Below are positions 1 through 64,000 of a stretch of DNA of 64,000 nucleotides, piece after piece (the stretch's first letter is position 1; each line of letters starts with the position of its first letter). Made by a program: the position numbers and the translations under genes. The notes beneath the pieces were generated by a model. That model searched no databases, was not told the DNA's origin, and saw only the letters and a list, made by a program, of their open reading frames with translations. The stretch spans positions 1 through 64,000 of the forward strand of contig JABDAV010000004.1 in NCBI GenBank assembly GCA_013289015.1. The letters are read 5' to 3'. Source of the stretch: Bacteroidota bacterium. Lineage in GTDB: Bacteria; Bacteroidota; Bacteroidia; Chitinophagales; Chitinophagaceae.

Positions 1-1524
1 GCAATAAGTTTTTGTGTATGGATGTTCTGTTCAAACATTGTATCAGCACAAAATGTTCATAGCGATAACGGTAATGGCACATACACCAACCCGCTGATCT
101 CTGCAGATTTTCCTGATCCTGATGTTATACGCGCAGGCGATACTTACTACATGGTTACAACAACGATGTTTGTGTTTCCCGGTGTTACTATTTTAAAATC
201 GCAAGACCTGGTAAATTGGGAATATTGCAGCAACGCAGTTCCCAGATTTGATTTTAGCGATTGTTATAATCTTGATACCTGCAGTCGCTACGGCCATGGG
301 CAATGGGCGACAAGTTTAAAATATCACAAGGGCAAATTTTATTTGTTGTTCATCACATTGAATGAAGGCGGCTTTATGTGTACAGCAGAGAAAGCTGAAG
401 GTCCATGGCATATCACGCATTTACCAAAGGGATTTTATGACCCGGGTTTATTTTTTGATGATGATGGAAAAGTTTATGTAGCCCAGGGTTACAGCAAAAT
501 TTCTGTTACTGAAGTGAATGACAGTCTTGTTGGGGTTAGCCCCGACTCATTGGTGTTTACAGGCAATATTCGCAAAGGCCTTGAAGGCACACATGTGTAT
601 AAAATAAACGGTTACTACTATATGTATTGTACTTATGGTGGAAAAGATGGCATGCAGGTGGCATTGCGTTCAAAAAATATCTATGGGCCTTACGAACAAA
701 AATTGTTGCTTTATGACACAACACAGGGTATAAACTATGGTATTCATCAGGGCGCATTGATTCAAATACAAACAGGTGAATGGTGGACAATCTTGTTTGT
801 CGATAGTGGACCATTCGGTCGTTTTCCTTCACTGCAACCTGTAACATGGATAGATGGCTGGCCGATGATCGGTGTAAATCGTAAAGCGGTTATAACTTAT
901 AAAAAACCAAATGTTGGTAAAACATATCCTATCAAAGATTTTCCAACATCAGATGAATTCAATGAGAAGAAATTAGGTATGCAATGGGGTTGGAACCATA
1001 ATCCTGATTCAACGAAATGGTCGCTTACAGAAAAACCCGGCTATTTACGATTGAAAACACCAGGTATTACCAATGATTTCATGATGGCGCGCAATACGCT
1101 AACACAACGCCCGTTTGCCAAACATGATCAAACACAATCAACCATTGCATCAACAAAGATCGATGTCAGCAAAATGAAAGATGGCGATATTGCGGGTATT
1201 GCTGTATTACAGGATCCATATGCTTTCATCGGCATAAAACTAAACAATGGGTCGAAATATATTGTAATGGTGAACAATGGTAAAACAATCGACTCGATTG
1301 CCATCAATACATCAACAATTTATTTGAGAACGTTAGCATCGAATACAACTAACAAAGCAAATTTTGAATACAGCATCGATGATAAAAATTTCAAAGATTT
1401 AGGCAATGCATTGGAAATGAAATTTAACTTACGAATATTCACCGGTAATAAATTCTGCTTATTCAACTATGCTACAAAAGATTTAGGTGGTTATGTTGAT
1501 TTTGATTGGTTCAGGATTAACTAA
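1..1524 (+). CDS. GH43 family beta-xylosidase / alpha-L-arabinofuranosidase (5' end outside window)
   Basis: Secreted glycoside hydrolase family 43 enzyme, expected to remove xylose or arabinose side groups or ends from (arabino)xylan. The catalytic module is a five-bladed propeller: the motif DFPDPDV near residue 30 of the visible protein supplies the general-base Asp, and the Glu in LEGTHVY near residue 190 is the likely acid. From about residue 310 there is a concanavalin-like C-terminal beta-sandwich as in many GH43 xylosidases. The frame stays open from base 1, and the residues before the first Met (AISFCVW) continue a hydrophobic signal peptide ending at VSAQ, so the true start lies upstream and the ATG at 22 is probably internal. 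The next gene follows after 20 bp in the same direction, suggesting an operon with the GH51/GH39/GH9 genes. The exact GH43 subfamily cannot be fixed by eye. Confidence 0.88.
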   Translation, partial: AISFCVWMFCSNIVSAQNVHSDNGNGTYTNPLISADFPDPDVIRAGDTYYMVTTTMFVFPGVTILKSQDLVNWEYCSNAVPRFDFSDCYNLDTCSRYGHGQWATSLKYHKGKFYLLFITLNEGGFMCTAEKAEGPWHITHLPKGFYDPGLFFDDDGKVYVAQGYSKISVTEVNDSLVGVSPDSLVFTGNIRKGLEGTHVYKINGYYYMYCTYGGKDGMQVALRSKNIYGPYEQKLLLYDTTQGINYGIHQGALIQIQTGEWWTILFVDSGPFGRFPSLQPVTWIDGWPMIGVNRKAVITYKKPNVGKTYPIKDFPTSDEFNEKKLGMQWGWNHNPDSTKWSLTEKPGYLRLKTPGITNDFMMARNTLTQRPFAKHDQTQSTIASTKIDVSKMKDGDIAGIAVLQDPYAFIGIKLNNGSKYIVMVNNGKTIDSIAINTSTIYLRTLASNTTNKANFEYSIDDKNFKDLGNALEMKFNLRIFTGNKFCLFNYATKDLGGYVDFDWFRIN

Positions 1525-1544
1525 ATCTACATTTACAAAAATTT

Positions 1545-2744
1545 ATGAACAAAAGCTTTTCATTCAAAAAGACTATTCATTGCACATTAACTGCAATGAT
1601 TTTTTTATGTTACATGCTGATGTCAATTCACGCGGTGGCGCAATCAAAAACTGTCACCGGTAAAAAAATAAGCACTGATCTATTCGGCTTGTTCTTCGAA
1701 GACATTAACTATGCTGCAGATGGTGGTTTGTATGCAGAGCTTATACAAAACCGTTCATTCGAATATAGTCCCACAGACAGGAGAGATTGGAATGCTTTTT
1801 CATTCTGGAATTACATTACGCCGGGGTTTTCTTATGGTTCTATTGATGTAGAAACAAGTGAACCTTTAAATAAAAACAACCCGCATTACCTCGTATTAAA
1901 TATTGAACACGTTGGCGATACCGGTATTGGTGTAAGCAATTATGGTTTTAATGGTATTGTTATAAAAAAAGATGAAGATTACAATCTTTCAATGTTTGCA
2001 AAGCAACTCGGCAAAGCACCAATTTCTTTATGGGTGAGCCTGCGAAATCAGGATGGGAAAATTATCGGTGAAACAAAATTTGCAGCTGCATCGCCTCAAT
2101 GGCAAAAATATACAGCCACAATAAAAGCAACTGAAACATGCGACAGCGCTTCGCTTGCAGTGTTGGCAATTACAGAAGGAAAATTAGCATTGGATATGAT
2201 CTCTTTGTTTCCTGCAAATACATTTAAAGATCATCCCAATGGTATGCGCGCAGATCTTGCTGAAAAGCTTGCTGAATTAAAACCAGCATTCATCCGTTTT
2301 CCCGGAGGTTGTTTATCACATGGTGATGGTTTGGGCAATATGTACAGATGGGAAAATACTATCGGTCCGGTTGAAGAAAGAGTTGAACAAAAAAATATCT
2401 GGGGATATCATCAAACCGCAGGTTTAGGTTATTACGAATATTTCCGGTTTTGCGAAGACATCGGCGCAAAACCTTTGCCGGTATTGCCTGCAGGAGTAAG
2501 TTGCCAAAATTCAGGTGGTACATGGCGCATTGGTGGTACGGGCCAGCAGGCCTTACCAATGGACGAGATGAACGATTACATACAGGAAGTTTTAAATCTT
2601 ATTGAATGGGCAAATGGGCCGGTAACATCTGAATGGGGCGCTAAACGTGCAGCCGCAGGTCATCCTGCACCATTTAATCTTGAATATGTAGGTATTGGTA
2701 ATGAAGATAAGATCACGCCTGCTTTTGAAGAGCGTTTTAAATGA
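1545..2744 (+). pseudogene. GH51 alpha-L-arabinofuranosidase, N-terminal half (frameshifted)
   Basis: First part of a secreted GH51 alpha-L-arabinofuranosidase, which cleaves arabinose side chains from arabinoxylan or arabinan. A signal peptide (hydrophobic stretch about residues 12-32, ending AVAQ) precedes a carbohydrate-binding-like beta domain and the first half of the TIM barrel. The acid/base Glu is in YVGIGNEDK near residue 385. The frame stops at 2742-2744 immediately after EERFK, and homologous sequence continues without loss (MIYEAVKAKHPE) in the -1 frame from 2741. One missing A after the AAA codon at 2738-2740 explains the break. The nucleophile is on the second half, so this half alone cannot be an active enzyme. 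Either a sequencing error or a real pseudogene. Confidence 0.85.
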
Positions 2745-3520
2745 TCTACGAAGCAGTAAAAGCAAAACATCCTGAAATAACTGTGATCGGAACAGTTGGC
2801 CCTGCGCCTGAGGGTGATGACTATAATAAAGGATGGGCGTTTGCAAACGCATTGTATGTGCCTGTTGTTGACGAACATTATTACAGTGCGCCTGAATGGT
2901 TTATCTCACATCAATATCGCTATGATGCATATAAAAGAAATGCAACGCAGGTATATGTTGGAGAATATGCTTCGTGGGGAAATAAAATGAAAAATGCTTT
3001 GGCAGAAGCAGCATACATGACAGCGCTTGAACGTAATGGCGATGTTGTGAAGATGGCGTCATATGCACCATTACTTGCCAAAGAGGGATTTACGCAATGG
3101 CGACCTGATATGATCTATTTTAATAACACCAGCATTACACCTTCTGTAAATTATTATGTTCAGCAATTATTTTGCAGTAATCGTGGTGATATGTTTTACA
3201 GCAATGTAATCGCTAAAAATGCAGGTGATTCTGCATTGGCTGCATCCTGCGTACAGGATTCGAAAACAGGCGATATTATCCTGAAACTGGTGAACGATTC
3301 TGATTCTTCCACAACAATGCATGTTAACCTGTCGACATTTAAAAAATTGATTCCTGCTGCAGTGAAAACAGAACTCACCGGCAATGCAGATGCATCAAAC
3401 GATTTCGGTAAAAATGCAGAAATTGTTCCGGTAACAACATCTTTTAATATAAACAAGTCTTTTGATTACAAAACGCCTGCAAGGTCTTTAACAGTGATCA
3501 GGATAAAGACCAAAAATTAA
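2741..3520 (+). pseudogene. GH51 alpha-L-arabinofuranosidase, C-terminal half
   Basis: Second part of the same GH51 enzyme, beginning with an ATG that overlaps the preceding TGA (ATGA). It carries the nucleophile Glu in VGEYASWG near residue 75, the rest of the barrel, and the C-terminal beta-sandwich (from about residue 170) that usually closes GH51 proteins. There is no signal peptide, which is inconsistent with an independently secreted protein. With the first half it makes a protein of about 658 residues, a normal length for Bacteroidota GH51. Translational coupling through the ATGA overlap is possible but would give two separate, probably unstable halves. Confidence 0.85.
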
Positions 3521-3577
3521 TCTTTTAAAATTTGAAGGGTAATAACAATCAATAATAAAAAGCTTTAGTGATGTAAG

Positions 3578-5299
3578 ATGAATAAGCATAAGAAGAATAA
3601 TAAAAATAACAACGGTATGTATTGTTTGTTCAAACAAAGAGTATGTGTTGCTGTATTGTTATTCTTAACGCTGAATACTTTTTCTCAACAACGCGATACT
3701 GCACATATAAATATTAACCTTGCTAAAACGGCTGATGAAAGACAACCAATATGGGCATGGTTTGGTTATGATGAACCCAATTATACTTATATGAAAGACG
3801 GCAAAAAATTATTGGGTGAAATTGCTGCTTTAAGCCCCGTGCCTGTTTATGTAAGAACGCATAGTTTGCTGGTTACCGGCGATGGAACACCATCATTAAA
3901 ATGGGGCTCAACCAATGTTTATACTGAAGATGCAAATGGTAATGCTGTCTATGACTGGCATATTGTTGATAGTATTTTCGATACCTACATAAAACTTGGT
4001 ATGAAGCCTTTGGCACAGATTGGCTTTATGCCGGAAGCATTGTCAACACATCCGCAGCCTTATAAACATAACTGGAATCCAAAAGATAAATACTCAACCA
4101 TTTTTACGGGCTGGGCTTATCCTCCAAAAGATTATAAAAAATGGAGTGACCTGGTATATCAATGGGTAAAGCATTGTGTTGATCGTTATGGTGCAAACGA
4201 AGTATCGTCGTGGTATTGGGAGGTTTGGAATGAACCAGACATACCTTATTGGAAAGGCACATTGCAGGAATATTGCAAACTGTATGATTATGCTGCAGAT
4301 GCTGTTAAGCGTGCCTTGCCGTCAGCACGCATTGGCGGCGCTGATGTAACAGGCGGCGGCGCTAAATATCTTGATAGTTTTATACATCATTGTTTATATG
4401 ATACCAATTATGCAACAGGTAATATTGGCAGCCCGCTAAACCTGGTTTCTTTTCATGCGAAAGGTTCTCCCAGATTGATGCACGACACAGTTGTGATGGG
4501 CATCAGTAACCAGTTAAAAAATATTGTTGACAATTTCACAGTTATATCTTCTTATCCGCAATTAAAGAATATACCTGTCATTATTGGTGAGTCTGATCCT
4601 GAAGGATGTGCCGCCTGTGGAATGGCTACCAATCCTGAAAATGCTTATCGTAACGGCACTATGTATTCAAGCTATGAAGCGGCTGTTTTTACAAGAGAAT
4701 ATGAGCTTGCAAAAAAATTCAATATCAATCTTATTGGCGCTGTAACATGGGCTTTCGAATTTGAAAATCAACCCTGGTTTTATGGCTATCGCGATCTTGC
4801 AACCAATGGTATTGATAAACCTGTGCTGAATGTATTTAGAATGTTTGGTATGATGAAAGGAGAAGCAGTTAATGCAAACTCTGATCATCAATACACCCTT
4901 CAACATATGCTCGATAGTGGCGTTCGTAAAACACAAACAGATGTTGGAGCACTTGCTTCAGCAACTGATTCTTCTGCAACTATTATGGTTTGGAATTATC
5001 ATGATGTTGATAAGAAAAATATAAGCGTTGATATCACATTAAATATTGCTGGCATCGGGTCATCTAAAGTAAAAGTTATTGAGTACAGGATTGATGAGCA
5101 ACATAGCAATGCCTATATACTCTGGAAAAAAATGGGTTCTCCGCAACAACCAACTGCTGAACAAATTGATGCGCTTGAAAAAGCAGGGCAACTACAAGAG
5201 TTTGACAAATCAAAATCATTCAATGTAAAAAATGGCTTACTTAAATTAAATACTGATTTGCCTGAACAAGCCGTTTCACTTTTTAAAATATCCTGGTAA
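3578..5299 (+). CDS. GH39-like beta-xylosidase
   Basis: Secreted glycoside hydrolase of clan GH-A, best matched to family 39 (beta-xylosidase and relatives). The acid/base lies in WEVWNEPD (about residues 214-221) and the nucleophile in the IIGESDPEG segment near residue 337. A signal peptide ending TFSQQ precedes the barrel; the more natural start may be the in-frame ATG at 3617, since the 13 residues before it are Lys/Asn-rich. A C-terminal beta-sandwich follows from about residue 440. It sits between GH51 and GH9 on the same strand, consistent with stepwise xylan or xylo-oligosaccharide degradation. Family membership is inferred from motifs, and the substrate is inferred from context. Confidence 0.78.
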   Translation: MNKHKKNNKNNNGMYCLFKQRVCVAVLLFLTLNTFSQQRDTAHININLAKTADERQPIWAWFGYDEPNYTYMKDGKKLLGEIAALSPVPVYVRTHSLLVTGDGTPSLKWGSTNVYTEDANGNAVYDWHIVDSIFDTYIKLGMKPLAQIGFMPEALSTHPQPYKHNWNPKDKYSTIFTGWAYPPKDYKKWSDLVYQWVKHCVDRYGANEVSSWYWEVWNEPDIPYWKGTLQEYCKLYDYAADAVKRALPSARIGGADVTGGGAKYLDSFIHHCLYDTNYATGNIGSPLNLVSFHAKGSPRLMHDTVVMGISNQLKNIVDNFTVISSYPQLKNIPVIIGESDPEGCAACGMATNPENAYRNGTMYSSYEAAVFTREYELAKKFNINLIGAVTWAFEFENQPWFYGYRDLATNGIDKPVLNVFRMFGMMKGEAVNANSDHQYTLQHMLDSGVRKTQTDVGALASATDSSATIMVWNYHDVDKKNISVDITLNIAGIGSSKVKVIEYRIDEQHSNAYILWKKMGSPQQPTAEQIDALEKAGQLQEFDKSKSFNVKNGLLKLNTDLPEQAVSLFKISW

Positions 5300-5339
5300 G
5301 CTTTTAAAATAATTTATGCATCTAAAAATCTGACGATAT

Positions 5340-7895
5340 ATGCAACCGATTTCATTAACTGGAAAAGCAAGAATAATACGGATTGTAATTGCAATTAGCT
5401 TATTCTTCACAACAAATTCTTTCGCTCAAAAGTTACAGATAAACGATTCGGGTTATTTTGAAAAACGCGGTGTAAATGTGCTCGTGTACAGTTATGAATA
5501 CAGCGGTTTCTTTTTTGATGAAAAAACATCAGGCATTGAATTGATACATCATGGGGTGCGAACAGCAACCGGCGGCGCTGTAAGATTGCAGAATACACCG
5601 GAACAATGGGACCTGATACCAAAAATGATAAGCCGGAAAGTGGATAAGCAAAACAATAGTATTGAAGTTGAATTGCGTTATGAGCAGTTTGATTTCAATT
5701 CGAAAGTTGTTGTTACTGCAAAAGATAACGGCGTTGAAATAAATGTGTACCTCGATAGACCTGTTCCTGAAAAACTGGTTGGCAATGCTGGTTTCAATCT
5801 TGAATTTCTTCCTTCAGCTTATTTTGAAAAAACATATCTCGTTGATGGAAAGCCTGGCGAATTTCCCTTATATCCGGGCAGCACAACAAGCATAGAACCC
5901 ATTAGTAAAAAGATACCGCAGTTTGCAGGCCATACAACATTTGACGACAGAGGCAGAGGCGAATTCATTGTTCCTTCTCCAATCACAACAGGTAAAATGA
6001 TAGTACTTGCGCCGGAAGATCCTGAGCGCAATGTGAAGATCGTTTCAGAAACCCCTGATGAAAATTTAATGTTGTTTGATGGCCGCAACCTTGCACAAAA
6101 CGGATGGTTTATTGTACGCAGTTTATTGCCTGCCAACAAAACAGGGAAGGTATTAACATGGTATGTTGAACCGAACGCAATCCACAACTGGATAAGAAAA
6201 CCGGTGATCGAATTTTCGCAGGTAGGTTATCATCCGCAACAGGAAAAAACAGCAGTAATTGAACTGGATAAAAATGATACGCCTTTAAAAACTGCATCAT
6301 TATTCCAGGTTACACAAGACGGAAAATATGTTGAAAAACTGAAAGGAGATGTAAAAGTTTGGGGCAGATACCTGCGCTATAATTATGCAAAGTTTGATTT
6401 CAGTTCAATTAAAGAACCGGGAGTTTATTTTATTCAATACGGCAATCAGAAAACAAATACATTTTCTATCGCTTCAAATGTATATGATGATATATGGCAT
6501 CCGACAATGGATGTTTGGTTTCCTGTGCAGATGGACCACATGGAAGTGAATGAAGCTTACCGCGTGTGGCATGGTGCGCCATTTTTAGACGACGCATTGC
6601 AGGCACCAACCAACTGGCAGCATTTTGATGGTTACAGCATGGGCGCCTCCACACAAACAAAATATAAACCTTATGAACGCATTCCCGGTTTGGCTGTTGG
6701 TGGTTGGTTTGATGCAGGTGATTTTGATATTCAAACCGGTTCGCATTGCGATGCTGTATTGAGCCTGGTTGATACATGGGAAAAATTTCAGCCAACGCGT
6801 GATGAAACGTATGTTGATTATGCAACGAAGTACGTAGACATCCATCGCCCTGATGGCAAGCCCGATATTTTAGAACAGATAAAACATGGCACGTTGAACA
6901 TGGTGGCGCAGGTTAAAAATATTGGCCATCCTGTACGTGGAATTGTTGTTCCAAACCTGCATCAATATCATCATTTGGGCGATGCGATTAATGAAACAGA
7001 TAACCTGCTGTATGATTCAACATTAAGACCTTATGAAGTAAAAGGCAATCGTAGCGGTACAATGGATGACCGATGGGCTTTTACTGAACGTACCACCTTC
7101 CTCGATTACTTTACTGCTGCAGCATTAGCTGCTGCCAGCCGTTCGCTAAAAGGCTTTGATGATACTTTGTCTGAACAAAGTTTATTCTATGCAAAACAAT
7201 TATGGAATGAAGATGACAGCATCAGCAAAATGGATACATCAGGATTTTCAAAAAGGTTTGGCAACAGTCTTAAAATGTCTGCAGCCCTGCAATTATATAT
7301 TACTACAAAAGATGAACAATATGCAACTGTATTTAAAAATGCTGTGTGGCAATCGCTCGACAGGTTTCTTCAATTTGGAATGGAGCCGGCGTTGCAGGCA
7401 ATACCTTACATGGATGATGATTATAAAAAGAAGTTGCGCGATTATGTGGTGAAATATAAAGTGCTGTGCGACGATTACGCAAAACAAAATCCTTATGGTG
7501 TTCCGATTGCAACGGGTGGCTGGGGCGGCAGTGGTGGCGTTGTAAATTTTGCAATCACTAATTATTATGCAAATAAATTTTATCCTGATGTGATCGGTGC
7601 TGAATATATTTATAAAGGGCTTAATTATATTTTCGGTTGTCATCCATATTCAAACATTTCATTCGTTTCATCTGTAGGAACCGTCTCCAAAAAAATTACT
7701 TATGGAAACAATCGTGCAGATTTCCATTTTATTGCCGGTGGTATTGTTCCGGGTATATTAATAATAAAACCGGATTTTCCGGAAAACAAAGAAGACTGGC
7801 CTTTCTTCTGGGGTGAAAATGAAGTAACTGTTGGCGGCTGCGCTGATTATATTTTCTTAGCAAATGCTGCGCAGCAATTAGCAGCCGGTAAATAA
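5340..7895 (+). CDS. GH9 family glycoside hydrolase (endoglucanase-like)
   Basis: Secreted 851-residue GH9 enzyme. After a signal peptide (ending NSFAQK) comes an extra N-terminal beta-rich region of about 250 residues, then the Ig-like domain typical of GH9 (about 285-380, starting FSQVGYHP), then the (alpha/alpha)6 barrel. The catalytic Asp pair is in GGWFDAGDFD (about 455-462) and the acid Glu in GENEVTVGG near the C-terminus (about 827). GH9 enzymes are mostly beta-1,4-glucanases, but Bacteroidota members inside xylan clusters may act on other beta-glucans or as exo-enzymes. It starts 40 bp after GH39. The sequence AACCGATT, also seen in a candidate LacI-type operator near 14.1 kb, occurs right at the start codon, but this may be coincidence. 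Confidence 0.87.
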   Translation: MQPISLTGKARIIRIVIAISLFFTTNSFAQKLQINDSGYFEKRGVNVLVYSYEYSGFFFDEKTSGIELIHHGVRTATGGAVRLQNTPEQWDLIPKMISRKVDKQNNSIEVELRYEQFDFNSKVVVTAKDNGVEINVYLDRPVPEKLVGNAGFNLEFLPSAYFEKTYLVDGKPGEFPLYPGSTTSIEPISKKIPQFAGHTTFDDRGRGEFIVPSPITTGKMIVLAPEDPERNVKIVSETPDENLMLFDGRNLAQNGWFIVRSLLPANKTGKVLTWYVEPNAIHNWIRKPVIEFSQVGYHPQQEKTAVIELDKNDTPLKTASLFQVTQDGKYVEKLKGDVKVWGRYLRYNYAKFDFSSIKEPGVYFIQYGNQKTNTFSIASNVYDDIWHPTMDVWFPVQMDHMEVNEAYRVWHGAPFLDDALQAPTNWQHFDGYSMGASTQTKYKPYERIPGLAVGGWFDAGDFDIQTGSHCDAVLSLVDTWEKFQPTRDETYVDYATKYVDIHRPDGKPDILEQIKHGTLNMVAQVKNIGHPVRGIVVPNLHQYHHLGDAINETDNLLYDSTLRPYEVKGNRSGTMDDRWAFTERTTFLDYFTAAALAAASRSLKGFDDTLSEQSLFYAKQLWNEDDSISKMDTSGFSKRFGNSLKMSAALQLYITTKDEQYATVFKNAVWQSLDRFLQFGMEPALQAIPYMDDDYKKKLRDYVVKYKVLCDDYAKQNPYGVPIATGGWGGSGGVVNFAITNYYANKFYPDVIGAEYIYKGLNYIFGCHPYSNISFVSSVGTVSKKITYGNNRADFHFIAGGIVPGILIIKPDFPENKEDWPFFWGENEVTVGGCADYIFLANAAQQLAAGK

Positions 7896-7994
7896 AGTCA
7901 TATCACTAATGTGATGGAAAGAATATAAAAATTATATCTTTTGATACAGCACTTTTTAATCAATGTTCATACAATCGCTAACAAAACAGTTGCC

Positions 7995-8849
7995 ATGAAA
8001 AAAATACTTATCAGTTTTCCATCTTTCATACCATTATTATTATTTGCACAAACGGCTACTATAAAAATTGATGTCACCAGAACCATTGGAGAAGTAGATC
8101 CAAAAATTTATGGTGTATTTATGGAGCCTATTCATTTCAATGGAAGAAGAATGGGTTTGTCTGATTCGGTAGAGTTTAATACGCTGTACGGAACATTGTA
8201 TGATCCTTCCTCACCGTTTGCAGATGAAAATGGTTTTCGCAAAGATTATATTGATGCCATGAAAGAATTGCGCATAACCAATATGCGTTGGCCCGGCGGA
8301 AATTATTTAATGGGATATAATTGGGAGGATGGCATTGGCCCAAAAGACCAGCGCCCTAAACGCATTAATCTTGCATGGGGCGGAACAGATAATAATCATG
8401 TGGGAACAGATGAATGGATTCAACTGAATAAATCAATAGGCAGCGAAAATGTTGTATGTGTAAATCTTGGTCTCGGTACTATTAACGATGCACTGCATTG
8501 GGTTGAATATTGTAATTATCCGAAAGGGACTTACTATTCAGATCTGCGCGCCACATACGGCCATCCTGAACCATATAATGTAAAGCTTTGGGATTTAGGT
8601 AATGAAGTAGATGGCGCACCTTGGGAACTAGGTCATAAGAACGCGGATGATTATGTAAAGATTGGAAGAGAAGCAGCAAAAGCAATGAAGGCTGTTGACA
8701 ATAGCATTAAATTCGTTGCATCAGGTTCATCTTATTACGAACCAACAGGCCAATGGGTAGATTTGGAACCGCACTGTATTGAACGGATTGGGCGATATGA
8801 TCAATTATATTTCTATTCACCGTTACTGGGAAGGAGGATCTCAAAATAA
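7995..8849 (+). pseudogene. second GH51 alpha-L-arabinofuranosidase, N-terminal half (frameshifted)
   Basis: N-terminal part of a second GH51 arabinofuranosidase, distinct in sequence from the one at 1.5 kb. The ATG at 7995 begins a clean signal peptide (MKKILISF to LLLFAQ); the longer frame from a TTG at 7941 adds 18 residues without support. The acid/base Glu lies in WDLGNEVDG. The correct reading QWVD should continue WNRTVLNGLGDM, but an extra T in the TTT run at 8762-8764 shifts it to a wrong frame, giving 29 unrelated residues before a stop. The nucleophile is downstream in the other frame. Either a sequencing error or a recent pseudogene. Confidence 0.83.
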
Positions 8850-9537
8850 TTACTACACTTTTATGGGCAGCGGTGCAATGGATTTTGAAGAGAAGATAAA
8901 AGTTACCGCCGCTGAAATTGAAGAGGCAAAAGCAAAGAATAATTTCACTAACCCGATTTATATTTCAGTCGATGAATATGGAAGTTTCGGAAGAAATTTT
9001 TTGGCAGTATTACCAACAGCACAATGTTTAAATTCATTTATCCGCCATGCAGATATAGTGAAGATGGCTGACTTTACGATGCTTACTTCATTATTGTCAA
9101 ACGATCTAAAGAATGGAACATTCAAATCACCCCTGTTCTATACGTTCAAATTGTTTTCGAATAACTGTCGCGGCAATTCAGTTGATACGTATGTTGATTG
9201 CGATACCTTCAACACAGAAAAATATAAAGGTATACCTTACCTTGATGTGACAACCGTTCATGCAAAAGATTCAAACATTGTTTACATAAATGTGGTGAAC
9301 AGAAGCCATGATAAAGCGATCACTGCAAACATTACAAGTACCCAAGGAAGCTTTACAGGAAAAGCAGCGGCGAGCATTGTAAACAGCGATGATCTTAATG
9401 CTGCATTTACCTTCGATAAACAGTCACAGTATGCACCTGTAATAAAAGATGTGAAAGTGAGTGATAATAAATTATCTTTTACATTTCCGCCGCATTCATT
9501 CACACAAATTAAAGTTGGCATTTCAGCAAAACAATGA
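8779..9537 (+). pseudogene. second GH51 alpha-L-arabinofuranosidase, C-terminal half
   Basis: Continuation of the second GH51 enzyme in the frame entered at 8764 (WNRTV). The TTG at 8779 is only the first possible start codon and is not a plausible real one, because the next residues are conserved barrel sequence (NYISIHRYWEG). The nucleophile Glu is in ISVDEYGSFG, followed by conserved FIRHADIVKMADF and a C-terminal beta-sandwich. Joined to the first half the protein would be about 514 residues, the usual length for a compact GH51. It ends 105 bp before the FG-GAP lipoprotein gene. Confidence 0.83.
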
Positions 9538-9642
9538 CCTGGTTTATTCGTAATGCATCGATTGATTTTTAAAATGATAAAATGAGTTATCCCTACATTC
9601 GCTGTCATTCCAATTCAGCAAGCTTAATTTAACTGACGCCAG

Positions 9643-12600
9643 ATGAAGCGTAAACATCTTTATCTTATTATAAGTTTATTCATCTTTTTCGCAATGGGTT
9701 GCAAAGAGAAGAAGCAAAACCAACTGTTCACTTCTTTATCATCGAACAAAACAGGTATTGGTTTTACAAATACAATTGATGAAACAAAAATGCCCGGCGA
9801 TGCATTGAATGAATTTGCTTACATGGGCGGCGGCGTTGGAATCATCGATGTAAATAATGATGGATTGAAAGACATTTTCTTTTGTGGCAACCAGGTGAGC
9901 AGCAAGTTGTACCTAAACAAAGGCAACAACCACTTTGAAGATATAACACAAACTGCTGGCTTAACAACAAATGATTGGATCACCGGTATTAGTGTTGTTG
10001 ATATAAACGGCGATGGATACGATGACATCTATCTCTGTACGTATGGCAAAACTTTAGGTAAACGTTCTGCAAATTTGTTATTCATTAATCAACACAACAA
10101 TACATTTAAAGAAGAAGCCGCAGCGTATGGATTGGCAGATACAAGTTATTCAACACAGGCCGTTTTTTTTGATTATGATAAAGATGGCGATCTCGATATG
10201 TATTTATCTAATTACATGCTGAATGCTTCTTATTCTGCTAATTATCTTTTTCCAAAAAATCTCAGCGGGCGTTCACCTGCAAATGATAAATTATATAGAA
10301 ATGACGGAACAAAACCGGGCACAGATCATCCTGTGTTTACAGATGTTTCAATGCAGGCCGGTATAAAAGAAGATGGTTATGGATTGGGTGTTTCTGTTTG
10401 CGATTTCAACATGGATGGATGGCCTGATATTTATGTGTGCAATGATTTTGTTTCAAACGATGATCTCTGGCTCAACAATAAGAATGGAACATTTACGAAC
10501 GTGCTTGATCGTTCAACTAAACATCAAAGTTATAGCAGCATGGGTTGCGATGCCGCTGATATAAACAATGATGACAAGTTTGATTTTGCAACTGTTGATA
10601 TGATGCCTGAAGATAATCTACGCAAGAAGCAAACTTTTTCCTTCATGAATTATGATCGTTATAATGAAGAAAGAAATTTAGGTTACTCACCGGAATTTTC
10701 GCGCAATATGCTGCAGTTGAATAACGGCAATTATCAACTGGGTGATACATCGATTCCCTTTTTTAGTGAGATAGGCCAGCTTGCAGGTATAAGCGAAACA
10801 GATTGGAGCTGGAGTATTTTATTTGCAGATTTTAATAACGATGGTTATAAAGATCTGCACATCACGAATGGCATTGGCAGAGATTTTATCAATGCTGATT
10901 TCATTCAGTTCAGTCAAACAACTGGGCAGAATGCAACAGAAGATCAAGTAAGAAAAACATTGCGTGATAAACTTGTTGCATTGAATCATGTTGAACTGCC
11001 GAATTATTTATATCTGAATAACGGCAACTATACTTTTTCAAATATTACAGATTCATCTGGCATTAAACAACCTTCCATGTCTAATGGTGCTGCGTATGTT
11101 GACCTGGATAATGATGGCGATCTTGATCTTGTTGTAAACAACATCAATAAACCTGCATTTATTTTAATCAATAATGAAGTACAGCAAGGCAAACGCAAAA
11201 CTAATCACAGTATCAGTTTTATATTAAAAGGCGATAGTTTAAACAGGAATGGATTTGGCGTTAAAGTTTTTGTGTATAATAACGGAAAGTCTCAGGTGCA
11301 GGAAGAATATCCTGTGCGTGGTTATTTATCTTCTGTTGATACAAAACTTTTATTTGGTACCGGGCAAAAAACAAAAGCAGATTCTGTTGTTGTTATCTGG
11401 CCCAACGATAAAAAGCAAGTGTTGCAAAACTTAATAACAGATTCAACATACACAGTATATCAAAAGAATGCAACGCAATTGTGGTATCCATCTATACAAA
11501 ATAACAATCAAAAAATTTTTACTGATGTTACCACTTCTGTTGATGCAGTGTATAAACACAATGATGTTGTTTTCAACGATTATGAAGAGCAACGTTTGTT
11601 GCCGCAAAAATATTCGCAGCTTGGTCCGTTCATTTCAACTGGCGATATTAACAAAGATGGATTGACGGATTTTTATATTGGAGGCGCTTTTAATTTTTCG
11701 GGAAAAGTTTTCACGCAATCTGCCAATGGAAAATTCACATCAAAAAATTTGACTGATACAATAAAATTCCAGGAAGATGAAAGCAGTGTATTGTTTGATG
11801 CAGATGGAGATGGTGATCTTGATCTTTTGATAACTTATGGTGATACGCGCTTCAGCGATACATCAGTTTTTTATCATCCTCGTTTATACCTGAATGATGG
11901 TAAAGGAAATTTTACATTGAGCGCAAATGCTATTCCATCTAATGTAAGAACCATTGCAGGATGTGTTGCAATAGCTGATTATGATAGTGATGGAGATATG
12001 GATGTTTTTATCGGAGGGCGCGTATCGAAACAATATCCTTTATCACCACATAGTTACCTGTTGCAAAACAATAAAGGGGTATTTACTGATGTCACGAATA
12101 AAGTTTGTCCCGCTCTGTCAAAGGCAGGAATGATAACTGCTGCACAATGGGCAGATATTAATAATGACAATCATCCTGATTTAGTGATTGCCGGCGAATA
12201 CATGCCGATTCGCTTTTTTAAAAATAACGGATCAACATTTACAGAAATTACAGCATCAACCGGTTTGCAAAATACAAGCGGTTTATGGCGCAGTCTTATT
12301 GCAACAGATATTGATGGCGATGGTGATACTGATTTTGTTGCCGGTAATTTAGGTTTGAATTGCAATTATCATGTTACGGATAAATACCCGATGAAATTAT
12401 ATGCAGAAGATATTGACAACAACGGCAAAATTGATCCTGTGATGTTTTACTATATAAAAGATAAAGATGGTGAAAGGAAACTATATCCTTCTATCAGTCG
12501 CGATCAGTTATCTGCACAAGTGCCGTTGATAAAAAAGACATTTCTGTTGAATAAAGATTATGCAAAAGCAACGGAAGAAGATATTTTTCCTGCCAATAAA

Positions 12601-12996
12601 GATATGCAGACATATGACTGTAATGAAACACGAAGCTGCTGGATTGAAAATAAAGGGAATGGAAAATTTGTAATGCATGCGTTGCCGATGGAAGCACAGT
12701 TTGCGCCGGTGAATGCAATTATTTGTGCCGATTTAGATGGCGATGGAATTGAAGATATTTTACTTGCAGGCAATGAATATCAAACAGAAGTTATGACAGG
12801 TAGATATGATGCTTCTTACGGATGTTTTTTGAAAGGCACGCATAACAAACAATTTAAAGTGATTACTTCAACTTCAAGCGGGTTTATGGTGAATGGTGAT
12901 ATAAAAGATATGAAAATGATATCAACTAAAAACAATGAAAAATTGATTCTTGTTGCAATAAACAATGACTATATGAAAGTGTTTAAGTACAGATAG
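9643..12996 (+). CDS. Giant FG-GAP/VCBS-repeat lipoprotein with ASPIC/UnbV-type domain
   Basis: A 1117-residue lipoprotein: the signal peptide ends in the lipobox FAMGC with Cys20, so it is lipid-anchored and probably on the cell surface. It contains many FG-GAP/VCBS beta-propeller repeats, seen as recurring Ca-binding motifs such as DVNNDGLKD, DYDKDGDLD, DLDNDGDLD, DADGDGDLD and DLDGDGIED, in two blocks separated by an ASPIC/UnbV-like domain (about residues 500-620). No catalytic motif is visible. Such proteins are frequent in polysaccharide loci of Bacteroidota and may bind glycan or act as surface scaffold; the role here is inferred from its position as the last gene of the glycoside hydrolase run. 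It faces lacI convergently with a 41-bp gap. Confidence 0.85.
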   Translation: MKRKHLYLIISLFIFFAMGCKEKKQNQLFTSLSSNKTGIGFTNTIDETKMPGDALNEFAYMGGGVGIIDVNNDGLKDIFFCGNQVSSKLYLNKGNNHFEDITQTAGLTTNDWITGISVVDINGDGYDDIYLCTYGKTLGKRSANLLFINQHNNTFKEEAAAYGLADTSYSTQAVFFDYDKDGDLDMYLSNYMLNASYSANYLFPKNLSGRSPANDKLYRNDGTKPGTDHPVFTDVSMQAGIKEDGYGLGVSVCDFNMDGWPDIYVCNDFVSNDDLWLNNKNGTFTNVLDRSTKHQSYSSMGCDAADINNDDKFDFATVDMMPEDNLRKKQTFSFMNYDRYNEERNLGYSPEFSRNMLQLNNGNYQLGDTSIPFFSEIGQLAGISETDWSWSILFADFNNDGYKDLHITNGIGRDFINADFIQFSQTTGQNATEDQVRKTLRDKLVALNHVELPNYLYLNNGNYTFSNITDSSGIKQPSMSNGAAYVDLDNDGDLDLVVNNINKPAFILINNEVQQGKRKTNHSISFILKGDSLNRNGFGVKVFVYNNGKSQVQEEYPVRGYLSSVDTKLLFGTGQKTKADSVVVIWPNDKKQVLQNLITDSTYTVYQKNATQLWYPSIQNNNQKIFTDVTTSVDAVYKHNDVVFNDYEEQRLLPQKYSQLGPFISTGDINKDGLTDFYIGGAFNFSGKVFTQSANGKFTSKNLTDTIKFQEDESSVLFDADGDGDLDLLITYGDTRFSDTSVFYHPRLYLNDGKGNFTLSANAIPSNVRTIAGCVAIADYDSDGDMDVFIGGRVSKQYPLSPHSYLLQNNKGVFTDVTNKVCPALSKAGMITAAQWADINNDNHPDLVIAGEYMPIRFFKNNGSTFTEITASTGLQNTSGLWRSLIATDIDGDGDTDFVAGNLGLNCNYHVTDKYPMKLYAEDIDNNGKIDPVMFYYIKDKDGERKLYPSISRDQLSAQVPLIKKTFLLNKDYAKATEEDIFPANKDMQTYDCNETRSCWIENKGNGKFVMHALPMEAQFAPVNAIICADLDGDGIEDILLAGNEYQTEVMTGRYDASYGCFLKGTHNKQFKVITSTSSGFMVNGDIKDMKMISTKNNEKLILVAINNDYMKVFKYR

Positions 12997-13037
12997 TTTT
13001 TTAAAACTGTAATACGTGCAACAGCTATTGAATCAGT

Positions 13038-14075
13038 TTATTTTTTTCCTTTTTTCAAAGATGACTCTCTTATAATAAGTTCAGATTTGATGATCATTGT
13101 ATTGGTCAGGCTCATGTCCCATAATCCTTTTAAATGATTTATAAGACTATGTGCAGCTACCTGCCCCATTTCAAACCCGGGATAATTGATCGTACTTAAC
13201 TTAGGGCTTACAACTTTACCAATATTATCGTTGTTGAAACCAACAATAGCAATGTCCTGCGGTATGCGCATGCCTGCATCTTTTAATAATTGCATCACTA
13301 CTGCTGCACAAAAATCATTGGTAATAAAAATGCCATCAGGCAAAGGCTTCATAGTCAAAATACGCTTTGCAGACCGTGTTGCATCTTCTTCTTTAAGCCC
13401 GTCAATAACGATAAGCTTCTCATCATATTTAAGCTTATGATCTTCCAGCGCCTGTTTATAACCCCGCTTTCGTTCTGAATATACATTTCTCTTAAGGCTG
13501 GAGGTTATATGTGCAATACGCTTGCAACCCTGTTCTATCAGGTGAGTCGTAGCATCATAGCCTGCCTGGAAATTATTGATGATAACTTTGGCGTCATTAC
13601 TGTTTTCAAAAACACGGTCGAAAAAAACAACCGGTATCTTTTTGTTCTGAAATTGTTTAAAGTGCGAAAGATCTTCCGTGTTAAAAGAAAGAGAGGCTAT
13701 AACACCATCAACACGTTTATGAAAAAGATTACGCGCATTGATAGCCTCCAGGTCTGCGTTTTCAGCAGAGTGCACGATGATCAGGTTGTATTTTGCTTCT
13801 CTTGCAACTTTCTCAATTCCGGCCAACACAGAAGTAATGAAGTAGCTATTTAGTTCGTGTAAAATAACACCTATTGTTTGTGTTTTTTGTAACCTGAGGC
13901 TACTGGCGAAAAGATTATGCCTGTAACCTAATTTCTCTGCTAAAGCATTAATTTTTTTGCGGGTCTGGGCATTGATTGAAGGATTATCGTTAAGCGCACG
14001 GCTAACAGTAGCCGGAGACACACCTAATTTATTTGCTATATCGTAGATCGTAATTTCCTTCTCAGGCTTCACCAT
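13038..14075 (-). CDS. LacI family transcriptional regulator
   Basis: DNA-binding repressor/activator of the LacI/GalR family, 345 residues, the usual family length. The N-terminal helix-turn-helix (ITIYDIANKLGVSPATVSRA, about residues 8-27) is followed by the hinge helix and a periplasmic-binding-protein-like effector domain (about 62-335). It lies between the hydrolase operon and the xylA side of the locus, so it probably controls xylan/xylose genes in response to a sugar or sugar phosphate; the effector is not deducible. A LacI-type half-palindromic site with central CG lies about 50 bp upstream of its start, which fits autoregulation. Confidence 0.93.
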   Translation of the reverse strand: MVKPEKEITIYDIANKLGVSPATVSRALNDNPSINAQTRKKINALAEKLGYRHNLFASSLRLQKTQTIGVILHELNSYFITSVLAGIEKVAREAKYNLIIVHSAENADLEAINARNLFHKRVDGVIASLSFNTEDLSHFKQFQNKKIPVVFFDRVFENSNDAKVIINNFQAGYDATTHLIEQGCKRIAHITSSLKRNVYSERKRGYKQALEDHKLKYDEKLIVIDGLKEEDATRSAKRILTMKPLPDGIFITNDFCAAVVMQLLKDAGMRIPQDIAIVGFNNDNIGKVVSPKLSTINYPGFEMGQVAAHSLINHLKGLWDMSLTNTMIIKSELIIRESSLKKGKK

Positions 14076-14123
14076 GTGAACGTTAAGGGGATAAATGTAA
14101 GAACAATCTAATAAAAAAAGTTA

Positions 14124-14137
14124 CGCAACCGATTGCT
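14124..14137. promoter_or_regulatory. Candidate LacI-type operator
   Basis: The sequence ACGCAACCGATTGC has the LacI/PurR-like form ACGCAA-N-CG-N-TTGC, with arms GCAA/TTGC around a central CG. It sits about 50 bp upstream of the lacI start. The core AACCGATT recurs inverted as AATCGGTT at about 14285-14292 on the other side of the same intergenic region. Both are short and the genome is AT-rich, so this is a hypothesis. The intergenic stretch 14076-14506 otherwise shows only AT-rich sequence. Confidence 0.35.
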
Positions 14138-14506
14138 AATAATAAAAAAGTAATTACTTTAGTTGCCTGAATAGAAATTATTTTGGTTGCTTAAATGGAA
14201 ATTGCTTGGAAATAATTGAGAAAATATTTTTTTTAAATGATTAAATTGTGCAGCATATATACCAAAATGCATGTCTTTTATTGTAATCGGTTTCGCTTGA
14301 CGACACTAAACGGTATGAAGCACACTTGAAACTAAAGGACGATTGGCTGAATACCCGCGATAGTAATGGAATTAATTCTCTGCTTGTTTTTAGCCATTAA
14401 ATATTTGCTTACTGTTTTATATAAATTTTTTAAATCAAGGTTGCCATCTTTTAATTAAACCAACTCTTATGACTATTAGCATTTTAAAACAACTGAATCA
14501 ACGGTT

Positions 14507-14764
14507 ATGTTCTTTCAACAGAAAGTATGCGTTTTCCATTTAAATATGCCGCCGGTTGAAGTAGCTACAAAAAACCAGGCAATAGCAGCAGTAATGCATG
14601 AAAGAGCTGTAGAGTTAGCTGGTGAAGAAGTTAATAATATTGATATTTTAAGATGGAGAGCCAAAGGCTATTATCCATCAATAAGGCCTGATCCTAAGCC
14701 TGGACAGCTTGCTCTTTTCTCGATACCAGCGAGTGAGGTTGCGGCAAATCTTTTAATACAATAA
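14507..14764 (+). pseudogene. RagB/SusD C-terminal remnant
   Basis: An 85-codon frame whose residues from about 25 onward match the extreme C-terminus of SusD family lipoproteins: a HERAVELAGE segment, the DILRWRAKGYY segment (SusD proteins usually have FFDLKRW here), then LFSIPASEVAANLLIQ, where SusD proteins end with LFPIP..E..AN..I. A real SusD is 450-600 residues with a lipoprotein signal, so more than 80% is missing. No SusC is present next to it. It is read as the scar of a deleted SusC/D pair that once served this xylan locus. The start at 14507 is only the first ATG and is not meaningful. Confidence 0.75.
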
Positions 14765-14781
14765 ACAACTAAAATTTTTAT

Positions 14782-16440
14782 ATGAAAAAAACTCTGCTTA
14801 TCATGATGGCTTGTGTTCTTTGTGCTCAATATTGTCTTTCTCAAACCATCACATATAAAATAGATTATACAACGGCTGGTCTATCAAGTTCATCTTGTAA
14901 TGTCTTTGCAACCCCAACAACAGTTGGATCCTACATTCACCAAACAAGCTTCGGCAATCCAAATTTTAATGGAAACGCTCTCGTGCTTCTTGCCAACACA
15001 TATTCAACTGCTCAAACTTTTGCAGAACAATATGGCATTAACTTTCCCTTTGTTAAAAATTATCGATACAAATTAGAATTGGATGATGCCAACATGCAGA
15101 TTGTAACCGGGAACGGCTATAATTTTCCTAATCTTGCCATAAATGTGGGAAATACAAATGATGGCACAAATACGAGTACCGCATGTGTTGATCCCCCGTT
15201 GGTTAGTTTGGATAAATTAAATAATTATGCATGGCATTGTTTGTTACCAACGAAAACACCTAATGCCACTGTGGTTTTTGATGGATGGATGCCGACTCAA
15301 AACTATACATATCTATTGATTTCAAATTACTTTCCAGATAATACTGTGCCTGCAACTTTTGTTGCTTATATTCGACAAATTTACATATCCGAAACCCCAC
15401 CTTTTCAACTAACGCCCAAAACCGTAGATATTTGTTCTACTATTTCCCAAACTTTTACAGTAACACCAAACTTTGCTGTTTCAAATATTACTAATTATGT
15501 ATGGAACCTGGGAGGTACAAACAATGGCTGGTTATATAATAATGCTCCTGCTCCTGCCACTATTACAACCACAAATAACAGTATAACTTTAAATGTTGCT
15601 GGTACTAAGACTCCAAACAATATTTTTGTAACTGTGAATTATAATGGAACTTCTGTCAATACAAATCAATCAACTCCTGTTAAAGACCCAAATAGCATTG
15701 TAACAATTGCAGGTCCACCTTTTCTATGTAGTAATACTCCTGGAAAAATCTATTCGACGAATACAGCCCTTTCTGCAGCCTGGTCAACCGACCAAACTGG
15801 GATAGTTAGCCTCAGCTGTACTAACTGCAATTCGACTACTTTAACTAGGTTAACTAATGGGACTTTTACATTAACAGCAGCTGTTAGCGGTTGCAAAACT
15901 GCCTCTAAGCAGATATCACCACCAATATCTATAACTAAACAACAAGGTTCATGCAGTAGTGGCGGCAATTACCAAACATGGCTTTTAAAGGTAGATCAAC
16001 CATCTTATGGCACAAACTGGAAGTGGACTGATTATGATCCTAATAACTACAAAATCATATATTCCCCTAATAGTTCGTCTACGTATGTTGATCTTTACGC
16101 CAACGGTGGAACAGTACTGCTCACTTATACCGATGCATGTGGAACTGTACAATCTGTTCCCGCAGGAATTTATAAATATTGCCCACCAAGTTTTACAATT
16201 ACACCAAATCCATCAAAAAGCTATATAGTTGTTTCTGACAAAAGCTTAAACAATACTAATACTGGTAAAATAAAAGCTATAAAAATTACAGATAGAATGG
16301 GCACAGTAAGAAAAACGTACGAATATAAATCGGCTATTAATTCAGTAAAAGTTACAGTTAATGATTTAGAGTCTGGAGTATATACACTTTCTATTTACGA
16401 TGGTCAGGAATGGAATACTCAATCTATAATGGTTCAGTAA
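14782..16440 (+). CDS. T9SS-secreted surface protein with PKD-like region
   Basis: A 552-residue secreted protein of unknown specific function. It has a signal peptide (about residues 1-20, ending CLSQT), an N-terminal region of about 185 residues without a recognised family, then beta-rich Ig/PKD-like segments rich in Thr/Asn/Cys, and a C-terminal type A T9SS sorting domain (about 470-552, starting FTITPNPSKSYIVV and ending in a typical basic/aromatic strand). T9SS substrates are exported through the outer membrane and anchored or released. It starts 17 bp after the SusD scrap and ends in a strong terminator, so it is probably transcribed alone. No catalytic motif was found. Confidence 0.75.
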   Translation: MKKTLLIMMACVLCAQYCLSQTITYKIDYTTAGLSSSSCNVFATPTTVGSYIHQTSFGNPNFNGNALVLLANTYSTAQTFAEQYGINFPFVKNYRYKLELDDANMQIVTGNGYNFPNLAINVGNTNDGTNTSTACVDPPLVSLDKLNNYAWHCLLPTKTPNATVVFDGWMPTQNYTYLLISNYFPDNTVPATFVAYIRQIYISETPPFQLTPKTVDICSTISQTFTVTPNFAVSNITNYVWNLGGTNNGWLYNNAPAPATITTTNNSITLNVAGTKTPNNIFVTVNYNGTSVNTNQSTPVKDPNSIVTIAGPPFLCSNTPGKIYSTNTALSAAWSTDQTGIVSLSCTNCNSTTLTRLTNGTFTLTAAVSGCKTASKQISPPISITKQQGSCSSGGNYQTWLLKVDQPSYGTNWKWTDYDPNNYKIIYSPNSSSTYVDLYANGGTVLLTYTDACGTVQSVPAGIYKYCPPSFTITPNPSKSYIVVSDKSLNNTNTGKIKAIKITDRMGTVRKTYEYKSAINSVKVTVNDLESGVYTLSIYDGQEWNTQSIMVQ

Positions 16441-16476
16441 ATATATTAGAATTAACATCAGACTAATCAATTTTAC

Positions 16477-16537
16477 ATATCCGTACTGTGCAAAGTTCTG
16501 TTATCATAAAACTCAGCACAGTACGGATATTTTATTT
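16477..16537 (+). terminator. Strong hairpin terminator after the T9SS protein
   Basis: A perfect 15-bp inverted repeat, ATATCCGTACTGTGC (16477-16491) with its complement at 16516-16530, encloses a 24-nt loop and is followed by TTTATTT. It lies 36 bp after the stop codon of the T9SS protein gene. The long loop is unusual for a simple terminator. Confidence 0.7.
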
Positions 16538-16608
16538 ACACATTATTTTAAAATTTTCCCGTTATTGGTGCCTTTTTTTCATTAGTGTAATCGGAAGTCA
16601 CAATAAGC

Positions 16609-18894
16609 ATGAAAGGTGTTTTATCTTCATATAATTTTATTTTTCTTTGCGAGAAGAAATGTTATCGGGCTAAAAATTATAGCTGCATCTTAATGCTATT
16701 TTTTATACTTCCCTTCTTTGTAATTTCCTGTAAGGAAAAAGCACTACCTAACCAGGCTATGATCGATCTATTAAAAGCTTCAGAAAAATATGATAACAAC
16801 CCGAACAATATTTTTTGTCCCGAAGCTGTGATAAAATCCTGCGATTCCATATTGCATAATTCTTCTGATGAAAACGTGGCAACGGAAGCACTTAACAAGA
16901 AAGCAAATGCCCTTTTACAATTAGGTGAGGAACAAAAAGCGATAGACATTTACCAGGATTTGCTTAATAAAATACCATATGGCAACCTCGACCAAAGGCA
17001 ATCGGTCATGAAAGATATGGCCAATGCTTATTTTAGATTGGGTGAAAGAACGAACTGCATTCACAACCACAATGCCGAGTCATGCATCTATCCTATTTCG
17101 AATGGTGGAATACATCACGATAAAACAGGCTCAGAAAAAGCTATCGAAATGTATAAGGCAATATTAGCGAATGATCCCGGAGACCTGGAATCAAAATGGC
17201 TGTTGAATATTGCATATATGACAACCGGAGGATACCCGCAGCAAGTGCCACCACAATTTCTTTTAAAAATAAAGAATGATGATAGCATGCACCTCGTTAA
17301 ACCTTTCAGGGATGTGGCAGCAAATATGGGCCTGAATTATAAATGCATTGCCGGTGGCTGTATTATTGATGATTTTAATAATGATAATTATCCTGATATA
17401 GTATTAAGTAGCTGGTCACTGTCAGAACCTATGCGTTATTACAGGAATAATGCAAACGGAACTTTTACAGATGTATCTGATTCTTCAGGGTTAGGCTATT
17501 TAACCGGTGGACTGCATATAATGCAAACAGATTATAACAACGATGGCTTCAAAGATATATTCGTATTGAGAGGCGGATGGAAAGGAGAATTTGGAAAAAA
17601 TCCTAACTCCTTATTAAGAAACAATGGCGACGGCACATTTACAGATGTAACTAAAAAAAGCGGGCTGCTTTCTTTTCATCCATCTCAAACAGCTACATGG
17701 GCAGATTTTAATAATGATGGTTGGCTGGATGTATTTATAGGAAATGAAACATCTCCTGGTGAAGAAGCCCAACCGTGCCAGTTGTTTATCAATAATAAAA
17801 ACGGGACGTTTACTGAAGTTGCAGCAAAAGCTGGTTGTGCAATAACACGATATGTAAAAGGAGTTACTTCGGGTGATTATAACAATGATGGCTTGACAGA
17901 TATTTTCATTTCCACAATGAACGGAAATAAAATATTATTGAAAAACGAATCGGTAAAAAATGGCGCTATAAAATTTGAAGATGTAAGTAAACAAGCCGGT
18001 TTAAGCAATAATTTAACCCGTACTTTTCCTACATGGTTTTGGGATTATGATAATGATGGCTGGCTCGATATTCTTGTATGTGGTTATGAGTTTACTCAAT
18101 CTCTGTCCTATTATGCGGGCGCAGAAGCAGTTCAGTTGCCGGTAGGCAATGCCGGCAAGATCTTTTTATTCAGGAACAAACATGATGGAACATTTGAAGA
18201 CGTAACCGCCAAAGTGGGCTTGAATAAAGTTGCCTTTGCAATGGGATCAAATTTTGGTGACATTGACAATGATGGCTACCTGGATTTTTATCTCGGTACA
18301 GGAAACCCACAGCTAAAATCAGCTGTACCCAATAAGCTGTTTAAAAATATGAACGGCGTCAGTTTTTTAGATGTTACTACTTCTGCACGCGTAGGCAATT
18401 TGCAAAAAGGCCATGCCGTTTCTTTTGCTGATCTCGACAATGATGGCAACGAAGATATCTACATCAAAATGGGCGGAGCCTATACAGCGGATGCTTATGA
18501 AAATTCCCTGTATTTGAACCCGGGTCAAAATCATAATCACTGGGTTAATCTTTCATTGGAAGGAACTGTTTCTAACAGGGTAGCAATCGGTGCAAGAATA
18601 AAAGTTACTTTTAAAGATAGTAATACAGAACGATCAGTTTACAGGGATGTGAATTCAGGCGGAAGTTTTGGTTCTAATCCTTTGCAACAACATATTGGTT
18701 TGGGGCAGGCAACATCGGTTGAAAAGATTGAAATAACATGGCCGGTTACAGGTAAGATACAGGTATTTGAAAATCTTCCTGTTGATACAAATATTAAAAT
18801 TAAAGAAGGTGATAGCAAGTTCACTACTTACCAATTAGCTCGCCTGGATTTTATTTCCGAAAGGCATGGGCTGGTGGCATGCTCACCAAAATAA
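16609..18894 (+). CDS. CRTAC1-like FG-GAP/VCBS lipoprotein with TPR-like N-terminus
   Basis: A 761-residue protein with an N-terminal hydrophobic segment ending in the lipobox VISC, so a lipoprotein. The in-frame ATG at 16693 gives a more normal signal peptide (MLFFILPFFVISC) than the annotated 16609 start. Residues about 50-210 look like TPR-type helical repeats (ALNKKANALLQLGEEQKAID, AIEMYKAILANDPGD). The rest is an FG-GAP/VCBS beta-propeller with repeated DFNNDNYPD, DYNNDGFKD, DFNNDGWLD, DIDNDGYLD and DLDNDGNED, closed by an ASPIC/UnbV-like domain near 640-730 (VAIGARIKV, HIGLGQA). The architecture resembles bacterial CRTAC1 proteins. A surface binding or scaffold role in the xylan locus is inferred from context only. 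Confidence 0.82.
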   Translation: MKGVLSSYNFIFLCEKKCYRAKNYSCILMLFFILPFFVISCKEKALPNQAMIDLLKASEKYDNNPNNIFCPEAVIKSCDSILHNSSDENVATEALNKKANALLQLGEEQKAIDIYQDLLNKIPYGNLDQRQSVMKDMANAYFRLGERTNCIHNHNAESCIYPISNGGIHHDKTGSEKAIEMYKAILANDPGDLESKWLLNIAYMTTGGYPQQVPPQFLLKIKNDDSMHLVKPFRDVAANMGLNYKCIAGGCIIDDFNNDNYPDIVLSSWSLSEPMRYYRNNANGTFTDVSDSSGLGYLTGGLHIMQTDYNNDGFKDIFVLRGGWKGEFGKNPNSLLRNNGDGTFTDVTKKSGLLSFHPSQTATWADFNNDGWLDVFIGNETSPGEEAQPCQLFINNKNGTFTEVAAKAGCAITRYVKGVTSGDYNNDGLTDIFISTMNGNKILLKNESVKNGAIKFEDVSKQAGLSNNLTRTFPTWFWDYDNDGWLDILVCGYEFTQSLSYYAGAEAVQLPVGNAGKIFLFRNKHDGTFEDVTAKVGLNKVAFAMGSNFGDIDNDGYLDFYLGTGNPQLKSAVPNKLFKNMNGVSFLDVTTSARVGNLQKGHAVSFADLDNDGNEDIYIKMGGAYTADAYENSLYLNPGQNHNHWVNLSLEGTVSNRVAIGARIKVTFKDSNTERSVYRDVNSGGSFGSNPLQQHIGLGQATSVEKIEITWPVTGKIQVFENLPVDTNIKIKEGDSKFTTYQLARLDFISERHGLVACSPK

Positions 18895-19041
18895 GTACTC
18901 CTGCTTTCGGCTGTTGATTTTGGTAATAGAGAGAGAAAATAACTGCAGTGGCAGAGAAAAGGAAAGCAGAAGAAATATGAATTTCATTTTTCATAGAATA
19001 AATATTTTACAGACAATTGAAAAATTCAAAACAATAATACT

Positions 19042-20370
19042 ATGCAAGTTCTATTAGGAGAAAAAGAATATTTTAAAGGCATCAGCCAGGTAAAATACGA
19101 AGGGCCTGAAAGCGATAACCCGCTTGCGTTTCGGTGGTACGATGAAAACAAAGTTGTTGCCGGGAAAACACTTAAAGAGCACTTTCGCTTTGCATGCGCT
19201 TACTGGCATTCATTTGTAAATGAAGGCAGTGATCCCTTTGGTCCCGGCACACATATTTTTGACTGGAATCAAAAGAGTGATGCAGTGGCAAGAGCAAAAG
19301 ATAAAATGGATGCAGCGTTTGAATTCATCACCAAAATGAATTTGCCTTTTTATTGTTTTCATGATGTTGATGTGGTAGACTATACAACTGATGTTGCAGA
19401 CAATGAAAAACGTTTGCAGGCATTGGTTGAATACGCAAAACAAAAACAAAAAGACAGTGGCGTAAAATTGTTATGGGGTACTGCAAATGTATTTTCAAAT
19501 CCCAGGTATATGAATGGTGCATCAACCAATCCTGAATTTCATGTACTTGCTCATGCGGCAGCGCAGGTTAAAGCAGCCATTGATGCTACAATTGAATTAG
19601 GCGGCGATGGTTATGTTTTCTGGGGCGGCCGTGAAGGCTATATGACCTTGCTCAACACGAATATGAAACGGGAGAAAGAACATCTTGCGCGATTCTTACA
19701 CGCAGCAAAAGATTATGCCAGAAAGAATGGTTTCAAAGGTATCTTCTTAATTGAACCTAAACCAATGGAACCAACCAAACATCAATACGATTACGATTGC
19801 GAAACAGTAATTGGTTTCCTGCGTCAATGGGATCTGTTGAATGATTTTAAGATCAACATTGAAGTAAATCATGCAACACTTGCCGGCCACACATTTCAAC
19901 ATGAATTGCAGGTAGCTGCAGATGCAGGTGTATTAGGCTCATTGGATGCCAATCGTGGCGATTATCAGAATGGCTGGGACACGGACCAGTTTCCTAACAA
20001 CATAAATGAGCTAACAGAAGCAATGTTGATTTTATTAGAAGCGGGCGGACTGCAGGGCGGCGGTATCAACTTCGATGCAAAAATCCGTCGTTCATCGGTA
20101 GACCCTACTGATCTGTTCTATGCACATGTTGGCGGCATGGATACATTTGCAAGAGCGTTAATTACTGCCGATAATATTTTAAATAAATCAGACTTTAAAC
20201 AATTCCGTAAAGAACGTTATGCCTCATTTGACAACGATAAAGGCAAAGCATTTGAAGAAGGTAAATTATCGTTAGATGACTTACGCAATTATGCGATTGA
20301 AGCCGGTGAACCTGCAATGAAAAGCGGAAGGCAGGAATATCTTGAAAACATTGTGAACCGTTATATTTGA
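19042..20370 (+). CDS. xylA: Xylose isomerase
   Basis: Cytoplasmic D-xylose ketol-isomerase (xylose to xylulose), 442 residues, the usual class II length. Recognised features: the N-terminal class II lead ([20 protein letters not shown]), the catalytic His in CFHDVDV (about 105-111), the metal-site segment [16 protein letters not shown] (about 236), [11 protein letters not shown], and the second metal site around LDANRGD. It ends in a clear terminator, so it can be expressed separately from the lipoprotein gene 148 bp upstream. It links extracellular xylan degradation to the pentose phosphate pathway. Confidence 0.97.
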
Positions 20371-20384
20371 ACATACAATTTAAG

Positions 20385-20418
20385 AAAGGGACTGTTGTTT
20401 CTCAACAGCCCTTTTTTT
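20385..20418 (+). terminator. Terminator after xylA
   Basis: Hairpin AAAGGG(A)CTGTTG-TTTCT-CAACAGCCC followed by a run of seven T, starting 15 bp after the xylA stop. A classic rho-independent form. Confidence 0.85.
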
Positions 20419-20549
20419 ATACAGAACATACATTATTATTAACCTGCAATTTTTATTCAGCCTGCAATCTGCTAAAAATTATTTCTATCCAATTAATAAT
20501 TCTTAAACCTCAACAACTGTTTACATAAGATTTAAATAATATTCTTATG

Positions 20550-20557
20550 TATGTTTG
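20550..20557 (+). promoter_or_regulatory. Candidate Bacteroidota -7 box (TATGTTTG)
   Basis: Matches the TAnnTTTG -7 element used by the primary sigma factor of Bacteroidota and lies 36 bp before the ATG at 20594. It overlaps the alternative upstream start at 20555, which argues that 20594 is the real start of the kinase. No clear -33 TTTG at the right spacing was found. Confidence 0.45.
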
Positions 20558-20593
20558 ATTCAACAACTATCGTTTTATTTTAAAAATTTATTT

Positions 20594-21658
20594 ATGCTCG
20601 AAGATGTATTGCTGGCTTATAGTATTAACAGCAATGCTTCAATATTTCCTTATGGACATGGCTTGATCAATCGAACCTGGAAAATTGAAGATGGAAAAAA
20701 CAATTTCATTCTGCAGAAAATAAATACCCAAATATTTAAACATCCTGGATTCATTTCAGAAAATATTCATGCCATTGCAATTTTTCTTGAACATCATTAT
20801 CCCGCTTATTTTTTTCTTACACCACGCAAAACACCTTCCGGTAAAGATTTGGTTTTTATTAAAGAAGAAGGGTACTACAGAATGTTTCCTTTCATCGAAA
20901 ATTCGCATACGATTGATGTTGCAGAAAACACATCTCAAACATATGAAGCAGCAAAAAAATTTGGTGAGTTAACAAAATTGCTTGCTACGTTTCCGGCGAA
21001 TGAATTAAAAATTACTTTACCGGATTTTCACAATATCTCCTTACGTTATAAAGATTTTTTACACGCTATTCAATCAGGTAATAAAGAAAGGATCACTAAA
21101 GCAAATGAATTGATAGAGTTTTTAGAAAGTCAAAAAAATATTGTTGATGAGTTTGAAAAAATACAATCTTCAAATGCATTCAAACTTCGTGTTACGCATC
21201 ACGACACAAAGATCAACAATGTACTTTTCAACACTGCAGAAAAAGCTATTTGTGTAATTGATCTTGATACATTAATGCCAGGTTATTTTATAAGCGATGT
21301 AGGCGACATGATAAGAACCTGTGTTCCTGCTGTTAGTGAAGAAGAAAATGATATTGCCAAAATTTACATTCGCGAAGAGATTTTTGTTGCAGTGGCGGAA
21401 GGATATTTAAGTGAAATGTGCAATGAATTAAGCAGCGAAGAATTAAACAGTTTTGTATTTGCGGGAAAGTTTATGATCTATATGCAGGCACTTCGCTTTC
21501 TGTCTGATTATTTAAGCAATGATGCGTATTATGGCAGCACTTATGAAGATCATAATTTTTACAGAGCTTCCAACCAGGCGCAACTGCTCAAATTACTCAT
21601 TGAAAATGAAAAAAAGTTTTCCGCAATTGTATCAGACATTGCCAAAAATAATATTTGA
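20594..21658 (+). CDS. APH-fold phosphotransferase (sugar/small-molecule kinase)
   Basis: Cytoplasmic kinase of the aminoglycoside phosphotransferase/choline kinase fold, about 354 residues. Visible motifs are the nucleotide-loop region (GHGLINRTWKI), the Brenner catalytic motif THHDTKINNVLFN (about residue 200) and the metal-binding Asp in VIDLDTLMPG (about 221). Homologues in Bacteroidota are often labelled mucin desulfatase or N-acetylhexosamine kinase-like, so a sugar substrate is plausible. It follows xylA on the same strand, but a terminator and its own -7 box separate them. With no FGGY xylulokinase in the window, a pentose or pentulose substrate is worth considering but is speculation. 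Start chosen at 20594 because the frame upstream overlaps a promoter-like box. Confidence 0.8.
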   Translation: MLEDVLLAYSINSNASIFPYGHGLINRTWKIEDGKNNFILQKINTQIFKHPGFISENIHAIAIFLEHHYPAYFFLTPRKTPSGKDLVFIKEEGYYRMFPFIENSHTIDVAENTSQTYEAAKKFGELTKLLATFPANELKITLPDFHNISLRYKDFLHAIQSGNKERITKANELIEFLESQKNIVDEFEKIQSSNAFKLRVTHHDTKINNVLFNTAEKAICVIDLDTLMPGYFISDVGDMIRTCVPAVSEEENDIAKIYIREEIFVAVAEGYLSEMCNELSSEELNSFVFAGKFMIYMQALRFLSDYLSNDAYYGSTYEDHNFYRASNQAQLLKLLIENEKKFSAIVSDIAKNNI

Positions 21659-21711
21659 AACAGAAAATATTTACTGCATCATATTCAACCTTACAATCGC
21701 TATGTAAAATA

Positions 21712-22515
21712 TTACAGTTGTTGCTGTAATTTTTCCAAACTGTATTGCAGCTCCTGTTTCATGTCTTGCTTCTCATTTTCGAAATCATTTTTTATTTGCA
21801 ACAAATTATCTTTTTCTTTTTCATCTTCGATCCTGTCAAGATGTTCGGGCTGTAAAAATTCAAGCTGCATATATTTATCTATAAAATCGCCAAGCATTTG
21901 TGTTAATGATTTTAAATCATCTTTATTTGAAATTGCTTTTGGCAAATCAGCATGATCAATTAGATAATCGCATGTATATAAATAATCTTTTAAAATTTTC
22001 CGGATGGTATGCAACCCAACTTCATCATCGGTATCTTCAAGCTGCTTTTTAAGATCACCCAGTTTGCCTTCTGTAAATTTTTTTATTGTACACTTTTCAA
22101 GCCTATCAGGAAGTTCTTTTATTATTTTTTCTTTTACGTCGTGAAAATTATTATCGGCCATTAATTCTTCTGCCTGTTTTTTCCAGTATGCCTTTTCATC
22201 ATTTAACAGCTTGATGTACTCTCCAGGATTATCAATATTGTGACCTGTTATGTATTTAAATAAACTGTGTTTATACAATTGAATATTACGGATGATGCCG
22301 ATGTAGCCATAAAAGGTTTTAAGCAGTTTAGGAATTACTGATTCATCTTCTTCTTTTTTAATATCAAGTAAACGCAAAAAGGCTCTCAGTTTTTTCACTT
22401 CAACCCGAAAATCATGAATATCATCTGCATTAAATTCTTTGGTTATTTTATGGGAAAGCTTATCAATGGTTTTAAATCTTTCTTCAATAATTTCATTGAT
22501 CTCTTTTTCTTTCAT
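21712..22515 (-). CDS. CHAD domain-containing protein
   Basis: A 267-residue, highly charged, all-helical protein matching the CHAD family (conserved His residues in antiparallel helices): HDFRVEVKKLRAFLRLL near the N-terminus and HTIRKILKDYLYTCDYL further on match the two family hallmarks. CHAD proteins bind inorganic polyphosphate and are often found with polyphosphate granules. There is no signal peptide, so it is cytoplasmic. It is convergent with the kinase gene (53-bp gap) and shows no functional tie to the xylan locus. Confidence 0.85.
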   Translation of the reverse strand: MKEKEINEIIEERFKTIDKLSHKITKEFNADDIHDFRVEVKKLRAFLRLLDIKKEEDESVIPKLLKTFYGYIGIIRNIQLYKHSLFKYITGHNIDNPGEYIKLLNDEKAYWKKQAEELMADNNFHDVKEKIIKELPDRLEKCTIKKFTEGKLGDLKKQLEDTDDEVGLHTIRKILKDYLYTCDYLIDHADLPKAISNKDDLKSLTQMLGDFIDKYMQLEFLQPEHLDRIEDEKEKDNLLQIKNDFENEKQDMKQELQYSLEKLQQQL

Positions 22516-22620
22516 TTTATAAAGTTAAGTATGCAATGTCGGCACAGGAACTCATCTATAAAATGAAATTGAATTTGTAAAGCGTGATGAACTGAAAGAG
22601 ATTATAACATTGCGATAGAT

Positions 22621-23787
22621 CTACTTAAGCCATTTGCTTCCAAATACAATGTAGTAAGCAAAGTCTTCCGGGCCGCGGGCAATATCTATTCCCATGCGCA
22701 ATTTAAATTTACGGGCAATCAAATACCTGAAGCCGGTTCCATAGCTGTACGCCAGATCCGCTGAACCAAAATCACTCCAATCATTAAAAGCCTTGCCTGC
22801 ACCACCATAAAACATAATGCTCCATCTCTTATAAAAATCCCATCGGAATTCACCTTCTGTAAGTATATCAGCCTTACCTGAATAACGATTGGATGGTATG
22901 CCCCGCATATCAATATAAGGATACATAAAAAAAGGAGGATTTTCAAAAGTCTGCTGACCATCGATGCGCAGACCACCGGTAAGTTTTTTTGAAAGAGGCG
23001 TATATGCGTACATATAATAATTCATACGCCAATAATCGTAATCGCTGCCAAAAATATTATCCGATCTTATTCCATCAAAATGCACTTTCATGCCTCTGTC
23101 CGGACTGAACACATTATCCCTGTTATCCAGTTCAAGCACCGCGCCCAACTGGCTTACAATGCTTGAATATTCATTTGGCTTTACCCATTCCGGCGGTAAT
23201 GCTACACTATCACCGACATATTTTACATCTGTTTTTAAAAAAAGATATTTCAAACCTGCATACCAGTTAGAGTAACCAATTCTTTTTATAGCCTGAAGAG
23301 AAATTGTTGGAGTTTTAATATTGAATTTAAATTCTTTTTCGCCTAAATCATCAACAGTTCTGTAATACGACATATTGATATTGGCATAACCACCACCGAC
23401 AATATATTTTATACGGGCTTTTACAAACGTTCCGCTTCTGAAGCCGGCAACAATCCAACTATTATTTAACGTATAGAAAGCTGCTCCGCCGGTTATATCA
23501 GGTGCAACCGGAGTAACTTTTATTTTGCCTTTAACAGAATCTATATATGGTGGCCTCTTCTTAATAAAAACCGGCACAAGGCCGCCACCAAAACCGCCAA
23601 AAGCAGGCTCTGTGATAATGATAGGAACGGGAACAAAACCGTTTGCGTGGATGATATAATTACTTAGATCAAACGCACTATCCACGGAATCTTTTAAAGA
23701 CGGTTTTGTTTCTTGTTGTGCGAACGATACACTAAAGAATGAAATAAAAAATATTGTAATGGTTAACTTTGATCCGGAGTCTTTCAT
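22621..23787 (-). CDS. BamA/TamA-like outer membrane beta-barrel (surface antigen D15 type)
   Basis: A 388-residue outer membrane protein: signal peptide (about 1-23, ending SFAQ), a short Pro-rich linker, then a barrel of amphipathic strands. The D15-type features are SQLGAVLELDNRDNVFSPDRG in the middle and a C-terminal strand AYYIVFGSKWLK ending near an aromatic. POTRA domains are missing, so this is a short Bacteroidota BamA-superfamily barrel rather than BamA itself. Cargo unknown. Transcribed leftward behind the porin-like gene at 23853 (66-bp gap). Confidence 0.75.
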   Translation of the reverse strand: MKDSGSKLTITIFFISFFSVSFAQQETKPSLKDSVDSAFDLSNYIIHANGFVPVPIIITEPAFGGFGGGLVPVFIKKRPPYIDSVKGKIKVTPVAPDITGGAAFYTLNNSWIVAGFRSGTFVKARIKYIVGGGYANINMSYYRTVDDLGEKEFKFNIKTPTISLQAIKRIGYSNWYAGLKYLFLKTDVKYVGDSVALPPEWVKPNEYSSIVSQLGAVLELDNRDNVFSPDRGMKVHFDGIRSDNIFGSDYDYWRMNYYMYAYTPLSKKLTGGLRIDGQQTFENPPFFMYPYIDMRGIPSNRYSGKADILTEGEFRWDFYKRWSIMFYGGAGKAFNDWSDFGSADLAYSYGTGFRYLIARKFKLRMGIDIARGPEDFAYYIVFGSKWLK

Positions 23788-23852
23788 CTCTATAGTTTAC
23801 ATCATCAATTAATAAATTTAATACGCAGCGGGGGCTTAACCTGCATATAAAA

Positions 23853-24569
23853 TTATTGTGCTTTATGCGCCTTCTTTTCAGCAGCCTTACCTGAACCTAC
23901 AGGAACATATATACTGAATAACCATGCACTGTTTAACTGGTTGCCGGGTTCATTTTTCATAATATCCGTGAGGCCGCCGTTATATCTTACACCTAACGTC
24001 ATTCCACGCGGACCTGGTTGTATCCTATAAGCAAGGCCTAATACATATCCTACATCAAACCTCGTGTACTGATCTTTTGTTTTATTCTCATAAGAAAGAT
24101 CATTATCATTTACTTCGGTTTTGAAAACATCTTTTCCATTAGTGATAAGATCGATCTGCGGGCCTGCTTCTACATAAAATGATCCGGCAATACGATAGCG
24201 CATTAATAACGGCAACCCGATCGCTTTAACTGCCCTGTTAACCGAACCACCGGTAAATAATGAATCGAGACGCGGATCGCCCAAAGGATAAGGTGTTATA
24301 TTTTTTGCACCAAAAGAAAGCTTGGGTATAGCTTCAGGATGAAAATAAAACCTGTCGCTCAGCTTCATATTAAAATACAAACCAAAATCAATTCCCGGTC
24401 TTACGTTGGCATCAATGTTTGTGATGTTGGTTAATGTTGGGCTTAACATTAATCCAAACTCGAGCTTGCCTGAATTCAGTTTATCACCAAATAATATTGC
24501 AATAAGCACCTGCGCTGTGCTAACCTTTACTGTTATTGTTAATAAAAAAGCAACTACGAGTTTCTTCAT
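23853..24569 (-). CDS. Outer membrane beta-barrel protein (porin/PorT-like)
   Basis: A 238-residue protein with signal peptide (about 1-19, ending STAQ) and alternating strands of the outer-membrane beta-barrel/PorT-like type (GLYFNMKLSDRFYFHPEAI, PLLMRYRIAGSFYVEAGPQ, DVGYVLGLAYRI). It is probably an eight-stranded barrel. It likely forms a two-gene leftward unit with the D15-type barrel. Function unknown. Confidence 0.7.
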   Translation of the reverse strand: MKKLVVAFLLTITVKVSTAQVLIAILFGDKLNSGKLEFGLMLSPTLTNITNIDANVRPGIDFGLYFNMKLSDRFYFHPEAIPKLSFGAKNITPYPLGDPRLDSLFTGGSVNRAVKAIGLPLLMRYRIAGSFYVEAGPQIDLITNGKDVFKTEVNDNDLSYENKTKDQYTRFDVGYVLGLAYRIQPGPRGMTLGVRYNGGLTDIMKNEPGNQLNSAWLFSIYVPVGSGKAAEKKAHKAQ

Positions 24570-24751
24570 TTTGAAATTTTAATTTAAACAGGCTGATGAC
24601 CTGAAACAGTTAATCAAAATACATATGGTAACACTGTTTCCTCCATGCTGTATTTTTCACGGATAAATATAATTACTCAATGCAACTTCTTGACTTAATT
24701 TTACAAGAGCCGTTTATATAAAATGTATTCATCAATGCAAAAAACATTTTA

Positions 24752-25360
24752 ATGAAGTTGAAATATATTTTGTTTACTGCTATTGCTTTAATATATCTTG
24801 GATGTACAACACCAACAGACCTGCAGCAAAGCTGGAGCAATCCAGATCAAAAAAAAGACAGCACGAAACGCTTTCAGAAAATTTTATTTGTGGCTTTATT
24901 AAAAGACGCTTACACAAGAAAAGTTGCGGAAGACAAACTTGCTAACCTTGTAAGGCCAAGAGGTGTTGTATCGTATAATTACCTGCCCAACCTTACTGCT
25001 AACAATGCTGATATGAGTTTGGTTTCTGACAGGCTTAAGCAGGATGGATTTGACGGAATTGTTATTATGCGGTTGATAAATATCAATAAAGATCCGATGA
25101 ACACATCAGGCACTCCTCCCCCATATTACAACACCTGGTATGGCTATTACAGTACAACTTTCCCACTGTATAATGTACCGGGTGGTTTATCATCGAACGA
25201 TATTCAGAATATTGAAACGAATGTGTATTCTCTAATTGAAAACAAATTGCTTTGGACTGGTGTAACAACAGCAGTTAATATTTCAGATAAAAACAAAATG
25301 ATGGATGGAGTGATTACAATGGTAAAACAAAAAATGAAAGACCAGGGATTTATTAAATAA
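24752..25360 (+). CDS. Predicted lipoprotein of unknown function
   Basis: A 202-residue protein with a lipoprotein signal (lipobox YLGC, Cys18). The mature part opens LQQSWSNPD and has an alpha/beta pattern (KRFQKILFVALLKDAYTRKV, DGFDGIVIMRLI), reminiscent of DUF4136-like Bacteroidota lipoproteins, but the match is not firm. Its start is divergent from the porin-like gene (182-bp gap). No enzymatic motif is visible. Confidence 0.65.
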   Translation: MKLKYILFTAIALIYLGCTTPTDLQQSWSNPDQKKDSTKRFQKILFVALLKDAYTRKVAEDKLANLVRPRGVVSYNYLPNLTANNADMSLVSDRLKQDGFDGIVIMRLININKDPMNTSGTPPPYYNTWYGYYSTTFPLYNVPGGLSSNDIQNIETNVYSLIENKLLWTGVTTAVNISDKNKMMDGVITMVKQKMKDQGFIK

Positions 25361-25512
25361 GCTCTTTATCTTCCGATGCATTTCCCAACTCTGCTTTTTC
25401 ATTTACTATATCATCCCCAGACTTTATATGGCCTGTTGTTCCGCGCGCGTGTAACCAGCTGTTTTTTTGTCAAACCTCTTGTGATGAATGCTCTCTTCAA
25501 CATTATGCCTGT

Positions 25513-26160
25513 TTAGATTTTCTCAAACAACCAATTTGAGAAATCTTTGATCGTGTAAAACAGCGCATCGGGCTTTAATTCCTGTAACTTCTCCGGTTCA
25601 GCAGTGCTCGCCCATGCAGCCGCAATAACAGGAATTCCAGCTTTTCTGCTTGCTGTTACGTCACTGGGAGCATCTCCGACATACATTATTTCCTCTTTTT
25701 TGATACCATTTAAATGGTCTAAAATAAGCTCAATGCCTTCTGCTTTTCTTGCTCCTTTTGGTGAGCCCGTTTCAATCCATTCAAAGAAGTGAGTAAGCCC
25801 AAAATATCTTAAAGAAATATCCGTACTGTACTTTCCTTTACCTGTAACCATTGCAATACGGATTCCTTTATCTTTTAAAGTCTGCAACAACTCTTTAATA
25901 CCTTCAAAAGGAACAGGACACATATCATGCAGGTTTTCATAAAATTGAAGATAACCGGCAACGCCCTTATCATAATAGCCAGGCGCTAATGCCATGATCG
26001 TTCCTTCTTCTGAAGGACCGAATGTTGCAATAATTTCAGCGTCTGAAAGAGACCGGTTAAGGAGTGGTTCAACCGATTGTCTGAATGCCTGAATGCATAA
26101 GGGTAAAGTGTTCGCCAGGGTTCCGTCAAGGTCAAAAATAACAGCTTTTATTTTTTCCAT
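25513..26160 (-). CDS. HAD-superfamily hydrolase (phosphoglycolate phosphatase-like)
   Basis: A 215-residue cytoplasmic HAD phosphatase. Motif I is VIFDLDGTLANT (nucleophile and acid Asp, about 8-19), motif II the Thr in AMVTGKGKYS, motif III the Lys in GSPKGARKAEG, and motif IV YVGDAPSDVTASRKAGI. The small helical cap between motifs I and II fits the Gph/phosphoglycolate phosphatase subgroup. The substrate cannot be told from sequence. Confidence 0.88.
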   Translation of the reverse strand: MEKIKAVIFDLDGTLANTLPLCIQAFRQSVEPLLNRSLSDAEIIATFGPSEEGTIMALAPGYYDKGVAGYLQFYENLHDMCPVPFEGIKELLQTLKDKGIRIAMVTGKGKYSTDISLRYFGLTHFFEWIETGSPKGARKAEGIELILDHLNGIKKEEIMYVGDAPSDVTASRKAGIPVIAAAWASTAEPEKLQELKPDALFYTIKDFSNWLFEKI

Positions 26161-26476
26161 TCCCGTTAAAAGTAAAATTGAAATTGTAGGTAATGCATAA
26201 CGCCCAAATATACATTACTTCATCGCCCGGATACAACAACCGTAAGCAGTAAATATATCTTTTCTGTTTGCTTTACAAACCGTGAATTGGTCGTTTAATT
26301 TCTTCATCAACCCGGTTAATTTCTCTTAAAGATCATTATTGTCCACGCTATAACAGAAGTGTGCCTGCATTTCCAGCCTTACTCCCACTCTTCCCGTACT
26401 CTTCTCCCTGTCTCCTCCCTACCTGCGGCATAGTAACTGCGTGGTTGGTCAATAACAACAGGTAAAAACAGGATGA
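26161..26476. other. Intergenic region with no recognised feature
   Basis: About 315 bp between the HAD gene and a small unknown gene, both leftward. It contains a pyrimidine-rich stretch near 26375-26430. No gene, terminator or repeat was recognised here. Confidence 0.4.
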
Positions 26477-26812
26477 TTAATGTAGAACAGGAATAAGGGC
26501 TGTAAGTTTTGTCTTCACCTCATTTTCGGGTGTACCTGCTTTTAATAAAGCAATAGCGGCAGATCTTAATTGTATAAACACGGAATGTTTTCTTTCAGCT
26601 GCAGGAATGGATTTGTTCACCGCACTTGCAAGAGTATTACCCATGCCAAAACGGGAGGCGCTTTTGCGGCTGTTGGCAAACCGTTGCTGTTTTTTAAATT
26701 GTTTCCCGGTAAGACTGCTCTTACTGTGCACATAACCTTTGCCATCCATCCTGTAAAATACAAGATTGTCAAAAGTCCCGGTTATGATAGTATCTGAAAT
26801 TTGCCTTGCCAT
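26477..26812 (-). CDS. Small basic protein of unknown function
   Basis: A 111-residue, strongly basic protein without signal peptide or membrane segment. It starts MARQISDTIITGTFDNLVFY and has several Lys/Arg-Ser runs (KQFKKQQRFANSRKSASRF). Proteins starting ISDTIITGTFDNLVFYRM appear typical of Bacteroidota hypotheticals, but no function is known to me. A TAACTTTA sequence just before the start resembles a -7 box. Confidence 0.6.
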   Translation of the reverse strand: MARQISDTIITGTFDNLVFYRMDGKGYVHSKSSLTGKQFKKQQRFANSRKSASRFGMGNTLASAVNKSIPAAERKHSVFIQLRSAAIALLKAGTPENEVKTKLTALIPVLH

Positions 26813-26874
26813 CTTAACTTAAAGTTACTAAAATTTTATTACAGGTAAAAAAAATTCCGCCAACGGGTTGCTCT

Positions 26875-26930
26875 ATTAATCATCGAAGGCCATTTATATT
26901 AAAGCCTTTCAGGCTTAACCCGAACTTACC
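26875..26930 (-). repeat. Fragment of the dispersed hairpin-rich repeat (inverted)
   Basis: On the minus strand this reads GTTCGGGTTAAGCCTGAAAG followed by GCTTTAATATAAATGGCC, the same block found in the large repeats at about 30.6, 31.1 and 40.15 kb, here in the opposite orientation. It contains the hairpin AAGCCT-GA-AAGGCTT. It lies just downstream of the TonB receptor stop codon and may also serve as its terminator. Confidence 0.7.
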
Positions 26931-29489
26931 TTATTTGATAGTAAATCTCATACCGAAGTAAAACATTCTTCCTGTTACAGAACCCCAAACCAGCGATGCA
27001 TCAAAGTATGGACTGAAAGGCTGGTCTGCCGCAATAATTGCATCTTTCTGTACAGAGTTGGTGAGGTTCTCACAGCCAATATATATTTCGAACGGATCTT
27101 TTGTTCCGATAGTCTTGCTTACCTGGGCATTCATCATAACGAATGAAGGTGAATAAGCAGGTCGTTGATATTCGGCAGGATTTGCTGTTGTCGACGGTAA
27201 TCTTTTCCTGCCGCTGTAAGTAATTGTATAATCAAATTTCCAGCCATTAAATTCATAACCAATATTTCCAAATGCCCTGTTCCTTGAGAGTAATGGCTTT
27301 TCTAAAAGCTGATCACCATAAGTTGTTTTCACATCAAATAAACGATAGGCTAACTTAACATCCAGCTTCGCCAAAGGCGTAAACGAGACCTCACTTTGAA
27401 AACTGTTTGAGTATGATTTACCTGTAAGGTTATAAAACTTAACTACGCCCGGGTCTTCTAGATCAACTACCATCTGGTTCGTAAAATCATTCCTGAAAAA
27501 ATCTAATCCCAATGAGGCTGTACGGGCAAATAGCTGAAACTTTTGGTCGGCCGTTATACCTTTATTCCATGCAACCTCAGGCTTTAAACCATAGGCGCCG
27601 TTTGCAGTTGAAGCAATAATTTCTACTGTTCTTGAACTGACAAAGACGCTGTTGTTCTCCGCAAAAATATCCGCTGTTCTCTGTCCCCTGCCTGCACTTA
27701 ATCTTATCACTGTGTTTTTAAATGGTTGATACCTTACATTCAGCCGGGGCGTTGTAAACCATCCGTATAAATTGTTATGGTCTTCCCTGATGCCTGCAAC
27801 CAAATCAAATTTTGTTGAAGGTGTATAGGTGTATTCGAAGAATGCACCGGGAACCGCTTCTGTTCTTTTGTAATTATCTGTTTTAAAATCTTCGTTGTAT
27901 TTATCATATTGAAAACTTAAGCCCGTACGAAACTTATGTATGGTTGTATGGATGATGGATTGATAAATAAGATTGGAATAAAAACTCTGCTGGTGCGCAT
28001 CGTAGTTCGTAAAACCAAAGTATGAGTTTTGAGTATGATCGAAAGCAGACAACTGTAAGCCGATGCTCTTATATCTTTTTTCAGGAAACACATAACCCAA
28101 CTTACCAAATGCCTCATATCGCTTTGTATTGATGCCTAATCCGTAACTGTTGGTAGTAAACTTATCCGTTGCTGCATTATAATTCGTTTGCCCGCCTGTT
28201 CTGTCATCAGTTAATATTTTGAAACCGAACTGCGATATTAAGCCTTTGTTGTTATCAAATCCCCATTTATTGGCAACAGTAAATAAATTGCCTGTTGGTA
28301 AATCCCTGAAACCATCTTTATTGAAATCTAAATTTTGATTGTGCAAAAAATCGTTGTGCAGTAATACTTCAGTTGACCATTTGTTGCCAAGCTTTTGAGA
28401 CAGGTTTAAATTCAAATCTGTTTTTCCAAAACTATTAGTGTACACATTTGCATACAGCCTTTCACTTGCTGCAGGTTTTTTTAGTTCAACATTTATTTGT
28501 CCTGCAATACTTTCAAATCCATTTGCCACAGACCCTGTGCCTTTGCTCAATTGTATACTTTCAATCCAGGAGCCGGGAATTGAATTTAAACCCAATGATG
28601 TTGCCAAACCTCTTGGGCCTGGAAGGTTCTCAACTGTTAATTGTGTATAGATACCCGCTAAACCCAACAGTTGAATTTGTTTTGAGCCTGTTACAGCGTC
28701 ATTATAAGAAACATCAACCGAAGGATTGGTTTCAAAACTTTCACTGAGGTTACAACACGCTGCCTTGAAAAGTTCTTTCTGTGTAATGTTTTGTGTTCTG
28801 TAAATATCTGCTGAACTGATATAGGTGCTTCTTAAAGTTGATGTAACCTTTACATCTTTTAACTGGTTGCCTGGTGCCAGTACAATGTTCAGTTCTTTTG
28901 CCGGCGTTACTGAAATGGTGTCCGCCCTGAAACCCGTATAGCTTACTATTATTCTTTCTCCTTCGGGCTTTAAAGTGAATACACCGTTATCGTCCGTTAC
29001 GGTTCCTGAATTTTTTCCAGGCCACATTATAGTTGCACCCGCCAAAGGTTTGAATGAACCTTTATTGTCTTCTTCCAGGACAACGCCTTTTATCTCATCT
29101 TTCGATGATAAATTAACTGTTGTTGTGCCAGTTATATTTTGATTGTTTGTACTGTCCATGCTTTTCATATCACGATAGTAACAACAGGCCGGTAAAGATT
29201 GATAAATGATGTCCTTTGCTTTTTTGTTTTCTACATCATGACCTGCATCGAGAATACGCTTTTGCACCTTATCCAATGTTGTTTTGGACGGGTCGTAAAC
29301 AAGCGTGAGCATCTTAGTATCTACGTTCCATGAAGCAGAAACAACACCTTTCCCTTTTGATGCTGTTTCAATCCGGGGTTTACAATAAGCAGCACAAACA
29401 CCATACACTTTGAAAGTAACGGTTGTATCGGTTTCAGCAAACGATGCCTGTATCATCAATACGAATAATGAAATAAAAATGTATCTCAT
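26931..29489 (-). CDS. TonB-dependent receptor with N-terminal HMA-like metal-binding domain
   Basis: An 852-residue outer membrane receptor. After the signal peptide (ending SFAE) comes a heavy-metal-associated-like domain (about 22-90) with Cys residues in VYGVCAAYCKP, a CxxxC instead of the usual CxxC, then a Cys pair in SLPACCYYRD. A carboxypeptidase-regulatory-like beta-sandwich follows (about 134-212), then the TonB plug (about 235-350, with QIQLLGLAGIYTQLTVENLP) and the 22-strand barrel ending in FGMRFTIK. It is the last gene of a leftward operon with a heavy-metal-binding-domain protein and a HYC_CC_PP-type protein, so the substrate is probably a metal ion or metal complex, copper being a fair guess. 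Confidence 0.88.
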   Translation of the reverse strand: MRYIFISLFVLMIQASFAETDTTVTFKVYGVCAAYCKPRIETASKGKGVVSASWNVDTKMLTLVYDPSKTTLDKVQKRILDAGHDVENKKAKDIIYQSLPACCYYRDMKSMDSTNNQNITGTTTVNLSSKDEIKGVVLEEDNKGSFKPLAGATIMWPGKNSGTVTDDNGVFTLKPEGERIIVSYTGFRADTISVTPAKELNIVLAPGNQLKDVKVTSTLRSTYISSADIYRTQNITQKELFKAACCNLSESFETNPSVDVSYNDAVTGSKQIQLLGLAGIYTQLTVENLPGPRGLATSLGLNSIPGSWIESIQLSKGTGSVANGFESIAGQINVELKKPAASERLYANVYTNSFGKTDLNLNLSQKLGNKWSTEVLLHNDFLHNQNLDFNKDGFRDLPTGNLFTVANKWGFDNNKGLISQFGFKILTDDRTGGQTNYNAATDKFTTNSYGLGINTKRYEAFGKLGYVFPEKRYKSIGLQLSAFDHTQNSYFGFTNYDAHQQSFYSNLIYQSIIHTTIHKFRTGLSFQYDKYNEDFKTDNYKRTEAVPGAFFEYTYTPSTKFDLVAGIREDHNNLYGWFTTPRLNVRYQPFKNTVIRLSAGRGQRTADIFAENNSVFVSSRTVEIIASTANGAYGLKPEVAWNKGITADQKFQLFARTASLGLDFFRNDFTNQMVVDLEDPGVVKFYNLTGKSYSNSFQSEVSFTPLAKLDVKLAYRLFDVKTTYGDQLLEKPLLSRNRAFGNIGYEFNGWKFDYTITYSGRKRLPSTTANPAEYQRPAYSPSFVMMNAQVSKTIGTKDPFEIYIGCENLTNSVQKDAIIAADQPFSPYFDASLVWGSVTGRMFYFGMRFTIK

Positions 29490-29544
29490 TTAAATAAAAT
29501 TGAAGCACCGGATACAGAAGTTCCCGGTGCCTGTGAGGAATTTA

Positions 29545-29868
29545 TTACTGCTTCTTTTTTGACGTATATGCAACCATGTCCATTCCGCACTTAGGGCATT
29601 TACCCGGCCTGGTACATATTACATTGTCCATGGCACAGGTATACAGTTTTACAACTTCTGCCTTCATTACTTCTTTCTTTGATAAATTCTCACCGCAAAC
29701 AGGACATTTTCCTGCAGCGAAACTGATGTAATCAGGATGCATGGTGCAGGCGTAAATTAAAATTTTTGAAGTGTCTGTATTAACAGGGACCTTGTCTTGT
29801 TGGGCTTTTTGAGCAAATGATGTAACTGTTGCAAATGTTGCAAACATGCAGATAATAAGAGATTTCAT
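29545..29868 (-). CDS. Heavy-metal-binding domain (HMBD) protein, secreted
   Basis: A 107-residue secreted protein with a signal peptide (ending SFAQ) and two heavy-metal-binding units: YACTMHPD...GKCPVCGENL and YTCAMDN...GKCPKCGMDM. These are the CxMHP...PGxCPxCGM units found in front of copper efflux proteins; the second unit has MDN in place of MHP. It is likely a periplasmic or surface Cu/metal-binding protein. It lies 55 bp upstream of the TonB receptor gene in the same operon. Confidence 0.85.
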   Translation of the reverse strand: MKSLIICMFATFATVTSFAQKAQQDKVPVNTDTSKILIYACTMHPDYISFAAGKCPVCGENLSKKEVMKAEVVKLYTCAMDNVICTRPGKCPKCGMDMVAYTSKKKQ

Positions 29869-29948
29869 TAAATGATTTTATGTTTTTGAGAAATAAAGGG
29901 AATTGTCCGTAAAGAAGTGTTTACAGGTTAACAGGATAAAACATAAGA

Positions 29949-30314
29949 TCAAATTTTAAAAACGCAGTTGGATATATAAACCGGGGTCGCAGAATATAAA
30001 GGAGGGGCATGAATCCTTACGGATTGACTGCTGTTACTGATATCTGAATAATGTATTTCAAAACATGAATTAAGCGTATGAATAAAAGTATAAGTTAAAC
30101 CGGGTATGGCAAGAGTATCGGAGACCTGGTGTACATCCCTTATTTTAAAGGATTTGTATTTTACTTTGCAGCAACCTTCTTTATCTTTTGCACCATCTGC
30201 CAATATTAACCTAACCGATTTCAGATTATTACAGCAATAATCTGCCTGTACTGCAAAACCTGTTGAGGTGAATGCATACATGAAAATGAGAAATATAATT
30301 GCTGCCCTTTTCAT
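29949..30314 (-). CDS. HYC_CC_PP-type small secreted protein
   Basis: A 121-residue protein with a signal peptide (ending TGFAVQ). It shows the pattern of the HYC_CC_PP family: DYCC near residue 27 (Asp replaces the usual His), GCCKVKYK in the middle, and HAPPLYS near the C-terminus. Members of this family are commonly found beside metal-related TonB receptors in Bacteroidota, and the Cys pairs suggest metal binding. It is the first gene of the leftward metal operon, with a candidate -7 box just upstream. Confidence 0.78.
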   Translation of the reverse strand: MKRAAIIFLIFMYAFTSTGFAVQADYCCNNLKSVRLILADGAKDKEGCCKVKYKSFKIRDVHQVSDTLAIPGLTYTFIHTLNSCFEIHYSDISNSSQSVRIHAPPLYSATPVYISNCVFKI

Positions 30315-30324
30315 ATTTCAAATG

Positions 30325-30332
30325 CAAAAGTA
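30325..30332 (-). promoter_or_regulatory. Candidate -7 box (TACTTTTG) of the metal operon
   Basis: Minus-strand TACTTTTG matches TAnnTTTG and ends 10 nt before the ATG of the HYC_CC_PP-type gene. No convincing -33 element was found at the expected distance. Confidence 0.4.
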
Positions 30333-30376
30333 ATCATTTGCCGGACTAATTTAGATTATTGACCATACATACAATT

Positions 30377-30790
30377 TCCTTCCCCGCAGAGTGTACTTCA
30401 CTAATCATCCGCAAGAAAAACATGCAGGCACTCTGCGCATCAGGGTACTTAAGTTGCCATACTTTACTATTGCTTAATAGCGTCCCGGAATGCAGAACGG
30501 ATAAATTTTTAGAACAGAACAGGATTACATGCATTGCGAATCCTACCACCAGCAGTTTGCAAATACAGGATGTATTATCCACCCAAAACAAGCTTACAGT
30601 TAACATGAATTCGGCTTAAGCCTGAAAGGCTTTAATATAAATAGCCTTCGATGTAATCGGAGGATAAAATCGTGATTAATCAATTGAACCCCTGCAGGGT
30701 TCAATGTTGTTCATCCATTTTTTACCCCGCAATCCTTGCGCGGTTATTCAAATTAAATCCTTTCGGGATTACTTTATGCTTAACCCGAAC
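30377..30790 (+). repeat. Dispersed hairpin-rich repeat, copy A
   Basis: About 410 bp, non-coding. It begins with inverted arms CGCAGAGTG / CACTCTGCG about 42 bp apart and ends with a chain of short hairpins: AAGCCTGAAAGGCTT, GAACCCCTGCAGGGTTC, ACCCCGCAATCCTTGCGCGGT (imperfect here) and AATCCTTTCGGGATT. The same order is found in copies at 30.86 and 39.92 kb. Open frames inside it are not kept between copies. The sequence ends at a block also found beside the TonB receptor (26.9 kb). Confidence 0.85.
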
Positions 30791-30863
30791 TCACGTTACA
30801 TTTATTGATTTGAATGGCAATGTAAAGCTACAGGCTGTTGCCAATGCCCTATCTTATAACTTC

Positions 30864-31250
30864 CTTCTCCGCAGAGTGTCCTTCACTAATCATCAGGCAG
30901 ACAAAACATGCAGGCACTCTGCGCATCAGGGTACTTAAGTTGCCATACTTTACTATTGCTTAATAGCGCCCCGGAATGCAGAACGGATAAATTTTTAGAA
31001 CAGAACAGGATTACATGCATTGCGAATCCTGCACCGGCTGTTTGCAAATACAGGATGTATCATCCAACCAAAAACAAAGCTTACAGTTAACATGAATTCA
31101 GCTTAAGCCTGAAAGGCTTTAATATAAATAGCCTTCGATGTAATCGGAGGATAAAATCGTGATTAATCAATTGAGCCCTTGCGGGGTTCAATGTTGTTTA
31201 TTCATTTTTTACCCCGCAATCCTTGCGAATGGCAATGTAAAACCGCAGGC
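30864..31250 (+). repeat. Dispersed hairpin-rich repeat, copy B
   Basis: Direct, near-tandem second copy of the 30.38-kb repeat, about 90% alike by eye, lacking the last hairpin (AATCCTTTCGGGATT). Copies A and B are each followed by a short segment with inverted arms TGGCAA / TTGCCA (about 30815-30845 and 31231-31260), so the duplicated unit seems to include that element. No gene was found between 30315 and 31459. Confidence 0.85.
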
Positions 31251-31459
31251 TGTTGCCAATACCTGCCTTATAATTTAAAAATCACTCACCATTTCAATAC
31301 ACTCCTGTTTCGTTATATTGGCGATAAAAGCATGCTACAGGCAATTATGTACTGAAGACAGAGGCAGGTAATGAAAATGGTAATAAAGCAGTGCGTGAAA
31401 GAATGAGTGGTTACTTATCGCATTCGTGCGCCAGCGCGATGATGCTGGCATGAAAATCC

Positions 31460-31849
31460 TTAAAAAGCATTTTCATCATCCGGTTGATTTAGCTTTTCGA
31501 GCAGCTTATTATTTTTTTCAAGCTCTTCATAAAAACGGCTGCGCCAGTATTCTATTATTTCCGTTGCCTCCTCCAGGGTTTTAGGCTTTGATTTATAAGG
31601 CGGGGATGGCATTTCTTCCAAACTGTATTCAGGCATAGAGGGAAAATCTTCCCTGAAATTATGGTTTAAGGCTTTACCATATTTTTCAAGTATTTCAAAT
31701 GAAAGATCAGGGTCTTCTACATGTGTATAAAAACTGCGGCGGGTTTTATAACCTGCACGTTTTACAATTTGCGTTATACTAAGATCACTTTCGGCAGCAA
31801 CCTGTTTGAGGATTTCTCCACGATGAATTTTTTTCTTTTTTTCCGGCAC
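31460..31849 (-). CDS. HTH-type DNA-binding protein
   Basis: A 129-residue protein starting with GTG. Residues about 8-45 (GEILKQVAAESDLSITQIVK) form a helix-turn-helix of XRE/phage-repressor-like type, and the C-terminal third is a charged amphipathic helix (EEATEIIEYWRSRFYEELEK) likely used for dimerisation. A short palindrome, TTATACA-N9-TGTATAA, lies about 30 bp upstream and could be its own operator. It stands alone at the left edge of the segment bounded by dispersed repeats. Confidence 0.72.
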   Translation of the reverse strand: MPEKKKKIHRGEILKQVAAESDLSITQIVKRAGYKTRRSFYTHVEDPDLSFEILEKYGKALNHNFREDFPSMPEYSLEEMPSPPYKSKPKTLEEATEIIEYWRSRFYEELEKNNKLLEKLNQPDDENAF

Positions 31850-31879
31850 CTTGTAAAGAAATAAACATAAATGTGTAAA

Positions 31880-31902
31880 TTATACATACATAATGTGTAT
31901 AA
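31880..31902. promoter_or_regulatory. Candidate operator of the HTH gene
   Basis: Inverted repeat TTATACA (31880-31886) / TGTATAA (31896-31902) with a 9-nt spacer, overlapped by direct repeats of ATGTGTAAATT / ATGTGTATAAATT. It sits 31 bp upstream of the GTG start in very AT-rich promoter-like DNA. Confidence 0.4.
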
Positions 31903-32036
31903 ATTTTAAATAAATTGTATATTATTTATATAATTTTTGTACATTTACATTTTGTTGAAATAAAGAAAAGCAAATAACCTTTACTCAATAATTTTGCGGT
32001 TCTTCATGAAATAATTTGAAGCAATTCGCTTTAGTC

Positions 32037-32153
32037 TCGCATTGAAAACTGGTAATTTTTAAATGTGAACGGGACAATAAGTTGAATAGCTCACGCCTGA
32101 AAAGGGCGTGGGCTCACTTATTCGTTCACAGGTATACCAGTACCTCAATGCGG
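32037..32153. repeat. 117-bp nested inverted repeat (MITE-like or structured RNA)
   Basis: Five successive complementary blocks fold inward: GCATTGA/TCAATGC, ACTGGTA/TACCAGT (as TACCAGT at 32135), GTGAACG/CGTTCAC, AATAAGT/ACTTATT, and CACGCC/GGGCGTG around a TGAAAA loop. The outer arms (17-18 bp with few mismatches) resemble terminal inverted repeats. It could be a miniature transposable element or a structured transcript. No T-run follows it, so a simple terminator is unlikely. The rest of 31850-32337 is AT-rich and shows no gene. Confidence 0.65.
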
Positions 32154-32337
32154 TAAGTTGAGATCTGCGCTCTTTTTTCGTGTCCTGAAGCAGAGGGAAC
32201 AAAATAGAAAGCAGTTGAAAAATGAGTGTTTCTTAATGAAGGCTGCCGGTTGCAACCGGAATGGCTTTAAAAAAGAAAACAAACTTACATAGACTAATAG
32301 CGGATAAAGGATCGCAGCATGATAAAACCTTAATGCC

Positions 32338-32772
32338 ATGCACCGCTATTTAAAAGCCAAACACAAAACACAGGCTGTATCAACCGGCAGTAGTGTCGCT
32401 GCACCCCACCCCAACCTTCAGGAGCAACTCCCTGTAAAAGATTTCTCCAGGCAGTACTCTTCTGTAGGGTATGGTGGCCAGGAACACCAGTACTCCCCTT
32501 TAGGGGATGGGGGCAAAGATGGGATCAACCTGTACGAACAACTGTTGGCACAAGGCTTCTCCAAAGAAGATATACACAGCGCTTTTCATAAAGTAATTAT
32601 GCACCGTGCAGCCTGCAGAAAGGTGTATGAACAATTACCCCTTACCGGTAAAATAAAATGGCATTGTAAAAAATATTCAGAACAAGTAACCGGTTCTCTT
32701 TTACGCTTAACGGCAAAAGGCTTAATGCTGCTTAAAACACAGTTTGCCAAAAAACCGAAGAACCCGGTATAG
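32338..32772 (+). CDS. Hypothetical basic protein
   Basis: A 144-residue frame starting MHRYLKAKHKT, basic, without signal peptide. The C-terminal half (LYEQLLAQGFSKEDIHSAFH onward) looks helical and plausible as protein. The middle (about 38-60) contains low-complexity sequence with the palindrome CCCCTTTAGGGG, as if a small repeat had inserted in frame. The function is not recognised. The following 240 bp to susC hold only short repeated words (GAGTTGA, AACTATGAACTATC). Confidence 0.45.
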   Translation: MHRYLKAKHKTQAVSTGSSVAAPHPNLQEQLPVKDFSRQYSSVGYGGQEHQYSPLGDGGKDGINLYEQLLAQGFSKEDIHSAFHKVIMHRAACRKVYEQLPLTGKIKWHCKKYSEQVTGSLLRLTAKGLMLLKTQFAKKPKNPV

Positions 32773-33013
32773 GAGAGGGTTCATAGGGAATGGTTCATAG
32801 ATCATGGTTAAAGTTTACGAGTTGACAAGTTCACGGGTTATGAGTTGAGAATAGTAAATCGTAAGCTATAAAATATGAGCCATCAACTATGAACTATCAG
32901 CTACCAACTACATAACAACGATTGCTGCCGGCAATGAAACACTAAACCATTCAACTGCGGCGCAATAAGCGATGGCATCGCAACCATTTCTTCATTTTAA
33001 AAATTAAACTGCA

Positions 33014-35971
33014 ATGAAAATGAAAACATGCATTGCGGCCCTGCTATTGCTATGCGCATACGGCAGGCTGCAGGCGCAACAGGTGCTGAAAGGCAAAGTG
33101 ATCAATGCCATCACCAGCGAACCGGTAGCAGGTGCATCCGTATCACTTGAATCAACAAAACAGGGCACTGTTACCAATGCCGATGGGGCATTTACCCTCA
33201 CGGTTCCCATACCCGATACCCTCGTGGTAAGCCACATCAATTTTATCACGCAACGCATAGCGGTTAACCCGCTTCATCTTCAACCGCTGCTGGTAGAAGT
33301 AGAAGAAGCGGGCCACCAGCAGGATGAAGTAGTTATAATAGGTTATGGCACTACCTCAAAAAGGTTCAACACCGGCTCGGTAAGCACGGTTACCGGTAAA
33401 ATTATCAGTCAGCAGCCGGTTACCAATGTGCTGGCAGCTATTCAGGGTCGCGCTCCCGGTGTATTCGTAAGTACCCAAAACGGGCTTCCGGGCGGCAATA
33501 TTACAGTACAGGTAAGAGGTAAAAATTCTATAGATGCGGGTAATAACCCACTCTATGTAATAGATGGCGTACCATTTATATCGGTGCCGCTCAACAACGG
33601 GAAGGCAGACATTGAATTTGCAAGCGGACCCATCAGCCCGCTGAACAGCATCAATCCTGCCGATATAGAAAGCATAACTATTTTAAAAGATGCCGATGCA
33701 ACCGCCATTTACGGCTCAAGGGGCGCTAACGGGGTTGTGCTGATCACCACCAAAAAAGGAGAAGCGGGCGCAACCAAAACAACGGTTAACTTTTATGACG
33801 GCATCAGCAAAGCAACAGATCGCAGCCAGCTGCTTACGTTGCCACAATATTTAATGATAAGAAGGGAAGCTTTTGCCAACGACAGTACGCCGCCCGATGT
33901 GTACAATGCTCCTGATCTTGTAGTATGGGATACTGCCAAAAGTACAAACTGGCAGCAGTATATATTGGGTGGAACAGATCATGTACAAAACATAAATGCC
34001 GGCATCAGCGGCGGCAATGACATGACCTCTTTTTTAATAGGAGGCAATTACCGGCATGAAACCAGTATATTGCCCGGAGAACAATACTACAGCCGCGGCG
34101 GAGCGCATATAAACATCAGCCATCATGATAAAAACAACAGGACAGGCCTAAGCTTTACGGCAAGCTACACAGGCGATAAAAATGTGCAACCGCCTCCCAT
34201 GGATGGCTATACGATGCTGCCGCCCGATTTTCCCATGTATAATCCTGATGGAAAATTAAACTGGGACCTGTTTACACTTAACCCCTCTGCCACGCTGATG
34301 CAGCCTGCAGAAAGCAAAACCACCACACTTACCAGCAATCTTGTTGTATACTATGCTATTACAAAAGCCCTTAAATTAACAGTAAGCGGCGGATATACCA
34401 GTACTGAACTAAAGCAATATGCAATACAGCCTCTTGCGAGCCTGAATCCTTTATTTGGCGAACCCAACGGCGCTATTTCCGGCAATACGGCTTATGAAGC
34501 TGTTATAGCAGAACCGCAACTGAATTATGAAAAGCAGATTGGAGCAGGCAAACTTACTGTTCTGGCAGGAGGAAGCTGGCAAAACAGTAATAGTACCGCC
34601 ACTGTAATTCATGCCATTAATTATAGTAATGAAGCTTTGTTATACAGCCTGGGCGCTGCAGGCGGCATAGACTATATTAATGACAGCTATACCAATTATA
34701 AATATGTATCTGGCTTTGGAAGGGTTAACTATAACCTGCTGCAACGGTATATATTAAATATTGATTTCAGAAGAGATGGTTCCTCGCGTTTCGGGCCAGG
34801 CAGGCAGTACGGAAATTTTGGTGCGGCCGGTGCCGCCTGGTTATTTTCGGAAACACAGTGGGCAAAGAGCCGTTTACCCTGGCTTAACTATGGCAAGCTG
34901 AGAGCAAGTTACGGGATAACAGGAAATGACGGGATACAGGACTACCAGTATATGAGCAGCTACAGACCTGGTGTAAGTTACGCGGGAGTTACTACTATTT
35001 ATCCTGTGCGGATAGCCAACCCTGATTATGAATGGGAAACCAATAAAAAAACAGAAATAGCACTGGAGACAGGAGTGTTGCATAACCGGGTGAGAATAAA
35101 TGCAGGCTGGTACAGTAACCGAAGCAGCAATCAACTGGTGCAATACCCGCTTGCTTCGCAGGCAGGTTTCAACAGTTATGAATATAACCTGCCGGCAATT
35201 ATAGAAAATAAGGGATGGGAATTTGAACTAAGTTCAGATAACATTAAAAGCCGGTTAAACTGGACAACAAACGTTAACCTTACCGTTGCAGGCAACAAAC
35301 TGGTTTCTTTTCCCGGTATAGAAAAAACCAGCTATGCCAGCCGGTATGTTGTGGGGCAAAGCCTGGATGTAATAAAAGGATTCAGGTTTTTAGGCATTGA
35401 TCCTGCAAACGGAGTGGCAAAATATGAAGATGTAAATAAAGACGGCGTAATATCTGCACCGGCGGATTATGTGGTTACAGGCAACCAGTCCCTGGCCTTT
35501 TATGGAGGTATTGATAACAGTTTTACCTATCAGGGCTTTGAGCTGAGTATATTCTTACAATTTGTTAAACAGGAAGGGTTAAGACCGTCTTTCGCGCCCG
35601 GATTTGATTATGCATCTAATGATAACGCGATTGTTCTGAACCGCTGGCAAAACCCTGGTGATATAACAAATGTGCCCAGGGCAGCTACGGTTTACGGAAC
35701 AGAAGCCTGGAATGCCAACCTGGACCTTTCTACTTCCAGCGCCATTGTAACAGATGCCTCCTACTGCAGGTTTAAAACCGTGTCTTTTTCTTATCAATTA
35801 ACACCCTCAACATCAAAAAAAATAGGAATGAAGCAGGCAAGGGTGTTTGTGCAGGCAGAGAACCTGTTTACTATTTCCGGTAAAGAACGCACCGACCCCG
35901 AGTTGCTTACAACAGGCGGCGGCATACCTCCCTTGCATAGTTATGTGGCTGGTATTGAAATAACCTTTTAA
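33014..35971 (+). CDS. SusC/RagA family TonB-linked outer membrane protein
   Basis: A 985-residue SusC-type outer membrane importer. It has a signal peptide (ending LQAQ), a carboxypeptidase-regulatory-like domain (about 25-90), the SusC plug with the family signature around QVRGKNSIDAGNNPLYVIDG (about 166-185) and ATAIYGSRGANGVVLITTKKG, then the large barrel. The first residues of the mature protein lack an extended STN domain, so it is unlikely to signal to a FecR. It is followed by SusD after 11 bp. The segment is visibly more GC-rich than the xylan locus. The substrate is unknown; the TlpA-like third gene suggests peptide or redox-linked cargo rather than glycan, as no hydrolase is near. 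Confidence 0.93.
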   Translation: MKMKTCIAALLLLCAYGRLQAQQVLKGKVINAITSEPVAGASVSLESTKQGTVTNADGAFTLTVPIPDTLVVSHINFITQRIAVNPLHLQPLLVEVEEAGHQQDEVVIIGYGTTSKRFNTGSVSTVTGKIISQQPVTNVLAAIQGRAPGVFVSTQNGLPGGNITVQVRGKNSIDAGNNPLYVIDGVPFISVPLNNGKADIEFASGPISPLNSINPADIESITILKDADATAIYGSRGANGVVLITTKKGEAGATKTTVNFYDGISKATDRSQLLTLPQYLMIRREAFANDSTPPDVYNAPDLVVWDTAKSTNWQQYILGGTDHVQNINAGISGGNDMTSFLIGGNYRHETSILPGEQYYSRGGAHINISHHDKNNRTGLSFTASYTGDKNVQPPPMDGYTMLPPDFPMYNPDGKLNWDLFTLNPSATLMQPAESKTTTLTSNLVVYYAITKALKLTVSGGYTSTELKQYAIQPLASLNPLFGEPNGAISGNTAYEAVIAEPQLNYEKQIGAGKLTVLAGGSWQNSNSTATVIHAINYSNEALLYSLGAAGGIDYINDSYTNYKYVSGFGRVNYNLLQRYILNIDFRRDGSSRFGPGRQYGNFGAAGAAWLFSETQWAKSRLPWLNYGKLRASYGITGNDGIQDYQYMSSYRPGVSYAGVTTIYPVRIANPDYEWETNKKTEIALETGVLHNRVRINAGWYSNRSSNQLVQYPLASQAGFNSYEYNLPAIIENKGWEFELSSDNIKSRLNWTTNVNLTVAGNKLVSFPGIEKTSYASRYVVGQSLDVIKGFRFLGIDPANGVAKYEDVNKDGVISAPADYVVTGNQSLAFYGGIDNSFTYQGFELSIFLQFVKQEGLRPSFAPGFDYASNDNAIVLNRWQNPGDITNVPRAATVYGTEAWNANLDLSTSSAIVTDASYCRFKTVSFSYQLTPSTSKKIGMKQARVFVQAENLFTISGKERTDPELLTTGGGIPPLHSYVAGIEITF

Positions 35972-35982
35972 AAAATAATACA

Positions 35983-37347
35983 ATGAAACATTTAAATACC
36001 ATAACAGTTTTACTGATTTTGCTCGGCTGTGCCACCGGAAGCTGTAAAAAAATGATAGAAGCAAAGCCACCGGTGAATGAAATTACCAGCGAAGCAGCTT
36101 TTAAAGACAGTGCAGGTACCGTAGCTGCTTTACTTAATATTTACAGCCAGTTCGGCGCTACCGGCGGAAGCATAGAAGGATACTACTCGCCTTATCCTTC
36201 GCTTTACGCAGATGAACTGGAACCCACTTCTGCAGGCAGCAATGATTATGAATATTATACCAACAGCGTAAGCATAAATAACGCAACCAATGCCGCTTGC
36301 TGGAGCCGTTTGTATTACGTAATATATGAATGCAATGCATTACTTAAAGGCATTACAGGTTCTCCCGCCTTAACAGGTTCTTTTATCAGCAAAACGGGTG
36401 GAGAGGCTAAATTTTTAAGAGCATTCAGTTATTTTCTGCTGGTAAATTATTATGGTGATGTGCCGCTTGTATTAAGTACTGACGTAACCGTTACTGCGTC
36501 ACTTGCAAGAAATACACAGGCCGTCATATATAAGCAGATATTGCAGGACCTTACCGATGCAACAGGCGAGCTCGGTGTTGATTACCCGTCTGCTGAAAAA
36601 GTCAGGGCCAACAAATGGGCAGCAGAGGCTTTACTGGCAAAAGTTAACCTTTATACAGGCAACTGGAAAGATGCGGAAGCAGCATCTGACCTTGTACTCA
36701 ACAGCGGTATATATACACCATTGGAAGAACCGGCAAATGTATTTTTGGCGAACAGCAAAGAAACAATATTACAATTTGAAGAGAAGTATGGCTACAGCTG
36801 GAGCGGTATTTATTTTCAGCCCTTCTACGGATCAGTTGAATTCAGCATTACACCCGGGCTGTTGCAGGCATATGAAAGCAATGACCTGCGCAGGAAAGAA
36901 TGGATAGATTCTGTAATTGATAACGGTATTGTATTGTATTATCCTGCCAAATACAGGAACAGCAATTTTAATATGGTTAACAGTGCTGAATATACTATGT
37001 GCCTGAGGGTAGCGGAACAATATCTTATAAGAGCCGAAGCCAGGTGTCATGAAGATAAAACCGCTGATGCCGTTGCAGATGTAAATATTGTAAGAAACCG
37101 GGCGGCCATTGATCCGGTAAGCGCCGGTATTTCCAAAGACTCCTGCCTTAACCTTATTGAAGAAGAACGAAAACGGGAGCTTTTTACAGAATGGGGGAAC
37201 CGCTTTTTTGACCTGAAACGAACAGGAAAAGCGGATATGGTTTTAGGAACGGCGAAAGCCAATTGGAAAAGTTCAGATAGCCTGCTGCCCGTTCCGCAAA
37301 TTGAATTGAATAATAATCCTTCATTAATCCAAAATCAAGGCTACTAA
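35983..37347 (+). CDS. RagB/SusD family nutrient-binding lipoprotein
   Basis: A 454-residue surface lipoprotein partnering the SusC channel. The signal peptide offers two lipobox Cys (LLGC and TGSC). The SusD fold is shown by the N-terminal TPR-like helices (AALLNIYSQF, FLRAFSYFLLVNYYGDVPL) and the C-terminal segment RNRAAIDP...LNLIEEERKRELFTEWGNRFFDLKR with the closing LLPVPQIELNNNPSLIQNQGY. Full length, unlike the scrap at 14.5 kb. It acts as the lid of the SusC transporter. Confidence 0.93.
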   Translation: MKHLNTITVLLILLGCATGSCKKMIEAKPPVNEITSEAAFKDSAGTVAALLNIYSQFGATGGSIEGYYSPYPSLYADELEPTSAGSNDYEYYTNSVSINNATNAACWSRLYYVIYECNALLKGITGSPALTGSFISKTGGEAKFLRAFSYFLLVNYYGDVPLVLSTDVTVTASLARNTQAVIYKQILQDLTDATGELGVDYPSAEKVRANKWAAEALLAKVNLYTGNWKDAEAASDLVLNSGIYTPLEEPANVFLANSKETILQFEEKYGYSWSGIYFQPFYGSVEFSITPGLLQAYESNDLRRKEWIDSVIDNGIVLYYPAKYRNSNFNMVNSAEYTMCLRVAEQYLIRAEARCHEDKTADAVADVNIVRNRAAIDPVSAGISKDSCLNLIEEERKRELFTEWGNRFFDLKRTGKADMVLGTAKANWKSSDSLLPVPQIELNNNPSLIQNQGY

Positions 37348-37357
37348 ATAACACTTT

Positions 37358-38713
37358 ATGAAATGGAGTATTAAAGTTTATGGGCTGCTTTTTTTGATTG
37401 CTGTAAACAGATCAGACGCACAAAACACAACGAAACTACAGGCATTGAAAATAGGAGATGTGGTGCCCGCTATAACCATACATAATATTCACAATTATAA
37501 AAAACCTGCTGCAACATTAGCTGAGTTGGGCAATGGCAAACCACTAATCATTGATTTCTGGGATACACATTGCAATAGTTGTTTAAAAAGCCTGCCTTCA
37601 ATAGATAGCTTATACCGGAAGTTTAATGAGAATTTCAATGTTTTGTCTGTAACAAGTGAAGACAGTACTGCAGTAAGGCATCTGTTTAATTCGCTTCCCT
37701 CGTTGCAAAACATCCGGTTGCCCTATATAACCAACGACAAACTATTTGCGTCTTTCTTCCCCCATCGCTATGTACCCCACATTGTATGGATTAACTCAAA
37801 AGGAAGAGTGGTTGCTTATACCTCTGAAAACGAAGTATCCGCAGATGGCATTCAAAGTTTTATAGAAAATGATAGCGTGCATTTATTTACAAAGGAAGAT
37901 GATATGCAGTTTGATATCAGGAATCCCTATCATCCTGCTGATTCGCTGATACTATATAAATCGTCTTTCTCGCACTTTAACCCGTCCGTCATCAGCAATT
38001 TTTATACAAAAGCGGGGAGAGATACTGCTTTTAATATTACCGATTCTGTAACCCGTATTTGCATTATAAATGGTAAACCGGTAAATATGCTTTATGAGGC
38101 ATTTTCAGAATTAACCGGGGTACAATATTTTACGAGCCCACAATATTTCAGGATAATTTTTAATATACATGACTCTGCCAACTATTATTTCCCGGTTGCT
38201 GACAGTATACCAAAGAATATTACCTGGAAGATGAACAACCTGTTTTGTTATGAACAAATAACACCTCCGGAAAGCAAAACAGTTTTTTTTTCGTACATGC
38301 TTAACAACTTAAATATGTATTTACCTATACAGGGAAAGATTGAAAAAAAGCAGATGCCCTGTTATGTTATAAGAAATATATTAAACCATAACGATCTGAT
38401 TAAGTCAGCAGGTGGCCTGCCTGTTTATAGCGATTGGGGAGGCAACAAAGACAGTGTAACTGTTATTTTAAAGAATAGCCCGTTTTCTGCTTTTGTAGCA
38501 TTATTGAACCAATTTGAACTGAACCTGCCGGTTTATGATGAAACAAATTTTACTGAACCTGTTGATATGAAGATAGCGTTGAATATTAAAGACAGTCACT
38601 GGCTGATTAAATACGATGTAAATACGCTTAAAAAAGCATTACATGCTTACGGACTTGAATTAACAGAGACGGGAAAGTTAATGGATGTATTGGTTATAAG
38701 CGACCGGAATTAA
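37358..38713 (+). CDS. TlpA-like thioredoxin fused to DUF3738-like domain
   Basis: A 451-residue secreted protein. Signal peptide (ending SDAQ), then a TlpA/AhpC-TSA-type thioredoxin fold (about 30-170) with the redox motif DTHCNSCLKS (CxxC, about 67-76) and the cis-Pro region YVPHIVWI. The C-terminal half resembles DUF3738: LPVYDETNFTEPVDMKIALN and LKKALHAYGLELTE...MDVLVISD. It lies 10 bp after susD, so co-transcribed. It probably acts in the periplasm as a thiol-disulfide reductase for imported or exported material. Confidence 0.82.
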   Translation: MKWSIKVYGLLFLIAVNRSDAQNTTKLQALKIGDVVPAITIHNIHNYKKPAATLAELGNGKPLIIDFWDTHCNSCLKSLPSIDSLYRKFNENFNVLSVTSEDSTAVRHLFNSLPSLQNIRLPYITNDKLFASFFPHRYVPHIVWINSKGRVVAYTSENEVSADGIQSFIENDSVHLFTKEDDMQFDIRNPYHPADSLILYKSSFSHFNPSVISNFYTKAGRDTAFNITDSVTRICIINGKPVNMLYEAFSELTGVQYFTSPQYFRIIFNIHDSANYYFPVADSIPKNITWKMNNLFCYEQITPPESKTVFFSYMLNNLNMYLPIQGKIEKKQMPCYVIRNILNHNDLIKSAGGLPVYSDWGGNKDSVTVILKNSPFSAFVALLNQFELNLPVYDETNFTEPVDMKIALNIKDSHWLIKYDVNTLKKALHAYGLELTETGKLMDVLVISDRN

Positions 38714-38717
38714 GAAA

Positions 38718-38752
38718 CAGGAGGTTGTCTTAAAGGTTTAAGACAACCCCTG
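38718..38752. terminator. Bidirectional terminator between TlpA-like and DUF6520 genes
   Basis: Perfect 12-bp inverted repeat GGTTGTCTTAAA-GG-TTTAAGACAACC flanked by CAGG/CCTG. It sits between two convergent genes (stops at 38713 and 38763), so it can stop transcription from both sides. Confidence 0.75.
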
Positions 38753-38762
38753 TAATTGTAGA

Positions 38763-39038
38763 TTAGGGTTTTTTAATATAAATGTTCTGTGGAATAGTAT
38801 GCCCCAGGTTCCATTCACGGAAACAGGTTAAATTGCTTCCATTACATCCCGGATTATCATGCTGTACCTGTGCTTCTGTTTCACCGGTCAGGAATGTGGA
38901 TGTCGGATTACCCGATGCATCATAAACCTGCCAGTCGAAAGTTGGGTCTAAAGTAGCATGCCCGCGCGGAGGTACAGTAAATGCTGTGGCAGCAAAAGCC
39001 AGCGCAACCGCTAATGTGCCTGCAAAATGTTTTTTCAT
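38763..39038 (-). CDS. DUF6520-like small secreted protein
   Basis: A 91-residue secreted protein with a signal peptide (about 1-22). The mature part has a Trp-rich pattern (DPTFDWQVYDASGNPTSTFL) and a Cys pair in NPGCNGSNLTCFREW. This matches the short DUF6520 proteins that Bacteroidota carry next to MauE-type genes. The two Cys could form a disulfide. The mauE-like gene lies upstream on the same strand, so the two are probably co-transcribed. Confidence 0.7.
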   Translation of the reverse strand: MKKHFAGTLAVALAFAATAFTVPPRGHATLDPTFDWQVYDASGNPTSTFLTGETEAQVQHDNPGCNGSNLTCFREWNLGHTIPQNIYIKKP

Positions 39039-39118
39039 AACAAAAATTTTTTAGCTTAAAATATCACCTACTCTTTCCTACAGGTTTTCGGTTACCCCTG
39101 TTTGTTGCAACAATTATT

Positions 39119-39571
39119 TTAAGGATAAGCATTACCGGTTTTATTAAATACGGTAACCTTATCAGTATTTTTTCTTTTAAGATAAATACCTGTTAGGGAA
39201 AGCCCCAGGAAGAAGAGATTGAACGCTATATGCTGCTTCCACGACAATTGCGCAATAACGCCCCCGCAGGAACAGGGCAGGTTTGTATTAAAACTTACCA
39301 TTACAATTAAAAAAGCGGTAAACAGGAACAGCAGGGTGGCAGATGCATATAAGCCTGTAAGAAACCAGCGCGGAATAAATAAGAGCACAACTACTATATA
39401 TTCGGCCGCAGGGATACACCAGGAAAGAAAACTTCCATAGCCGCCTAATACAGGAAACCGCGTTAACTGTACCCTGAACATAGCATGGCCTGCCAGCTTG
39501 CTGGTGGCCGCGTACACAAATAAGAAAATAAGCAGGAAACGAATGATAGGTATAGCTGTATTCTTTCTCAT
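39119..39571 (-). CDS. MauE/DoxX-type redox-associated membrane protein
   Basis: About 150 residues with four membrane segments (roughly 9-26, 45-67, 73-97 and 118-136). The motif NLPCSCGGVIAQLSWKQHI is the CxC signature of MauE-like proteins, which assist disulfide formation in periplasmic partners. The start at 39571 (MRKNTAIPIIRF) places the first membrane helix normally; an upstream ATG at 39604 would add 11 residues. It lies upstream of the DUF6520-like gene and opposite the SusC-SusD-TlpA operon. Confidence 0.82.
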   Translation of the reverse strand: MRKNTAIPIIRFLLIFLFVYAATSKLAGHAMFRVQLTRFPVLGGYGSFLSWCIPAAEYIVVVLLFIPRWFLTGLYASATLLFLFTAFLIVMVSFNTNLPCSCGGVIAQLSWKQHIAFNLFFLGLSLTGIYLKRKNTDKVTVFNKTGNAYP

Positions 39572-39739
39572 GTAATATTGATGAATCAGGTTATGCATGG
39601 GCAAATGATTCGATAATGTGATACAAGTTTAGGCAGATAGCAGGTAGCATAAATAGCCCGGGATCATTTTTAGTATCAATCCCGCGAAGTTTTAGTATCA
39701 GTCCTGGTAAGTTTTGGTACCAGTACCGGAAAAATTCCT

Positions 39740-39855
39740 TTTCTTCTCCGCAAAGTGTCCTTCACTAATCATCCGGCAAGAAAAACATGCAGGCACTCTG
39801 CGGCACCAGGGTACTTAAGCTGCGCATACATTCCTATTGTTTAATAGCGCCCTGG
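39740..39855 (+). repeat. Dispersed hairpin-rich repeat, copy C (5' part only)
   Basis: Carries the first about 115 bp of the repeat, from the CGCAAAGTG / CACTCTGCG arms to TTTAATAGCGCCC, then diverges. Just before it lies a short triplicated word at about 39668-39725 (TTTTAGTATCA, TTTTAGTATCAG, TTTTGGTACCAG). Same orientation as copies A, B and D. Confidence 0.75.
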
Positions 39856-39921
39856 TTAGTAATTTGGCATAAAAACGCATAATGTCTGTACGCAAAGCGA
39901 TAGCAGAAAAAGGTGGTATTT

Positions 39922-40345
39922 ATTTCCTTCCCCGCAGAGTATCCTTCACTAATCATCCGGCAAGAAAAACATGCAGGCACTTAAGTTGCACATACTTTAC
40001 TATTGCTTAATAGCGTCCCGGACTGCAGAACGGATAAATTTTTAAAACAGAACTGAATTCATGCATTGGGAATCCTGCCACCAGCAGTTTGCAAATACAG
40101 GATGTATTATCCACCCAAAAACAAGCTCACAGTTAACATGAGTTCGGGTTAAGCCTGAAAGGCTTTAATATAAATAGCCTTCGATATAATCGGAGGATAA
40201 AATCGTGATTAATCAATTGAACCCTTGCAGGGTTCAATGTTGTTCATCCATTTTTTACCCCGCAATCCTTGCGGGGTTATTCAAATTAAATCCTTTCGGG
40301 ATTACTTTATGCCTTCCTTCCCCGCAGAGTGTCCTTCACTAATCA
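39922..40345 (+). repeat. Dispersed hairpin-rich repeat, copy D
   Basis: Nearly full copy, including the perfect hairpins AAGCCTGAAAGGCTT, GAACCCTTGCAGGGTTC, ACCCCGCAATCCTTGCGGGGT and AATCCTTTCGGGATT. It carries a small deletion near 39980 that removes the CTCTGCG arm. It is followed by the beginning of another copy (CCGCAGAGTGTCCTTCACTA) at about 40321-40340. No gene is visible in 39605-40424. Confidence 0.85.
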
Positions 40346-40424
40346 AGTTAAAAGAATAAATGTTGATTGAATCGCTTTCATTGATCTGTTGGTTTTAAGG
40401 CTATAATTTGGGATCGCATTATTT

Positions 40425-40844
40425 TTAGGGCTTGAAAACTTTTATGCTGTTTGATGTTTGGTTAAGAATAAGCTTCACAACATAAATACCTGCAGGCTTA
40501 TCATTTAAACCAAGCGGTATTGTATAAATCCCTTTGGATAAATTTCCTTTGTTTATCGTGTTAAGTATTACACCATCGATTGTGATAACCTGTACAATAA
40601 CATTGGAAGATTGATCTAATTGCAGGTGAAGCGTGGCGTTATTGGCAACATCTGAAACGTACCATTTTGAACTGTTCAGGTTTACTAACACAATAGAGGA
40701 ATAGTTGGAGCTGCCGCTTATGTCTGATTCCTTTATCCTGTAATAGATGATGGAATTATCGCTTGCATTATTGTCTGTATAGCTGTAATTATTTGACTTT
40801 AGGTTACCCTTTGAATTGATAAAACTTATTGTATTAAAATGCAC
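40425..40844 (-). pseudogene. PPC-domain T9SS protein, C-terminal part (frameshifted)
   Basis: Last third of the protein that starts at 42537. It holds the end of a fibronectin/Ig-like segment and the T9SS type A sorting domain (LHLQLDQSSNVIVQVITIDG to SIKVFKP). The true sequence runs FEVQR-S-T-D-G-V-H-FNTISF across the break: a base is missing in the AAAGAGC stretch near 40856-40862, so the upstream frame ends at CILIQ. The Met at 40844 is not a real start. Confidence 0.8.
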
Positions 40845-41752
40845 GCCGTCTGTGCTCTTTGTACCTCAAAACCTTTGCAGTTTATTTCATCAGCGCTGAT
40901 CCATTCAAGTATAGGTTTATTGTTGATGACACTGCCGGAAAACTTAATAAATGTAACAGGTAAGACACTGTTACTGCGCAGTTCAAATGCGTAGGCATTC
41001 CAGCCGGAATCAGGATGTGCGTTTGTAATCTTAAGATAATACATGCCTTGTTTTAAACCCTCAAGCGATATGGTATCAGCGGCATTATTCAAAATTTTAC
41101 TGAACACCGGTGCCAACAATGTATCATCATATAACTCTACCTGCAATCCCTGTAATGTATTGTCAGCAAGGGAAGGCAGCAAGCTGAATAATAACCGGAT
41201 GTTTCCGTAAATATCTGTTTGATTTATTTTCCACCAGTCTGCACTGTCGCGGCCTTTGTTATGCAAAAAGCCTACATGGCCTTCAACAGGCTGCCTGTTT
41301 TTTACTTCCGTGGCTAAATAAGGAAGGTTATTGTTTTCCTCCTTACTATCAGATGCATATTTATAAGTGAATAAGCTATCAGATAATATGTAGGAAGAAT
41401 AACTGTGCCACCCTTTGCCATATATTACGAGATAATACTTGCCTGAGCCAAGGCCATCAATAAGGAAATCTTTTTGACGCAGCTCAGCAACAATACCCTT
41501 CTTAATCACATTTTGCCTTGTATCAAACAATTTAAATTGAACAAGGTTCAGGTTGTTATCAGCACTCAATCTCAATTTAAGCATTCCATCAACAGGTAAG
41601 TCTATTTTATACCAGTCTGCCCGGTCGGTTTTAGTGTCATAATAATATTGAATATGCCCTTGCGTTGTGCTGTTTACAGGCAAGTCTATTGCCTGTGAAG
41701 GCCGGTCATCCGGTTCAGCATCGTTTGAATCCAGTGTCGGCACAAAATGCAT
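40826..41752 (-). pseudogene. PPC-domain T9SS protein, middle part (frameshifted)
   Basis: Middle section with two bacterial pre-peptidase C-terminal (PPC) domains, recognised by repeated EPDD/NNLPYLAT openings, DWYKIDLPVDGMLKLRLSA and DWWKINQTDIYGNIRLLF strands, and LGSGKYYLVIYG / LKQGMYYLKITN ends. In-frame codons upstream of the Met at 41752 read on as TYFIWVNYYPPYELFGPYSF, joining directly to the N-terminal part. One G is missing in GCTGTACC near 41819 (expected GCTGGTACC, Ala-Gly-Thr). Confidence 0.82.
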
Positions 41753-41796
41753 GGAAAAACTATAGGGACCAAAAAGTTCGTATGGCGGATAATAAT

Positions 41797-42537
41797 TTAC
41801 CCAAATAAAGTAGGTACAGCTCTGAGCCCCTGCTGCTCCATTGTTTTGGATTGTCCTGGGTCATTAAAAGATGCTAGCAAACCGTTGTTTAGAGAATCTC
41901 CAAGATTGAATTCCATCGAGTTGATATTACTGCCATTGTTGAATGTTAGGTAAAGATTGCCATCAGCAGGTGTTGTAAAAGAAAAATAGTCGTCTTTATC
42001 AATCTTTCCATTATGATTGTACCCGATGTGGCCATATACAGTATCACTTAACTGTATGGGAGTATGCGGCCCGAACCACCACATATCGTTTGGCTCCTTA
42101 TCATTTGGCCCTGTTACGGCTATCAAAGTGTTAGATATTATATACGATGCTGTGTCAATAGCCGCAGCACCTTTCATCTTAATAAAATAAGTGCCTGCAC
42201 CCAGGCCATCTGCATGCATGGTTTGAACAGTGTTTTCATTTACCGTAACACTATCTAATATCGTGTAAAAGCTGCTATCGTATAACTCTACATGGATTGC
42301 TCCTACATTGCCTGTGTTTTGAATAGTAATATCTAATTTACCATCACTATTGGTTGTTACTTTCCACCAGTCAATATCATTGGGTTTTTCTATTGAACCA
42401 TAACCAGTATTGTTCAGGAGCAAAGCGCTTGCCTGGCCTGCAATGTCATTTGGTTCAAGTTCCGAAGTTTGTGCCCCAACGGAAACAGTTTGAAATGCAA
42501 AAAATATTAATGCTAAAAGGCAAGGTGAACGTTTCAT
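41797..42537 (-). pseudogene. PPC-domain T9SS protein, N-terminal part
   Basis: Begins with a signal peptide (MKRSPCLLALIFFAFQTVSV, cut at GAQT) and carries two PPC domains (ELEPNDIAGQASALLL, DIDWWKVTTNSDGKLDITIQ, LGAGTYFIKMKG; then a second copy with DKDDYFSFTTPADGNLYLTF). The frame ends at LRAVPTLFG because of a one-base deletion. With its other two parts it would make a surface protein of about 700 residues with at least four PPC domains and a T9SS signal. No catalytic domain was seen, so it may be adhesive. Confidence 0.82.
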
Positions 42538-42721
42538 TGTTATACGGCTATTACAAACATATTGCTTCTCTTAAAAAAGCATTGCCTCAAATGATTCAAA
42601 ATCAGGCACAGCTTATTGTTTAACATTATCAACGGGTAATATAACCCGACTTCTGATAAGGGATGGACACGCATTAGTGATAGTAGAGAAATAGGAAAGT
42701 GCTTCTGCAAAAGCAGATAGC

Positions 42722-43120
42722 TTATCCCATTTTGCGGCAATATGTTTTATACTTCATTAATAAGGCCGGGTCTTTACGAATAACACTCCAACTGCTTTCC
42801 ACCAACGCTGTCCGCAGGTAATAATTATTGCGATTGGTAATGCCTTTGGTTATTTTTGTTTCACCGCTGTCGTTGGTGTTGGGTACCAATCCAACATAAC
42901 TGCATAAATTGTCAAAATGTTTAAACCGGTTTACATCCTGCAACTCAAACAACATTACAGCTGCATTAATTTCTCCAATGCCCTCAATACTTCTTAATAG
43001 AATTATATCCTTTTCATATCCCGGTTGTTTACACAGCTTACGGATGGCACGGGTTGCTTCAAGCAATAAAGTTTTGGTTTGCTGATAATCTTTGGATAAT
43101 TAGTAATCGCGTTATAAAGT
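42722..43120 (-). mobile_element. IS110-family transposase remnant (C-terminal domain)
   Basis: The frame from about 43118 (LSKDYQQTKTLLLEATRAIR) to 42722 matches the Transposase_20 half of IS110/IS1111 transposases: helix-hairpin-helix LRSIEGIGEINAAVMLFEL, FKHFDNLCSYVGLVPNTNDSG, then ALVESSWSVIRKDPALLMKY. The N-terminal DEDD catalytic half is absent, an in-frame stop lies upstream and another right after CRKMG, so it cannot be active. IS110 elements lack terminal inverted repeats, so the ends cannot be drawn. Nothing else is recognised in 42538-43336. Confidence 0.8.
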
Positions 43121-43336
43121 TGCATTATTTGATTTATAATGTGGAAGGCTGTTACAAAATATCCTTCTTCATTAATTATTACAAAAGCACCAATTCCGGT
43201 ATTGCATTCGTTGTTGTAATTTTTGGTAGAAATAACAAATGGTAGAGTAAATTTTGGGCAATCTTATAAGCTTTGGCAAACATTTTAAGCAGGTTTGAAA
43301 ACTAATATAATATTTAATAAGAAATTAAAATAAATT

Positions 43337-43462
43337 ATGGCAAAAGCAAAAAAGAAAAAACAAGAACCAGTAGTGCTAAACATGACTTACGCAGAAGCCA
43401 TGAAGAAAGCACTTAATACACCATTGCCTAAAAAAGAAAAACAGGTTAAAAAAGAAAAATAA
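43337..43462 (+). CDS. Lys-rich micro-protein (41 aa)
   Basis: A short frame starting MAKAKKKKQEPVVLNMTYAE and ending in a second Lys-rich block (PKKEKQVKKEK). About 40% of residues are Lys, with a short helical middle (AEAMKKALNTPL). It is followed 7 bp later by another micro-protein. Basic tails of this type suit nucleic-acid or ribosome binding, but there is no family match. The well-formed ATG, clean stop and pairing make it more likely real than not. Confidence 0.5.
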   Translation: MAKAKKKKQEPVVLNMTYAEAMKKALNTPLPKKEKQVKKEK

Positions 43463-43469
43463 AGTTGTT

Positions 43470-43592
43470 ATGATAACAATTAGTCAATTCTCTTTTATGG
43501 GGCTTATACTTCTTGCGGGAGGTTTAGGTTTGATTTCGGGTTATATGCGAGGCTATTCAAAAGGCAAAAGAGATGGGAAGAAATTTCTCTAA
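43470..43592 (+). CDS. Single-pass membrane micro-protein (40 aa)
   Basis: Starts MITISQFSFMGLILLAGGLG, with one hydrophobic segment (about 8-26) followed by a Gly/Tyr/Lys tail (GYMRGYSKGKRDGKKF). This is the topology of small inner-membrane proteins with a positive cytoplasmic tail. It lies 7 bp after the Lys-rich micro-protein and is probably co-transcribed. No known family. Confidence 0.5.
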   Translation: MITISQFSFMGLILLAGGLGLISGYMRGYSKGKRDGKKFL

Positions 43593-43923
43593 TCTTAAAA
43601 GGTAAGAATATAGCCTATCTGATATTTAATTGTAAGTATTGAGTACTTAAAATAAGATTATTTTAAGCCTGTTTATTTTTGACCTAATTCCCATTTAAAC
43701 CAGTTATAATAAGAATAAGTAAAAACTTAAAACATTAATTATCAAACCTTAGTGGTAAGTTGTATATCGTCGCCATTTAATTATAACCAGGGCAATAAAA
43801 AACCGGCATATCTCCGGTATGATCAGGCGGACATCAACCGGACATGTACCGGAGATGTATCGGAGAGATAAAGGAAGTCTTGATAAGACAAACTTTTTAT
43901 TGTGCTTTTGATGCTGGTTACCC
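43593..43923. other. Non-coding region with two hairpins
   Basis: Between the micro-proteins and ccsA. A perfect 10-bp palindrome CTTAAAATAA-GA-TTATTTTAAG (43646-43667... arms 43646-43655 and 43658-43667) can act as a terminator. A second inverted repeat ATCTCCGGTA (43810-43819) / TACCGGAGAT (43847-43856) lies in a cluster of CCGG-containing words. No gene is visible. Confidence 0.5.
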
Positions 43924-43931
43924 TAATTTTG
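43897..43931 (+). promoter_or_regulatory. Candidate Bacteroidota promoter of the ccsA operon
   Basis: The -7 box TAATTTTG (43924-43931) has a TTG 21 nt upstream (43900-43902), close to the spacing expected for Bacteroidota sigma-A promoters. It lies 31 bp before the ccsA/ccmC-like ATG. Confidence 0.45.
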
Positions 43932-43962
43932 CGCCGCAACAGCAAATTAATACCAGCTTCGG

Positions 43963-44643
43963 ATGCTTTTAAAATCATGGTGGAAAATATTAAGCCTCGT
44001 TTTACTTCTTTACACATGCACCGTGGGTTTTTTGGTAAAAGTTCCTGTATTGGATGACAGGATGCAGCAAACAGTACGGAATCTTTTTTTTCATGTACCA
44101 ATGTGGTTTTGCATGCAAACCCTGTTTATTATCTCGGTATTTTATGCAATAAGGTATTTAAATAAGCCTGATTTTCTGTACGACATCTACTCAAGGGAAT
44201 TTGCAAGAACCGGTGTTGTATTTGGAATTCTTGGCCTGGTAACCGGCGCTATATGGGCCAATTATCAGTGGGGGCAACCCTGGAGTGGCGATCCCAAGCA
44301 AAACGGCGCCGCCATTGCGCTTTTGATTTACTTCGCTTATTTTGTTTTACGCGGCTCTGTTACAGATGAAGTTAAGCAGGCAAAGATTGGCGCAGTGTAT
44401 AACATTTTTGCGTTTGCTATGCTTTTTCCAACAATATGGATATTGCCAAGGCTTACCGAATCCCTGCATCCGGGCGGGCAGGGCAGCGAAGGGAACCCGG
44501 GGTTGAACCCTAACGATACAAGCCCTGAAATGGAAATGGTTTTTTTACCTGCAGTGATCGGCTGGATTTTGCTCGGTATATGGATTTCAACATTATTTAC
44601 CAGATTACGTATCTATAAAGAACGATTATATGAAGCTGTTTAA
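43963..44643 (+). CDS. ccsA: Cytochrome c biogenesis protein CcsA/CcmC-like (heme handling)
   Basis: A 226-residue inner-membrane protein with six hydrophobic segments, of the CcmC/CcsA heme-handling family. The Trp-rich heme-binding segment is GAIWANYQWGQPWSGDPKQN (about 97-116), with conserved His residues on either side (FFHVPMWF near 43 and ESLHPGGQ near 170). It helps deliver heme to apocytochrome c at the periplasmic face. Its stop overlaps the CcmD-like gene by 14 bp. Bacteroidota databases label this protein either CcsA or CcmC. Confidence 0.87.
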   Translation: MLLKSWWKILSLVLLLYTCTVGFLVKVPVLDDRMQQTVRNLFFHVPMWFCMQTLFIISVFYAIRYLNKPDFLYDIYSREFARTGVVFGILGLVTGAIWANYQWGQPWSGDPKQNGAAIALLIYFAYFVLRGSVTDEVKQAKIGAVYNIFAFAMLFPTIWILPRLTESLHPGGQGSEGNPGLNPNDTSPEMEMVFLPAVIGWILLGIWISTLFTRLRIYKERLYEAV

Positions 44644-44857
44644 AAAATATAGCCTCTTAAGTTTTTTCATTTTTCTTGTTGCACATTCTTATGCACAGGT
44701 TACAGGCAATGATCCGCAACACGAGAATTTCATGACCTCAGACGGAAAGATCTACGTAGTTATGGCAGTAGTGGTGGTAATATTATCAGGTCTTTTCATC
44801 TACCTGTTTAGTTTAGATAAAAAGATCAGTAAACTTGAGCGGAATAAGAAAGAATAA
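44630..44857 (+). CDS. CcmD-like small membrane protein
   Basis: A 75-residue protein with an N-terminal signal-like segment (ending SYAQ), a second membrane helix (about 44-65) and a charged tail (SLDKKISKLERNKKE). Size, topology and its position overlapping the end of the ccsA/ccmC-like gene fit the CcmD family proteins of Bacteroidota that support heme export. The sequence itself is poorly conserved in this family. Confidence 0.75.
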   Translation: MKLFKKYSLLSFFIFLVAHSYAQVTGNDPQHENFMTSDGKIYVVMAVVVVILSGLFIYLFSLDKKISKLERNKKE

Positions 44858-44922
44858 ATTTTTTTCAATAAAAAACAACGAACGTTCATTAGTTCATTCA
44901 ATAAAATTTTAAATTCCTAACG

Positions 44923-46341
44923 ATGGCAGATAAACACTATAATTTTTTTGAAAGCGTTACAAAAAGTTTTGATAAGGCAGCAAAGTTTACCAACTGGGAA
45001 ACAGGAATACTGGAACAAATAAAAGAATGTAATTCTGTTTTCAGAATGAAATTTCCAATTAAAAGAGATGACGGATCTGTAGAAGTAATAGAAGCTTACC
45101 GCGCGCAACATTCTCATCATAAAACACCTTGTAAAGGTGGAATAAGATTCAGCGAAGCTGTTGACCAGGATGAAGTTATGGCGCTCGCCGCGTTGATGAC
45201 ATACAAATGTGCTATTGTAAATGTGCCCTTTGGCGGAGCAAAAGGCGGCATTAAAATCAATCCCAGGGAATACAGTGCATTTGAATTACAAAAGATTACA
45301 AGACGTTATACTTCAGAATTAGTTAAGAAAGATTTTATAGGGCCGGGCACCGATGTTCCCGCTCCTGATTATGGCACAGGCGAAAGAGAAATGGCCTGGA
45401 TTCTTGACACCTATACCGCCATGCATCCGGGTGAAGTGGATGCTATGGGATGTGTTACAGGCAAACCTGTAGCCCAAGGCGGTGTGAGGGGCAGAAAAGA
45501 AGCAACAGGTCTTGGCGTTTTTTATGGTATACGTGAAGTATGCAATATGCCTGATATAATGGAAAAACTAGGCTTACCAACAGGTGTAGAAGGTAAGAGA
45601 ATAATAGTACAGGGACTTGGAAATGTTGGATACCATACTGCTAAGTTTTTCAGGGAACATGGCGCTAAAGTAATTGCCATTGCTGAATTTGAAGGAGCAA
45701 TTTATAATGACGATGGCTTAAATGAAGAAGAAGTTTTTCAATACCGAAAAGTCAATAAATCCCTGTTAGGTTTTCCCGGCTCAACAAGTCTTGAGAAAAG
45801 CGGCGATGCACTGGAAATGGAATGTGACATTCTTATCCCGGCAGCATTGGAAAATGTTATCAATGCAGATAATGCAGATAAAGTGAGAGCAAAAATTATC
45901 GGCGAAGCAGCCAATGGTCCATTAACGCCTGAAGCAGATGATATACTTTCAAAAAGAGGAATTCTTGTAATTCCTGATATGTACCTGAATGCAGGCGGGG
46001 TTACCGTTTCTTATTTTGAATGGCTTAAAAATTTAAGTCACGTGCGTTACGGAAGAATGGAAAAACGCTTCACAGAAAATCTCAATAAACATATTCTCGG
46101 TCAAATGGAAGAACTTACCGGAAAAACCGTTAACACAAGAGAGAAAACGCTTATTGAACATGGACCAGATGAAGTTGATCTTGTGTACAGCGGCCTTGAG
46201 CAAACTATGATTGAAGCCACACGCGAAATCATGGCTTGCTGGAAAGCAAATGATAAAATTCCTGATATGCGCACCGCAGCTTATGTGGTTGCCATTGATA
46301 AAGTAGGAACAAGCTATGCTGAACTCGGCATCTTTCCTTAA
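44923..46341 (+). CDS. gdhA: Glu/Leu/Phe/Val dehydrogenase (glutamate dehydrogenase type)
   Basis: A 472-residue cytoplasmic dehydrogenase converting glutamate to 2-oxoglutarate and ammonia, or the reverse. The N-terminal substrate domain shows PCKGGIRFSE and VPFGGAKGGIKINP with the catalytic Lys residues, and GPGTDVPAPDYGTGEREMAW. The Rossmann domain starts at IIVQGLGNVGYHTAKFF (about 227-243), followed by NAD-site residues. The C-terminal end fits hexameric NAD-dependent forms; leucine dehydrogenase is less likely by length. It ends in a terminator and has its own intergenic upstream region with repeated GTTCATT words. Confidence 0.9.
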   Translation: MADKHYNFFESVTKSFDKAAKFTNWETGILEQIKECNSVFRMKFPIKRDDGSVEVIEAYRAQHSHHKTPCKGGIRFSEAVDQDEVMALAALMTYKCAIVNVPFGGAKGGIKINPREYSAFELQKITRRYTSELVKKDFIGPGTDVPAPDYGTGEREMAWILDTYTAMHPGEVDAMGCVTGKPVAQGGVRGRKEATGLGVFYGIREVCNMPDIMEKLGLPTGVEGKRIIVQGLGNVGYHTAKFFREHGAKVIAIAEFEGAIYNDDGLNEEEVFQYRKVNKSLLGFPGSTSLEKSGDALEMECDILIPAALENVINADNADKVRAKIIGEAANGPLTPEADDILSKRGILVIPDMYLNAGGVTVSYFEWLKNLSHVRYGRMEKRFTENLNKHILGQMEELTGKTVNTREKTLIEHGPDEVDLVYSGLEQTMIEATREIMACWKANDKIPDMRTAAYVVAIDKVGTSYAELGIFP

Positions 46342-46362
46342 TCGGATAAAAAACTCTGTATG

Positions 46363-46396
46363 AAAAACCGTTGCAAAGCCAACGGTTTTTTGTTTG
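46363..46396 (+). terminator. Terminator after glutamate dehydrogenase
   Basis: Hairpin AAAACCGTTG-CAAAGC-CAACGGTTTT followed by further T residues, 22 bp after the stop codon. Confidence 0.85.
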
Positions 46397-46501
46397 ATTG
46401 ATATTAATACCAGGGAAACAGTTATAACATTACACTTGGCAAAGTTTTCTTTACTTTATCATTTTATGCAAACTCAAATTTCATCTTAGAAGATAAAGGC
46501 T

Positions 46502-47653
46502 ATGAAGTATTACATCATTGCAGGTGAAGCAAGCGGCGATTTGCATGGAAGTAATCTTATAAAAGAACTAAGAAAGCTCGACAGCAATGCAAATATCCGT
46601 TGCTGGGGCGGAGATTTGATGCAGGCAACCGGTGCAACACTTGTTAAGCATTATCGTGAACTTGCTTTTATGGGTTTTACCGAAGTGGTGATGAATTTAA
46701 AAACTATTCTTTCTAACTTAAAATTCTGCAAAGAAGATATATTAAAATTTCAACCTGATGTTTTACTGCTTATAGATTACCCCGGGTTTAATTTACGTAT
46801 TGCAGAATGGTTTCATAAGCTTAAAGCTCAAAGCTCAAAGCTCAGGGCTAAGATCGTTTTCTATATCTCACCACAGGTTTGGGCATGGAAAGAAAGCCGG
46901 GTACCCAAAATGAAAAAGACGATTGATAAGATGATCGTTATTCTTCCGTTTGAAAAAGAATATTATAAAAACAAATGGAACTGGGAGGTTGATTATGTTG
47001 GCCACCCGCTGGTGCAGGTGATTGAAGAATTTAAAAACAATCAGCAGCCAGAAGAATCTAAAACCGAAAACAGTAAACCCGAAACTGCAAATTATATTGC
47101 GCTTCTTCCAGGCAGCCGCAAACAGGAAATATCAAAAAAACTTCCCATCATGCTGGAGATCAGCAAATCATTTCCGCAATATCAATTTGTGCTGGCAAAG
47201 GCACCGGCGCTGGAAGATGAATTTTATGCAGGTTTCATGCAGCATTACACAAACGTTTCTTCTGTGAGAAATAAAACATACGAATTGTTGATGCAATCAA
47301 AAGCTGCATTGGTAACAAGCGGAACAGCCACATTGGAAACGGCATTATTCCAGGTGCCTGAAGTTGTTTGTTATAAGGGAAGCAATATCAGTTACCAGAT
47401 CGCAAAACGACTCATTAAAATAAAATATATTTCACTGGTGAATTTAATAATGGATAAGCCTGTTGTAAAAGAGCTGATACAAAATGATCTTACTGTTGAA
47501 AATGCAAAAGAAGAATTGTCTGCTTTGTTATTTGATGAATCAAGACAAAAGCAATTAAAAAAAGATTACGAAGATTTAAAGAATATTTTATCTGCAGGCG
47601 GCAACGCTTCTGCTAATGCTGCAACAATTATCTTCAACTTTGTATCAGCATAA
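46502..47653 (+). CDS. lpxB: Lipid-A-disaccharide synthase
   Basis: Glycosyltransferase GT19 that joins UDP-2,3-diacylglucosamine and lipid X in lipid A synthesis, 383 residues, peripheral at the inner membrane. Clear motifs: IIAGEASGDLHGSNLIKEL at the N-terminus, YISPQVWAWKESR, DYVGHPLVQ, ALLPGSRKQEISKKLP and TSGTATLETALFQVP. Two low-complexity inserts stand out: a heptamer repeat (AAAGCTC three times) near residue 110 and a Glu/Lys/Asn-rich loop around residue 180 (EESKTENSKPETAN). Both are in frame. Confidence 0.95.
   Translation: MKYYIIAGEASGDLHGSNLIKELRKLDSNANIRCWGGDLMQATGATLVKHYRELAFMGFTEVVMNLKTILSNLKFCKEDILKFQPDVLLLIDYPGFNLRIAEWFHKLKAQSSKLRAKIVFYISPQVWAWKESRVPKMKKTIDKMIVILPFEKEYYKNKWNWEVDYVGHPLVQVIEEFKNNQQPEESKTENSKPETANYIALLPGSRKQEISKKLPIMLEISKSFPQYQFVLAKAPALEDEFYAGFMQHYTNVSSVRNKTYELLMQSKAALVTSGTATLETALFQVPEVVCYKGSNISYQIAKRLIKIKYISLVNLIMDKPVVKELIQNDLTVENAKEELSALLFDESRQKQLKKDYEDLKNILSAGGNASANAATIIFNFVSA
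46823..46843 (+). repeat. Three tandem AAAGCTC heptamers inside lpxB
   Basis: Three exact copies of AAAGCTC lie in the coding sequence. Three copies (21 bp) keep the frame, while a gain or loss of one would shift it. The encoded segment (KAQSSKLRAK) lies between two conserved blocks and is probably a surface loop. Confidence 0.8.
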
Positions 47654-47707
47654 AATTAACAAACTATCAATGTTCGTTTTACGTTATTGATGTTCAAATA
47701 AAGATCT

Positions 47708-48178
47708 ATGAAAAAAATATTTTTATACTGCTGTTTGTTTTCAGTTATAACAATTTCTTCCTGTGCGCAGCAGCAATCGCAACAGAAATTTGCGGTTACA
47801 AAAACAGATGATGAATGGAAAAAAGTTCTTACGCCTGAGCAATTTGATGTAACAAGAAAGGCAGGCACTGAACGCCCGTTCACCGGCAAGTATTGGGACA
47901 ATCATGAAAAAGGAACTTACTATTGTGTTTGTTGCGGTGTGCCTTTATTCAGCAGCGATACAAAATTTGAAAGCGGCACAGGCTGGCCAAGTTTTTACGC
48001 GCCCCTGAATAAAAAATATGTTGGGGAAAGAGAAGATGATTCTTACGGTATGTCGCGCAGCGAAGTTTATTGCACCAATTGCGGAGCACATTTGGGCCAT
48101 GTGTTTAATGATGGCCCCGCGCCAACAGGATTGCGATACTGCATGAACTCAGCAGCGCTCAATTTTAAGAAGGAGTAA
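47708..48178 (+). CDS. msrB: Peptide methionine-(R)-S-oxide reductase, lipoprotein form
   Basis: MsrB reduces methionine R-sulfoxide in proteins. The 156-residue protein begins with a lipoprotein signal ending ISSC, so it is exported and membrane-anchored in the envelope. The MsrB fold is shown by the two zinc Cys pairs ([11 protein letters not shown] and [11 protein letters not shown]), the block [14 protein letters not shown], and the catalytic Cys in [11 protein letters not shown]. It is followed 73 bp later by a cytochrome b and a molybdopterin oxidoreductase gene, an arrangement that recalls envelope methionine sulfoxide repair. Confidence 0.93.
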
Positions 48179-48251
48179 TTCAGATGTATAATGCGAGATG
48201 TATGATTTTTTGTTGCAGCTAACCATTACTTCCTGTTCTATATTTATACTG

Positions 48252-48935
48252 ATGAAAAAAATAGTAAAGAAACATCCGCTTGCTATTCGCTGGTTTCACT
48301 GGATAAATTTTCCTGTGTTAACTATAATGATCTGGAGCGGCCTGTTAATTTACTGGGCTAACGATGTATATCAAATAAAAGTTGGTAATACAGTTATCTA
48401 CAAATTTTTTCCGAAAGGATTGTATAACGCATTAAATGTTCCTTTTCATCTTGCAAAAGGCATGAGCTTTCATTTTGCTTTTGCATGGCTGTTCATCATT
48501 AACGGCATTTTGTATGTTGCCTATACTATTTTTTCCGGCGAATGGCGTTACCTCTTTCCCAACAGAAAATCATTTAAAGAAGCGTGGCAGGTTTTGTTGC
48601 ATGATCTGCATATAAAAAAATATGAACCGCCGCAACAAAAATATAATGCGGCACAACGCATAGCCTATACTGCAATTATTTTTATGGGAATGGGAAGTGT
48701 GTTAACAGGACTTGCTATTTATAAACCGGTTCAGTTCTCCCGGGCAACATTTTTATGTGGCGGATATGAAGCAGCAAGAGTTGAACATTTTATACTTACC
48801 ATCGGTTACGTTTTATTTTTTCTTATTCATATTTTCCAGGTGATAAAAACAGGATGGAATAATTTCCAGGCAATGATCAGCGGGCTTGAAGTAATTAAAA
48901 CTGAAAAACAAATTCCGGTAAATGAGCAGGCGTGA
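48252..48935 (+). CDS. Membrane cytochrome b (cytochrome b561/Ni-hydrogenase-type)
   Basis: About 227 residues with four membrane segments and His residues suited to bind b heme: IRWFHWINFPVLTIM (helix 1), FHFAFAWLFIINGIL (helix 2), AQRIAYTAIIFMGMGSVLTG (helix 3), VEHFILTIGYVLFFLIHIF (helix 4). It matches the thiosulfate-reductase/Ni-hydrogenase cytochrome b group. The start at 48252 is preferred over 48198 because the earlier residues add a second hydrophobic piece with no role. Its stop overlaps the start of the molybdoprotein gene by 14 bp, so it is probably the electron-donating membrane partner. Confidence 0.83.
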   Translation: MKKIVKKHPLAIRWFHWINFPVLTIMIWSGLLIYWANDVYQIKVGNTVIYKFFPKGLYNALNVPFHLAKGMSFHFAFAWLFIINGILYVAYTIFSGEWRYLFPNRKSFKEAWQVLLHDLHIKKYEPPQQKYNAAQRIAYTAIIFMGMGSVLTGLAIYKPVQFSRATFLCGGYEAARVEHFILTIGYVLFFLIHIFQVIKTGWNNFQAMISGLEVIKTEKQIPVNEQA

Positions 48936-49692
48936 TTATTTTTCAAAACGCACAAAAGAAATAAGCAATTCAGCTTACAAAAAAAGAATGCTCTTTTCTT
49001 TTTTAATATTTGTTGCATTTGTTACTGCAGGAATTTTTGCCTGGAAATGGCTCAACAATCAACCCAATGACCAGGGCGCATTAAAACCTTTGCGCAAAAC
49101 ACTTGAAGTAAATGAAAAGCTGCTTACATCAACTTTTGACACGGCAAAAAAAGTCAAGACATACGATGAAAAAGATGCTGTAAAAAATGTGCGTGTAAAT
49201 GGATTGATTGGCATGGAAAAAACAATTGACACAGCAACGTGGCGTTTGCAGGTTGTACGTGGTGATGGCGACACTTTAAAGATATCGCTTGCAGAAATTG
49301 AAAGCCTTCCCAAAGAAGATGTGGTATTCGATTTTAAATGTATTGAAGGCTGGAGCCAGGTAACACATTGGGCGGGTGTTCCGTTAAAAACTTTTATGGA
49401 TCATTATCATTTGAATGGCCAGGAACGAATGAATTATGTAGGCCTTCAAACTGTTGATAAAAAATATTATGTTGGTATTGATATGCCAAGTGCGCTTCAG
49501 TCGCAAACCATTCTTTGTTATGAAACGAATAACAAGCCCTTGCCAATGAACCAGGGTTACCCGTTGCGTTTGATCATTCCTGTTAAGTACGGAATAAAAC
49601 ATTTAAAGCAGATCGGCACCATGTATTTCAGCAATCAAAAACCTCCGGATTATTGGGCAGAACGCGGCTATGATTATTATGCCGGGCTTTAA
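48922..49692 (+). CDS. Molybdopterin-dependent oxidoreductase (sulfite oxidase/MsrP-like fold)
   Basis: A 256-residue protein with an N-terminal membrane anchor (about 28-48) and a sulfite-oxidase-type Mo-cofactor domain. The molybdenum-ligand Cys is in the conserved FDFKCIEGWS (about 135-144). Cofactor-contact segments are PSALQSQTILCYETNNKPLP and GYPLRLIIPVKYGIKHLKQI. There is an SRRDYF near the start that recalls a Tat motif, though the hydrophobic stretch is farther away than usual. It overlaps the cytochrome b gene, as in MsrP/MsrQ (YedY/YedZ), with msrB just upstream. The substrate is not proven. Confidence 0.83.
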   Translation: MSRRDYFSKRTKEISNSAYKKRMLFSFLIFVAFVTAGIFAWKWLNNQPNDQGALKPLRKTLEVNEKLLTSTFDTAKKVKTYDEKDAVKNVRVNGLIGMEKTIDTATWRLQVVRGDGDTLKISLAEIESLPKEDVVFDFKCIEGWSQVTHWAGVPLKTFMDHYHLNGQERMNYVGLQTVDKKYYVGIDMPSALQSQTILCYETNNKPLPMNQGYPLRLIIPVKYGIKHLKQIGTMYFSNQKPPDYWAERGYDYYAGL

Positions 49693-49865
49693 TGAAACAA
49701 CGGGATAATTACGAGCTTCACAAGTATTATGATCAGGCAAATAATAAAAATGAACAGCGATGTTCTGTTCATGCCGTTCATGAGTTTTATATTGGTATTA
49801 GTATACTCCTTCGGGTCGCGTTTCTTCAAAAAAAGATATTCCTGTATTTGTCTCCAGATGCCCAT
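49689..49865 (-). CDS. Small membrane protein (58 aa), possibly DUF6728-like
   Basis: A short leftward gene whose last bases overlap the stop of the molybdoprotein gene. It starts MGIWRQIQEYLFLKKRDPKE, continues NIKLMNGMNRTSLFIF and ends in one membrane helix (about 35-55) with the tail IPLFH. The pattern of an N-terminal amphipathic RDP segment, GMNR, then a single helix is one I associate with short conserved Bacteroidota proteins (DUF6728-type), but this name is tentative. The reading on the opposite strand (73 codons) looks random, so this strand is preferred. Confidence 0.6.
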   Translation of the reverse strand: MGIWRQIQEYLFLKKRDPKEYTNTNIKLMNGMNRTSLFIFIICLIIILVKLVIIPLFH

Positions 49866-49978
49866 CGCTCAAAGGTAAATTATTATTACTCTTTCATCCT
49901 GATTGAAAAGTGATGCTGACTGAACCAAGAATCAAGGCACAACTGTTGAAAAATCATCAGCACAAAAGTTAAATCAAG

Positions 49979-50025
49979 GCGCATCCCGCAAATGATATTC
50001 AACACATTTGCGGGTGCCCTTTTTT
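49979..50025 (+). terminator. Terminator of the msrB-cytochrome b-molybdoprotein unit
   Basis: Inverted repeat GCATCCCGCAAATG / CATTTGCGGGTGC with a short loop and TTTTTT behind it. It lies about 290 bp after the molybdoprotein stop. A second smaller hairpin (CGTTC-TTTTTT-GAACG) follows directly. The rest of 49866-50239 is without recognised features. Confidence 0.7.
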
Positions 50026-50227
50026 CGTTCTTTTTTGAACGGGAAAAAAAAGAACAAACATAAGAATGCGAAGCATCCACTTAAATATTAAAGAGCAATC
50101 AAAACATCTGTAACAAATGCAGGTCGCAAACGTTTTACTCCGTTCACACAGTATAAACTTTTTTTTAATGTCGTTAAAATACTGTTTTTGTAAATGTTCC
50201 GTTATAGCTCTGACTTTCCAATGTAAA

Positions 50228-50235
50228 TATCTTTG
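50228..50235 (+). promoter_or_regulatory. Candidate -7 box (TATCTTTG) right before pdxJ
   Basis: TAnnTTTG match ending only 4 nt before the pdxJ ATG. If used, transcription would start at or very near the start codon, giving a leaderless mRNA. No clear -33 element was found at the right distance, so this is tentative. Confidence 0.35.
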
Positions 50236-50239
50236 AACC

Positions 50240-50977
50240 ATGACTAAACTAAGTGTAAACATCAACAAACTGGCAACGTTGCGCAACAGCCGCGGCGGAA
50301 ACAATCCTGATATTATTCAAGCCGCTATTGATGCACAAAAATTTGGTGCGGATGGTATTACTGTTCATCCGCGGCCTGATGAAAGACATATTCGTTATGA
50401 TGATGTTCGCCGCATAAAAAAGATCATTACTACAGAATTTAATATTGAAGGCAATCCGCAGGAACAAAAATTTGTTGACCTGGTCTTACAAACAAAGCCA
50501 ACGCAGGTTACATTGGTGCCCGATACCTTGAACCAGGTTACCAGCAATCATGGTTGGAATACTATCGAACACAAAAAATATTTAACCGGTATTATTGGAG
50601 TGTTTAAAAAGGCACGTATACGCACCTCTATTTTTATTGATCCTAAAATTGAAATGATAGAAGCTGCTGCTGAAACCGGAACAGACCGTGTTGAATTATA
50701 TACTGAAGCATACGCACATAATTATGCTGAAGATAAAGAAAGTGCTATTGCCTCCTATCTTGCTGCGGCAGTTGCTGCAAGAGAAATGAATATTGGTTTA
50801 AATGCAGGACACGATCTTGATTTGAAGAACCTGCATTATTTCATAAAAAATATTTCATGGATTGATGAAGTAAGCATTGGCCACGCACTTATATGCGATG
50901 CTATTTATTATGGTTTTGAAAACATCATCCAGATGTATAAACGCCAGCTTGCTTTGCCCGAAGGGAATTTATTCTGA
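50240..50977 (+). CDS. pdxJ: Pyridoxine 5'-phosphate synthase
   Basis: Cytoplasmic TIM-barrel enzyme that condenses 3-amino-2-oxopropyl phosphate with deoxyxylulose 5-phosphate to make pyridoxine 5'-phosphate (DXP-dependent vitamin B6 route). 245 residues, the normal length. Signatures: LSVNINKLATLRNSRGGNNP at the N-terminus, GADGITVHPRPDERHIRYDD, then QVTLVPDTLNQVTSNHGW, GTDRVELYTEAYA, and GLNAGHDLDLKNL. The start is fixed by the N-terminal motif. Confidence 0.97.
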   Translation: MTKLSVNINKLATLRNSRGGNNPDIIQAAIDAQKFGADGITVHPRPDERHIRYDDVRRIKKIITTEFNIEGNPQEQKFVDLVLQTKPTQVTLVPDTLNQVTSNHGWNTIEHKKYLTGIIGVFKKARIRTSIFIDPKIEMIEAAAETGTDRVELYTEAYAHNYAEDKESAIASYLAAAVAAREMNIGLNAGHDLDLKNLHYFIKNISWIDEVSIGHALICDAIYYGFENIIQMYKRQLALPEGNLF

Positions 50978-51035
50978 TAAATATATTAATTCAACAAAAC
51001 GCCTTGTGACGCATACCACAAAACGCCACAGCTTA

Positions 51036-51795
51036 CCGTCATGCCCGGCAACGACCGGGCATCTCATTATCAGGATGTACACGACTTTTAATCATGAGAT
51101 TCTCACTTTTCCGAATGGCGGAACAGGTCGTGGGAAAGGCGTGCTTGAGATCATTGATTTGATAAAAGCTTTAAGGGCTGGAATAAAACACAATCACCGG
51201 TCCGTCATGCCCGGCAACGACCGGGCATCTCATTATCAGGATGTATATGACCTTAAATCATGAGATTCCCACTTTTCCGAATAGCGGAACAGGTCGTAGG
51301 AAAGACGTGCGTGAGATCATTGATTTGATAAAAGCTTTAAAGGCTGGAATAAAACACAATCACCGGTCCGTCATGCCCGGCAACGACCGGGCATCTCATT
51401 ATCAGGATGTATATGACCTTAAATCATGAGATTCCCACTTTTCCGAATAGCGGAACAGGTCGTAGGAAAGACGTGCGTGAGATCATTGATTTGATAAAAG
51501 CTTTAAAGGCTGGAATAAAACACAATCACCGGTCCGTCATGCCCGGCAACGACCGGGCATCTCATTATCAGGATGTATATGACCTTAAATCATGAGATTC
51601 CCACTTTTCCGAATAGCGGAACAGGTCGTAGGAAAGACGTGCGTGAGATCATTGATTTGATAAAAGCTTTAAAGGCTGGAATAAAACACAATCACCGGTC
51701 CGTCATGCCCGGCAACGACCGGGCATCTCATTATCAGGATGTATATGACCTTAAATCATGAGATTCCCACTTCCGTGCGAAAGACGTGCAGTCAG
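51036..51795. repeat. 166-bp tandem repeat array (about 4.5 units)
   Basis: The palindrome TGCCCGG-CAACGA-CCGGGCA occurs at 51042, 51208, 51374, 51540 and 51706, exactly 166 bp apart. The inner units are practically identical; the first is diverged and the last is cut off after CCCACTT. Each unit also holds the arms ATCTCAT/ATGAGAT and a TTCCG/CGGAA hairpin. The open frames of about 62 codons inside it are by-products. No other gene lies in 50978-51890. Confidence 0.9.
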
Positions 51796-51890
51796 GCTTA
51801 TTGATTTCCTAAGCACTTTGTAAGCCAACACATGATCAATTTCAAAATTTCGCCATTCCAACATTTCAAAATTCTTTGTAATCTTATGCA

Positions 51891-52373
51891 ATGAATGAAT
51901 GGCATGATTTATTTGTAGCAACCGCAGGCGCTTCCGCTGCGTTAACCGGTTTAATATTCGTTGGTGTTTCAATAAACCTCTCACGCATTCTTGCTTATCC
52001 AAAATTGCCAAGCCGGGCGTTGTTATCACTTATATTATTATCAACTATACTTATTGTTTCAGTGCTTTTATTGATTCCGCATCAAAAAAATTTTGTTGCA
52101 GGCATTCAAGTTTTACTGGTTGGCTCCTGCTGCTGGATTGCTTCTTCTATTATCGGTATATCTATTACAAGTAAAACAGACAAACAATATAGAAAAGCAA
52201 ATTTTATAACAATGCTGATAGATCAGCTTGCAACATTTCCATATATTATTGCAGCCATACTTTTACTGCTGAATAATGAACAAGGGTTTTATTTTGTTGT
52301 TGCTGCATTTGTTATAAGCATCGTTAAATCTATTATTGATGCATGGGTTCTATTAATTGAAATAAACCGCTAA
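51891..52373 (+). CDS. Four-helix membrane protein of unknown function
   Basis: A 160-residue membrane protein with about four hydrophobic segments (about 9-31, 43-62, 70-92 and 110-150, the last probably two helices). It starts MNEWHDLFVATAGASAALTG, a Gly/Ala-rich first helix seen in several uncharacterised bacterial membrane proteins. Its stop is 2 bp before the DUF1801 gene, so it heads a four-gene run (membrane protein, DUF1801, GNAT, dipeptidase). No function assigned. Confidence 0.65.
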   Translation: MNEWHDLFVATAGASAALTGLIFVGVSINLSRILAYPKLPSRALLSLILLSTILIVSVLLLIPHQKNFVAGIQVLLVGSCCWIASSIIGISITSKTDKQYRKANFITMLIDQLATFPYIIAAILLLLNNEQGFYFVVAAFVISIVKSIIDAWVLLIEINR

Positions 52374-52375
52374 CT

Positions 52376-52873
52376 ATGAGTAAAGAACAAAACCAGGAGT
52401 TACTGAAATTTCTCGCTGTTTATCCTGAAGAAAAACAAAAAACTGTTTTATGGCTGAGAGACTTCATCTGGGATCAATACCCGCATTGCAATGAATTGAT
52501 CTATGATAATTATAATGCACTGGCATTCGGATGGTCGCCTACTGATAGAGTTGGTCATACATTTTGTTCGATTGCTGTTGGCAGGACAAGTCATAATATT
52601 CATTTTGGTTTTTATTGGGGAAATGAAATTGCAGATCCTGAAAAAAAATTATTAGGCGAAGGCCATCAGTACCGTTATATATTGGTGGATGATATCAAAA
52701 AATTTCCCAAAGCTTATATTAAAAAATTAGTGAAGGAAGCATATGCCAATTCACTGGGGAAAGTAAAAGATCCAAAGCAATTGCACAAAGGAGAAACGAT
52801 CGTTAAATCAATATCGGCAGCAAAAAGAGCAATGAAAAAATCACCACCGAAAAAGAAAAGCATTAAAAAATAA
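52376..52873 (+). CDS. DUF1801 domain-containing protein
   Basis: A 165-residue cytoplasmic protein. The opening LKFLAVYPEEKQKTVLWLRD and the later VGHTFCSIAVGRTSHNIHFGFYWG fit the DUF1801/YdhG-like fold, whose members bind small ligands but have no settled function. The C-terminal tail is strongly basic (KKSPPKKKSIKK). It is tightly packed between the membrane protein and the GNAT gene (1-2 bp gaps). Confidence 0.72.
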   Translation: MSKEQNQELLKFLAVYPEEKQKTVLWLRDFIWDQYPHCNELIYDNYNALAFGWSPTDRVGHTFCSIAVGRTSHNIHFGFYWGNEIADPEKKLLGEGHQYRYILVDDIKKFPKAYIKKLVKEAYANSLGKVKDPKQLHKGETIVKSISAAKRAMKKSPPKKKSIKK

Positions 52874-52874
52874 A

Positions 52875-53333
52875 ATGATCTTTCGCGAAGCAACCATTGC
52901 AGATATTCCGCAAATACAAGTTGTAAGAAATTCGGTTAAAGAAAATATGCTTAGCAATCCTTCAGTTGTAACGGATGATGATTGCAAAACATTTCTTACA
53001 CAAAAAGGTAAAGGCTGGGTTTGTGAAACTGAAAACAACATTCTTGCATTTGCAATTGTTGATGTGAAAGATAAAAATATATGGGCGTTGTTTGTGCATC
53101 CTGCATTTGAAAGCAAAGGCATTGGAAAAAAATTGCAGGATATAATGTTGAACTGGTTTTTCGATCAAACAAAAGAAACTGTTTGGTTAAGCACAGCACC
53201 GAACACAAGAGCAGAAAAATTTTATCGCAAAGCGGGATGGAAAGAAGTTGGTGTTTACGGAAAAGGAGAAATTAAATTTGAAATGAATTTTGAAGATTGG
53301 ATAAATACAAACGAAAATCATCAGGATAAATGA
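52875..53333 (+). CDS. GNAT family N-acetyltransferase
   Basis: A 152-residue acetyltransferase. It begins MIFREATIADIPQIQVVRNS; the acetyl-CoA site is VHPAFESKGIGKKLQDIML (Q/RxxGxG/A type, about 75-93), and the closing part shows TAPNTRAEKFYRKAGWKEVG, the typical last motif. The substrate is unknown. It overlaps the dipeptidase start through ATGA, so the two are translationally coupled. Confidence 0.88.
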   Translation: MIFREATIADIPQIQVVRNSVKENMLSNPSVVTDDDCKTFLTQKGKGWVCETENNILAFAIVDVKDKNIWALFVHPAFESKGIGKKLQDIMLNWFFDQTKETVWLSTAPNTRAEKFYRKAGWKEVGVYGKGEIKFEMNFEDWINTNENHQDK

Positions 53334-53980
53334 AATTAATTTATATCGTATTTATTGTTTTTGTTTCAATAGCAATAACCAGTTGTAAAGCACAACCACC
53401 ACAGGAAACAGGCAGCTTTAAACCAACCGATCTTGTTGAATTAATAAAGCTTGATACATCTATTCACTTAGATATCCGTTACGCAACCAGCAACAATTTT
53501 GTTGGACGGCCAATGTATAAAGAAGCAAGAGCTTTTTTGCAACGCCCTGCTGCAGAAGCATTGGTTAAAGTAAATGAATCTTTAAAACCTTTGGGTTATG
53601 GACTGGTTGTGTTTGATGGTTACCGGCCATGGAGTGTTACAAAATTATTTTGGGATGTTACACCAGATGATAAGAAAAAATTTGTTGCTGATCCTGCAAA
53701 AGGCTCAAGGCATAACCGTGGTTGCGCTGTTGACCTGAGTTTATATGATCTTACAACAGGAAAAGAAATTGAGATGACAGGCAATTATGATGAGATGACG
53801 GAACGTTCATATCCGGGTTATACCGGCGGTACAGCAGAGCAAAGAAAGATGCGCGATCTGTTACGATCAAAAATGGAAGCGAAGGGTTTTGCTGTGTATG
53901 AATATGAATGGTGGCATTTTGATTATAAAGCCTGGAAAGATTACCGCATTACAAATGTTCCTTTTTCAAAGATCAAATAA
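53330..53980 (+). CDS. VanX-like D-alanyl-D-alanine dipeptidase (lipoprotein)
   Basis: Zinc dipeptidase of family M15D, 216 residues, with a lipoprotein signal ending ITSC, thus in the envelope. Zinc and catalytic residues are seen in SRHNRGCAVDLSLYD (His and Asp ligands, about 124-138) and EYEWWHFDY (catalytic Glu and His ligand, about 188-196). The N-terminal DIRYATSNNFVGRPMY is also typical. Non-resistance forms of this enzyme recycle D-Ala-D-Ala from cell wall. There is no VanA/VanH, so glycopeptide resistance is not implied. Confidence 0.9.
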   Translation: MKLIYIVFIVFVSIAITSCKAQPPQETGSFKPTDLVELIKLDTSIHLDIRYATSNNFVGRPMYKEARAFLQRPAAEALVKVNESLKPLGYGLVVFDGYRPWSVTKLFWDVTPDDKKKFVADPAKGSRHNRGCAVDLSLYDLTTGKEIEMTGNYDEMTERSYPGYTGGTAEQRKMRDLLRSKMEAKGFAVYEYEWWHFDYKAWKDYRITNVPFSKIK

Positions 53981-53990
53981 TGCATGTTTA

Positions 53991-54761
53991 TTAAAAACGC
54001 AAATGCCTTACTGTTTCCTGTTTGTTGATCAACTGCTTCAAACTATCAATACCAATATTCAAATGCCGCTGAACAAATTGCTCTGTAATTTTTTTATCGC
54101 TCTCACTTGTTTTTACGCCTTCAGGTATCATCGGTTGATCGCTTACTAGCAACAATGCACCTGTTGGAATTTTATTATAAAAGCCAACTGTAAATATGGT
54201 TGCAGTTTCCATATCTATTGCATATGCGCGTATGCGCTCAAGATATTTTTTAAACGCCTCATCATGTTCCCAAACGCGGCGGTTGGTTGTATATACAGTG
54301 CCTGTCCAGTAATCGGTTTTGTATTCCCGTATTGTAGTAGAGATTGCTTTTTGTAAAGCGAATGCCGGCAACGCCGGAACTTCAGCGGGAAAATAATCGT
54401 TCGAAGTTCCCTCACCTCTTATGGCGGCGATAGGCAGAATAAGATCGCCTAATTTATTGCGCTTCTTTAATCCCCCGCATTTACCCAAAAACAGTACAGC
54501 TTTGGGATCGATTGCAGATAATAAATCCATAACAGTCGCAGCGCCGGGCGAACCCATTCCAAAATTAATAATAGTTATTTTTTCTGCAGTAGCACATTGA
54601 AAAGGCTTGTCTTTTCCTATAACTTCTGTATGAAATATGTCAGCAAAACTGTTTACATAATTACTGAAATTGGTAAGCAATATGTAGGAACCAAAATCAT
54701 CTAAAGCGTGGCCGGTATAGCGCGGCAACCAATTGGCAACGATTTGTTGTTTAGTTATCAT
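53991..54761 (-). CDS. amn: AMP nucleosidase / nucleoside phosphorylase-like
   Basis: A 256-residue cytoplasmic enzyme of the purine nucleoside phosphorylase-like superfamily, closest to the short AMP nucleosidases of Bacteroidota, which split AMP to adenine and ribose 5-phosphate. Motifs: INFGMGSPGAATVMDLL, VLFLGKCGGLKKRNKLGDLI, YAIDMETATIFTVGF (Met-Glu of the nucleoside site), and LLLVSDQPMIPEG (catalytic Asp). It lies convergent to the dipeptidase with a 10-bp gap. A -7 box precedes it. Confidence 0.88.
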   Translation of the reverse strand: MITKQQIVANWLPRYTGHALDDFGSYILLTNFSNYVNSFADIFHTEVIGKDKPFQCATAEKITIINFGMGSPGAATVMDLLSAIDPKAVLFLGKCGGLKKRNKLGDLILPIAAIRGEGTSNDYFPAEVPALPAFALQKAISTTIREYKTDYWTGTVYTTNRRVWEHDEAFKKYLERIRAYAIDMETATIFTVGFYNKIPTGALLLVSDQPMIPEGVKTSESDKKITEQFVQRHLNIGIDSLKQLINKQETVRHLRF

Positions 54762-54768
54762 GATGATG

Positions 54769-54776
54769 CAAAGTTA
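54769..54776 (-). promoter_or_regulatory. Candidate -7 box (TAACTTTG) of AMP nucleosidase
   Basis: Minus-strand TAACTTTG ends 7 nt before the start codon and matches TAnnTTTG. A very short leader would result. No clear -33 was found. Confidence 0.4.
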
Positions 54777-54831
54777 GCATCAATCAATGCTCATATATTT
54801 TGTAGAACGATTGGCCAGGCAACGTAGTTTA

Positions 54832-55824
54832 TCAACCAAAATCCAATTCTGTATTATCGCCGATATTTAAAGTGCGGCTTAAACCTTTAACGCTGGCATC
54901 ACTGCCAATAAGAGAATTGTCGAGCACCACCTCAAAAAGATTGGTATAAGAACCAATGATGCTATCACGCACCACAGAGTATTCAAGTGAGGTATTGGCG
55001 CCAACCGATACATGAGGACCAATAATAGAATTTTTCAACCTGCATCCCGGTCCCATACTTACAGGAGGAATAATAATAGAATTTTCTGATTGAAGATTCG
55101 GATCAACAAAGCCACCGAATTTTTTTAAGAGTGTAGTATTGCTTTCCAGCAGGGTTTCTTTTTTACCGCAATCAAACCAGTTCTTTACTTTAAATGATTT
55201 AAACTTCACTCCTCTTCTTATCATGCAATCAAGCGCATCCGTTAAAACATATTCACCATAACTTGTTATATGCTGAATAAAGAGATGTTCAAGGCAACTG
55301 AATAAAATTTCTGTATCCTTTATTTTGTAAATACCCACCAACGCCATATTGCTTTTAGGAATGGCAGGTTTCTCAATCACATGTTCAATAAAGCCATCAT
55401 CGTCTAATTCTGCAACACCAAAACTGCGCGGATCATCTACCTTCTTCACACCTATCATATTATTCGGAGAAGAAAGGATTTCCTGTAAGTTGTATTCGCA
55501 AATAGTATCGCCTAATGTTACCAGTATTTCATCATTGCCAATTAAAGTTTTTGTAAGTTCTACTGCATGCCCTGTACCACGACGTTCAGTTTGCTGAACA
55601 AAATGACAGGTAAGATCGGGATAGGTTTGTAAAACGTATTCCTGTATTTTATCTCCAAGGTAACCAACCACAAAAATGAATTCATGAATCCCTGCTTCAT
55701 GCAATTGATCTACAATAAAACTTAAAATTGTTTTACCGGCAATGGGTATAAGCGCTTTTGGCTGCGTATAAGTATGTGGCCGAAGCTTTGCACCTGCGCC
55801 AGCAACGGGAATTATTGCTTTCAT
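54832..55824 (-). CDS. Sugar-phosphate nucleotidyltransferase with left-handed beta-helix
   Basis: A 330-residue enzyme of the glucose-1-phosphate nucleotidyltransferase type. The N-terminal Rossmann-like domain has AIIPVAGAGAKLRPHTYTQP (G-x-G-x-x-L-R signature), the Lys of PKALIPIAGK and LVTLGDTICEY. The C-terminal hexapeptide-repeat helix (about 240-325; SIIGPHVSVGANTSLEYSVV) is found in archaeal/bacterial GlmU- or RmlA-long-like proteins. It makes an NDP-sugar, identity unknown. It lies 70 bp upstream of the AMP nucleosidase gene on the same strand. Confidence 0.85.
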   Translation of the reverse strand: MKAIIPVAGAGAKLRPHTYTQPKALIPIAGKTILSFIVDQLHEAGIHEFIFVVGYLGDKIQEYVLQTYPDLTCHFVQQTERRGTGHAVELTKTLIGNDEILVTLGDTICEYNLQEILSSPNNMIGVKKVDDPRSFGVAELDDDGFIEHVIEKPAIPKSNMALVGIYKIKDTEILFSCLEHLFIQHITSYGEYVLTDALDCMIRRGVKFKSFKVKNWFDCGKKETLLESNTTLLKKFGGFVDPNLQSENSIIIPPVSMGPGCRLKNSIIGPHVSVGANTSLEYSVVRDSIIGSYTNLFEVVLDNSLIGSDASVKGLSRTLNIGDNTELDFG

Positions 55825-56044
55825 GAGAGTTCTTTAGATATGCATCATGTGATTTGTACACATTTTGCAAGGACGTGAAATTAATAACTTTTTCTACAGG
55901 GGCAATAATTGTAAAGCTTACAATTTTCAGGTATAAAATTTTTCAACAGTCGTTTTTACTTCATATTACTGCTTACTGCATTTTGTAATTGAATGATTAT
56001 GCTGATAACTTCAATACATAAAACAAAATTTTGCCTTATTATAT

Positions 56045-56947
56045 TTGTTGATAAATAAAAAGGTGAATCATCAATATATTCCCCAGGTTGTACTGGATTG
56101 TATATGCGAATTGGGTGAAGGCCCGGTTTGGGTTGCCGAAAACCAGCAGATACTTTGGCTTGATATTAAGAAAGGAAGAATTCATTCTTATAATAGAGAT
56201 ACCAAAACGCATCATTCTTTTTCTGTTGGTGAAATGATCGGATGTATTGCGCAGAGAAGCAGCGGTAGCTTTATTGCAGGACTGGAAAACGGTATCGCAT
56301 TCATAGATATTGAAAATAATTCAGTGCAGCACATCATAAATCCTGAAGAAGGCATTGGCAACAGGTTTAACGATGGCAAATGCGATGCGGCAGGACGTTT
56401 CTGGACAGGCACTATGTCGTTGCAGGAAGAAGAAAATAAAGGCAATCTTTATGTGATGGATGCAGATCTTTCCATAAAAAAGAAAATAGAAAATGTAACT
56501 ATTTCAAATGGCCTTGCATGGAATGCAGACAACTCAATAATGTATTATATCAACACGCCGACAAATTATATTTTCGCTTTTGATTACGATATACAAACCG
56601 GCAACATTTCTAACCAGCGTGTAGTGATTGATTTGACGCACGAAAAAGGTTGTGCAGATGGAATGACGATTGACGAAGAAGGTATGTTGTGGATAGCTTT
56701 TTACGGTGGGTGGCGCGTAGACCGGTATGATCCTTCTACCGGAAAATTATTGCAACAAATATTGTTACCTGCAGAAAATGTAACATGCTGCACATTTGGA
56801 GGTTCCGGTTTGGATGATCTGTATATTACAACAGCAACGCAGGGTATGAATGAACAGGCATTGAAAGAACAACCGGATGCCGGTAAATTATTTGTTGTAG
56901 AGCATATCGGCGTTAAAGGCATGCTTCCACAAAAATTCAAAAGTTAA
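56045..56947 (+). CDS. SMP-30/gluconolactonase family lactonase
   Basis: About 300 residues forming a six-bladed beta-propeller with the metal-site residues of the SMP-30 family: LGEGPVWVAENQQILWLDI (metal Glu), GNRFNDGKCDAAGRFWTGTM (Asn/Asp site), ISNGLAWNADNSIMYYINT and CADGMTIDEEGMLWIAF (catalytic Asp). It hydrolyses sugar lactones such as those from aldose dehydrogenation. The start is uncertain: the frame opens with TTG at 56045, and a GTG at 56060 is about as likely. It is followed by an FAH-family gene, suggesting oxidative sugar degradation. Confidence 0.85.
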   Translation: MLINKKVNHQYIPQVVLDCICELGEGPVWVAENQQILWLDIKKGRIHSYNRDTKTHHSFSVGEMIGCIAQRSSGSFIAGLENGIAFIDIENNSVQHIINPEEGIGNRFNDGKCDAAGRFWTGTMSLQEEENKGNLYVMDADLSIKKKIENVTISNGLAWNADNSIMYYINTPTNYIFAFDYDIQTGNISNQRVVIDLTHEKGCADGMTIDEEGMLWIAFYGGWRVDRYDPSTGKLLQQILLPAENVTCCTFGGSGLDDLYITTATQGMNEQALKEQPDAGKLFVVEHIGVKGMLPQKFKS

Positions 56948-57013
56948 ATATGAAATGAGCCAAGCTCTGGATTGACGATTCATAAGGCAATTGAGAAACA
57001 AAAATTATTACAC

Positions 57014-57865
57014 ATGAAACTGATACGATTCGGTACAAAAGGCAATGAAAAGCCGGGAATATTAGATCACTGGAATAATCGTCGTGATGTATCTCATTTA
57101 TTTAAAGATTGGAATAATGATTTCTTCGAACATGATGGCCTTAAAAATTTAGAAGCCACATTAAAGAACATTTCAGGCTTTCCGTTGATTGATGAAAATG
57201 AACGATGGGCCGCTCCTGTCGCAAGACCGGGAAAAGTTATTTGCATTGGTCTTAATTATTCTGATCATGCTGCGGAAACAGGTGCAAAAATTCCGGAAGA
57301 ACCTATTGTATTTATGAAGGCTGCCAATACGGTTGTGGGTGCTTATGATAATATTCTCATTCCCAGGAAAAGTAAAAAAACAGATTGGGAAGTTGAACTG
57401 GCAGTTATTATAAAAAAAGAGACGCGATACCTTGACAACGTTGATGAGGCAAAAGATTTTATTGCCGGTTATACTGTTGCAAATGATGTTTCTGAAAGAG
57501 AATTCCAGATTGAAAGAGGCGGCCAGTGGACGAAAGGGAAATCATGCGATAATTTTAGTCCGTTAGGCCCATGCCTGGTTACTGCAGATGAGATAAACGA
57601 TCCGCAAAATTTATGGATGAAGCTAAGTGTAAATGGTGTTCAGATGCAGAATGGCAATTCATCTAAAATGATCTTCAATGTATATTATGTAGTGCATTAT
57701 TTATCCCAGTTCATGACGCTTGAGGCGGGAGATGTTATTTTAACCGGCACGCCGCCGGGCGTTGCTTTGGGTATGAAAGAGCCGCAATACCTGAAAGAAG
57801 GTGATGTGGTTGAACTATCTGTTGAAAACTTGGGGGCTCAGAGACAAACCTGTATAAATGCATAA
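57014..57865 (+). CDS. Fumarylacetoacetate hydrolase (FAH) family protein
   Basis: About 283 residues starting MKLIRFGTKGNEKPGILD. The FAH fold is shown by VICIGLNYSDHAAETGAKIP, PIVFMKAANTVVGAYDNILI (metal Glu/Asp region), DWEVELAVIIKK, the AGYTVANDVSEREFQ block, and VILTGTPPGVALGMK. The sequence most resembles the 2,4-diketo- or 2-keto-3-deoxy-sugar-acid hydrolases acting on fuconate or rhamnonate products rather than true fumarylacetoacetase. It pairs with the upstream lactonase. The start at 57014 fits the family better than 56972. Confidence 0.87.
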   Translation: MKLIRFGTKGNEKPGILDHWNNRRDVSHLFKDWNNDFFEHDGLKNLEATLKNISGFPLIDENERWAAPVARPGKVICIGLNYSDHAAETGAKIPEEPIVFMKAANTVVGAYDNILIPRKSKKTDWEVELAVIIKKETRYLDNVDEAKDFIAGYTVANDVSEREFQIERGGQWTKGKSCDNFSPLGPCLVTADEINDPQNLWMKLSVNGVQMQNGNSSKMIFNVYYVVHYLSQFMTLEAGDVILTGTPPGVALGMKEPQYLKEGDVVELSVENLGAQRQTCINA

Positions 57866-57947
57866 TATTTTCAAATCTGTTGGGTAATATAAGTCAAACC
57901 CTTACTTTTGCTGCCCTTTCGGAAGAATAATGATTCCGGTAGAAATT

Positions 57948-58021
57948 CGGGAGGTAGTTCAGGCCGGTAGAATACCTGGTTTGGGACCAGGGGGTCGCAG
58001 GTTCGAATCCTGTCCTCCCGA
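57948..58021 (+). tRNA. tRNA-Pro (anticodon TGG)
   Basis: Cloverleaf fits: acceptor CGGGAGG pairs with CCTCCCG, anticodon stem CCTGG/CCAGG with loop TTTGGGA giving anticodon TGG, and T-arm GCAGG-TTCGAAT-CCTGT. The discriminator base is A, and CCA is not encoded. It is followed by a hairpin terminator and an IS3 orfA scrap. Confidence 0.95.
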
Positions 58022-58027
58022 CTAATG

Positions 58028-58068
58028 AAATGCTGAAAGGCACTACCACATTGCTTTTCAGCATTTTT
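58028..58068 (+). terminator. Terminator after tRNA-Pro
   Basis: Hairpin with arms AAATGCTGAAAGGCA and TGCTTTTCAGCATTT, followed by T residues, directly behind the tRNA. Confidence 0.75.
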
Positions 58069-58136
58069 ATTTAAAAGGGGGTGCGGATTGTGGTGCAGAT
58101 TTTCAACTTTGAGGCCTAATTTCAGGTTTAATTTCA

Positions 58137-58254
58137 AGTTATAAAATGTTGCATCACTGATTGATAATTCACGGCATATATCCTTTCCCGCCATGCCGTT
58201 TTCCTGTTTCTTAATTGCTGCCACTATCTGGCCTTCTGTAAACTTCCTTTTCAT
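58137..58254 (-). mobile_element. IS3-family orfA remnant
   Basis: About 39 codons matching the start of IS3-type OrfA transposase helix-turn-helix proteins: MKRKFTEGQIVAAIKKQENG, then ICRELSISDATFYN. Real OrfA continues with W.KYGG and a leucine zipper, but here the similarity stops after FYN and the frame runs on through the tRNA-Pro complement. There is no orfB. This is a dead fragment, left by an insertion next to the tRNA gene. Confidence 0.8.
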
Positions 58255-58373
58255 GATTATAAATTTTTAAAGTTAACAATACATCTTCTTGCTAACTCTA
58301 AATACGCCGGCGGACTTTGGGGAAGCTTACACTTCATCTTACACACTTTACAGAAATAGGAAGAATTGCCTTT

Positions 58374-58410
58374 TATAAAAAAAATCCCCGCCTGTATAAA
58401 CGGAGATTTT
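58374..58410 (-). terminator. Terminator of the first S74/T9SS gene
   Basis: On the minus strand AAAATCTCCG pairs with CGGGGATTTT and is followed by further T residues, about 20 bp after the stop at 58431. The stretch 58255-58373 shows no other feature. Confidence 0.75.
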
Positions 58411-58430
58411 AATATTCGATAACTTAAATA

Positions 58431-60833
58431 TTATTTAGCCAACACCATTTGTTTCGTATCGATCAATCTTCCATCAACAATTAATGAATATTGATACGCT
58501 CCTGATGAAAGTGTTGAAGCATCAACATTCACGGTTCCTTTACCACTACCAGAAATAGTTATTGCTTTTAATGTTTTGCCAGTTTTATCTGTAATTATAA
58601 TTTGTGCGTTGGCAAATTTTTGTGGCAATGTGTAATTAATCCTGGTTGTACTGTTAAAAGGGTTCGGAATATTTTGTTCCAATAAAGTGCCATCTGCGAT
58701 TGTTACATAGGATTGGGTTGCACCTGCATTAGTTGCTGCAGCGGCGCTGCATGGGCTACAGCTTTGTTGCTGTTGTTGAATGGAAAGAACAAGTGTTCTT
58801 AAATTGTTTAATTGCTTTTGTAAAGTATCAATCTTTGCTTCTTTTGCATCATTCATTTTAGAAAGTTCCTGCACAGCTTTTACCAGCGGCACCACAAAAT
58901 CGCTGTAGCGAAGGCTGTACAGGTCGTGCTCGTTACGGGGTTTAACTACACCACTGAAATCATAATGAACGGCTTCTGCGGCTGCCTCCACATCCTGGGC
59001 AAGAAAGCCGGTCATCTGTTTTTTCTCCAGGTCATACTTACCGGCAAAATCAACGTCTTTTTCACTCTTGCCATTAAAAGTTTTACCGGCATACATCATG
59101 TCGTTTTCCTTGTGAATATCCAGCTTGTATGTTACGGGTGTAAGCTTGTTGATAAAGGAAAGGCCCGGCACATTTTGCTGAATATTATTCTTAATCCTTT
59201 TATCGCTGTAAGTGCTGAAATTTACTTCGCCGCGGATTACACTTACGCTGGAGTTGCCAATTTCCACTTCATTACTTGTGCTGGCTGTGGTGCCAACATC
59301 ATAGCCCATACCTGTATAATTATTTACAGTGCCATCTATAGGGTAAGCGTTATAACCCAGTGCACTATTCTCTCCACCTGTTGTGTTGGAGTAAAGAGCA
59401 TTATTCCCAATAGCAGCGTTATAGTTTCCAGTAGTAGTGTTTAGAAGTGCCTCGCTACCAATAGCGCTGTTGTATTGTCCGGTTGTACTGTATTGTAAAG
59501 AGTTTGAGCCAATTGCTGTATTAAAGCTGCCTATTGAATTATTGTTAAGCGAGCCAATCCCAATTGACGTATTATTGCTTCCTGATGTATTAGCATATAG
59601 TGCACCCTCACCGAACGCTGCATTTTCACCTCCTGTTGTGTTGGTGTAAAGTGCTCCATATCCACTTGCAGTATTATCACTTCCTGTTGTGTTGTAAAGA
59701 AGTACATTATATCCACTTGCCGTATTATAACCTCCTGTTGTGTTGTCACCAAGTGCCTGTTCTCCAAGCGCGGTATTACCATTTCCCGTTGTATTAGAAT
59801 ATAGCGCGACATCACCTATAGCAGTATTATTGCTGCCTGTTGTATTGTAAAAAAGTGAACTACCCCCATTTGCAGTATTATTACTCCCCGTTGTATTTAA
59901 ATAAAGTGTATTATAACCAACAGCAGTATTAAAGATGCCGGATGGGTTGGAAATAAGTGCATGATCGCCAACAGCAGTATTGCTGGGATTGTTGCCTCCG
60001 CCAATGCCAAAAGTTAAACCATGTATCAATGCATCGCCAGCACTATAAACAATATTATTACCAACGGTCGTCCATTGCGAACCGGTAACGGTGGATGAAA
60101 TGGTCGTGCCGCTGATACTGATGCCCGTGCCTGCGGTGTAGGTGGTATTGTTATCAGTAGAAGAAATGGTAAAGTTGGGATAGGTACCGCTCACGGTTGT
60201 TGCCCCGATGCCGGTAAGGGTTACCGTTTTGTCCGGTGCGGTGTTGGTGATGGTATTGCCGGTGATGCTGATGCCGGTGCCTGCGGTATAGCCGCCCCCA
60301 CCGCTCACGGTTGACCAGTTCACGGTTCCTAAGCCGTTGGTGGTGAGTACCTGCCCGCTGCTGCCATCGGCAGAAGGTAAGGTATAAGCGCCTACTTTAA
60401 CCGTGCCATTAAATACGCTGTTGCCAGTGTTTGCATTTATACTAAACACAGGAATTGCACTTCCATTTCTAAATTCATATTGAACACTTGATGAATTAAA
60501 GAATAACCCGTAATTAGGATTGCCGGAGTATTGAAATGCATATTTATTGCCTGCCACCTGGTAAACACCGGTGCCGCCAAAAGTGAGTTTTCCGGAAGAA
60601 TCTACCTTTGCATAATTGGTTGCAGTGCCCAAACGCCAGAACCCTGCTGCTGCAAGCCTGCCCCGTTCTGTATTGTTCACTTTAAAAATAAGGTCTGTAT
60701 TATCTTTAGTGCCCAGGAAATTGGAATTGGTTAAATTGCTGTTACCGGTAGTAAGCCAGTTTTGTGCGTTTATTATTTTTGCGGAAAAAATGGTTAGCAA
60801 AAAAAATGGTATGATGCGTAATGGCTTTTTCAT
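58431..60833 (-). CDS. T9SS surface protein with beta-helix repeats and S74 chaperone domain
   Basis: An 800-residue secreted protein. Signal peptide (ending INAQ), a head region (about 25-180), a Gly/Thr-rich linker, then about 15 repeats of roughly 16 residues of the form NTA.G..AL..NTTG (about 280-500), which probably form a YadA-head-like or left-handed beta-roll stalk. Next is an S74-type intramolecular chaperone (from about 540, YSDKRIKNNIQQNVPGLSFI), a coiled coil (about 670-705), a Cys-containing SPCSAAAATN linker, and the type A T9SS sorting domain (LEQNIPNPFNSTTRINYTLP to the end). S74 domains come from phage tail spikes and cleave themselves at the Ser-Asp. Likely a trimeric surface fibre or adhesin. 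Confidence 0.85.
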   Translation of the reverse strand: MKKPLRIIPFFLLTIFSAKIINAQNWLTTGNSNLTNSNFLGTKDNTDLIFKVNNTERGRLAAAGFWRLGTATNYAKVDSSGKLTFGGTGVYQVAGNKYAFQYSGNPNYGLFFNSSSVQYEFRNGSAIPVFSINANTGNSVFNGTVKVGAYTLPSADGSSGQVLTTNGLGTVNWSTVSGGGGYTAGTGISITGNTITNTAPDKTVTLTGIGATTVSGTYPNFTISSTDNNTTYTAGTGISISGTTISSTVTGSQWTTVGNNIVYSAGDALIHGLTFGIGGGNNPSNTAVGDHALISNPSGIFNTAVGYNTLYLNTTGSNNTANGGSSLFYNTTGSNNTAIGDVALYSNTTGNGNTALGEQALGDNTTGGYNTASGYNVLLYNTTGSDNTASGYGALYTNTTGGENAAFGEGALYANTSGSNNTSIGIGSLNNNSIGSFNTAIGSNSLQYSTTGQYNSAIGSEALLNTTTGNYNAAIGNNALYSNTTGGENSALGYNAYPIDGTVNNYTGMGYDVGTTASTSNEVEIGNSSVSVIRGEVNFSTYSDKRIKNNIQQNVPGLSFINKLTPVTYKLDIHKENDMMYAGKTFNGKSEKDVDFAGKYDLEKKQMTGFLAQDVEAAAEAVHYDFSGVVKPRNEHDLYSLRYSDFVVPLVKAVQELSKMNDAKEAKIDTLQKQLNNLRTLVLSIQQQQQSCSPCSAAAATNAGATQSYVTIADGTLLEQNIPNPFNSTTRINYTLPQKFANAQIIITDKTGKTLKAITISGSGKGTVNVDASTLSSGAYQYSLIVDGRLIDTKQMVLAK

Positions 60834-60874
60834 GATGTTGTTTTATTTGGTGAATGATTATTGAATACTGAATA

Positions 60875-62644
60875 TTATTTGGTAAGGATCATTTGTTTGG
60901 TATCTATCTTTTTGCCGTCAACCAATAAAGAATAGAAATAACTGCCGGATGATAATGTACCTGCAGAAATTGTTACCTGCCTTGCGCCTTTATTGCTTAA
61001 AGCAAAAGATTTTAAAGTATTTCCGTTTGCATCGGCAATAATTAGTTCGGCACTATTTTCCTGTGAGGGCAGGTAATATTTTATGATTGTATTGCTGTTA
61101 AAGGGATTGGGTGTGTTTTGCTCCAACGTTGCCGGTTGAACTACAGAAAAATCTGCTGAAGACTGGTTGCTGAGTATTTGGGAAGATAAACTTACGCATG
61201 CATTACATTGCTTCATCTGCAGAACATTTTTTTCGAGATCATCTAATCTTGATTTTAATTGCGCGTTGGCATTTTGTAAGTAAGCAATTATGCTGTCTTG
61301 TTTTGAAACCCGGTTTTGCATTGAATCATGTTGTGCAGAAAGTTCTTGTGTTGATTTAATAAGCAAAGGAATAAATGCCTGGTAATTGAGTAAGGTTACC
61401 GCTTTGCCTTCATCGGCAGGTTTACCATGAGTATCCAGATGTGGTTCACCCATATTCTTTGTTTTTGGAATAGCTGTTTGCTGCACCAGTTCCGGTAATA
61501 TCTTTTCTACATCCTGCACCAGCAGGCCATATTGTTTTTCTGTAGGAAAAGTGTAGCCTTTTTCTGCCTTTATAAATTGATAGGTTTTTGGTTGCAACTG
61601 GGTAATAATACTTAACGCATTTTGTAAAGGCTTGATATTGGTTTTTAGCTTCTCATCAGATAACGTGTACATATTACCAATCAACGCAAAATTGCCATCT
61701 GAATAAACCGCATAACGGTTCTCACCAACTGTATCTATAACAACCCCGTAAACACCCGTTGTGAGTAACTGGCTGGTATGTGTTTGCGGATCGGTGGTAG
61801 AAAACCTGCTTGCCAAATAGCCAAAAGCCCTGCCATGAGCAATATAAGGCGGGTCAACTGATGTAAAATAGGCGCTTCCTCCGCTTACTCCGACTCCTAT
61901 ATCAGATATTGCTTCACCAATTACACCTTCAGAATAAGCCGGATTGGTTGCAATACCAGCAACGCCAATATATTCATCATTTACTGAATAAACTACGCTT
62001 TGGTCTGCCTCTCCGTAAACACCTGCATGAAATGCATAGGGGATACCTTTAAGTGAATTTAGCAGGTAATCAAGGTATATAAGATGTGTTGAATCATATT
62101 TTCCCGCATAGCCGGCAAGCCCGGAAAACTCGCCTTGTGCAAATACACCTATGGAATTAAAATCCTGGTTATTGTACACATTTACTTTACCGTATTTTCT
62201 TTGGCTGCTGTTCCAATTGAATAATGCATTATCTGCTGAATCCATATAAAACGGATACGTTGCTTTTTGTACATCATAAAATCCAATGTTACCGGTACCG
62301 ATTGAAGCAGCCGGGTTTGTTGACATTAACGACCAGTCTTTTGTTCCCTTGAAATATATACCTGCGCCAATGCCGCTGCTGTAGTTAATGCGCAACGCTG
62401 AATTATAATCTTTTCCTTTTATTTCCAATAAGGCGCCGGGGGTTGTGGTGCCCATACCAATTGCGCCCTGGCTGGTAATACGTAACCTTTCGATATTATT
62501 TGTTTTCATCAGCAACGGTTTGTTGTCAGTGGTGCCAAGAAAATTTGAGGTGGTTATACCGCTGTTGCCGGTAGTAAGCCAGTTTTGCGCATGTACGTTT
62601 TGTACATAATAAATACATAGCATGATGATATAAAACTTTTTCAT
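60875..62644 (-). CDS. T9SS surface protein with S74 chaperone domain (second paralog)
   Basis: About 589 residues. Signal peptide (ending VHAQ), the same N-terminal motif as its neighbour (NWLTTGNSGITTSNFLGTTD), a middle domain without NTTG repeats (about 90-320; GVAGIATNPAYSEGVIGEA), then the S74 domain (LSDEKLKTNIKPLQNALSII, about 327), coiled coil and T9SS sorting domain. The start at 62644 gives a regular signal peptide; the frame reaches 62677. It ends 41 bp before the start of the next paralog downstream, so they may be co-transcribed. Confidence 0.83.
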   Translation of the reverse strand: MKKFYIIMLCIYYVQNVHAQNWLTTGNSGITTSNFLGTTDNKPLLMKTNNIERLRITSQGAIGMGTTTPGALLEIKGKDYNSALRINYSSGIGAGIYFKGTKDWSLMSTNPAASIGTGNIGFYDVQKATYPFYMDSADNALFNWNSSQRKYGKVNVYNNQDFNSIGVFAQGEFSGLAGYAGKYDSTHLIYLDYLLNSLKGIPYAFHAGVYGEADQSVVYSVNDEYIGVAGIATNPAYSEGVIGEAISDIGVGVSGGSAYFTSVDPPYIAHGRAFGYLASRFSTTDPQTHTSQLLTTGVYGVVIDTVGENRYAVYSDGNFALIGNMYTLSDEKLKTNIKPLQNALSIITQLQPKTYQFIKAEKGYTFPTEKQYGLLVQDVEKILPELVQQTAIPKTKNMGEPHLDTHGKPADEGKAVTLLNYQAFIPLLIKSTQELSAQHDSMQNRVSKQDSIIAYLQNANAQLKSRLDDLEKNVLQMKQCNACVSLSSQILSNQSSADFSVVQPATLEQNTPNPFNSNTIIKYYLPSQENSAELIIADANGNTLKSFALSNKGARQVTISAGTLSSGSYFYSLLVDGKKIDTKQMILTK

Positions 62645-62699
62645 AAAACTGTATTTTTTGATGATGTTTTTAAGCAAGAAGTATCATTTTTAATAATGA

Positions 62700-62732
62700 T
62701 AAAACCCTGTCATGAATGATGACAGGATTTTG
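62700..62732 (-). terminator. Terminator of the third S74/T9SS gene
   Basis: On the minus strand AAAATCCTGTCATC and GATGACAGG... type arms (AAAACCCTGTCAT / ATGACAGGATTTT read on the plus strand) form a strong stem with a short loop and T-rich flanks right after the stop codon at 62738. It separates this gene from the paralog downstream. Confidence 0.8.
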
Positions 62733-62737
62733 TGTAT

Positions 62738-64000
62738 TTATTTGGTGAGTATCATTTGTTTGGTATCAATTTTCTTCCCGTCAACCAATAAAGAATAGAA
62801 ATAACTGCCGGAAGAAAGTGTGCCTGCAGAAATGTTTATCTGTCCTGCGCCTTTATTGCTTAAAGCAAAAGATTTTAAAGTATTTCCGTTTGCATCGGTA
62901 ATAATTAGTTCAGCATTATTTGCCTGTGAGGGCAAGTAATATTTTATGATCGTACTGCTGTTAAAAGGATTGGGTGCGTTTTGCCCAAGCGTTGCGGCAT
63001 CTGTAAATGTTATATTATTTTGCTGAACTGCATTTGCAGTTGCTGCAGCGCTGCATGGGCCGCAGGTTTGCTGTTGCTGCTGAATTTGAAGTACAAGGTT
63101 TTTTAAATCATTAAAATCCTTTCTTAAAGATGCATTTTCGTTTTTAAGTGAATCATTCTGAGTTGATAGTTCCTGCACAGCTTTTACCAGTGGCACCACA
63201 AAATCGCTGTAACGCAAACCATAAATATCTTTATCATTTTTTGGTTTATCAACGCCACTGAAATTATAACCAACTTTTTTTGCTGCTGCTTCTACTTCCT
63301 GCGCCACAAAGCCGGTGTATATATTTTTTTCCTGCTTTGCTATACCTTCAGATGCATCAAGTGAGCCTGTTTTTTTATCCGCCCCTGTTTGTTTGTTTAA
63401 AGCTGCAATATCAAGCGTATAGGTTACCGGGCGAAGCAGTTTAATAAAATCAAGCCCATGCACATTTTCATGAATATTTTTCTTAAACCTGCCATCGCTT
63501 AAGGTACTCCATCCAACTATACCACCAATACTGCTTACAGAACCATCTCCAAATCTCATTTGGTAAGAGGCAGTGGGAGTGGCTCCTGAACCAATTGCAG
63601 CCGAATTGATAAACCCGGAAGATAAAGGCCCGGTAAAATATCCAATATACGTATTGTTACTTCCGTTAACAACAGATCCATAATACCCGGCTTCAAATCC
63701 TATCATGGTATTGTAGCTGCTGTTATCATTGTAGCCTGCTTCATATCCTCCAAAAAAGTTTCCGAAACCTGTACTGTTACTGTATCCCGCATTTACTCCG
63801 TTGGCTGTATTATCATATCCGGTTGTATTAGAATAAAGAGCTTCGTACCCATTGGCTGTGTTATAGCTTCCTATTGTATTATAAGTAAGCGCTTCCAGTC
63901 CGTTAGCTGTATTAGCCATCCCTGTCGTGTTAGAATTAAGAGCAAACGCTCCATTAGCTGCGTTATTAAATCCTGTTGTGTTGGAATAAAGAGCGTCTGC
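62738..64000 (-). CDS. T9SS surface protein with S74 chaperone domain (third paralog, 5' end outside window)
   Basis: At least 420 residues; the frame is open to base 64000 and reads ADALYSNTTGFNNAANGAFA, so the Met at 63919 is internal and the N-terminus lies beyond the window. It shows NTTG-type stalk repeats, then the S74 domain (LSDGRFKKNIHENVHGLDFI), a coiled coil, a GPCSAAATAN linker and the T9SS sorting domain. Its last about 85 residues are nearly the same as in the second paralog, also at DNA level, pointing to recent duplication or gene conversion. Confidence 0.85.
   Translation of the reverse strand, partial: ADALYSNTTGFNNAANGAFALNSNTTGMANTANGLEALTYNTIGSYNTANGYEALYSNTTGYDNTANGVNAGYSNSTGFGNFFGGYEAGYNDNSSYNTMIGFEAGYYGSVVNGSNNTYIGYFTGPLSSGFINSAAIGSGATPTASYQMRFGDGSVSSIGGIVGWSTLSDGRFKKNIHENVHGLDFIKLLRPVTYTLDIAALNKQTGADKKTGSLDASEGIAKQEKNIYTGFVAQEVEAAAKKVGYNFSGVDKPKNDKDIYGLRYSDFVVPLVKAVQELSTQNDSLKNENASLRKDFNDLKNLVLQIQQQQQTCGPCSAAATANAVQQNNITFTDAATLGQNAPNPFNSSTIIKYYLPSQANNAELIITDANGNTLKSFALSNKGAGQINISAGTLSSGSYFYSLLVDGKKIDTKQMILTK

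Follow-up and report, generated by a model that had tools for sequence, protein, structure and literature searches.

The locus described here raises the question of what a SusC/SusD pair does when it is encoded without hydrolases and beside proteins that carry conserved cysteine pairs. Few kinds of transporter are as common in Bacteroidota as SusC/SusD pairs, and to our knowledge many of these pairs have no known substrate. We analyzed a 64,000-nucleotide stretch of a Chitinophagaceae genome (the window) together with related loci, following up an initial annotation made from the DNA alone.

Gene content and linkage of the cassette

The five genes named in the initial annotation were confirmed at their positions. 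On the forward strand, a SusC/RagA-type TonB-dependent outer-membrane transporter (33014..35971, 985 aa) matches TIGR04056 at 3.9e-204, with 680.9 bits against a cutoff of 368. It is followed by a SusD/RagB-type surface lipoprotein (35983..37347, forward strand, 454 aa), which matches PF14322 (2.6e-27) and PF07980 (8.1e-25), both above cutoff. The third forward gene (37358..38713) encodes a periplasmic TlpA/ResA-type thioredoxin with a C-terminal DUF3738-like region. Convergent to these, on the reverse strand, lie a MauE-type redox-associated membrane protein (39119..39604, with an alternative ATG start at 39568) and a small secreted DUF6520-like protein of 91 aa (38763..39038). A hairpin at 38717..38753 separates the two operons and is a possible bidirectional terminator. 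Its folding energy of -22.9 kcal/mol, with a z of -5.1 relative to dinucleotide-shuffled sequences, showed that the shared hairpin proposed earlier is real. The cassette itself holds no hydrolase, again as annotated, and glycan-active enzymes, which mark a polysaccharide utilization locus, are absent from 32-40 kb of the window. Glycoside-hydrolase-like genes, recognized by sequence only, occur at 0-9.5 kb, more than 20 kb upstream of the cassette.

The third forward gene had been read as a CxxC thioredoxin fused to a DUF3738-like domain. The thioredoxin part holds: the protein matches the Pfam profile Thioredoxin_8 (3.3e-7), and in its structure model (pLDDT 83.7) residues 29-170 are ResA/Etrx2/TlpA-like, with Z 16.5 and rmsd 2.1 over 134 residues to 4nmu. 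The modeled domain is thus a thioredoxin fold with the CxxC of the TlpA/ResA family, C72-N-S-C75, in which C72 is 100% and C75 97% conserved; C297 and C335, in the C-terminal region, form a second, semi-conserved pair. The DUF3738 (PF12543) part is no more than "like", scoring 19.6 bits (E 0.0011) against a cutoff of 22 in the window protein and 18.6 bits in its relative L045.

The initial annotation had staked its reading on a conserved linkage of the two halves in other genomes. This linkage is strong: loci throughout Chitinophagaceae repeat the SusC-SusD-TlpA order with the genes for the small protein and MauE convergent to it, and in a second family most of the 20 small-protein loci adjoin SusC/SusD. 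Downstream of complete cassettes, the small protein and/or MauE were found in 70 of 75, both in 51 and neither in five. Several cassettes have no recognizable TlpA, and most MauE/DUF6520 pairs without a TlpA match still adjoin SusC/SusD, with some pairs standing without SusC/SusD. The core unit is SusC/SusD with MauE and the small protein. Nine loci encode a 353-aa protein between TlpA and MauE; the three members searched gave no Pfam match.

We lean toward the explanation that the locus is a TonB-dependent SusC/SusD cassette equipped with a thiol-disulfide relay of its own in the envelope and with a small secreted protein specific to the cassette, under the control of either a leader ORF or FecR. 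Divergence data bear on it. Across 27 within-genome pairs, small-protein divergence tracks SusC and SusD (rho 0.62-0.65) more than MauE (0.33). When all pairs are compared, co-divergence with the small protein is weak for SusC (rho 0.18, against a permutation maximum of 0.11) and absent for TlpA (rho 0.03). The weak all-pairs co-divergence, the MauE/DUF6520 pairs without SusC/SusD and the five cassettes lacking both reverse-strand genes count against this explanation.

Upstream ORF and its exchange with ECF sigma/FecR

A regulatory layer was overlooked in the initial annotation. It comprises a leader ORF or an ECF sigma/FecR pair, an AraC/Crp regulator, which adjoins MauE in relatives, and a DUF805b RNA element. 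In the window, an ORF just 5' of SusC (32338..32772, forward strand) ends in MLLKTQFAKKPKNPV-stop (...FAKKPKNPV-stop); its 144 aa are the longest form, and a start codon closer to the C-terminus may be the one used. The invariant C-terminal codons K-P-K-N-P-V plus stop occupy 32752..32772 (forward strand). The KPKNPV tail was found at 102 distinct sites. Searched as the pattern AARCCNAARAAYCCNGTNTRR, it gave 28 sites in one genome set (22 of 197 genomes) and 13 sites in another (11 of 151), with 0 matches to the reversed pattern in either. With the tail removed, the middle part of the ORF is homologous to the upstream ORFs of loci L088, L122, and L052. A purely DNA or RNA motif was rejected as the conserved element, since third codon positions vary (both AAA and AAG, every CCN and GTN codon, and each of the three stop codons occur), an argument for the peptide that is qualified by the pattern itself demanding the amino acids. 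The relaxed tail A[QH]KPK[QH]PV in Lentisphaeria and Clostridia was set aside, the cassette being absent downstream.

The tail and the sigma factor system exclude each other. Tail cassettes number 25 and FecR cassettes 39, with both together in none (p 1e-11). The STN domain of SusC follows the same division, being present in 38 of 39 FecR-type and 0 of 25 tail-type cassettes. The window locus has none of the marks of FecIR-type signaling: an STN domain on SusC, FecR and an upstream ECF sigma factor are all absent. At least 13 switches between the tail and FecR/sigma types were counted, and STN followed the switch of control type in 6 independent pairs. From this distribution, the tail ORF apparently replaces the ECF sigma/FecR pair in window-type cassettes. 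The SusC operon would be controlled either by SusC-STN/FecR/ECF sigma signaling or, as in the window, by a putative upstream ORF with KPKNPV-stop. Compared with known SusCD/RagAB systems under ECF sigma/FecR, the cassettes share SusC and the SusD lipoprotein, and many relatives share the sigma factor, FecR and STN. They differ in having no hydrolase and in the additional TlpA, MauE and two-Cys protein, and the window type differs further in carrying the tail ORF in place of sigma, FecR and STN. The repeated swap from sigma/FecR/STN to the tail ORF is a natural experiment in rewired signal control.

In Pedobacter, a terminator-like stem starts within 16 nt past the stop codon in 19 of 24 loci (shuffle mean 1.8, maximum 5). 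This hairpin suggests attenuation in Pedobacter. In Chitinophagaceae, the family of the window and with the window included, such a stem follows in 3 of 47 loci, which is not significant (shuffle mean 0.9, maximum 4) and counts against our explanation. In 7 loci, the tail hairpin matched no Rfam family at E<=1. TnaC, SecM, and ErmCL are leader peptides that act by attenuation or ribosome arrest. The tail ORF resembles them as a short upstream ORF with a variable N-terminus, a conserved C-terminus at the stop and, in Pedobacter, a hairpin after it; it differs in that KPKNPV is not among their sequences and in its putative regulated genes, the SusC/SusD cassettes. We propose that ribosomes are slowed by the tail when they reach the stop codon, which would control read-through into the operon. 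More tentatively, the tail ORFs may form a family of leader peptides not described before, with [FYW]-A-x-K-P-K-N-P-V-stop as its core and x-P-[VETI]-stop as its broader form, that would arrest the ribosome at termination on an envelope or thiol signal. This family would control SusC/SusD cassettes instead of STN/FecR/ECF sigma, and these cassettes would handle a diversifying disulfide mini-protein specific to each SusC/SusD pair. Nothing recognizable as a match appeared among open-access titles and abstracts on leader peptides, and no regulatory nascent peptides of Bacteroidota were found described in the literature searched. The tail ORF is a pointer to a candidate class of such peptides in this phylum.

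The upstream ORF could instead be a small-protein gene in its own right, closed by a terminator of its own, whose product acts in trans, perhaps as a regulator or as a peptide signal. Some of its forms are 80-144 aa long with homologous N-terminal parts, a few loci have distances to the operon of up to about 1 kb, and a terminator would end such a transcript. We consider this reading somewhat unlikely. The cassette follows the tail in most cases, with TlpA or SusC downstream at 88 of 96 assessable sites (92%), and the tail is conserved though most of the upstream protein is not. In about ten loci, the gene start lies 37-60 nt beyond the hairpin, which leaves scant room for a separate promoter. 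The swap with FecR/sigma likewise speaks for a regulatory leader.

The small two-Cys protein and a proposed thiol relay

The small protein has 89 homologues in 94 loci, 78 of them with two Cys past residue 18, and C65 and C72 are 100% conserved in the family. A conserved signal peptide precedes a hypervariable mature part, with mean pairwise identities of 41.9% and 17.5%, respectively. The DUF6520 label fails for the window protein itself, which has no PF20130 match at E<=1, and stands through relatives only: the closest relative scores just under the cutoff, and the same-genome paralogue G000:C41, which aligns with the window protein and has the invariant Cys in common, exceeds it. A structure model was too poor for use (pLDDT 65.7). 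A phylum-wide search of 247 genomes placed the protein in only 9, and weak matches within longer frames account for several of these.

MauE matches PF07291 at 6.6e-28 (98.0 bits against a cutoff of 27), and C111, C113, G114, G115, W122, H125, N129, and E68 are invariant in 26 relatives, with the Cys forming C111-S-C113-G-G. The thiol theme noted earlier outside SusC and SusD is strengthened, as conserved Cys are confined to the pairs of TlpA, the small protein and MauE and to the lipobox Cys21 of SusD, the sole family-conserved Cys of that protein. With conserved pairs in these three proteins only, the data are best read as a dedicated thiol relay that acts on the small protein. In the two cassettes of this genome, MauE is 84.5% identical while the other four proteins are 28-34% identical, as expected of a generic enzyme and a specific client. 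We infer that the C65/C72 pair owes its redox state to inner-membrane MauE (CSCGG), with periplasmic TlpA as the soluble partner of MauE where present. The small protein would then work with the adjacent SusC/SusD pair, as accessory or cargo. A SusC/SusD subclass marked by a thiol relay and a two-Cys mini-protein offers a specific, testable idea of the role of these pairs.

MauE and MauD act in maturation of the methylamine dehydrogenase (MADH) small subunit (van der Palen 1997, cited in PMC7794033). The cassette likewise places a MauE-family membrane protein next to a protein resembling thioredoxin and a small Cys-containing protein that is secreted. Its small protein, however, has two Cys and no recognized kinship to the MADH subunit, and its partner is SusC/SusD; inspection by eye of the ORFs of the window and of the recurrent neighbor clusters turned up no recognizable MADH subunit or other mau gene. 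Open-access titles and abstracts on MauE, SusC, and TlpA contained nothing recognizable.

The small protein may, though we think it somewhat unlikely, be the cargo: a secreted peptide closed by a disulfide (a signal, an antagonistic peptide, or one that binds metal), matured by MauE/TlpA, released, and re-imported through its own SusC/SusD pair. The conserved signal and hypervariable mature parts, the within-genome co-divergence with SusC and SusD, the convergent neighborhood and the ECF sigma/FecR control of many cassettes are consistent with this. So are multiple small-protein genes in one cassette, with six in L093. Methanobactin is re-imported through a TonB receptor under sigma/FecR control. 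Its operons resemble the cassettes in combining a TonB receptor and ECF sigma/FecR with a gene for a small Cys peptide; the cassettes differ in having SusD and a larger small protein, and no modification enzymes were found in them. MauE also occurs in candidate RiPP clusters of Streptomyces with Cys-rich precursors, detected by decRiPPter (PMC7794033); a MauE homologue there adjoins a small Cys-containing protein, but the precursors are far richer in Cys, SusC/SusD is absent, and the phylum is another. Against the cargo role, no export or modification enzyme beyond MauE and TlpA is conserved in the cassette, and the mature part, at about 70 aa, exceeds the size expected of a peptide ligand.

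A dedicated relay on the small protein also has to be weighed against TlpA and MauE serving disulfide folding of SusC/SusD, beside which they are encoded, or of the envelope generally, the small protein not being a client. This is improbable given the absence of conserved Cys from mature SusC, the lipid-anchor Cys alone in SusD, and exactly two invariant Cys in the small protein. Accidental neighborhood, conceivable given the abundance of SusC/SusD in Bacteroidota, is ruled out, as many genera and also a second family show the same gene order with the two halves convergent.

The open-access papers searched made no mention of DUF6520, KPKNPV, DUF805b, or "DUF805 motif". The 5' region of the small-protein gene (39065..39101, reverse strand) matches the DUF805b cis-regulatory RNA element (RF02914) with 37.5 bits against a gathering threshold of 35.6 (E 8.5e-8), and the element is equally placed in loci L044, L057, L034, L038, and L039.

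Composition and linkage of the cassette

The forward strand encoded SusC (33014-35971), SusD (35983-37347) and, at 37358-38713, a thioredoxin of TlpA type whose C-terminal region is DUF3738-like. Facing them on the reverse strand, in convergent orientation, were the genes for MauE (39119-39604) and a small secreted protein of 91 aa (38763-39038). A hairpin (38717-38753, z -5.1) lay between the two operons. These initial gene calls stood, with reservations about two domain labels: the window's small protein itself gave no match to the DUF6520 profile, and the TlpA C-terminal region scored below the DUF3738 cutoff. The cassette was assigned as a SusCD system with MauE-family and TlpA/ResA-family partners and not as a polysaccharide utilization locus; no FecIR system was found in the window. 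A DUF805b cis-regulatory RNA (Rfam; 39065-39101, reverse strand) was located between MauE and the small gene, 5' of the latter, and occurred at the equivalent place in several relatives. Because other loci of the family genomes carried copies too, several per genome across the family, the small gene may belong to a wider regulon.

The window TlpA was used as query against 197 genomes from one family, that of the window (taken as Chitinophagaceae on the strength of named relatives); profiles built on the window's own proteins served to annotate 94 loci. Their commonest layout was (ECF sigma, FecR) SusC SusD TlpA, or TlpA SusC SusD, with the small gene and MauE in convergent orientation and, after these, a regulator of AraC or Crp type. 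Setting aside those near contig ends, 75 cassettes were complete; the small gene, MauE or both were present in 70 of them, and 51 had the two together. SusCD still adjoined most of 20 further DUF6520/MauE loci picked for not being near a TlpA match; a few of these were MauE and the small gene alone. In a second family, taken as Sphingobacteriaceae because Pedobacter records hold the same cassette, small-protein matches were present in 65 of 151 genomes. Nearly all of the 20 loci read there had SusC/SusD beside the small protein, and none had FecR or the STN domain. The initial annotation had joined the two halves in one candidate redox-coupled SusC/D module; their linkage was conserved in both families, so the module survives the refutation set for it, an absence of such linkage in other genomes.

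Two variations were observed. One cassette (L093) contained six tandem small-protein genes before MauE. In nine loci (L047, L048, L049, L065, L078, L132 and others), a ~353-aa protein of unassigned family (cluster 16), perhaps a secreted or membrane-anchored propeller, lay between TlpA and MauE, including some loci without a detected small gene.

A tail ORF in place of ECF sigma/FecR

When neighbor genes were clustered, one ORF lying immediately 5' of SusC or TlpA was conspicuous for its C-terminus, KPKNPV-stop. The window's tail ORF (32338-32772, forward strand) ends in MLLKTQFAKKPKNPV-stop. A degenerate DNA pattern for KPKNPV-stop matched 28 sites in the window's family (22 of 197 genomes) and 13 in the second (11 of 151 genomes), while the reversed pattern, used as control, gave no match in either set. 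Many Pedobacter species were among the named genomes with the tail, with ORFs of about 20 aa (e.g., MSLSNHYPFDRLYALKPKNPV). All DNA collected held 102 distinct tail sites. TlpA or SusC of a cassette followed within 1.8 kb downstream at 88 of the 96 sites with enough sequence, and a gene start lay within 400 nt at 81 sites; as this collection was partly gathered via TlpA, it is the pattern-scan counts that are free of bias.

The N-terminal parts of the tail ORFs varied, and some longer ones were homologous with the tail removed, the window's matching those of relatives L088 (E 2e-7) and L122. Variants of the tail were KPRNPI, KPKQPV, KPKNPT, and KPKNPE. A looser class, x-P-[VE]-stop, was found at 10 of 14 second-family loci (shuffle mean 0.9, maximum 3), an exploratory count because the class was defined after viewing those loci. 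We found no mention of KPKNPV or DUF6520 in the open-access papers searched.

The tail ORF replaces ECF sigma/FecR. FecR was upstream in 39 of the 75 cassettes, none of which had the tail ORF, and the tail ORF was present in 25 of the 36 cassettes without FecR (p 1e-11 if loci were independent); six more had a relaxed or displaced tail. The SusC STN signaling domain was found in 38/39 FecR-type and 0/25 tail-type cassettes, a result that holds without the 15 FecR-type loci on which the STN profile was trained. Because the loci are related, regulator counts were placed on a SusD tree of the 'quick' kind. On this tree, regulator type changed at least 13 times, and across six independent pairs, each on well-supported branches, STN tracked FecR in nearly all pairings (sign test, median p 0.031).

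Hairpins after the tail

In Pedobacter, a 9-16 bp stem starting at most 16 nt from the stop of the tail ORF, or leader, and followed by a T-rich stretch was found at 19 of 24 loci (shuffle mean 1.8, maximum 5). The stems varied in sequence from locus to locus, and about ten loci had only 37-60 nt from stem to gene start. Judged from sequence, this arrangement is that of an attenuator. The footprint of a ribosome paused on the leader's stop codon would extend as far as the stem base; we infer that stalling would occur in response to an inducing signal and would allow read-through into the operon. In Chitinophagaceae, including the window, terminator-like stems were not significant (3/47), and part of the loci (L156, L166, L171, L172, L181, L203) had another hairpin, with apical loop TTTTCTCATG, downstream of the tail stop. 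The arrangement resembles leader-peptide attenuation, but in the window it does not fully fit that definition, for want of a significant terminator-like stem.

Conserved cysteines, divergence and other window features

Cysteine conservation was computed over about 70 cassettes. The small protein (C65 and C72) and MauE (C111 and C113) each had a pair conserved at 100%. TlpA had C72 (100%) and C75 (97%), and another pair that was conserved less often (C297, 54%; C335, 77%). No cysteine of mature SusC was conserved at 40% or more. The thiol theme proposed for the parts outside SusC/D was strengthened; besides these cysteines, that of the SusD lipobox was conserved. Given where these cysteines sit, MauE and TlpA would have the small protein as their obvious client within the cassette. 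MauE homologues are also reported to adjoin Cys-rich precursors in candidate RiPP clusters, by authors who cite a speculated role for MauE in disulfide formation (PMC7794033). Most likely, the small protein would have its disulfide set by MauE and TlpA and would then work together with its own SusCD, either as an accessory or as the cargo of that pair.

Mean pairwise identity of the small protein was 41.9% in the signal part versus 17.5% in the mature part. Between the window cassette and a second cassette of the same genome (L070), which differs in gene order, MauE was 84.5% identical and the other four proteins 28-34%, suggesting recent exchange of MauE. Within genomes, small-protein divergence tracked that of SusC and SusD at rho 0.62-0.65 and that of MauE at 0.33. 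Because these values come from 27 non-independent pairs and the all-pairs correlation was weak, stronger co-divergence with SusC/SusD than with MauE is suggestive only.

Elsewhere in the window, adjacent overlapping ORFs at 1545-3520, 7941-9537, and 40425-42537 look like frameshift-split single genes and may be assembly errors in this 66%-complete genome. At 26931-30314, a TonB-type receptor bearing an HMA-like segment at its N-terminus adjoins a small protein whose Cys motifs resemble metal-binding ones; the two are perhaps a metal-handling cluster. Intergenic sequence units at 30359-31090 and 39740-40350 were repeated.
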